Shown here: positions 1-34,317 of the stretch, piece by piece
Layout of the letters: each line of letters starts with the position of its first letter
How positions within the stretch are numbered: the first letter of the stretch is position 1
Origin: Nitrospinae bacterium RIFCSPLOWO2_12_FULL_45_22
Lineage (GTDB): Bacteria > 2-12-FULL-45-22
NCBI GenBank assembly: GCA_001803565.1
Contig: MHDQ01000031.1
Span: 1 to 34,317, forward strand
Reading direction: 5' to 3'
Length of the DNA: 34,317 nt
Made by a program: the position numbers and the translations under genes
Notes under the pieces: generated by a model
What the model was told of the DNA's origin: nothing
Database searches by the model: none
What the model saw: the letters and a program-made list of their open reading frames with translations, nothing else

Positions 1-31
1 AAAGTTAAAGTCTTGTGTTTTTAGCCAATTA

Positions 32-60
32 TAGGATGACAGCCTTTTTTATTCATCCTA
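32..60 (-). terminator. Weak hairpin downstream of the last operon gene; possible terminator
   Basis: taggatga (32-39) pairs with tcatccta (53-60), 13-nt loop, 19 nt beyond the GT4 stop; no clear U-tract on the minus-strand transcript. Confidence 0.25.
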
Positions 61-78
61 AAAAGTGCAAGAGTTTAG

Positions 79-1383
79 TTATTTAGTCACTAACTTTTGA
101 TAGAGTTCCAAATATTTGTCTGATATCTGATCCAGAGAATATTTTTCTATAGCCGTTATCCGGGAATTTTTACCAATCCTTTCTGCCAGCTCTTTATCCT
201 CGGTCAACAATAATATGGATTCTATAATTTGTTGAGGGTCTTTATATCGGATCAAAAGGCCATTTTCTAAATGTTCCAAGGCATCTTTAGCTCCCCCCAC
301 AGTAGTAGCAATTATTGGTAGCCCTGTAGCCATAGCTTCTAAAAATGCGTTAGACATTCCTTCAGACTGTGATGGGAGGATAAAGATATCACTGGCATGT
401 AAGTAGGGCGAAACATCTTTGATTTCTCCCGTAAATATTACACTCTCCTTTAATCCATTATCTTCTACCATTCTTTTAAGATAAGCAGCCTGGTTATCCT
501 CACGACCTATTAATACTAATAATAGATCGGGCTTTATCTTTATCAATTCTTTCCAGGCTTCTAATAGGGTATCGAGACCTCTTTTATGTCTCAAGGAACC
601 AATAAAACAGACCATCTCTTTTATGGGTAGGGACAGTTGTCTTTTGAATTCGTTCATCTTTTGTCTATCAGCTTGAGGGAATCTATTTAAATCTATTCCG
701 TTGGAGATGGATTTCAACTTGTCAGCCGGGAAGCCCAGTTCTAAGAGTTTTTCTCTGATTTCGCTATTTATACAGATGAAAATATCAACGGAATTTCTAA
801 GCATTTTTAGATAGAGTTTATGGAGAAAATATCTTCTAAGAACCTCAAAACAAAAGGAATCTGTAAGTTTCATAATAACCTTTTTCTTAAATCTCTTAGC
901 CATCCAGACCGTTACTATGGAAAAAGGCCTCGCCATAATATGACAATGAACAATATCAATATCCCGGCCTCTAAATAGGAAGAAGAAACTGATTAGAACA
1001 GTGAGGACTAAAAATTGACAACATTCCTGGATACAAAGATATAGCTGATAAAGTTTATAATACAGCGGCTTTTTCTGAGAAGATCCATTATTAATATGAA
1101 AGTTATCAAAAAGGGATGAGTAGGCATATTCAGATAGTTTAAATTTCTGCCGAAAAAATTTGCTGAAAGGTAATTTTATGAATTCTAAAATCCTGAATTT
1201 GCGGTAAACTGGTATACCATCAATATACTCAAACCCTCGTAAGCCTTTCCAACGTCGAGTAATCACACAAACATTTATCCCTTTAGTTTTAATCTTTTGG
1301 CTGAGCTGGTGGGCTTGTCTCTCAGCCCCACCAATCAGGGGATGGAAGAATTCTATAACCATAGCTACCCTGACCTTCTTCAC
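79..1383 (-). CDS. Glycosyltransferase family 4 (GT-B fold)
   Basis: C-terminal GT4 signature EGMSNAFLEAMATGLPIIATTVGGAKD; N-terminal VKKVRVAMVIEFFHPLIGGAERQ. The ORF track extends to 1428 via GTG, but a GTG at 1383 has AAGGGGG 8 nt upstream and gives a normal N-terminus. Confidence 0.9.
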   Translation of the reverse strand: MKKVRVAMVIEFFHPLIGGAERQAHQLSQKIKTKGINVCVITRRWKGLRGFEYIDGIPVYRKFRILEFIKLPFSKFFRQKFKLSEYAYSSLFDNFHINNGSSQKKPLYYKLYQLYLCIQECCQFLVLTVLISFFFLFRGRDIDIVHCHIMARPFSIVTVWMAKRFKKKVIMKLTDSFCFEVLRRYFLHKLYLKMLRNSVDIFICINSEIREKLLELGFPADKLKSISNGIDLNRFPQADRQKMNEFKRQLSLPIKEMVCFIGSLRHKRGLDTLLEAWKELIKIKPDLLLVLIGREDNQAAYLKRMVEDNGLKESVIFTGEIKDVSPYLHASDIFILPSQSEGMSNAFLEAMATGLPIIATTVGGAKDALEHLENGLLIRYKDPQQIIESILLLTEDKELAERIGKNSRITAIEKYSLDQISDKYLELYQKLVTK

Positions 1384-1399
1384 TACAGCTTCAACCCCC

Positions 1400-2674
1400 T
1401 TATTCTTTGCGAGCAACAATGATAGCACTACTGGATAGATTTCTTAACCATGTTCGTGAGAAACTATTTTTTAGCTTCAGAAATTGATTGATCCGCTTGG
1501 GTAGAATAGTTACACCTATCTGTTCCTCGATTTTAAATCCGGTCCTTTCTAGTTCTTGGGTAATAGAGAATAAATTTAAAGGTCTTAAAGGCCCTTCATT
1601 GGTTATATATGAATCTTTCTCAAGTAAGGTATTTTTAACCAGATAGTTAATGCCCGAGGAGCTAAAAAAGTTCCAGAGACTTAATATCAACCTACCATTA
1701 TTTTTTAGTACCCTATGTATTTCATGTAGCATTTTTTGGGGATAATGAATTAAATTTAGTTTTTTAAAACAGGTTACAACATCAAAGTAATTGTCTGTAT
1801 ATAAGATTTCGCTCAGTGTCCCAAGCTGAAAATTAATTTTTACCTTCTGCAATCCTAAATAATCTTTTCTCTCCTCCAAAAAATAATAAATATCTTCAGA
1901 AACATCATGAATATATACTTCAGATAAGGCTTTTCTCTTCAGAATCTCAAGAATATGATTTCCCGAAAAGCTGAGAATGTCTAGTAACACACTATTTACC
2001 TGGATATATTTTAGAGATATCTCAATTTCCTTATAAAACTCTGCTTCGGCAGATAGATTCTCAAAAAATTCTTCAGAAGGAGAAGTTGCTCTAATACCCT
2101 TACTCCTATAGTCCAATATTGCTTCTGGGTTCCATAAGTGGAAAGAAGGAAATCTTTTTTCCTTTTTTTTTGGGTAAGAATTGAAATGAATGATCTCATT
2201 TAAAGATCGGCGCTGAGGAGGAACAGGCTGTTTTTTGGGATAACCTAAAGCCACGGCGCTAACAATAAGAAAACTTTCAGGGACATTTAGGATCTTATGC
2301 AATATCCTTCGTTCACCACACGCAGCTATCCAAACACTGCCAAGTCCTTCCTCGTAGGCCACAAGAAGCATATTCTGGATAGCCGCGGCCGCACTCTGGA
2401 TATTGGCAAAATATTCTTTGTTAATATCTTTAGGATACAGCACAAAAATCAGGAGGGGTGCGTTTTGCAAAAAAGAAACGGCCTTAGCCTCTGTTACAAT
2501 CCTTTCCTTAATCCTTTTATCCGTGACCACGATAAATTCCCACAGTTGTTTATTGCAAGCAGAAGGCGCCCACTGGGCGGCATCAATTACCCTCAAAACC
2601 TTCTCCGTCTCTACCTCAACTTTTTCCTGAAAAGTCCTTATACTACGTCGAGATTTAATAGTATCCGTTATCAT
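1400..2674 (-). CDS. Fusion protein: N-terminal nitroreductase-family domain plus C-terminal SAM-methyltransferase-like domain (copy A)
   Basis: N-term RRSIRTFQEK...APSACNKQLWEFIVV...GLGSVWIAACGE (FMN nitroreductase pattern); C-term YFDVVTCFKKLNLIHYPQKMLHEIHRVLKNNGRLILSLWN (class I methyltransferase motifs). Confidence 0.85.
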   Translation of the reverse strand: MITDTIKSRRSIRTFQEKVEVETEKVLRVIDAAQWAPSACNKQLWEFIVVTDKRIKERIVTEAKAVSFLQNAPLLIFVLYPKDINKEYFANIQSAAAAIQNMLLVAYEEGLGSVWIAACGERRILHKILNVPESFLIVSAVALGYPKKQPVPPQRRSLNEIIHFNSYPKKKEKRFPSFHLWNPEAILDYRSKGIRATSPSEEFFENLSAEAEFYKEIEISLKYIQVNSVLLDILSFSGNHILEILKRKALSEVYIHDVSEDIYYFLEERKDYLGLQKVKINFQLGTLSEILYTDNYFDVVTCFKKLNLIHYPQKMLHEIHRVLKNNGRLILSLWNFFSSSGINYLVKNTLLEKDSYITNEGPLRPLNLFSITQELERTGFKIEEQIGVTILPKRINQFLKLKNSFSRTWLRNLSSSAIIVARKE

Positions 2675-2677
2675 TCT

Positions 2678-4039
2678 TTACCTGTCTCTTAACAGATTCA
2701 TAAATACGGGATCAGCATATATCCTTCTTTCTTCTAAAAATAGTAAAATCAATTTAAGAAACAGGCTGCAATACCTGGATTCAATGATATTTTCTGTAAC
2801 CTCACCCGTGTAAATATTTACCCGGTTTACATATCCACGAGCTGTATGATGATATTTGATTTGGCCATTAAAAATCTTTATCGCAGCCTCTTTATAAATC
2901 TCTTTGCCCGTTAGTTCATATAATTTCATCAGACTAATGGCAAAATCTGTTTCATCATCAAAATAGCTCTCCTCTGGTGTTTCGGTTGTAGGAAGCAACC
3001 CGGTCTCCTTTGATTGCCTGGACAGATAAAACTCAGCAATCCTTTCAGCAGTCTTTATATACCTTCCATCGCCGGTAGACCAGGTATAATCACAGCAAAA
3101 ATCTACAACAGCATAAGACTTAGAAGTTAGCGGCCCCCGAACAAACCGATCAGGGCTTTCAATTATTGTCCACTGATAAACCCCTCCATTTTCATCAATA
3201 AAATATTTGGTCACTCCATCAAACCAGTTTATCAAGGCATGGTTGAGTGGGGGTTCATGAGAAAGACTAAATAAGGCCAAAACCGCAGCCGCCATGCAAT
3301 AATTATCTTTAGTAAGATAGGCTGTCCTATGCGGATTCTTATTCCCTGACCAGTTTTTGGGTATTAGTTTGCTGGCAAAGATCTGGCTAGGAAAAAGCCC
3401 GGTTTCCCGGAAAAATTCTGAATCTAACCAAGGGTTTAATAATTGATTGGCCTTATCTAGATATTTCCTATGACCCGTTAGCCGATAAAGATCAATCAAC
3501 TGCTCAATAAATATCCCATTGGTGGGTTTAGCCACGGGGAGTTTATATTTTACTCTGGGGTAATAAACACAAGCTAGGTTATTTTTGGTAAAAAACAATG
3601 CATAGATCTTATCTATCATAAAATCAATAAAATCTAATAATCCTTGATCCCTTTTAATCTCATAACATTCAATTAAGCCTAATAAAAGGTCAGAGTATTC
3701 GAAGCTCAGAGTGGAGTATCCCAGGATGAGGCGCCTTAAGCGATGCTTTAGAGTAACCCCAGGCACCTCCCCCAATTCATAAAGGATGATATTCCCTTTT
3801 TCAAAAAAATCCTGCGCCAAATTAATGTGCCTTTCCACATAATCACCCTTACCACACCAGAGAAAAAAGGGGAGATAATCACCTAAGTCTGTCAAGATGT
3901 TCTGCGAAGAAAGGGGTTTACCGGTTAGGGCATCGATTTTAAAGAAAGGGAAACCCTCAGTGCTTGAATAGTCATGCTCAAACCAATTAATTATCTCATC
4001 TCTGCATTGAACCAGTAAGGGCTTATCTATTCCATCCAT
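2678..4039 (-). CDS. Alpha/alpha-toroid (six-hairpin glycosidase/epimerase-like) protein, 453 aa
   Basis: Repeating helical-hairpin pattern (YLDKANQLLNPWLDSEFFRETGLFPS, YIKTAERIAEFYLSRQSKETGLLPTTETPEESYFDDETDFAISLMKLYELTGKEIYKEAAIKIFNG). Confidence 0.6.
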   Translation of the reverse strand: MDGIDKPLLVQCRDEIINWFEHDYSSTEGFPFFKIDALTGKPLSSQNILTDLGDYLPFFLWCGKGDYVERHINLAQDFFEKGNIILYELGEVPGVTLKHRLRRLILGYSTLSFEYSDLLLGLIECYEIKRDQGLLDFIDFMIDKIYALFFTKNNLACVYYPRVKYKLPVAKPTNGIFIEQLIDLYRLTGHRKYLDKANQLLNPWLDSEFFRETGLFPSQIFASKLIPKNWSGNKNPHRTAYLTKDNYCMAAAVLALFSLSHEPPLNHALINWFDGVTKYFIDENGGVYQWTIIESPDRFVRGPLTSKSYAVVDFCCDYTWSTGDGRYIKTAERIAEFYLSRQSKETGLLPTTETPEESYFDDETDFAISLMKLYELTGKEIYKEAAIKIFNGQIKYHHTARGYVNRVNIYTGEVTENIIESRYCSLFLKLILLFLEERRIYADPVFMNLLRDR

Positions 4040-4042
4040 AAG

Positions 4043-5605
4043 TTAGGCATTTGTACTTAAAGATTTAGAGAAAGAAAGCAGTCTTTTTTTTACAAAGTTA
4101 GATATAGTATTTTTGAATATCCTCCGAAGGAATTTAGAATGAATTATTCTAGTGAGTAACACTATAAAGATTAATGATAAATAAAACCTCGCTAATTTAC
4201 TCTTTCTTTTCTGAACTAAAAAATCTATAAAATTAGTAGGTATAATGCCTATTATATTGTCTACAGCATAACCACGCATACAATAAATCAAGGTATTTAA
4301 ATATAGGTTATGCCTTTTTAAGAATAAGTGCCTGAGGTCATCATAATAATCTAGATTGGAACCTGAATCCTTTATCCCTTGAATTATCTTATCTTTTAAG
4401 GCGCGATTATATAGTTCTGTGCCCGGGAAAAAAACCAGATTAAATATCTCCAAAAAAAAGGGCTTAGGTATTTTTCTAATCAATTGGATAGTCTCTATTA
4501 GATCGTTATCGGTTTCATAAGGATTGGATATTATGAATTGATAGAAAGGTAAATCCATTTCACCATGGTATTTATTTAATATGGACGTTGCTTTTATTAC
4601 CACCTCAGTAGACTGCAAGCGTTTATATACATTTCTATTGAAAGATTCACTGCCGGTTTGTATACCCATAATGATTCTATTTAATTTGGCCTTTAATAAT
4701 AATTCGAGCTTATCTTCCTGAACATCTCCTGGATGAACGTTACACTGGAAGGGCATGTCAATTTTATCTCTATATTCCTCAACGAACATTTCCAATTCTT
4801 CCATATCTCTTAAAAAGAATGAATCATCGCTTATCCACAACTGACGTGCGAACGGGAATTTATCTTTTAATTCTATTATCTCTTTTAGCACCAGGCTCAG
4901 GTTTCTTTTTCTAATGATCTTACCTTCATTTTTATACAAATCATTTAAAAACCGGTTAGCACAAAAAGCACAACTATAGGGGCAGCCTCGTGCAGTAATA
5001 ATTAATATCGAACCAGTATATATTTGATCAGGATTATTTCTAAAATACTCTTTTCCCTCGAAAAATCTTTCGTTTTTAAGAATAATTTGGGTATCCAGGT
5101 CATAATCAGCAAAGGGATAATTATCTAAATTCCCTGTTAAAGGTCGAAGGCTATTTCTAATTACTTTCCCGTTGGTCCTGAACCAAAAATTCTGGGTATC
5201 TAAATAATCCTTGGAGCTACTCATCTTTTCCACAAGTTCTAAAACAGCTTCTTCTCCTTCACCAAGGCACACCATATCAGCATATTTTAAGCAATCTTCA
5301 GGACAGATAGTCGCATGCACTCCTCCCCAGATTATAGGTTTAGCAATATATTGTTTTATATATTTGATAATCTGGATCCCGCGTTGATAGGAAAATGCCA
5401 TAGAAGATATACCTATTAGATCTGAATCTTTAACCAAAGAAAACAAATCTTTGAGGACGCTCTTAGGGTAATTCTTAAAATTTGTTTCCTCGGTAGGCAT
5501 AAAAACCAGTTGCGTACTATGGCCTTTTGATTTCAGGTAAGAAGAAATCGATCTCATGCCATGACTAATGATGGTATTATCGATAGAGATTAATGTTATT
5601 TTCAT
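4043..5605 (-). CDS. B12-binding-type radical SAM protein
   Basis: GGVHAT...CLGEGEEAV in the N-terminal Rossmann region and TARGCPYSCAFCANRF (CxxxCxxC). The track start is 5632; MKITLISIDN at 5605 looks the more natural start. Confidence 0.88.
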   Translation of the reverse strand: MKITLISIDNTIISHGMRSISSYLKSKGHSTQLVFMPTEETNFKNYPKSVLKDLFSLVKDSDLIGISSMAFSYQRGIQIIKYIKQYIAKPIIWGGVHATICPEDCLKYADMVCLGEGEEAVLELVEKMSSSKDYLDTQNFWFRTNGKVIRNSLRPLTGNLDNYPFADYDLDTQIILKNERFFEGKEYFRNNPDQIYTGSILIITARGCPYSCAFCANRFLNDLYKNEGKIIRKRNLSLVLKEIIELKDKFPFARQLWISDDSFFLRDMEELEMFVEEYRDKIDMPFQCNVHPGDVQEDKLELLLKAKLNRIIMGIQTGSESFNRNVYKRLQSTEVVIKATSILNKYHGEMDLPFYQFIISNPYETDNDLIETIQLIRKIPKPFFLEIFNLVFFPGTELYNRALKDKIIQGIKDSGSNLDYYDDLRHLFLKRHNLYLNTLIYCMRGYAVDNIIGIIPTNFIDFLVQKRKSKLARFYLSLIFIVLLTRIIHSKFLRRIFKNTISNFVKKRLLSFSKSLSTNA

Positions 5606-5627
5606 CCTAGTTCCCCGAATATCTTTA

Positions 5628-5790
5628 ACCATTCACCGCAGAGCACGCAGAGAAAACATAGAAAAATTACTCTTGAAACTTATGTACTAATTGTCTGATA
5701 CCATCCTTGGGCACTGTGACATTGAAGTTGATTAATAAGCCCACATTATGTCCCATCTCAGCGTTTTCTGCGCTCTTCGCGTTGAACGGT
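5628..5790. repeat. Imperfect inverted repeat pair (about 27 bp arms) bounding the GxxExxY remnant
   Basis: Left arm accattcaccgcagagcacgcagagaa (5628-5654) versus reverse complement of right arm accgttcaacgcgaagagcgcagaaaa (5764-5790); about 20 of 27 positions match. Confidence 0.55.
5667..5790 (-). pseudogene. C-terminal remnant of a GxxExxY-family gene
   Basis: Hand translation of the minus strand in the intergenic gap reads ...NAKSAENAEMGHNVGLLINFNVTVPKDGIRQLVHKFQE*, resembling the GLLINFNV..KDGI..(I/L)V C-terminus of GxxExxY proteins. The frame is closed by an upstream stop and lacks the rest of the gene. Confidence 0.55.
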
Positions 5791-5804
5791 TATTAAAATC
5801 TTTA

Positions 5805-7307
5805 TCAAAATCGGAAAATAGGGATCCCGATCATTTTATTAAAAATATCCCGATCTCTTCGCTCAAAAGTCTTATGGAGATAGCTAACGGAAAAATAACT
5901 TAAAATCCCTACCAAAATAACCAGGATTAAGCTGTATACATCTACAATATATTGCCTGGCGAAGAGGAGAACCATCACCATAATACCACTGTTTATAGCC
6001 ATTTTGAGGAAAGTACCCCAGGGAAATTTTATATCGATATATCTTTTAGTCAGTATAAATTGCAAGACGGCCTTAAAGACCAATGAAGACCCGGTAGCAA
6101 AAGCCACACCCGCAATCCCAAAGTATCTGACTAAAATTATATCCATTATCAGATTATATAAGATGAAGACCCTGCTATATAGCCCGATTTGGGGTTTCTC
6201 CAAAATTTGCCAGATGAGGCCAACAGAAAAGGCAATGGCATTAATCCCATAGACTATCATGAACATAATAAAAATTGGTAAAGTTTCTCTATACTTAGGT
6301 ACTATATAGGTTATCATTTCACTACCGAGGAATACTACTCCTGCAGTCAAAGGGAATAGAAAAAAGGCTATAAATTTATTTAATAATTGGAACATATAAC
6401 ATAATTCTGCCTGGTCATTATTCTGGGTGTATCTTCTGATAAAAATGGGAGTTATTACTGAGTCGGCGACCTTTGCCGGAGTCCAATTAATAATGCGAAA
6501 GGACATTAGGGCAGCAAAAGAATAAAGCCCCACCGCCTTGGGACCCAAAAAATTACTTATTATATAAATATCAATAGGTATCTCATAGCCCATATAGCTT
6601 AGTTCATTAAAATAGCTTAACAAACCATATTTGAAGACTCTTTGGATAGAATCTCCTTTTTTTGACTGACTGGGTAATAGAAACACATAGGCGCGAATGA
6701 CTAATAAATATAGAACAAATGTAATCAAATTAACCAAAAGGGCCGCCCATATCAACCCTTTAAGCCCATAACCCTGTCGCAGCGCAAAGTAATATAGCCC
6801 TCCCTGGAGTATAGAGTATATAAACAACATGAGGTTTTCATATCCTTGAAGAAGAAGAGAGTTTAAAATATATCTTAAGCTTCTAATCTGGATGGCAAGG
6901 ATAATAACAAAGAGAAAAATAGAGAAGTAATCTATTATTGGAGGGGCCTTTAAAAAAAGGGCAATAGGGCTAATACAAAACCAGATCAAAACTACGCAGA
7001 TGGTGAAAGCTACAGTTTGACATAATAGGCCATAAAAAATAAGTTTTTTGAGGATAGTATAATCTTTATTTTGATAATACTCCGGAACATACCGTTCTAT
7101 AACAGAGGGTATTCCAAAAGAGACGAACATGGAAATTAATGTTAAAGCAGCAAATAACAAATTATAAATCCCATACTCCTCAACCACCAATCTATTTAAA
7201 ATATAAATGGCAATGAAAAGAGAAACTATGGCAGAGATACTTCTCCCCACATAATTAAAAATAGTATTTCTAAATCCGTGATTGTATAAATCTTCCTGTG
7301 CAAACAC
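5805..7307 (-). CDS. Polysaccharide flippase (Wzx/MATE-like), multi-spanning
   Basis: N-term NTIFNYVGRSISAIVSLFIAIYILNRLVVEEYGIYNLLFAALTLISMFVSFGIPSVIERYVPEYY is typical of oligosaccharide flippases; about 12 hydrophobic segments. Confidence 0.9.
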   Translation of the reverse strand: MFAQEDLYNHGFRNTIFNYVGRSISAIVSLFIAIYILNRLVVEEYGIYNLLFAALTLISMFVSFGIPSVIERYVPEYYQNKDYTILKKLIFYGLLCQTVAFTICVVLIWFCISPIALFLKAPPIIDYFSIFLFVIILAIQIRSLRYILNSLLLQGYENLMLFIYSILQGGLYYFALRQGYGLKGLIWAALLVNLITFVLYLLVIRAYVFLLPSQSKKGDSIQRVFKYGLLSYFNELSYMGYEIPIDIYIISNFLGPKAVGLYSFAALMSFRIINWTPAKVADSVITPIFIRRYTQNNDQAELCYMFQLLNKFIAFFLFPLTAGVVFLGSEMITYIVPKYRETLPIFIMFMIVYGINAIAFSVGLIWQILEKPQIGLYSRVFILYNLIMDIILVRYFGIAGVAFATGSSLVFKAVLQFILTKRYIDIKFPWGTFLKMAINSGIMVMVLLFARQYIVDVYSLILVILVGILSYFSVSYLHKTFERRDRDIFNKMIGIPIFRF

Positions 7308-7331
7308 TATATTTATTAGATACTCCTCTAT

Positions 7332-8861
7332 TTACTTTAGGCTTAACATCCTCTCCTTAATTTGGGACAATACACCTGCTATTTTAACCTCAAACAGAAA
7401 ACTCCAAAGATTCAATTTTTTCCGCGATTCAAAAATAGCTTTCAACCACCACGATCTTAGGGGAAGTTCTCTATAACTCCTTAATATACCCTTCTTAAAG
7501 GCAAAATTTATATAGAAATAAAACTTCGGTTTCTTTAACCAGGGAAACCTATTCAGGCCTAAATATCCACTGGTGTCTTCAAGATCATTATTCGCCCACT
7601 CTCTCAAGGAATCGGGTGGTGTAAACCCTTTATTTATGCATTCCTGGTAGAGGGCTGATCCGGGATAAGGGCGAAATATTTGCGGGCCTAAGATAAAGTC
7701 CTTGGGATTAAACCTCACTAATTTCCCAATAAAGTTTAAGGTTTTCAAGGTATCTTCTGGTTCTTCCCCAGGCAAACCCATCATAAAAGAGTACGCAATA
7801 ATTATGCCATATCTTTTGCATAGAGTAGCCGCATGTCGGACCTGGTTGAGATTAATACCTTTTTTTAAGAGATTTATGATCTTTTCTGAACCAGATTCCA
7901 CACCAATGCTTATCCTTGCACATCCTAAGTTGGCCATTCTCTGGACAAGCGTCTCCGATAAGTAACCTTCATGGAAAAAATCGGCCCGCGCAGTACAGTA
8001 CCAGGTAATTTTGTATCTCCTCTCCTCCAGCCCATCTAAAAATCTAATAAATCTTTTCTTATCCAGGAGAAAATTATCATCCCTAAATACGATATGCCTT
8101 ACCTGATACTTGTTTATAACCATATCAATTTCGTCCAATATCCTATCAGCGGTCTTCCCCCTATACCTCTTAAGAGATTGAGCAAGACTGTTATTTATAC
8201 AAAAAGTACAGTCATAAGGACAACCAACACCAGTATGTAGTATGATACTCTTTTGTTGCTCCCCAAAAAAAAACCTGGTACCGCCAAAATCCCTTGTCAG
8301 ATAACTATCCATGGGTAATAAATCAAAGTAAGGGAAGGGGAATTTATTTATATCCGCCAATTCATTCTGAAGATTTAAAAGGAATTTCCCATCTTTCTTA
8401 TACCCCAACCCGGGTAATGAGGGGATTTGATGGCTTTGTCTAAGAGATTTGGTCAATTCCAGGCAGCTATACTCCCCTTCACCTATTACTACTAAATCCG
8501 CTAACGGATCACTGCAGGTCTGTTGGGGGAATAGAGTTGCATGGATACCTCCCCAGACTAAAAGGGTATTTGGCGACATTTTCCTGATATATTCCGCAAT
8601 ATCTATTCCCGAACTAACCTGGGAAGTCATGGCTGATATTCCTGCATATAGGGGCTTTTTAAGCAAATAATTCTCAATATCTTTCAAATAATCTTCACTA
8701 ATCGAAGCATCAATGATCTTCACCTCAAAACCTTCCTCATGCAGGACTGTGCCTATAGATAATAATCCTAAAGGAGGGGATATCTCATGAAAATTCCTTT
8801 GATAATCCCATCCCTTGAACAGCTTTGGTGCAATTAATAGGATCTTATTATTGCTACTCAT
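7332..8861 (-). CDS. B12-binding-type radical SAM protein
   Basis: PPLGLLSIGTVL..., GGIHATLFPQ...DLVVIGEGE, GVGCPYDCTFCINN (CxxxCxxC). Confidence 0.9.
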   Translation of the reverse strand: MSSNNKILLIAPKLFKGWDYQRNFHEISPPLGLLSIGTVLHEEGFEVKIIDASISEDYLKDIENYLLKKPLYAGISAMTSQVSSGIDIAEYIRKMSPNTLLVWGGIHATLFPQQTCSDPLADLVVIGEGEYSCLELTKSLRQSHQIPSLPGLGYKKDGKFLLNLQNELADINKFPFPYFDLLPMDSYLTRDFGGTRFFFGEQQKSIILHTGVGCPYDCTFCINNSLAQSLKRYRGKTADRILDEIDMVINKYQVRHIVFRDDNFLLDKKRFIRFLDGLEERRYKITWYCTARADFFHEGYLSETLVQRMANLGCARISIGVESGSEKIINLLKKGINLNQVRHAATLCKRYGIIIAYSFMMGLPGEEPEDTLKTLNFIGKLVRFNPKDFILGPQIFRPYPGSALYQECINKGFTPPDSLREWANNDLEDTSGYLGLNRFPWLKKPKFYFYINFAFKKGILRSYRELPLRSWWLKAIFESRKKLNLWSFLFEVKIAGVLSQIKERMLSLK

Positions 8862-8882
8862 CAGAACATCCTTAAATTCTAT

Positions 8883-10493
8883 TTATCTCTCTGAATTCAA
8901 GATCTCATATAGTAAAATTTTATGCCGAGGTTGTTTATTCGACTTATATATCAGTTTTAAAATATCTTTAGGGGCCTTGGTATCATCTAAAAGAAAGGCT
9001 AATTGGGGAGAGAGCATTGGGGTAGTCTGTTCGTCTATTGCAATGTACTGAACTTTATTATAACGGGCATAGAAGATGGTTTTTGAAAAATCCTCTTCAT
9101 AGGGTGATAGTATCGGCACCCCGCCCCCGGCATAATAAGAAATCTTACTATCTGTAGTCATAATTATGGGATTAGGGGGTAAATTTTTTCTTATCTCCTC
9201 TCCTATATCCCTGACCCAGGTATCGGGTTTTGCCCGATTAGGATTAAAAATAAACAAAACTGACGGCAATAAAAATATAACTGCGATAATGGCCAACCCC
9301 TTGTTTGATTGTAAGCTATAGCAAATTCCAAACGATCCCTTTAGGGTCTCATGAACCCAAGCTGCCAGCTCACTAATGCCCTTAGCAGCCCACAATGCTA
9401 CTATAGGGACCATAGGGAGTAAATGTCGGGGCTTAGGGAGGAAGAATAAAGAGAATAGGATCATGGGATACGCAAAAAAGCTTAAGAGGTACAATTCTGC
9501 CTGAAGGCGATCCCGCGACCACGCCTGCCGAAACAGTCCCACCAGAGAAAGAAAGACTACCCAGGGTAAAGCCATATCAATTAGGTAGATAAAACTATCC
9601 TTAAAGAATTTTTTAAAATTTCCCCGATCAAAATTGGTCATTAGAGAAAGACGGCCCTTTTCCTTTATATGCCTACCTACTTCGGAATTAGGGTCGTAAA
9701 GGGCCTCACTAAGGGTCTGCCTTCCATCTTTTGTAAGGGATAGCCATCCTTCACTGGTATCTTTCAGTAAAAAGGCCTGTAGACCGTATGATTTGCCACT
9801 CAATGTCCAGGTACCCAATTGATTATGTAAGAAGATTAGATAAGGGGAGGCGACTGCAAGAAAGATAATAATAATACTTACTCCTGCCCTGATAAGGTGG
9901 GCTAAAGTTGCTTTCCAAACAAAGCGTTGGTTGATCAAATACCAGAGGAAGAATATAGCCAATCCTAAAATCCCCTCTGGCTTAGTCAGATAGGCGAGAC
10001 TAAAAGATATAGTGGTAAAGAAAACGAGAGAGGTTCTTTCTAATACCAGCCAGCCACAGTATATACCTAAACAAAGGAGAAACAGGTAGAGGGATTCTGA
10101 CAAAACCTGGGTAGAAATAAAGGCCAAATTGCGATCAAAAATGATAAATAAAGAACTAACGAGTGCTACTCTTGGCCCATATAGTCCCCGGGCTAGAAAA
10201 AATATGGGGATTATCAAGAGAGACCCGGAAACCAGCGAAATTATTCTCGCTATTGCTTCATAATTATCCGAAAAGATGGAAAGAGTCTTAATCAAAAAAG
10301 GATAGAAGGGATGATGATGAGTGCTGCGGAAGGTCTCGCCATAATTTGAAGAAAAGATATGCTTGGCCAGATCGATAAATGTTATGCCATCATTGGCTAT
10401 CAAAGGATGGAAATGACTCTCATAGATGCGAACGAGGAGACTTAAGGCTATAAGCCCTGACAGTAAAACTAAACTGCCTGATCTTCTACACAT
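8883..10493 (-). CDS. GT39/ArnT-PMT-like membrane glycosyltransferase (GT-C)
   Basis: NDGITFIDLAKHIF...THHHPFYPFLIKTLS...STQVLSESLYLFLLCLGIY with repeated TM segments. The track extends to 10571 (TTG) but MCRRSGSLVLLSGLIALSLLVRIYE (ATG at 10493) starts directly before TM1. Confidence 0.85.
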   Translation of the reverse strand: MCRRSGSLVLLSGLIALSLLVRIYESHFHPLIANDGITFIDLAKHIFSSNYGETFRSTHHHPFYPFLIKTLSIFSDNYEAIARIISLVSGSLLIIPIFFLARGLYGPRVALVSSLFIIFDRNLAFISTQVLSESLYLFLLCLGIYCGWLVLERTSLVFFTTISFSLAYLTKPEGILGLAIFFLWYLINQRFVWKATLAHLIRAGVSIIIIFLAVASPYLIFLHNQLGTWTLSGKSYGLQAFLLKDTSEGWLSLTKDGRQTLSEALYDPNSEVGRHIKEKGRLSLMTNFDRGNFKKFFKDSFIYLIDMALPWVVFLSLVGLFRQAWSRDRLQAELYLLSFFAYPMILFSLFFLPKPRHLLPMVPIVALWAAKGISELAAWVHETLKGSFGICYSLQSNKGLAIIAVIFLLPSVLFIFNPNRAKPDTWVRDIGEEIRKNLPPNPIIMTTDSKISYYAGGGVPILSPYEEDFSKTIFYARYNKVQYIAIDEQTTPMLSPQLAFLLDDTKAPKDILKLIYKSNKQPRHKILLYEILNSER

Positions 10494-10542
10494 AATAAGA
10501 AATGTTCCTGGTATTTTTCGAGGGTCTAAGTGACAGGACGCT

Positions 10543-11913
10543 TCAATCACCTGAAGAAATCTTTTCTGCAATAATGCAGGTTGAAGAGGATATCAAGGGC
10601 AAATTGATTTTTTTGGTTGCTTTGGCCAAAAGAGAGAGGAGGCTTAAAGCAGGTCGAGAAATATGTTTTAATATAGAAAGATTCCGACCATGTCGTTTAA
10701 GATAACCATTCAGTCTTTCTTTATAAACTGTTAATTCCATGGGAAAAAAGAAAAGACTCCTTAATTGAATAGAAAAACTTATCTTTTTAAGCAATTTTTT
10801 TATTTTCAAGGTAGATACAGGTTCAAAAGGGCCTGAACTTAAAAAGGCATCCTCAATCCTGTTGATCTTTAAGAGCTTTTCTATACCCTGATAAAATAGG
10901 CCGTAAAAAGATAGCTTATTTTTGCAGAAAATAATAAGTTTTCCTTCGGGTTTCAATGCCCTTTTCGCTTCAGAAAAGATAGTCTGATTCTTTAGGATAG
11001 GGACTTTTTCCAAAGAAAATAAAAATAAAATCATATCAATAGAAGAACTTTTCAAGGGAAGATAGGCATCACTAACAAAAAAATCCATTTTTGTCGTCTT
11101 GGCGTTGACAAAAATGGCCGCTTCCCTACTCAGTTCCAAGTCAATCAGATGATGACCGGTTAAGGCCGAGGAGAGAGGTCTAAGTAGCGTTCCGTCATAG
11201 CTAAAAACAGACAAAATATGCCCCCTTTTTTTAGGCAAATAGGATTGAACCAATGAAGTAATCTTATTAACCTCTTCTTCGGAATATATTTCATAGTCTT
11301 TTCCGAAATAGCTGGAACGGGACAAAAATTTCTGGTGTTCTCTTATTTCAGAGAGCGTATATTCTGAAGATCTAAGTTTAATAGGGAGAGAAGGGGCACC
11401 TTTTCCATTTTGGAATTCATTAAAATGAACTATATCCCTTATATCTTTTTTAGGAGGGAGTGGAGGATTCTCGGCCGATTCTCCTAGCATTATGATACAT
11501 AGGGGTTTTAAATGATTAGGTACACCTAGGAGTTTAGATACTTCTTCCTCTTTCCCAAAACCTGCCAGCCAGCAAGCCCCTAAGCCTAGTTCACATGTTC
11601 TTAAGAGTATATTCTGGACCGCAGCCGATACTGATTGGATATTGGCATAGTGTTCCTCATTAAAGGTAGCATCATACAGCACTACAATAAGGCAAGGGGC
11701 ATCCATGATTTGCTTTTGAGCCCCTGCCTGTTTGACCATTCTTTCTTTCATAGATTCTTTGTCAACCACTATGAACTGCCAATGCTGTCGGTTAGAGGCA
11801 GAAGGGGCCATGGTTCCGGCTTTTATAATTTCCATAACTATCTCTCTAGGAATGGCCTTGTCCCGAAATTTTCTAATGCTTCTTCTTTTTTCTAACGCCT
11901 CGCTTAACTCCAC
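10543..11913 (-). CDS. Fusion protein: nitroreductase-family domain plus SAM-methyltransferase-like domain (copy B)
   Basis: N-term RRSIRKFRDK...APSASNRQHWQFIVV...GLGACWLAGFGK; C-term SSIDMILFLFSLEKVPILKNQTIFSEAKRALKPEGKLIIFCKN. Colinear with the 1400..2674 protein. Confidence 0.85.
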   Translation of the reverse strand: MELSEALEKRRSIRKFRDKAIPREIVMEIIKAGTMAPSASNRQHWQFIVVDKESMKERMVKQAGAQKQIMDAPCLIVVLYDATFNEEHYANIQSVSAAVQNILLRTCELGLGACWLAGFGKEEEVSKLLGVPNHLKPLCIIMLGESAENPPLPPKKDIRDIVHFNEFQNGKGAPSLPIKLRSSEYTLSEIREHQKFLSRSSYFGKDYEIYSEEEVNKITSLVQSYLPKKRGHILSVFSYDGTLLRPLSSALTGHHLIDLELSREAAIFVNAKTTKMDFFVSDAYLPLKSSSIDMILFLFSLEKVPILKNQTIFSEAKRALKPEGKLIIFCKNKLSFYGLFYQGIEKLLKINRIEDAFLSSGPFEPVSTLKIKKLLKKISFSIQLRSLFFFPMELTVYKERLNGYLKRHGRNLSILKHISRPALSLLSLLAKATKKINLPLISSSTCIIAEKISSGD

Positions 11914-12908
11914 CTTACCCTACCCCACATCTTGCCAGCATTCATACCTACTCGTCGTAAGTAAAATAATGCAGGTATAACACTAAAGATGGATACCAGA
12001 TCTATTTTTATCTTTTTTCTTCGGCTGATTAAGAGTCTGAATTTCTTTGTGCCTAAAAACATCCCTCCTAATAATAAAAAATATAGAAGTAGTAGGGATA
12101 GGGGTATTATCATTAAATTTATAGATCCTAGTAAAGTTAATACTGATATTCCTATTAGGGGCCATAGTAAAGAGAAAGGGTCCCTCGTTATCTTAAGTAT
12201 GCTGGGTTGTCTAACATTATAATCGGCTATGCCCCGGCGAAAACTCCATTTAAAAAAATCCCATATGTTATCCCTAGTATTATGGAAGACATAAGAGTTG
12301 ATATCATATTTAACCCTTAGGCCCTTTTCTCTCATACGGTTTATAATGTCTTCATCTTCGCATCCATAGATCAATCTTTCGTCAAACCCTCCAACACCTA
12401 TTATTGCCTCTTTTTTAAATATGGCGTTACAAGTGGATAATGTATTTACACTCCCATCAACCTCTTTTAAATGGGCATCTAAACCAATAGCCCCACCGGC
12501 AGGGAGCCCTAAACAGGCAATACATTTTCCTAAATATTTACTCCCGGGAGGTGGATAGGCATTACCACCCACCCCCGCTATTTCTCCGTTATTAAAATTC
12601 CCCACCAGTATCCTCAACCAATCCTTTGGGACGCGGCAATCAGCATCAGTAAATGCTATTAGGTTGTATTGAGCATGAGCCACACCGATATTGCGAGATA
12701 AGGCAAAATTTTTCTCGGGCGAGTTTATCAATTTAACTCCGGGATATCTCTTAACAATGGAACTAGTAGCATCTATTGAGCTATCCACAACAATGACCTC
12801 ATACTTTTCTCGAAGATACTCTATACTCAGTACCGATTCTAGGCAGCCTCCGATGTTCCTCTCCTCATTATAGGTAATAATTACGACACTAACGGAGGGA
12901 TAATGCAA
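11904..12908 (-). CDS. Glycosyltransferase family 2 with C-terminal membrane segments
   Basis: VSVVIITYNEERNIGGCLESVL...VIVVDSSIDATSSIV...IAFTDADCRVPKDWL; hydrophobic C-terminus. Confidence 0.9.
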   Translation of the reverse strand: MHYPSVSVVIITYNEERNIGGCLESVLSIEYLREKYEVIVVDSSIDATSSIVKRYPGVKLINSPEKNFALSRNIGVAHAQYNLIAFTDADCRVPKDWLRILVGNFNNGEIAGVGGNAYPPPGSKYLGKCIACLGLPAGGAIGLDAHLKEVDGSVNTLSTCNAIFKKEAIIGVGGFDERLIYGCEDEDIINRMREKGLRVKYDINSYVFHNTRDNIWDFFKWSFRRGIADYNVRQPSILKITRDPFSLLWPLIGISVLTLLGSINLMIIPLSLLLLYFLLLGGMFLGTKKFRLLISRRKKIKIDLVSIFSVIPALFYLRRVGMNAGKMWGRVRWS

Positions 12909-12909
12909 C

Positions 12910-14412
12910 TTAGTCTATCCGCAAAATGTAGTTCAGGAAGGGGTTTTGAGCTTCTAGCCTGATCTTTAAAAATCCTAAGGCCCTATCACCATAAAAGATA
13001 GAGTCACTCAGGGCTATTATTCCCAAATCTTCATAAGAAATGGCCCCGGTGCTCGAGATTTTAATACGTGTATTTTGATCCTTAAGGATCAAGGCATTGT
13101 TATTTATCTCAATGCCATAGGGACTTTTATAAGCAAAGAATAGTTCATCTTTTTGGAGTTTAGTATTTACAATTATACAATCTCTCTGAAAGTCATAATG
13201 TCTGTCCCCCGTTTCCTTTGCCGAGAGTAATTTATACTTTAATCCTCTCAGCCTATGAAGGCCCAGAGGGCGAAGAATATCTAGCCACCTCGCGGCCTTT
13301 AAATTGTAATAGCTTGGATCGAAAAAAAACTTCATGCCGTCCCTCGTCCAAAGGGCAAATAATTTGCTATGCTCACTATCAGTAACCACAAGATAACTAT
13401 CCCTTCTAATCACCTTTAGGTTGTTTTGGTCAATCCCCATTTTAGAAGAGTTATATTCATCTCCTAAATCGTATGCTTTTACATGGTCATAGGCCTGGCA
13501 AATTTTATATAGATCAGTACAAAGATGGCGTTCATCAGGCAGATGTTGGATATAGCCAATGCCATTTTGATACCCATCTATCACTTTCTCCAATATGCTA
13601 TTTGCCTGGGGAATTAAAGGACTGAATATTTCAAAGCCATCAAGGATCAACCATCCCAATTGGCGGGTATTGTAAGTTCCACCAAAACTCCCATCCGGAT
13701 AGATCAACTCATTACAATTCGCTATAAACCCTTTAGCGGCCTCTAAAATTTTGGGTTCAGGCATTATCAAATAAAAATTTCCCAAGATGCTAAGGGTCAA
13801 GGACGAATAACCAAGGTCTATACCTTTCCTCTCGGTAAAGAATCCATCTCGGTAGCCTGAGCTTAATACACGATCCAATTTTTCCTGGGAGCAAGCTAAG
13901 AACTTTTCCTCCTTGGTCAACTCATATATTTTTAACAAAGTAAGAGCGGCCATAGACTCCTGGTTGGTCAAGTATTTTTCCCTATTTTTACATAACCACC
14001 GCCCTGCTCTTATTAAATGATTCAGCCAATCTTCTTGTACTCCTATGATATTCATAGAATGAGAAATAGCATAGGTAGAGTAGGCTGTAGCAGCATAAGA
14101 ATGATCATATCTCGTATACTCTGGAAAAGAACCATTCCTATTCTGAATCTTACACCAGAAATCAATCCCAGCCTTAATTCTGAAGATTAGCTCATCTTCT
14201 TTTCTCGATCTGATTCCCTTATCATACACCCAAGCCAGAGAAGCTACGGCCTCCTGCCACCGGGCATTACAAAATTTTTTTTTACCTTGCCAATGAGGAT
14301 AAAAGAAACAGCCCTTGCTCAAACTATTGGCCCCTACATCCTGGAGAGAAAGGAGTCGGGGCCAAGAATCCTTTACCCATTGCAAATATAATTCTTTCCT
14401 CTTTTTCCACAT
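12910..14412 (-). CDS. Alpha/alpha-toroid protein with C-terminal beta-rich domain (polysaccharide lyase/heparinase-like architecture), 500 aa
   Basis: N-terminal helical-hairpin repeats (RIKAGIDFWCKIQNRNGSFPEYTRYDHSYAATAYSTYAIS, YGG-like YPDGSFGGTYNTRQLGWLILDGFE) followed by a strand-rich C-term (DSYLVVTDSEHSKLFALWTRDGMKFFFDPS). Confidence 0.55.
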   Translation of the reverse strand: MWKKRKELYLQWVKDSWPRLLSLQDVGANSLSKGCFFYPHWQGKKKFCNARWQEAVASLAWVYDKGIRSRKEDELIFRIKAGIDFWCKIQNRNGSFPEYTRYDHSYAATAYSTYAISHSMNIIGVQEDWLNHLIRAGRWLCKNREKYLTNQESMAALTLLKIYELTKEEKFLACSQEKLDRVLSSGYRDGFFTERKGIDLGYSSLTLSILGNFYLIMPEPKILEAAKGFIANCNELIYPDGSFGGTYNTRQLGWLILDGFEIFSPLIPQANSILEKVIDGYQNGIGYIQHLPDERHLCTDLYKICQAYDHVKAYDLGDEYNSSKMGIDQNNLKVIRRDSYLVVTDSEHSKLFALWTRDGMKFFFDPSYYNLKAARWLDILRPLGLHRLRGLKYKLLSAKETGDRHYDFQRDCIIVNTKLQKDELFFAYKSPYGIEINNNALILKDQNTRIKISSTGAISYEDLGIIALSDSIFYGDRALGFLKIRLEAQNPFLNYILRID

Positions 14413-14482
14413 GGCTTCGTATTATATCTTTGCATAATTATTGTAATAATCGACTGAATATGTTATAAAACCGATCCGTAGT

Positions 14483-14537
14483 GAGCTCTGATTTGGTATA
14501 TATTTTTTTCCCATCTATTTATACCAAATCAGGACTC
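14483..14537. repeat. Inverted repeat, 18-bp arms (16/18 matching, 13 bp perfect), 19-nt loop
   Basis: gagctctgatttggtata (14483-14500) and tataccaaatcaggactc (14520-14537); core CTGATTTGGTATA/TATACCAAATCAG perfect. Confidence 0.85.
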
Positions 14538-14541
14538 CAGT

Positions 14542-16851
14542 TTAAAACTTAATTTTGGCGAGAGTGATTATCAGCATTGTTCCCCAACTTATAATAAGCA
14601 ATGGAAATAACCAGAATGGATTATATATGAATTGTACTTTGTTTATTCCTTTTTTTATCTTGATTGCCCTAAAAATGAAATTCCCGCCAAATACCTCCGT
14701 GGGGATATCATTAATATTGGCAATCCAACTTCTCGACCAACGGTCAGTTATCAGCAACCACCCATCTTCTGGACAGTTAACTTCGAACAGGAGTCTTTCC
14801 GGCATATATTCCATAACTTTCGCTTCAATCGATATGGCTGGAGGAAGCTTCGAGATAATCTCGGCCTGGCCCGCAGGATTTTTTGTTTTTTTTCTGCTGG
14901 GTAATGCTTCCGGTTCGTGAATAACTATAACTGGTTTATGTAACGTTTCCGTGCGGCTTACCCATGAAGCATAAGATTCGCTTGAAACATCCGCTAAGGC
15001 CACGGTGCTGGAAAACCAGGTTCTGTTAGCTCCCGTCGCCATGCCAGCCAGTATGGTGTTGCTGGATATCATATTTGAATAAAAGCTGTTATTCGAATCG
15101 ACATAGCTTTTCAGGGTTGGTATCTTAAGTACAAGATTGAAATTATTGAGAGAACCAGACTCTCTTAAAAAAGCTTTCGGCGTAAGATTAACACTCGAAA
15201 TGTGCTGGCGCTCTGCCTCTTTCCACCAGCGGTTCGGCACACACATAATGGGATGAGAAATGTATGCATTCAGAAAAGCGTCCGATCCGGCTAGCCCGAT
15301 TAGCATCATCCCCAACAATGCTGGCCGATTACGATCCATAAACTTCCACAATGTGGCGGAGATAAATAGAACACCGAGCCATATCCACAACAGGTGGAGA
15401 TTTGCGCTTCGGTATGCCACCAGTCTTTCAATCCCCTCTTCCACCCAGATCATTGTGATTAGATATACCGTAACTGCAGAAATACCTGTAACCGCTGAGA
15501 CGGTAAAAAACCTTCGCCAAATCGTGAGATCGCGCTTTTGCTGGGATAGATAAAAATCCCTGGTGGCATGAACGGCCAGAACTGTGACGCTAAATATATA
15601 TAAAGCCCGGAATATGCTTGCGTGCCGGAAATATCGCATGGGAAGTAATAGGTCATATAGCCATCCCCTGAAAGGTAGGAACGCCCCCATGCCGCACGCG
15701 ACTGCTAAAAGCCCCATCGCCAAAAGCCAGCACCGCCACTTATCGCGGGAATTGTTAAAAATGGACAGGAGAGCCAGGACAAAAATAGCTGAACCCACAA
15801 AAACACTCATGCTTGAACAGTCGTTATAGCCCCATTTCCGCGTTCTAAGCTGGAGTATGGGAAAGAGCGGACTCGCGAATGTAGCCAGGGCAGCGGGGTG
15901 AAGGGCGTTAGACTTAACCGCGACTTCCCTTGGTAGGGGGTTAGACCTATCTGTATATCCACTCCCTTCGTAAAAAAAGCTTACATATACCGGGGACAAG
16001 ACTGTTGTTCCTGCTACAAAAAATAAAGCCACCGCTATAGCTACAAATTTAAAATCCAACCTACGCTCAGAGCCTTTTTCTGGATTTTCGCCGTGCGGTA
16101 GAATTGCAAAGTCTTTCAATCCCTGGAAAGCCCATCTGCCGAAAGCCCATAAAAGCGCAAAAATCCCGATAATCAGAACCAAACCTGGGTATCCCCCTAA
16201 AGCCGATAGTCCCCAAAAAGCTCCCGCCTCCAAAGATAGGAAAAGACGTCTTGCCACAAGGGCTCCATCCATTCTCCAAATAATGAAAGGGAGGAACGAC
16301 ATAGCGTACAAAAGAGAGGTATGTTCCGCGTGACCCGTGTAAAAGCCGGAGAACGTAAAACCGAGGGCCGCAATCACCCCTCCCCATGGCGGCGACTGTA
16401 AATGCCGCGATAAAGCAATTATTCCGAGTCCCCCTAGCCACCAAATGAAGAGCCAATAAAACCTGAATCCGGATTCACTTCCTCCCGTTAAGAGTCCAGA
16501 AGCGATAGTTAATGGTGAAAGCGCCCCTACCTGTGGGTTGATAAAAGCCGGAGTTCCGCCACTGCTCCATGGATCCCATAACAGCAACTTTCTGGCACGG
16601 GAAAAGTCCGCAAGCAATATGTAATATGGTGCATAATAACTATCTGCATCCCAGATGGGGGAATACAATCCCATAAGCAGATGATAATTGGCCATAAGAA
16701 AAAAAAGAGAAAATAACAAGGTCGCCAGCCACCATTGGTTTTTGGTAAATATTGGCTTTCTGCTGATTGATTCGACAAGACTTGAAAAAGTTCCAGAAAG
16801 TCGTCCGGAAGCAACCCATATTGTTTTCATAGATAATGCCAAAATCTTCAT
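14542..16851 (-). CDS. YfhO-like / uncharacterised multi-spanning membrane protein (possible GT-C)
   Basis: WDADSYYAPYYILLADFSRARKLLLWDPWSSGGTPAFINPQVGALSPLT is the N-terminal luminal pattern seen in YfhO-type proteins; about a dozen TM segments and a soluble C-term. Confidence 0.8.
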   Translation of the reverse strand: MKILALSMKTIWVASGRLSGTFSSLVESISRKPIFTKNQWWLATLLFSLFFLMANYHLLMGLYSPIWDADSYYAPYYILLADFSRARKLLLWDPWSSGGTPAFINPQVGALSPLTIASGLLTGGSESGFRFYWLFIWWLGGLGIIALSRHLQSPPWGGVIAALGFTFSGFYTGHAEHTSLLYAMSFLPFIIWRMDGALVARRLFLSLEAGAFWGLSALGGYPGLVLIIGIFALLWAFGRWAFQGLKDFAILPHGENPEKGSERRLDFKFVAIAVALFFVAGTTVLSPVYVSFFYEGSGYTDRSNPLPREVAVKSNALHPAALATFASPLFPILQLRTRKWGYNDCSSMSVFVGSAIFVLALLSIFNNSRDKWRCWLLAMGLLAVACGMGAFLPFRGWLYDLLLPMRYFRHASIFRALYIFSVTVLAVHATRDFYLSQQKRDLTIWRRFFTVSAVTGISAVTVYLITMIWVEEGIERLVAYRSANLHLLWIWLGVLFISATLWKFMDRNRPALLGMMLIGLAGSDAFLNAYISHPIMCVPNRWWKEAERQHISSVNLTPKAFLRESGSLNNFNLVLKIPTLKSYVDSNNSFYSNMISSNTILAGMATGANRTWFSSTVALADVSSESYASWVSRTETLHKPVIVIHEPEALPSRKKTKNPAGQAEIISKLPPAISIEAKVMEYMPERLLFEVNCPEDGWLLITDRWSRSWIANINDIPTEVFGGNFIFRAIKIKKGINKVQFIYNPFWLFPLLIISWGTMLIITLAKIKF

Positions 16852-17017
16852 CTAAATCATGCTTTTATTGGAGAGAGCACAAGCAAACTGAGATGCCGAT
16901 TACATACCTTAGTTGGGAGTGGCCAATACTGCTGTGCCCCACAACGTGGCCGAGGAGTTTGGGTTGGCCTTTGTGATCATTTTTAGATTATGCTTCATTG
17001 CTGGCGTCGCTCTTTCT

Positions 17018-18559
17018 TTAATGGGTGAACAGTTGCTCTCTTAACTCCTTTTTGGCCACCCTCTCCACAGCCGTTATTAATCCCATGAGAGACCAGACGT
17101 AGGGAAAATAGAATGCGGAGGAGAATAAAAAAGCGATAAGAACACCTACAAAGCCCAAAACCAACCCATAAAGTAAAGCGAACCACAATGCGTCCTCCAT
17201 CCTTCTCAGCATAGCAAGGGGACCTTTCAGGTGGAAGAACAGGAGAGACAGAAAAGAGGCCAGACCCAGGATTCCCGTTTCACCCAAGGTTTCCAGATAG
17301 ATATTGTTAACTACCTGGGGCATATGAGCCCCCTGTATCCAGGGGGGCATATTGGCCTCAGTGAACAATTCAGGTGAATTATAGAAGTAATTCATAAAAT
17401 AATTACCTACCCCTACTCCCAGGAAGGGATGTTTAAAGAACATGATCAAGGCTGCTCCCCACGAGACGAGCCTTTGAAAATTGGAGAAGTCATGCGGATT
17501 AAATATGGTGACAAACTGGTTCTTGAATACCCGGGTCAAGGTGGGAAAGGAAAGCAGATTCAACAGCACATGCAATAAGAAGAAAAGAAAAGAGACACCG
17601 ATGACCGCCGATACAAAGCTTTTCACTCCCGCCTGTCCGGAGAGAGAAGGCCTCCTACTTCTCTGCAATAGCCAGGCTAGACCAAATATTCCCGGCAGGG
17701 AAATTATCACTGTCCGGGAAAAGGTTACTATTATTCCTAGAGTGGTGATAGCAAACGAGGCGTTGAACCATCCTGGCCTGACAAAATACTTTCTATACAC
17801 AATGAGCACCAGACTAAGAGGAAGGATACTTAATAGGTAGGTAGCAAAAGGGGAGGGTTCAGTAAAAACCGATGTCCCTCTCATCAGATGCTTGAAATGG
17901 GTAAGATGTCCAGGAAATCTGGCATTCAACACATTGGATTCCACGGCATAGGGCAGAAAAAAATAACTTCCCACAAACTGATATATGGCAAAGGCAGCAG
18001 CTAAAGTAGCACTGAGCATCCACACGCCAATGGCTCTCTCTATATCCTTCCGCTCCCTCAACAGATTGACGGTTACATAATATGCCAGTATTCCCACCAA
18101 CATCCAGACCATCTGGGTAATGCTCTTATAAAAGGGTATGTTCCTGCCAAATGTAGTATATTTGGTGTAGTCAAGGGGGATATGATAAGACTGGAAAGTG
18201 GAGAGGACATTTATCAGCATAAAGATGAGTAAGGGAATATCGATTGGCGTGGTCACTAGTGCTGCATCTCTACTCTTAATTACTCCTGCCCGCAACACCA
18301 AGGTTATAATTAATATCAGAGTTAGAGCCTGGCTAGGCTGTACCGAAAACCTTACTACTTCCACCACCCCTAAACGGGTGAAGGGCAAAAAGAATATCAG
18401 CAAGAGAAAGACGAAATGAGGTTGGCAAAGCGAGAGGAGAAATACAGAAATTATGAAGACAGCCACCAGAAAATACAACCACTCTTCTGAAGCTATCGAG
18501 GCCCCTATCAGGCAACCAACTGGTATCGTTACCAGAAATTGATACCTGCTTACACCCAT
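17018..18559 (-). CDS. O-antigen ligase/polymerase-like (Wzy_C/WaaL) membrane protein
   Basis: FKHPFLGVGVGNYFMNYFYN...HMPQVVNNIYLETLGETGILGLASFLSLL is the WaaL/Wzy periplasmic-loop pattern. Confidence 0.9.
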   Translation of the reverse strand: MGVSRYQFLVTIPVGCLIGASIASEEWLYFLVAVFIISVFLLSLCQPHFVFLLLIFFLPFTRLGVVEVVRFSVQPSQALTLILIITLVLRAGVIKSRDAALVTTPIDIPLLIFMLINVLSTFQSYHIPLDYTKYTTFGRNIPFYKSITQMVWMLVGILAYYVTVNLLRERKDIERAIGVWMLSATLAAAFAIYQFVGSYFFLPYAVESNVLNARFPGHLTHFKHLMRGTSVFTEPSPFATYLLSILPLSLVLIVYRKYFVRPGWFNASFAITTLGIIVTFSRTVIISLPGIFGLAWLLQRSRRPSLSGQAGVKSFVSAVIGVSFLFFLLHVLLNLLSFPTLTRVFKNQFVTIFNPHDFSNFQRLVSWGAALIMFFKHPFLGVGVGNYFMNYFYNSPELFTEANMPPWIQGAHMPQVVNNIYLETLGETGILGLASFLSLLFFHLKGPLAMLRRMEDALWFALLYGLVLGFVGVLIAFLFSSAFYFPYVWSLMGLITAVERVAKKELREQLFTH

Positions 18560-18594
18560 TCCTTCAGTTTCTTTTTCGGTTCCAGTTAATATAT

Positions 18595-19530
18595 CTACTC
18601 CAATTTTGCTATCCCTCTCAGGGCCATTCGTTTACTCAGGATGAAGAATAAGGGGCCGCCGATGAGCACATGGGGAAAAACCATAGTCACTATCCGGTAG
18701 AGGATAATAACCTTTAAGACCAGGAAAGGGGCAACCCCTGCCTTAATAAGCAGCCCTCCCATACTAATATCCCCCAGGCCCAATCCCCCTGGAATGCCGG
18801 ATAAGCGACCCACAATAAAACTGATCCAGAAGATGGTAAAGCTGGAGAAATACGTCAGAGACATGGAAAAGGCCTTACCGGAATATTGAAGCAATAGCGG
18901 CTGCAACAGGATGTTAATAACTACAGGCACAGAGCTCAGCAAAAACAATCTCATATTAGATATATACTGAACGATCTGATTGCTTATCTCCTCCATTTTT
19001 TCCTGTTGCAGTTCGAACTTGGCCATTATCCGGTCAATTTTCCCAGGGAAGAATTTCCTCTGCTGCAAGATCCAGTTGATTAGTTCCCGGTGATAGACAA
19101 GTCCCAGCATAATAACCAGGAGAAATGTTCCTACGATAGTTACCTTGGGGATCAAGCTATCTAAAAGCTGATTCTCGGCTACCAGCAACAGTATGAGGCT
19201 AACCAGGACAATCTGCCAAGAAGTATCAATGACTAACTCGAATACGGTGGCCAGAAGAGATTTCCAGGAGGATACTCCGGCAAACATCTCGCTTGCTATG
19301 GGTCGGATCGCTACATTGCCTGCCCGCAGGGGAGTAATATAGTTAGCAAACTGGGCTGTGCAAATAACCCAGAAAGAATTTAATAAAGATATCCTTTCCT
19401 TCAGGTATCCTAAGAATATCTTGTAACGCCAACCCATCAACCATACCGATAGGAGATTAATTGCCACGGCGATAATTATATAACTCCCTTCCCTCAAGCC
19501 GTTGAGCGTCAGGAGCCAATCCGCTATCAC
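18595..19530 (-). CDS. LPG synthase TM-region / AglD-like (UPF0104) integral membrane protein
   Basis: INLLSVWLMGWRYKIFLGYL...LNSFWVICTAQFANYITPLRAGNVAIRPI...GRLSGIPGGLGLGDISMGGLLIKAGV. Confidence 0.85.
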   Translation of the reverse strand: MIADWLLTLNGLREGSYIIIAVAINLLSVWLMGWRYKIFLGYLKERISLLNSFWVICTAQFANYITPLRAGNVAIRPIASEMFAGVSSWKSLLATVFELVIDTSWQIVLVSLILLLVAENQLLDSLIPKVTIVGTFLLVIMLGLVYHRELINWILQQRKFFPGKIDRIMAKFELQQEKMEEISNQIVQYISNMRLFLLSSVPVVINILLQPLLLQYSGKAFSMSLTYFSSFTIFWISFIVGRLSGIPGGLGLGDISMGGLLIKAGVAPFLVLKVIILYRIVTMVFPHVLIGGPLFFILSKRMALRGIAKLE

Positions 19531-19555
19531 TGTCTCTTTCCCTTAATTATCCTTA

Positions 19556-21442
19556 TTAATCCCCATCAAGGTATTCCCGGCACCACAAGTCAAAGACTAA
19601 TAACATCCAAAGCACCTGATTATGATTTCTCTGGAGATAGCGATGTTCCTCTATCATTTTCTGGATGCCTTTGTAGTTAAAGAGGCCTCGTTCCTTTACG
19701 CGTATTTCGGTGAGAGTATCATGCAGCAGCTCTAATAATTCATTGGTAATCCAATTCTTCATGGGGCAGGAAAACCCTTGCTTCGGTCTATTTATAATCT
19801 CCTGGGGCAATAAATCAGCTACCGCTTTTTTCAATATATACTTACCTTCCCATCTCCTTAACTTCAAATCGGAAGGAATGGAAGCTATGAATTCTACCAG
19901 TTCATGATCCAGGAAAGGAACTCTCACCTCCAGGGAATGAGCCATACTCATCGTATCTACCTTGGCTAACTGTATCCCGTTTAAAGTAGTCATAATATCT
20001 ACATAGAGTTCCCTGTCCAGCCAGTCACCATCTGCTTCCTCAAAGTAAGGAGCGATATCCTGGAAATAGTCACTTCCAGCCAGTTCTCCCTTAAAATAAT
20101 CGGAATAAAGAGCCTCCCGGTCCTCATCGGTTAAAAAAGTTATCCAGCGAAAGTGACCCATCCGGGGAGAGAAACCGTATCCCTCCACGAACTTTTTGAT
20201 TACATTCACCAACCCCCTTTTCCGGGGGCGGGAGGGAAAAAAACTGATCAAGGTACCGCCCAACTGCCGCAGAGGCATGGGAACTTTCTGGTAAAACCTA
20301 TCGATATACTGAGCAAGATACATATCATAACCGGCCAGAAGTTCATCGGCGCCGTCTCCCGAGAGAGCAACGGTAACCGACTCCCGGGCTAATTTCGATA
20401 CCAGGTAAGTAGGGATAGCCGAAGATTCACCCATAGGCTCATCCATGCTGGATATAACCTCTTTCGCTAAATCAACGATATCAGGTTGAACGATCAACCA
20501 ATGATGATCCACACCTAACTGTCTCGATACTAATTGCGAGAATTCCAATTCGCTAAAGGACTTATCCTGGAACCCTATGGAGAAAGTCTTGGTCGGCCTC
20601 CTGACCAATTGGCTCATAAGGGCAACGATAGTGCTGGAGTCAAGCCCCCCGCTCAAGAAGGCGCCTAAAGGGACATCGCTTATCAACCGTCTCCGGACTG
20701 ATTCTTCTAGTCTATGCCGCAGTTCCTCGACATAATATTCCTCTTTTCGCCGGGTAGAGGAATCGAAGCTGAGACGCCAATATCTCTCAACAGATACCTT
20801 TCCTCCCTCTTCTATTGTTAGTAGATGCCCCGGCAACACCTTCTTTATGCTTTTAAACATCGTCCGGGGCCCTGGAAAATACGTAAAGCGAAAGAACCCG
20901 TCCAGGGCCAAGAAATCGAGCTGGCGTTCTATAAATTTATTCTGCAACAGGGATCTCAACTCTGAGCTGAAGACAAATTCATCCTTACCGATGAAATAAT
21001 AGAGGGGTTTAATACCCAGTCTATCCCGGGCTAAGAGGATCCTCTTTCTCGGTTTATCCCAGATGGCAAAGGAGAACATGCCGTTTAATTTATTAACACA
21101 CTCGTCTCCGTAATCCTCATAGAGATGAATGATTACCTCAGTATCGCTCCGGGTAACCAGGCAGTGGCCATTCTCAATTAGCATCTCCCGCAATTCTTTA
21201 TAATTGTATATCTGGCCATTGAAGACAATCCAGACGGTCTGATACTCGTTAGCCATGGGCTGGTGTCCCCCTCCAAGATCGATGATGCTCAGGCGCCGAT
21301 GCCCCAGGCCAACATTATCTTCTATTAGCAGACCCTCTCCATCCGGACCGCGGTGGGCAAGTGCCTTGGTCATTAGTATAATCAACTCCTCTTCTACCGG
21401 ATACTCGGAGTTGAAATTAAATATCCCACAGATGCCGCACAT
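19556..21442 (-). CDS. asnB: Asparagine synthase (glutamine-hydrolysing), AsnB type
   Basis: MCGICGIFNF with Cys2 nucleophile; HRGPDGEG, RLSIIDL, SGGLDSSTIVALMS PP-loop, LSGDGADELLAGYDMY. Confidence 0.97.
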   Translation of the reverse strand: MCGICGIFNFNSEYPVEEELIILMTKALAHRGPDGEGLLIEDNVGLGHRRLSIIDLGGGHQPMANEYQTVWIVFNGQIYNYKELREMLIENGHCLVTRSDTEVIIHLYEDYGDECVNKLNGMFSFAIWDKPRKRILLARDRLGIKPLYYFIGKDEFVFSSELRSLLQNKFIERQLDFLALDGFFRFTYFPGPRTMFKSIKKVLPGHLLTIEEGGKVSVERYWRLSFDSSTRRKEEYYVEELRHRLEESVRRRLISDVPLGAFLSGGLDSSTIVALMSQLVRRPTKTFSIGFQDKSFSELEFSQLVSRQLGVDHHWLIVQPDIVDLAKEVISSMDEPMGESSAIPTYLVSKLARESVTVALSGDGADELLAGYDMYLAQYIDRFYQKVPMPLRQLGGTLISFFPSRPRKRGLVNVIKKFVEGYGFSPRMGHFRWITFLTDEDREALYSDYFKGELAGSDYFQDIAPYFEEADGDWLDRELYVDIMTTLNGIQLAKVDTMSMAHSLEVRVPFLDHELVEFIASIPSDLKLRRWEGKYILKKAVADLLPQEIINRPKQGFSCPMKNWITNELLELLHDTLTEIRVKERGLFNYKGIQKMIEEHRYLQRNHNQVLWMLLVFDLWCREYLDGD

Positions 21443-21470
21443 TGCTTAACCTATCCTTTTCAACTGTATC

Positions 21471-22586
21471 TCAGCTTATTCTCTCCATATACAGACAAGT
21501 CTCACAGATGGGCAGGAGATTATTCTCCAATAGGTGCTTTCTAAACTCTCTGTATTTCTGGTTATTCCATATCTCCTCGAAGGAAGAATTGAGAAGATTG
21601 CCAAAACTTTCCCTCACCGCATAGCAGTGAAAGACATCACCTCTCCAGTCAACCCGACTATTGAAAAGAGCCCGGCAGAAATATCGGCCCTCCTTACGCA
21701 GTCTACGGTGATAACAGGCAGACAATTCCTCCCTTAAAAAGCGAGGTAGATAATAGACTGCCACCCCCGCTCGGTCACCTTCCCTCTCCGCTGCTTTGAG
21801 AGACGACTCCAGCTCGGTAAAAGAATACCCTCGCTCTGCCTGCTCACTACAATTCAGAGAAAAGGCTTCCCGGGATAGACCGAGAATTCGTTCTGAGGAA
21901 AGGATATCCTCCTCCACATACTTCCTCTCGTATTCAAAGATGACATTATCAAAACCCAACTCGTTGGCTAAAGATACTATGCTCGCCAGATAGGGGAGAT
22001 TCTGCCTGGTTATCACACATACTATATAGACCATGAAATGCTGGCTCATAAGCTGAATCGCCTCTATAGTCCGATCATAGGCTATCCTTGACCTCCTTAT
22101 AGAATTATGCAGCTCTTTCGTTCCGTCCAGAGATACTCCTATAGCCTCTATGTTATTATTTTTCTTTAAATGTTCTATATTGGATCCATCGATCAGGGTT
22201 CCATTGGTAGTCAGATGGACCGAGACCTTCCTGACCCTTAACATATCCAGCAGATCAAAAATATCCTTCCGGAGGAATATTTCACCTCCTATCAGGGTTA
22301 CTTTTTTCAGAGAAGGCAGATTATCCAGTATGACCCTTATCTTGTCCACGGACAATTCCTGGGAGTTGGCCATCGATTCCTTTTTGAAGTAACACATTCG
22401 ACAGCTTAAATTGCATCTGGCCGTGGGTTCAAAGACAAAGGTTTTGGGCAAAGGCAATCGGAAATCCTTGGATAACCAGGCATATTTAACTCTATCCGAG
22501 AAGGTCCTCACCCTTATGTAATTACCGCGGAAAAGATTATACATCCCCATCCGGGACAGGAGTCGCAGGATAATTCTTCTTCTCAA
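21471..22586 (-). CDS. Radical SAM protein with SPASM-like C-terminal cysteine cluster
   Basis: FEPTARCNLSCRMCYFKKE (CxxxCxxC); C-term FNSRVDWRGDVFHCYAVRESFGNLLNSSFEEIWNNQKYREFRKHLLENNLLPICETCLYMERIS. Confidence 0.93.
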   Translation of the reverse strand: MRRRIILRLLSRMGMYNLFRGNYIRVRTFSDRVKYAWLSKDFRLPLPKTFVFEPTARCNLSCRMCYFKKESMANSQELSVDKIRVILDNLPSLKKVTLIGGEIFLRKDIFDLLDMLRVRKVSVHLTTNGTLIDGSNIEHLKKNNNIEAIGVSLDGTKELHNSIRRSRIAYDRTIEAIQLMSQHFMVYIVCVITRQNLPYLASIVSLANELGFDNVIFEYERKYVEEDILSSERILGLSREAFSLNCSEQAERGYSFTELESSLKAAEREGDRAGVAVYYLPRFLREELSACYHRRLRKEGRYFCRALFNSRVDWRGDVFHCYAVRESFGNLLNSSFEEIWNNQKYREFRKHLLENNLLPICETCLYMERIS

Positions 22587-23620
22587 TTTGATTCCTCTTT
22601 AAGGGAGATAGTCCTCCCTTGCTGGCACGATTCATATATACCTAAGGCTATCTCTAACGCTTTCCTGCCTTCCTCTCCTTTGACAAGAGGTTCCCTATCC
22701 TGTTTCACCGCTTCCACCATATCGGCGAGTTGTTTCTCAATCGTGCCTCGGGGCCAGGGAAGAAAGGAGAAAAACCTTGATCGTAGTATTGAGATGAGTC
22801 TATCCCGATAAGAATTGCTACCCAGGTAGTAGCCAACTATTCGGTTATCGTCCACTATTACGGACCCTTTATCACCATGGATTTCTATCCTGTCCGGAAG
22901 GCGGGAGGGCACGCTCGTAGTTGCCTTCACTATCCCCATCGCCCCCGACCGAAATCCAATTATTCCCAGGGCCAGATCTTCTGTTTCTATCCGATGGGTC
23001 AAGGTAGCTACCTTGCCCTGCACAAAATCCACCGGTCCCATAATCCACTGAAGAACATCTATCAGATGAATGGCTTGAATCATCAACACTCCTCCACCAG
23101 CATGGGCTTGGCTTTTCCGCCACCCCCCTGAACTGTCATAGTAGCCTTGGGTTCGGGGCCATTTCAGAGATACGCTGCCTAGAATCAATCTTCCTAAATG
23201 ACCGCTATCCACTAACCTCTTAATCCTGACGATCGCCCCGTTAAAACGATACTGAGAGATTACTGTCAGCTTTACCCCATTTACGCTATAGGCATCGATT
23301 AGAGCGGTAGCTTTCTCCAGGGAGATATCTATAGGCTTCTCTACGATGATGTGCTTTTTGGCGCGAGCCGCTCTTATCCCCAAATCGGCGTGTAGATGAT
23401 TGACAGTTACGATGTCCACAATATCTATTTCCTCATCCTCCAGCATCCGGTCATAATCAGAATAGGCCGAGAGCCCAAACCTCCGGGCGAAGGAATCAGC
23501 TCTTTCCATGCTACGGCTGTAAACAGCACACAATCCAGCATCTCTGATCTTCCCGATGGCCTGAGCATGCTCAACAGCTATGTTTCCTGTTCCGGCCAGG
23601 GCAATACGAACCTTTTTCAT
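22583..23620 (-). CDS. Gfo/Idh/MocA-family oxidoreductase
   Basis: ALAGTGNIAVEHAQAI Rossmann start; IVEKPIDISLEKATALI (EKP motif); GGGVLMIQAIHLIDVLQWIMG. Confidence 0.95.
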   Translation of the reverse strand: MKKVRIALAGTGNIAVEHAQAIGKIRDAGLCAVYSRSMERADSFARRFGLSAYSDYDRMLEDEEIDIVDIVTVNHLHADLGIRAARAKKHIIVEKPIDISLEKATALIDAYSVNGVKLTVISQYRFNGAIVRIKRLVDSGHLGRLILGSVSLKWPRTQGYYDSSGGWRKSQAHAGGGVLMIQAIHLIDVLQWIMGPVDFVQGKVATLTHRIETEDLALGIIGFRSGAMGIVKATTSVPSRLPDRIEIHGDKGSVIVDDNRIVGYYLGSNSYRDRLISILRSRFFSFLPWPRGTIEKQLADMVEAVKQDREPLVKGEEGRKALEIALGIYESCQQGRTISLKEESN

Positions 23621-23622
23621 CG

Positions 23623-24783
23623 CTAAGAATCCCCTTCCTCCTTTAACCTTTGATAAAGCTGCATTGTTTCCTCTACTAGCTTCTCCCGGTTGAACTGCCT
23701 GGCAGATTGAAAATTATTTCGAGAAATAGATTCCCTTAATGCTTTATCGCTCAGGAGACGGATCACTGAACTGGCTATAGCCTCACTGGACCGGGGGGCG
23801 ATTAGAAGGCCATTCTTTTCATCTTCAATCAGGTCTCTAAGTCCTCCCACATGGGTAGCAATGATGGGAAGACCGTAACTCATAGCCTCTATGACTGTTA
23901 CTCCCAGCCCTTCGATCAGGGAAGGCAATATAAATAAATCTACCTCCCGATACAAGGAATGTACTCTCTCCGGAGGCAGCATATTATAGAAAATAAAATT
24001 GTTTCTTAACTTTAACCGGTCACATTCATATAGCATTCTGTCCTGAATCTGACCCACAACGATAAACTTTATATTCTTATATTCCTGGATAATCTGAGGA
24101 GCCGCCTTGATTAGATAATAGATGCCCTTGCGCTGCAGGTTACGGCCCACCAACAATAAGCGGTAAGCACCATCTTCCCTTTCCCGGATAGGAGTTTTAT
24201 TCTCTGGAAAGTGCGGTATCGCTTTGTATATTTTGTGAATTTTCCTTGGGGGCAGCTTATATGCCTTGACAATCGCCTCTCCAGTTGCTTGGCTATTGGT
24301 AATCAAGGCATCATAGTAATGGAGCATCCACCTCTCGAAAGTTTTAGTAAAATGATTATAAAGATACCTTCTCCACCAATCGTTCCTGTACTCTTTAAAG
24401 AAATAGAAGGGATTAAAGCTACTAACAGCAAAATAATAATCGTTTACGCTTCCCACCGTGGGGATCGCTAATCTCTTCGCCCCTAGGGCCCCCTGCCGGG
24501 CATCAAGGCTATGGAAGATATCAAAGCCGTAACTCTCCTGCAGGTTAAGTATCCTTCTAAACAACCTCAGATTGAACGATGCCCAATGCGAGTGAGTAGG
24601 GTCCCATTTGAAGGGAGGGAGATAGATATACTCAAATCTTTCGACCTTAAACATTGGTTTCTCGTTGCAGACCAAGACAACTTCATATCCTCTCTCTATC
24701 AACCCCTCCACCAGATTATTGGTGTACAGGCCTATACCGCTAAAACGGCTAAAATACTGGTCGGAAACCAGACATATTCTCAT
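23623..24783 (-). CDS. Glycosyltransferase family 4
   Basis: RFSGIGLYTNNLVEGLIERGYEVVLV; LPSLIEGLGVTVIEAMSYGLPIIATHVGGLRDLI. Confidence 0.95.
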   Translation of the reverse strand: MRICLVSDQYFSRFSGIGLYTNNLVEGLIERGYEVVLVCNEKPMFKVERFEYIYLPPFKWDPTHSHWASFNLRLFRRILNLQESYGFDIFHSLDARQGALGAKRLAIPTVGSVNDYYFAVSSFNPFYFFKEYRNDWWRRYLYNHFTKTFERWMLHYYDALITNSQATGEAIVKAYKLPPRKIHKIYKAIPHFPENKTPIREREDGAYRLLLVGRNLQRKGIYYLIKAAPQIIQEYKNIKFIVVGQIQDRMLYECDRLKLRNNFIFYNMLPPERVHSLYREVDLFILPSLIEGLGVTVIEAMSYGLPIIATHVGGLRDLIEDEKNGLLIAPRSSEAIASSVIRLLSDKALRESISRNNFQSARQFNREKLVEETMQLYQRLKEEGDS

Positions 24784-26453
24784 TAAACCGCATCACCTTC
24801 ATCGAGGCGCTTTAAGATGTATATTGGCTGATAATAGATATCAAGGATAGTCCCCTTATCTGGCCGAGTCTCGATAGCGGTCCGAAACCAGCCGAATCTA
24901 AATTCCTTGTTGAACACCTTTACCACCCGATAATTTTTCCGAAGATACTCCCGAAAATCCTCGTACTGCGGCCAGTTATTCACTCCCCAGGGCAGTTCAT
25001 GGAAAGTCAAATCTGTGGCTACAAAATAGGGAGGTTTTTCTTTTTTAAGAATATTCTTATCCCATTCGCAGATGATCAGGGGATATTTTTGAAGAAGAGA
25101 GCGGTCAGTAGGGCTATAATGGATATAGGGCGCCCACCAATAGGGCCTGGTTTCATATCCGATATTTGTCCCGGCAGGAATATTTTCCAGAATCCAATCA
25201 GAGGCATTATCTTGAACATCTTGTCCATAGAAGCGGCTATTGATAGACAGTGAAAATAGCAAATTATATACCAATAGAATCGCTACTGCGGCAATTCGAA
25301 GATAATTTAGATATTGTCTCTGCAGTCGAAATTTAATACTCTGTATTAAGAATACCGCTGCAGATAGGCAGAGAAATGGCAACAAGGGAACCAAACGGCT
25401 ATCAGTAACGTAATAGACTATCCTAACCGAAACCAGGTAAAATGGTATTACCCAGGTCAGGATTAAAATATCACTCTTATCCCTTCGCATTATTAGTAGA
25501 ACCAGTCCCATAGCAGAAACGATGGATAGAGGTAATCCTGCTGCATATCGTATCACCGTTATGGGTTTTATCCAATCGATGACCTGTGAAGAACTTTCAA
25601 ACCCAAGATGCGAGAGCAATGAAACTCCACTGACGAAATCCGGCCAGGAAAGAAAAATGTAAGGGCTTCCCATCACAAAAAGCAGGAGAATAGTTAGATA
25701 ACCTGCACATAGTCGTTTGGAGAAAAGTGATATTATAATATCTTTAGCTTTATACTTGCCATTCTCTCGCAACAAATGTGCCACAGTCAAAGGGATAAAT
25801 AATAGAAAGGCCGTGTACTTAGTTGACATACCCAAGCCTGCCGTAATGCCAGTCAGAAGATACCATATGATCTTTCTCGATCGTAAGATTCTTGTTGTGA
25901 AGTAGAAGGATAGCAGGATCCAAAAGGTCACTGGCACATTGACATGAAAGAAATGGGAATGGATTATGTGAGAGGGGATTACCGTCAGAAATAGACTCGC
26001 CACTATTCCTACCCTTCGACTATATAGATCCCGGCCAATTAAATACATAAACCATATTGTCATTACTCCCATTCCCACCGAGAATAACCTGCCTATTAAA
26101 AACAGCTTTGCATATTCATCGGGATGGTTGAGGGAAAAAAAGTGACCTCGCTCACTTGGAATCTTAACATAGTTAAGAAAAGAGGCTATTTGCATGCCAG
26201 CACCCACTAAGTAAAAATGAAAGGTTGGAATGGAAAGATTATGAGGATTTAAGTTAAGTTTCGATGGCTCCATCCGGGACATAATCGAAATCCAGTTGTT
26301 TTCATCTGGCATGTATGAATTTGAATGGTTCGCATTTGGTAGGCCCCACTGCACTCCTACAACTCGCAACCATAAAGCAAGACCAATAATAGCTACAATC
26401 AAAATCCCCGGCAAGGGTGAATATTTTTGTCTAATGTTGTTCGCATTAAGCAT
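24783..26453 (-). CDS. GT39/PMT-like membrane glycosyltransferase
   Basis: LRVVGVQWGLPN...PDENNWI...PTFHFYLVGAGM...GLGMSTKYTAFLLFIPL with multiple TM segments. Confidence 0.85.
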   Translation of the reverse strand: MLNANNIRQKYSPLPGILIVAIIGLALWLRVVGVQWGLPNANHSNSYMPDENNWISIMSRMEPSKLNLNPHNLSIPTFHFYLVGAGMQIASFLNYVKIPSERGHFFSLNHPDEYAKLFLIGRLFSVGMGVMTIWFMYLIGRDLYSRRVGIVASLFLTVIPSHIIHSHFFHVNVPVTFWILLSFYFTTRILRSRKIIWYLLTGITAGLGMSTKYTAFLLFIPLTVAHLLRENGKYKAKDIIISLFSKRLCAGYLTILLLFVMGSPYIFLSWPDFVSGVSLLSHLGFESSSQVIDWIKPITVIRYAAGLPLSIVSAMGLVLLIMRRDKSDILILTWVIPFYLVSVRIVYYVTDSRLVPLLPFLCLSAAVFLIQSIKFRLQRQYLNYLRIAAVAILLVYNLLFSLSINSRFYGQDVQDNASDWILENIPAGTNIGYETRPYWWAPYIHYSPTDRSLLQKYPLIICEWDKNILKKEKPPYFVATDLTFHELPWGVNNWPQYEDFREYLRKNYRVVKVFNKEFRFGWFRTAIETRPDKGTILDIYYQPIYILKRLDEGDAV

Positions 26454-26483
26454 AATATTGTCCTATAGGGAGATTGCCTATTG

Positions 26484-27206
26484 CTACTTGTTTATCTCTT
26501 TTTTCTCACAAATTAATAGCAACGACATTCCTATAAATGGACTAAACAACCTATCTGACAAAAGCAAAAGGGAAGAAAATTTATTAAAAAATTCCAATAG
26601 GCAGTCTGACAAAATTTCGCGTCTGAGAATTTTCCCATTTACAAACCAGCCGAATATACCAAAGAAGTTACAAAATAACCGCCTTTTGACTGTGAAACCC
26701 GCCGTTTCTATCTTATGCTTCAATTCGCGACAATGGTATCTTCGCCAGTGTCCAACGGATTGATCCAAGGTTCCATATAGCCAATGTAAAGCAGGAACTA
26801 ACAATATCAACCTGCCTGGATTATTTAGCAGAGCATACATGTTCTTCAGTGCCTTTGTATCGTCCTCGATATGTTCTAATACATTGAGACATACTATAGT
26901 ATCAAAGCCGAAGCTAGTTAAATAATTTATGTCATCTTTAGCTATATCTAACCTGATGGCTTTAAAGTTTCTATTATCGGTGAATTTTGACTCTACCTCC
27001 TTTATATAATCTTCTACAATATCAACTGACACCAGTAATTCAGAAGAATCAATTAGGAATGAAGTATAGATACCAATCCCACAGCCTATCTCTAACACCC
27101 TAGATCCAATATCGTCCTTAATCTTATCCCAAAACCACTGATTATGTATGGTAAGCTTATCCAATTTCCTTAAAGTCTCTTGCCCTATCCTTAACGCTTT
27201 ATCCAC
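26484..27206 (-). CDS. Class I SAM-dependent methyltransferase
   Basis: RVLEIGCGIGIYTSFLI canonical motif I; FDTIVCLNVLEHIEDDTKALKNMYALLNNPGRLILLVPA. Confidence 0.95.
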   Translation of the reverse strand: MDKALRIGQETLRKLDKLTIHNQWFWDKIKDDIGSRVLEIGCGIGIYTSFLIDSSELLVSVDIVEDYIKEVESKFTDNRNFKAIRLDIAKDDINYLTSFGFDTIVCLNVLEHIEDDTKALKNMYALLNNPGRLILLVPALHWLYGTLDQSVGHWRRYHCRELKHKIETAGFTVKRRLFCNFFGIFGWFVNGKILRREILSDCLLEFFNKFSSLLLLSDRLFSPFIGMSLLLICEKKEINK

Positions 27207-28585
27207 GGATTACTCCAAATCCTCTTAAAAGCTGAAATGTTCATTTTCACTTCTGTCCAAGAAAAAAACCTTAATAGTCTTCTCCATAAATATGGCAGCC
27301 GCAGGTAGAATCTCCGGTAAGCATCTTGATAATATCTCAATACCATTTCGCTGCTCACCGTTGGTAGATTCATAACTGGATGGGACAAATCGTACTTTTC
27401 CCAATCGAGAGTATTCAAATATCCGCACTCCTTTGCCCAATTGAACATCTTAGTGCCTGGATATGGCGTGGTAATATTAAATACCACAACGTCCGGACTT
27501 GTTTTGATAGCAAATTGAATAGTCTTCTCCATGGTTTCCAAGGTCTCGCCGGGGTTTCCCAACATGAAAGTGGCACGAACATCCATTCCTAGTTTTTTGG
27601 TAAGGGCAATTGCCTCTTCTGCTCCGTTCAAGTTTATCCGCTTATTAATATTTTTCAGTATTCCCTCGTCTGCAGATTCAATCCCAAACATGACCTGATG
27701 ACAACCGGAATCCTTCATTATCCTTAGCATATCCTTATCTACATAATCGACACGAGCAAAACAGGACCAGGTTATATCAATATTTTCAGAGAGAAGGAGG
27801 GTACAAAATTCCTTTACCTCGTCCTTAAAAACGGTGAAGGTATCATCGTAAAACTGGATCTCCTTTATTCCATAGTTATCTTTTAGCAGTCTTATTTCAT
27901 CAACTAACCTACGCGGTGAAATTCTCCGTATTTTTTCCCCTAGTACTCCTCCGTAGCAAAACGTACATCTACCGGGGCATCCCCTGGTGGCAACCATGCT
28001 GATTGCTGGTAGTCTTTTGTACGCACCGAGAGTCGGATAGTATCTATGCATAGGCAATAAGTGGTACGCAGGATATGGTAAGCTATCGAGGTTTTCGATA
28101 AGTGCCCTTGCTTCATTATGAATATAGACTCCATTCGATTTATAAGAGAGTCCGGGGATCTCTCGTATATCATCACCCCTTGCTAATTCCCAGAAAGTAT
28201 ATTCTCCCTCTCCCCGGATAACAAAATCTACACTCTCATTACTTAAGACCTCATCGGGCAAGACCGTCGGATGGACTCCTCCCAGTACTATCTTGGTCTG
28301 GGGTAGAAATCTCTTACACAACCTTGCTATTTCCATGGTATTATTTATTATGCTGGTGGTAGCTGTTATTCCAATAAACCATGGTTGTTTATCATTAATA
28401 TGTTGATAAATTTTATCCAATCCGATTCTTTCAGCATGAACATCCAAAATCTCTACCTTGAAAAAGCGCTCCTCCAAAAAAGAAGCTATCTGAGCTAATC
28501 CAAGCGGTGGCATGCAACTGGCAATATCCTTCCAGATGTTCCCTTCTCTTTTTACCCACGGCGGATTAATCAGTAGAATTGACAT
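27191..28585 (-). CDS. B12-binding-type radical SAM protein
   Basis: ILLINPPWVKREG...MPPLGLAQIASFLE...GGVHPTVLPD...VIRGEGE; ATRGCPGRCTFCYGG (CxxxCxxC). Confidence 0.93.
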   Translation of the reverse strand: MSILLINPPWVKREGNIWKDIASCMPPLGLAQIASFLEERFFKVEILDVHAERIGLDKIYQHINDKQPWFIGITATTSIINNTMEIARLCKRFLPQTKIVLGGVHPTVLPDEVLSNESVDFVIRGEGEYTFWELARGDDIREIPGLSYKSNGVYIHNEARALIENLDSLPYPAYHLLPMHRYYPTLGAYKRLPAISMVATRGCPGRCTFCYGGVLGEKIRRISPRRLVDEIRLLKDNYGIKEIQFYDDTFTVFKDEVKEFCTLLLSENIDITWSCFARVDYVDKDMLRIMKDSGCHQVMFGIESADEGILKNINKRINLNGAEEAIALTKKLGMDVRATFMLGNPGETLETMEKTIQFAIKTSPDVVVFNITTPYPGTKMFNWAKECGYLNTLDWEKYDLSHPVMNLPTVSSEMVLRYYQDAYRRFYLRLPYLWRRLLRFFSWTEVKMNISAFKRIWSNPWIKR

Positions 28586-28638
28586 TAATTCTCCTTACTG
28601 AATTCAACTTATCGTATAGAAAAATCGCGCTTTACTTA

Positions 28639-30309
28639 CTAAGGTAACTTCACCACATCTGCAAGATCGTAGATCTTTATTAATCCCATCCCCTGATCTT
28701 GGAGCATGCTATTAAACATTTCCTGACCAAGAGTTTCAGGACTGTAGGAGTTCTCATAGAGGAAAGGTTTATATAATCCAACGCTGTTTGAGACTTCATG
28801 TACAGGTTTACATTCTTTCTCCACCCGGTATAACCAAGCATAACGAGTATGCTTCAGTAAATGATATTTTTGCCAGTCTACTAACAAATATTTATAGCCT
28901 CCATTAGTAAATAATCGCTTTATATTAGATATAGCGAGACCCTCAATAAGGGGAGAAAAGCTGCCTTTATAGTAAACATCTGAAACATAGGGCAGAGTGC
29001 TCAAGTGCTTGTCTCCTTCGTGGCTACCCATATACTCAAAGGCTGCTTTATATCCTGGTTTTAGATTTGTCAGTTCCCATGAATTATAGCTTCCCGTTAC
29101 GAGAACAATTAAGGTAAAAACGGTAATCATCTGGGGTAAACTCACCCTTCCTACACGGGCAGCCATAAAACCTACCAAGGCCAATCCTCCCCGGGCAGAC
29201 ACCAGGGGCAAGGTCGATAGAGATAACAATAACAACCGGGGAATATGATTATGGTGAGGAGACCACCAGATGAGAGGCAGTAGGAATTGAGTAAAGATAA
29301 TCAGATCTGCCAATGAGATACGGTGGTCGGACAACCATCTTCTCAATATAGATACCACTCCCCCCAGCAAGAGCAGAGTTACAACATAACCTTCCAGAAT
29401 TAGCAAGGTTCGGGGGAGAATCAAAGCATCTGCATCCACGCGGCGGGACCATCCTCCCTGCTGCCTAAAGCGAAACAGCAGTTGCTCAAAATAAGTGAAA
29501 TGTGGGTAATTAGTGAGAACCCTCAGGTACAAGTAGACAATTTCTGCTATCAGCAAGGGAATTAGCGTGGAAATAACTAATACCCCTATTCTTTTAACAT
29601 GCTTCTCCAGAGGGAGACGGTCAGGGGATAGAAATAGATGGACCTCGTATAACAATAATATTACTGGTAGAATAGAGAGTGAGGTGTGGCAGCCAAAGGC
29701 GATACCAGCACTCAATCCCGTTAGCCAGAGGAACGATATACTATTCTCTTCCAGGCTGCGACTTCGGTAATAGAAATAGGTGGACAGCATAACAAAAAAA
29801 ATGGCTGGACTTAATTCAAAACCCCGGCCCGAATAGATAATCTGATATGCAGAAACAGCGACTACTGCTGAGGAAATCAAACCGGTATGGGCGTCATAAA
29901 GAGTTTTTCCCAGGACAAAAGCCATGAGAATTGTCAGAACGCCAAATGTGGCGGCCATTACATTTCCCGCATCTTCGAGGGGAAGACGAAAAGCAAGATA
30001 AAAAAAAGCGGTGAAAAAAGTAAGATAAGACTTGGCATTGGTGGGGACAAACTCACCTAGATTTTTCGCTATTATAAACTCTCTGAACGAATCTGTAGGG
30101 CTCTCACCACCTAAATCCTCCTGGATAGCTATGAAACGAGGCTTTTCCTTTATCCACCTCAAAGATTCTATCAAGAACCTGGTCTCACTTAACCGCCAAG
30201 CGGTATCAGCCATAAATGGGCCTAGATCCAGAATATGGTTAAAACGAAGAACCCCACCGAGCGACAAAATCAGGAAAAAGATTACAAGAGTAACTTTATT
30301 GTTCTTCAT
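28639..30309 (-). CDS. GT39-like membrane glycosyltransferase
   Basis: GKTLYDAHTGLISSAVVAVSAYQIIYSGRGFELSPAIFFVMLSTYFYYRS...GLSAGIAFGCHTSLSIL; multiple TM segments. Confidence 0.75.
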   Translation of the reverse strand: MKNNKVTLVIFFLILSLGGVLRFNHILDLGPFMADTAWRLSETRFLIESLRWIKEKPRFIAIQEDLGGESPTDSFREFIIAKNLGEFVPTNAKSYLTFFTAFFYLAFRLPLEDAGNVMAATFGVLTILMAFVLGKTLYDAHTGLISSAVVAVSAYQIIYSGRGFELSPAIFFVMLSTYFYYRSRSLEENSISFLWLTGLSAGIAFGCHTSLSILPVILLLYEVHLFLSPDRLPLEKHVKRIGVLVISTLIPLLIAEIVYLYLRVLTNYPHFTYFEQLLFRFRQQGGWSRRVDADALILPRTLLILEGYVVTLLLLGGVVSILRRWLSDHRISLADLIIFTQFLLPLIWWSPHHNHIPRLLLLSLSTLPLVSARGGLALVGFMAARVGRVSLPQMITVFTLIVLVTGSYNSWELTNLKPGYKAAFEYMGSHEGDKHLSTLPYVSDVYYKGSFSPLIEGLAISNIKRLFTNGGYKYLLVDWQKYHLLKHTRYAWLYRVEKECKPVHEVSNSVGLYKPFLYENSYSPETLGQEMFNSMLQDQGMGLIKIYDLADVVKLP

Positions 30310-31016
30310 ATCTTCCCTGGCGTCTCCAAATCCTTAAACTTATTTCCAATAATTATCTCTCGCCAGAGAATTTTTAAGAAGATCAGTCCTGTGGGGAGCG
30401 ATTTGGCGGTGCTTTCTCCCCCTATTCGTTTCCCTTCTTGAGTGGGAATCTCGGCTACCTTCAAACCTAATTTCATGGCTCTTATGGACATCTGGTACTC
30501 AATAACAAACCCGGGAGCATCTGGCTTAATCCTCCTAAAAGCATCTTTGGTTATAGCCCGATACCCATTTATGCTATCTGTGATTTTCCCTCTCCAGACA
30601 AAATTGGCAATAGCAGTAAAAGCACGGTTCGCCCAAGCCCGCCAGGGAAAAAGCCGGTCATCCTCCTCATTCCTCGCACCCTTCATGAACCGTGAGGCAA
30701 TGGCCATATCATACCCCTCATCAAGAAGGCCGAGGAGCCGAGGAATATCATTAGGGTTTTCATTTCCATCCGGGCTAAAGAAGACCAAATTCTCGCCCTG
30801 AGCTTCCCGGAAGGCGATCCGGAATGCCTCGCCCCGGCCCTTTATATCCTGCCGTATCACCTTAATTCCTCTTCTCTCAAAAAACTCGATCGTTCCATCA
30901 GTCGAGCCTCCATCAACAACAAAATACTCGTCCACCTCATGAAAAGGGATTTTATCGAACAGAACTCTGACCCCCTCGATCTCATTAAAAGTTAAAATCA
31001 CCAAAGTCTTTTTCAT
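30306..31016 (-). CDS. Glycosyltransferase family 2, polyprenol/dolichol-phosphate sugar synthase-like
   Basis: KTLVILTFNEIEGVRVLFDKIP...EYFVVDGGSTDGTIEFFE...MAIASRFMKGARNEEDDRLFPWRAWANRAFT...DSINGYRAITKDAFRRI. Confidence 0.92.
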   Translation of the reverse strand: MKKTLVILTFNEIEGVRVLFDKIPFHEVDEYFVVDGGSTDGTIEFFERRGIKVIRQDIKGRGEAFRIAFREAQGENLVFFSPDGNENPNDIPRLLGLLDEGYDMAIASRFMKGARNEEDDRLFPWRAWANRAFTAIANFVWRGKITDSINGYRAITKDAFRRIKPDAPGFVIEYQMSIRAMKLGLKVAEIPTQEGKRIGGESTAKSLPTGLIFLKILWREIIIGNKFKDLETPGKI

Positions 31017-31993
31017 ATTCGTTTGCGACCCTGGCTTCTATACCACTCGATTGTCTTTTCGAGGCCTTCCTTTAATGAGACCTGAGGTTCATAACCTATA
31101 AGCTTTTTGGCCTTGCTTATATCTGCATTTCTACGCGGTTGTCCGGCGGGCTTCTGGGGATCAAAAATCACCCGGGGCCTCTTCCCTGAAATACTCAGTA
31201 TCAACTCCACCAGATCCTTAATCTTCACTTCCTCTTCTGTGCCAATATTAAGGGGGTCAGCTTTTGGATACTTCTCAGCCGCCAACATCATTCCTCTCAC
31301 CAAATCACTAACATAAACGAAAGCCCGGGTTTGCTCACCATCTCCCCAAACCACCAGAGGGTCCTGTTCCTCCATCACTTTGCGAATGAGAGCCGGGATA
31401 ACATGAGCTACATCTAAATCGAAATCATCTCGCGGTCCATAGGCATTATATGGCCTTACGATGGCTATCTCCATCCCGAATTCTTCGGAATAACAGCGGG
31501 CCTGGATCTCAGCAATCCTCTTGGACCACCCGTAACCAAAATTTGTTGGCTCTGGATCGCCTTGAAACCCCTCGGACTCAGGGGTAGGTATGGAACAATG
31601 GCGGGTATAAACACAGGCAGAGCTAACACATAGGAATCGCTTCACTCTCGCTTTCCTGGCCGCCCCTAACATGTTTGTGTTTATTAAAACATTAGCATAA
31701 AACATAGTTCCCGGATGCCTTAAGTTATAACCAACACCGGCAACTTTAGCCGCCAGGTGCATGACAACATCTATCTTTGTGCAGACTTCCTCACAGAGAG
31801 CGAAATGAGATAGGTCACCCTTTATGAAATCAATCTTTTCCCGGCAATCATCCAGATTCTTCGGCTCTCCCCGGCTCAAGTTATCAACTACTTTAACCCT
31901 GGCTCCTTCTTCCACCAACATCTCCACCAAATGAGAGCCAATGAACCCCGCTCCTCCCGTAACCAACACCCTTTTTTTATCCCAGTATGACAT
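31013..31993 (-). CDS. NAD-dependent epimerase/dehydratase (extended SDR)
   Basis: KRVLVTGGAGFIGSHLVEMLVEEGARVKVVDNLSRG; VYTRH...YGWSKRIAE (YxxxK-type). ATG at 31993 (MSYWDKK) preceded by GGAGAGGGAG; the track uses an upstream TTG at 32008. Confidence 0.95.
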   Translation of the reverse strand: MSYWDKKRVLVTGGAGFIGSHLVEMLVEEGARVKVVDNLSRGEPKNLDDCREKIDFIKGDLSHFALCEEVCTKIDVVMHLAAKVAGVGYNLRHPGTMFYANVLINTNMLGAARKARVKRFLCVSSACVYTRHCSIPTPESEGFQGDPEPTNFGYGWSKRIAEIQARCYSEEFGMEIAIVRPYNAYGPRDDFDLDVAHVIPALIRKVMEEQDPLVVWGDGEQTRAFVYVSDLVRGMMLAAEKYPKADPLNIGTEEEVKIKDLVELILSISGKRPRVIFDPQKPAGQPRRNADISKAKKLIGYEPQVSLKEGLEKTIEWYRSQGRKRI

Positions 31994-32049
31994 TCGCTCC
32001 CTCTCCAACTTCGGATTTGTAAGTTAAATTTTTGGCTCTTATTGTTTAC

Positions 32050-33507
32050 TTAAAATCTGTTTTTTAAAAAATAATATCTTGATCTAATATACATTGAGAT
32101 AATCTCTTTTGTTCTAAAACATATATTTCTTAAAGGGGATGAAAAAAATATGGCCATGAATCTGAAAAGTTTATTGGGTTTCAAATGCTTAAGGATAAAA
32201 ATAATTCGTGGCCATTTAATAGCTAACGGGGCAAAATTACTTACCCAATAAATAAATTCTGCTTCCGGATGATTAAGCACTGTCGACTCTTTATAGCTTT
32301 TTTCTCCGTTATTAATTTTATTAGTTATCTTATCATCAATATAACCTAAATCTTTTGAAATAATGGCGAGTTTAGTATTTGGAAAAGGATAGAAGGTACT
32401 AAATAAAGCGTTATTGGGTTTAATTTTTGTATTTAAATTTATAGTATCCCACATTTGAGCCTTATTTTCTGAAGGCAACCCCACCATATTAAGTGTGGTA
32501 AAAGGAATTTTATACTTATGAAGGAATTTAGATATGTATTCAATCTGTGAATTATTTGTCTTTCTATTTAAAATGTTCTTTCTGATTTCTTCGCTTCCGG
32601 ATTCGATTCCGATATCAACATATTTACACCCAGATTCTGAAAGGAGTTTTATCACATCTTCATTGACCATATCAAAATGAATCAAACATTTATAAGGTAA
32701 ATCTATTTTTTTCTTATACATATCAGCAAATCTCTCTAACCAACGGTAATTTAAAGTAAAAATATCATCATAAAAAAAGATTTCTTTAATAGAATATTTT
32801 TTCCTAAAATATAATATCTCCTCGATCACATTATCCACAGATCGTCTTCTTACATATTTCCCTTTATTGAAATATAATTCTTTATATGAAGAATTATAAC
32901 AATAGGTGCAAGAAAAGGGGCAACCCCTGCCTGTCATTATATACAATCTATCTTTAAAGCATCCGTATCTATAAAATAATTCCTTGTCAGGAAATGGGAG
33001 ATTATCCAAATCCTCATTTAAAGGCCTGACTGGATTTTTAATGATGGTATTATCTTTTTTAAACCATATATTTTCAATATTATAGTTAACTTCTTTATTT
33101 TCCAATGAATTAGCAAGTTCAACAATAGCGTCTTCTCCTTCTCCTATACATATCATATCTATAAAATCCTCTTTTAAAACTAATTCAGGGACATTTGTGG
33201 CGTGAATACCCCCAAATATTATGGGAGCGTTGATATGCTTTCTTAGTTCTGAGGCAATATTTTTCTCCCAGCTATATATATTTGTCAAGGCAGTAAAAGC
33301 GATTAAATCAGGATTATATTTTTTTGCCTGTCTAATGATTTGACCATCGATACCACCAATTTTCTCCAACAACGGCATTTTAAATTCAATATCCCCGGCT
33401 CCGGGATTGAATAATAATTCAGTTTGATGACTTGATTTTTTTAATACCGAAGATAAATACTCTATTCCTAACCATTCAGCATTCCTGAAAACAAATAGTA
33501 TTTTCAT
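32050..33507 (-). CDS. B12-binding-type radical SAM protein
   Basis: GGIHATNVPELVLKEDFIDMICIGEGEDAIVEL; MTGRGCPFSCTYCYNSSY (CxxxCxxC). Closely resembles the 4043..5605 protein. Confidence 0.92.
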   Translation of the reverse strand: MKILFVFRNAEWLGIEYLSSVLKKSSHQTELLFNPGAGDIEFKMPLLEKIGGIDGQIIRQAKKYNPDLIAFTALTNIYSWEKNIASELRKHINAPIIFGGIHATNVPELVLKEDFIDMICIGEGEDAIVELANSLENKEVNYNIENIWFKKDNTIIKNPVRPLNEDLDNLPFPDKELFYRYGCFKDRLYIMTGRGCPFSCTYCYNSSYKELYFNKGKYVRRRSVDNVIEEILYFRKKYSIKEIFFYDDIFTLNYRWLERFADMYKKKIDLPYKCLIHFDMVNEDVIKLLSESGCKYVDIGIESGSEEIRKNILNRKTNNSQIEYISKFLHKYKIPFTTLNMVGLPSENKAQMWDTINLNTKIKPNNALFSTFYPFPNTKLAIISKDLGYIDDKITNKINNGEKSYKESTVLNHPEAEFIYWVSNFAPLAIKWPRIIFILKHLKPNKLFRFMAIFFSSPLRNICFRTKEIISMYIRSRYYFLKNRF

Positions 33508-33649
33508 ATCTTATCCGATATCAATAAAAAGCCTTAACGGAAATGTTGAATTAATGTTATATCCTTTATTTATTGGTAATAAAGTGTAGTCTCTAAAAAA
33601 GTATCATTATGTATATTACTATAAACAGAGGATATTACTATTTTAATTA

Positions 33650-33679
33650 TTGACAAAAGTCCATATTTTATGATATGGT
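33650..33679 (+). promoter_or_regulatory. Candidate promoter for the plus-strand transposase
   Basis: TTGACA (33650-33655), 18-nt spacer, TATGGT (33674-33679); palindrome CCATAT-tttatg-ATATGG overlaps the -10; AGGAGGG at 33697-33703 precedes ATG 33711 by 7 nt. Confidence 0.4.
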
Positions 33680-33710
33680 TTTCCTGTCACTTTTATAGGA
33701 GGGCAAAACC

Positions 33711-34317
33711 ATGTCATATCCCCATATTGAAGACATTGTTATCGAATTTGAAGGAGATAAGCATTCAAAGTATGGTCTCTTTCCACTGGTTGCCTGGTAT
33801 TTGATGGACATCCTTGTGCTACCAAAATATTTTAGCACGGTATCCGTCAAGAAGAAACGAAACCGGGCAAAGCCAATAAAGCGGAGGAAGCCTAAATATG
33901 ATACTAACCAGATGTGCATAGGGATTGTTGCTATTATCCTTCTTGGTGTAATTAAATTCAGGAAAATCAATGATGTCCTTAGCACCGAAGAGAAGATAGC
34001 CCAACTTGTAGGGCTGCCCAGATTTTTTGATCAGTCCACAGTTCATTTATTCCTGAATGAATTTCAAAAATGGCATGTAACTCAACTGGATAAGGTCAAC
34101 CACCAGTTAATCCAGGATTATGGTGAAAGTTCCCGTCAAGACATCTTAGTTCTGGACATAGATAGTACTACTCACTCCCTGGAGAGTAGAAAAAGAGAAA
34201 AGGCCGTTACTGGTTTCAACAAAAAGAATAGGGGTAAACCCTGCTATCAATGGACAGTAGCCTTTGTTAGAGGTGAGGCCATCAGCCAAAAGCTCAACGC
34301 CGGCAATACTCACTGCA
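33711..34317 (+). CDS. IS1380-like transposase, 5' part (continues beyond the window)
   Basis: Hand translation is open to the window end: MSYPHIEDIVIEFEGDKHSKYGLFPLVAWYLMDIL...STVHLFLNEFQKW...ILVLDIDSTTHSLESRKREKAVTGFNKKNRGKPCYQWTVAFVRGEAISQKLNAGNTHC. The DIDST motif followed by TGFN resembles IS1380-family transposases. Not in the ORF track because no stop codon is reached. Confidence 0.85.
   Translation, partial: MSYPHIEDIVIEFEGDKHSKYGLFPLVAWYLMDILVLPKYFSTVSVKKKRNRAKPIKRRKPKYDTNQMCIGIVAIILLGVIKFRKINDVLSTEEKIAQLVGLPRFFDQSTVHLFLNEFQKWHVTQLDKVNHQLIQDYGESSRQDILVLDIDSTTHSLESRKREKAVTGFNKKNRGKPCYQWTVAFVRGEAISQKLNAGNTHC
33711..34317 (+). mobile_element. Partial insertion sequence (IS1380-like), left part only
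   Basis: Transposase reading frame with its own RBS and promoter-like elements. Terminal inverted repeats could not be defined because the right end is outside the window. Confidence 0.7.

Follow-up and report, generated by a model that had tools for sequence, protein, structure and literature searches.

We find that two genes, one for a flavin nitroreductase domain fused to a methyltransferase-like domain (NTR-MT) and one for an (alpha/alpha) toroid-type protein, are conserved together in rare and only distantly related bacteria, usually followed by a GT4 glycosyltransferase gene inside a Wzx/Wzy exopolysaccharide (EPS) cluster. We are highly confident that the pair is a genetic and functional unit. 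Two divergent copies of this cassette are carried by the window, the whole 34,317-nucleotide stretch of DNA that was analysed (contig MHDQ01000031.1, Nitrospinae bacterium RIFCSPLOWO2_12_FULL_45_22).

Two gene sets surround a flippase in one polysaccharide cluster

We confirm the gene types, and both gene orders, that a sequence-only reading of this DNA had placed around a Wzx-type flippase (5805..7307, PF13440 9.2e-14). All genes listed in this section are on the minus strand. From 5632 to 79, the order is B12-binding radical SAM (rSAM) A (4043..5632, PF04055 and PF02310), toroid A (2678..4039, PF01532 5.9e-9 with weak PF07470, PF03663, PF07944 and PF06662), NTR-MT A (1400..2674, PF00881 1.3e-29 for the FMN nitroreductase domain and PF08241 4.9e-12 for the class I methyltransferase-like domain) and GT4 (79..1428, PF00534 5.7e-39). 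A gap of 3 nt separates the end of toroid A from NTR-MT A, and the GT4 ORF shares 29 nt with NTR-MT A.

The second set reads from 14412 to 7332. It begins with toroid B (12910..14412), a helical toroid with a C-terminal beta region that matched no Pfam family. A GT2 glycosyltransferase (11904..12908, PF00535 1.9e-25) separates it from NTR-MT B (10543..11913, PF00881 1.8e-29, PF08241 8.2e-8), and a GT39/PMT-type glycosyltransferase (8883..10571, PF13231 4.8e-10) and B12-binding rSAM B (7332..8861, PF04055 and PF02310) follow. The GT39/PMT gene is in the operon and lies outside the conserved unit. With a Wzy/ligase-type polymerase (17018..18559, PF04932 2.3e-14), the window holds the flippase, polymerase and glycosyltransferases of a Wzx/Wzy EPS cluster.

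The toroid and NTR-MT genes are conserved together, without radical SAM genes

The sequence-only reading had proposed an undescribed module of toroid, NTR-MT, glycosyltransferase and B12-type rSAM genes, to be checked in gene neighbourhoods anchored on the fusion. The 12 complete loci found outside the window, from at least three other phyla, all have the toroid directly next to NTR-MT, as does a thirteenth that is truncated by a contig end. The two ORFs overlap in the outside loci, and either gene order occurs. Among the 346 genomes of one class, 7 have the toroid gene together with NTR-MT, and both genes are missing from the other 339. The window's four B12-rSAMs had no homologue among the roughly 5 genes to each side of the fusion at these 13 outside loci, some 8 of which are fully flanked. 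Because the toroid is always adjacent and no B12-rSAM is nearby, the conserved unit is the toroid and NTR-MT, usually with GT4; at this sampling, the radical SAM lies outside it. The proposed module therefore holds for its toroid and NTR-MT (with GT4) and not for its radical SAM.

The fusion had been called a rare gene type, and it is. NTR-MT A and B are the only fusions in their own genome; elsewhere, four genome sets gave 6 of 388, 1 of 82 (plus one truncated), 1 of 14 and 7 of 346 genomes with a fusion. The phylum of the source genome holds only 2 genomes, so close relatives are uninformative. No relatives were found in viral contigs or plasmids.

In 8 of 10 Verrucomicrobiota-group loci, a GT4 gene lies next to the pair; most of these eight are surrounded by Wzy, Wzc and Wza, as in the order Wzy - NTR-MT - toroid - GT4 - AAA - Wzc - Wza - Wzx. 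At three loci (L011, L012 and L013), the pair is an isolated two-gene cassette among housekeeping genes, outside any recognisable EPS cluster.

NTR-MT retains FMN-binding features and a variant methyltransferase motif

NTR-MT A and B share 29% identity over 429 columns (E 3e-45). Their PF00881 scores of 103.9 and 103.5 bits are far above the cut-off of 23.5, and the RRSxR motif, with the FMN-binding Arg, is present in both and in nearly all homologues aligned. When searched against the PDB, the NTR profile matched 4DN2 at 3.6e-38, and the FMN nitroreductases matched include the enone reductase 4qlx.

The fused domain scores 46.8 and 33.2 bits with PF08241 (cut-off 21.2). NTR-MT A aligns with 13 other fusions, and the canonical glycine-rich motif I (xDxGxGxG) was not found in these 14 sequences. 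Variants such as LDILSFSG, LSVFSYDG and LDVLSFNG are present in 13 of the 14 and absent in L012. FSYTG is the motif I variant of RlmI-type enzymes. Since the variants resemble it, methyltransferase activity of the fused domain is possible.

The toroids are predicted to be cytosolic and fall into three sequence families

Hydropathy analysis found no signal peptide or transmembrane segment in the 10 toroids examined, suggesting that these proteins are cytosolic. Neither toroid A nor toroid B has a signal peptide; over its first 60 residues, the 19-residue windows of toroid A reach at most 0.42 on the Kyte-Doolittle scale. No C-terminal beta domain was found in toroid A. The two window toroids show no BLAST similarity to each other, and their profile-profile probability in hhalign is only 1.3%. 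Toroid B matches the toroids of L014, L011 and L012 (hhalign 89%, E 2e-6; phmmer 2e-8). In 82 genomes, toroid A gave a single 22% match (9.7e-5) and no close homologue; no PDB sequence matched it significantly. In profile comparisons, three mutually unalignable toroid families accompany a single NTR-MT family; therefore, a single chemistry for all toroids is an assumption. The group-1 toroid went undetected in 388 genomes of a Verrucomicrobiota-like phylum, a search that had no positive control there and so shows little.

The fold of toroid A was assigned from Pfam only. For the others we used shallow, low-confidence models (mean pLDDT 41 and 53) built only from proteins of the window and related loci. 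The L014 model supports an (alpha/alpha) toroid: its helices lie in the stretch from residue 102 to 384, for the most part at pLDDT 70-90, and its Foldseek matches are mainly toroids (E down to 7e-5), 9nwf among them. The toroid B model (pLDDT 41) matches mainly GH88, GH76, GH105 and epimerase toroids in the PDB.

Among PDB sequences, a beta-D-glucuronate dehydratase, 9o4u, matches the group-1 toroid profile best. This match is weak (E 0.0037), and weaker still without toroid B (E 0.026). The residues essential in the dehydratase BcGDH are N177, W178, Y229, R285 and Y289 (PMC12269599). Conserved NW and GR motifs of the group-1 toroids align with the Asn-Trp and the essential Arg285 of BcGDH, and a conserved Tyr lies near the position of Tyr229. 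The catalytic acid Tyr289 is not conserved. In toroid B, the Trp is replaced by Gln and the aligned Arg is absent. The full set of five residues is found in neither the group-1 toroids nor toroid B. A DUF2264-type match, which we take to mean GH154, the former family of the dehydratase, was found in none of 8 toroid members at E<=10.

An FrhB-type enzyme takes the place of NTR-MT in four related genomes

In four related genomes (G414, G415, G417 and G418), NTR-MT was not detected, and the gene for a homologous toroid sits between those for FrhB and GT4. The FrhB proteins carry PF04432 (3e-33), PF04422 (1e-22) and 4Fe-4S domains. These data indicate that an FrhB-type flavin/Fe-S oxidoreductase can stand in for NTR-MT as the flavin partner of the toroid. 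With FrhB in the place of NTR-MT, the constant theme is a flavin enzyme, a cytosolic toroid and GT4. This replacement independently hints that the missing step is a redox reaction that depends on flavin. BciB is presumably kin of FrhB. The reaction of BciB, which is an FAD/4Fe-4S enzyme, is the reduction of a C=C bond (PMC7242693).

Proposed role of the pair and alternatives

It is likely that the pair performs intracellular glycan tailoring, and the toroid and NTR-MT probably act together on a sugar before its export. In our model, the toroid would be an intracellular enzyme whose substrate is a sugar in the lipid-linked repeat unit, or the donor of that sugar. It would abstract a proton next to the carboxylate of a uronate-type sugar, leading to elimination, as in a dehydratase or lyase, or to epimerisation; this step is modelled on beta-D-glucuronate dehydratase, which the toroid weakly resembles. 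The FMN domain would then reduce, or transiently oxidise, the intermediate, for example at a C=C bond, and reduction would give a deoxygenated or epimerised sugar. The methyltransferase-like domain may methylate the sugar or aid binding, and GT4 would extend the chain.

We consider the chances even that NTR-MT and a cytosolic toroid, usually with GT4, form a glycan-tailoring cassette of the Wzx/Wzy cluster that eliminates or epimerises and then reduces a sugar. The eliminate-then-reduce chemistry of the toroid and flavin domain, taken by itself, is a tentative proposal with low odds. In Foldseek, the dehydratase is outscored by GH88, GH76 and lyase toroids. More speculative is a new route to deoxy- or epi-uronic sugars, in which a cytosolic toroid dehydratase would open a C=C bond in a lipid-linked uronate, NTR-MT or, in other lineages, FrhB would act as a dedicated ene-reductase, and the fused domain would methylate. 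If true, such sugars would be modified on the growing glycan, versus the usual nucleotide-sugar stage.

The toroid might instead be an intracellular glycosidase or trimming-editing hydrolase (GH88/GH76/GH47-like), with NTR-MT acting on a different sugar and the two linked only by the repeat unit. This would fit the GH47 match of toroid A at 5.9e-9, its weak GH88, GH76 and GH127 matches, and the presence of GH88 and GH76 among the top Foldseek matches. However, the isolated two-gene cassettes outside EPS clusters and the perfect linkage across 346 genomes suggest one shared reaction path, and hydrolysing a biosynthetic precursor in the cytosol would waste it, except as an editing step. We therefore regard a separate hydrolase as doubtful.

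A D-glucuronyl C5-epimerase-like toroid, with the flavin partner supporting a redox step, would account for recurrent weak matches to PF06662 (C5-epim_C) in toroid A (0.008), L064 (0.0035) and L067 (0.073). These matches all fall below the Pfam cut-off and cover 30-44 positions, possibly a generic toroid hairpin, which makes this reading improbable. The housekeeping surroundings of the three isolated cassettes could point to a pair that modifies a cofactor or lipid and is in EPS clusters by chance. Against this stand the eight Verrucomicrobiota-group loci with adjacent GT4, most with Wzy/Wzc/Wza, and the location of both window copies in a Wzx/Wzy cluster; we judge it quite improbable. A pyruvyl/lactyl-ether role with MurB-like reduction, a lead from Klebsiella, was not adopted because a pyruvyltransferase adjoins the pair only in L036.

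The sequence-only reading had also described the two gene sets as paralogues, possibly from duplication of an ancestral module. Of the four gene types, this holds for NTR-MT (29% identity) and not for the toroids, rSAMs or glycosyltransferases (GT4 versus GT2/GT39). rSAM A and B are only generically alike (28%); rSAM A is closer to the rSAM gene at 32050 and rSAM B to the gene at 27191. For NTR-MT A and B, a sister relation is neither established nor rejected by the trees, owing to long branches: the pair has support of 60/56 and 77/74, the latter in the NTR-domain tree, and an AU p of 0.44 where it is absent from the best tree. One ancestral four-gene unit duplicated here, although all four classes occur in both sets and the NTR-domain tree joins A and B, is thus very improbable, given unalignable toroids, non-sister rSAMs, differing GT families and outside loci without any B12-rSAM.

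Relation to known systems

In the open literature searched, we found no description of the toroid and NTR-MT combination. This compact unit of flavin enzyme and cytosolic toroid, usually with GT4, marks a polysaccharide modification that was likewise not found described there. Toroids of this class are familiar chiefly from the degradation of glycans, whereas here one probably serves to build them. The two-protein system is small enough for in vitro testing.

Each component has known relatives. With the FMN nitroreductase superfamily (4DN2, BluB-like, 4QLX), NTR-MT shares an NTR domain with RRSxR and APSxxNxQ; it differs in its fusion to a methyltransferase-like domain and its tie to a toroid. 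The FrhB/FdhB-type oxidoreductases of EPS clusters, which hold its place beside homologous toroid and GT4 genes, belong to an unrelated family with Fe-S clusters and without a methyltransferase domain. A report on Klebsiella cps loci names nitroreductase genes (n=2) and a coenzyme F420 hydrogenase gene (n=1) (PMC4616057); going by these descriptions and not by sequence, the same two flavin enzyme classes occur there in Wzx/Wzy capsule clusters. BcGDH (former GH154; PDB 9O4U/9NWF) has the toroid fold in common with these toroids. Whereas BcGDH acts in glycan degradation with GH88, these toroids are found in biosynthetic clusters with a flavin enzyme. Finally, the Wzx, Wzy, Wzc, Wza, GT4 and initiating transferase of Wzx/Wzy EPS clusters are also found around the pair, and the toroid and NTR-MT are an addition to that set.

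The toroid gene adjoins the NTR-MT fusion across lineages

The NTR-MT fusion, in which an FMN nitroreductase domain is joined to a methyltransferase-like domain, is rare and patchily distributed. Scanning genome contigs with both window fusions (A, 1400..2674; B, 10543..11913; both minus strand) identified four loci in other lineages, and profile searches of whole genomes added nine fusion loci. We found the fusion in 6 of 388 genomes in the phylum of genome G004, in 7 of 346 genomes in one class of that phylum, in 1 of 82 genomes (plus one truncated copy) in the phylum of G002, in 1 of the 14 genomes of the G003 phylum, and at a further locus, L014, in G005. These draft contigs represent few independent lineages: the window phylum, the G002 phylum, Coatesbacteria and the Verrucomicrobiota/Lentisphaerae group.

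The sequence-only reading had proposed that toroid and B12-type radical SAM genes accompany the fusion. For the toroid this was borne out: it directly adjoins the fusion in 12 of 12 complete outside loci (L011, L012, L013, L036-L040 and L045-L048, the L048 fusion lacking its N-terminus at a contig end). At L014, a fusion cut by the contig end begins within the end of the toroid gene. The two ORFs overlap in every outside locus, by 1-77 nt as called. In 12 loci the toroid lies downstream of the fusion; in L014 and in window copy A it lies upstream, indicating that the linkage is independent of gene order. The radical SAM association did not hold, as no homologue of the window's four B12 radical SAMs was found in any outside locus at E<1e-4, with full flanks on both sides in about eight loci and contig ends limiting L014, L036, L038, L047 and L048. 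The four match each other at 1e-26 or better.

When the same 346 genomes were searched with the short Verrucomicrobiota toroids, the identical 7 genomes carried both toroid and fusion and 339 carried neither (probability of coincidence 9e-15, by simple counting that ignores shared ancestry). The family that includes toroid B is present at full length in both fusion-bearing genomes of the G002 phylum and in four others, in which the fusion was not detected.

A flavin enzyme, a toroid and a GT4 recur as a unit

At L064, L065, L066 and L067 (genomes G415, G417, G414 and G418, respectively; the four G002-phylum genomes in which no fusion was detected), an FrhB_FdhB flavin/Fe-S oxidoreductase precedes the toroid and GT4 directly follows it, with AsnB adjacent in three of the four. 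Here the FrhB-type oxidoreductase occupies the place of NTR-MT beside a homologous toroid and GT4. These clusters also repeatedly contain AsnB, GH39 and carbamoyltransferase-like genes. GT4 also follows the toroid in eight Verrucomicrobiota-group loci, where the typical order is Wzy, NTR-MT, toroid, GT4, AAA, Wzc, Wza, Wzx; the GT4 of window copy A comes after NTR-MT A. Together, these three sets of loci indicate that the recurring unit is a flavin enzyme, a toroid and GT4, within which the flavin enzyme can be exchanged, as can the toroid family. At L036 (G135), a polysaccharide pyruvyl transferase gene (PF04230; 5517-5990, plus strand) lies directly 3' of the toroid.

The window copies do not represent one duplicated module

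The window is a single contig from a draft genome of 3.67 Mb, and only 2 genomes represent that genome's phylum in the comparison set. A minus-strand polysaccharide cluster occupies nearly all of it, encoding Wzx, a Wzy-type protein, GT4, GT2 and GT39 transferases, AsnB, an epimerase, Gfo/Idh, four B12-type radical SAMs and one SPASM radical SAM. Both gene stretches are present with the types and orders previously read from them, and ORFs are tightly packed within each: toroid A and NTR-MT A are 3 nt apart, and overlaps are 29 nt for NTR-MT A/GT4, 10 nt for GT2/NTR-MT B and 29 nt for NTR-MT B/GT39.

The further suggestion that these stretches are duplicates of one module was not supported. The fusions are true paralogues (29% identity along their length), but neither BLAST nor a profile-profile comparison detects similarity between toroid A (2678..4039, minus strand) and toroid B (12910..14412, minus strand). 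Toroid A lacks a C-terminal beta region and matches Pfam families of the GH47/GH88/GH76 type; toroid B matches no Pfam family and shares its toroid family with L011, L012 and L014. The radical SAMs of the two stretches (4043-5632 and 7332-8861) share 28% identity, and each is nearer to another B12-binding radical SAM of the window (32050-33507 and 27191-28585, respectively) than to the other. NTR-MT A scores 190 bits against the L011 fusion and 147 bits against NTR-MT B, and trees neither showed nor rejected a sister relation. Duplication therefore does not justify calling these genes a module.

GC content is 37.5% across 79-14412 versus 43.0% across 14542-33507, and 29.4% in the radical SAM gene at 32050; these contrasts suggest that the cluster is a mosaic. 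A DDE transposase fragment (33711-34316, plus strand; PF13701 below cut-off) adjoins the cluster at the contig end. Beside toroid B, 14542-16851 (minus strand) encodes a 769-aa protein with no Pfam or NCBIfam match, which reads as a large, hydrophobic, probably membrane protein.

Comparison with known enzymes

Secreted lyases and hydrolases differ from these toroids: none of 10 toroids checked has a signal peptide or membrane-span hydrophobic segment. In a predicted model of the L014 toroid, a helical toroid mostly at pLDDT 70-90 is flanked by two low-confidence or beta-rich parts. Alignments are shallow and models low-confidence. The L014 model matches structures of GH88, GH76, GH105, epimerases, polysaccharide lyase BACCELL_00875 and glucuronate dehydratase. 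Against PDB sequences, the profile of toroid B's family had one match below E 0.1, the beta-D-glucuronate dehydratase BcGDH (E 0.0037; 0.026 without toroid B); toroid A and the short Verrucomicrobiota toroids did not match it. BcGDH, formerly GH154, requires E74, R78, N176, N177, W178, F181, Y229, R285, Y289 and Y354 for activity (PMC12269599). With numbering read off the alignment at an offset of 5, N177-W178 aligns with the toroids' conserved NW and R285 with GR, and an invariant toroid Tyr lies close to Y229. Y289 has no counterpart, and toroid B keeps only Asn and Tyr of the Asn/Trp/Arg/Tyr set. We regard this resemblance as a lead rather than family membership.

The NTR domain retains its FMN-binding arginines, and an enone reductase is among the many FMN reductases that its profile matches. 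In nearly all aligned NTR-MT members, methyltransferase motif I is of the LSFNG/FSYNG type, not GxGxG, and even this variant is gone from the L012 fusion; the domain may or may not be active. BciB belongs to the FrhB-type enzymes. This FAD/4Fe-4S enzyme reduces a vinyl C=C bond (PMC7242693). The toroid might perform an elimination whose product the flavin enzyme would then reduce, which would account for either flavin enzyme accompanying a toroid.

Our search of the open-access literature found no description of the toroid and NTR-MT pair. Nitroreductase and coenzyme F420 hydrogenase genes have been reported from Klebsiella capsule clusters (PMC4616057), and these clusters could connect the enzyme classes to known structures.
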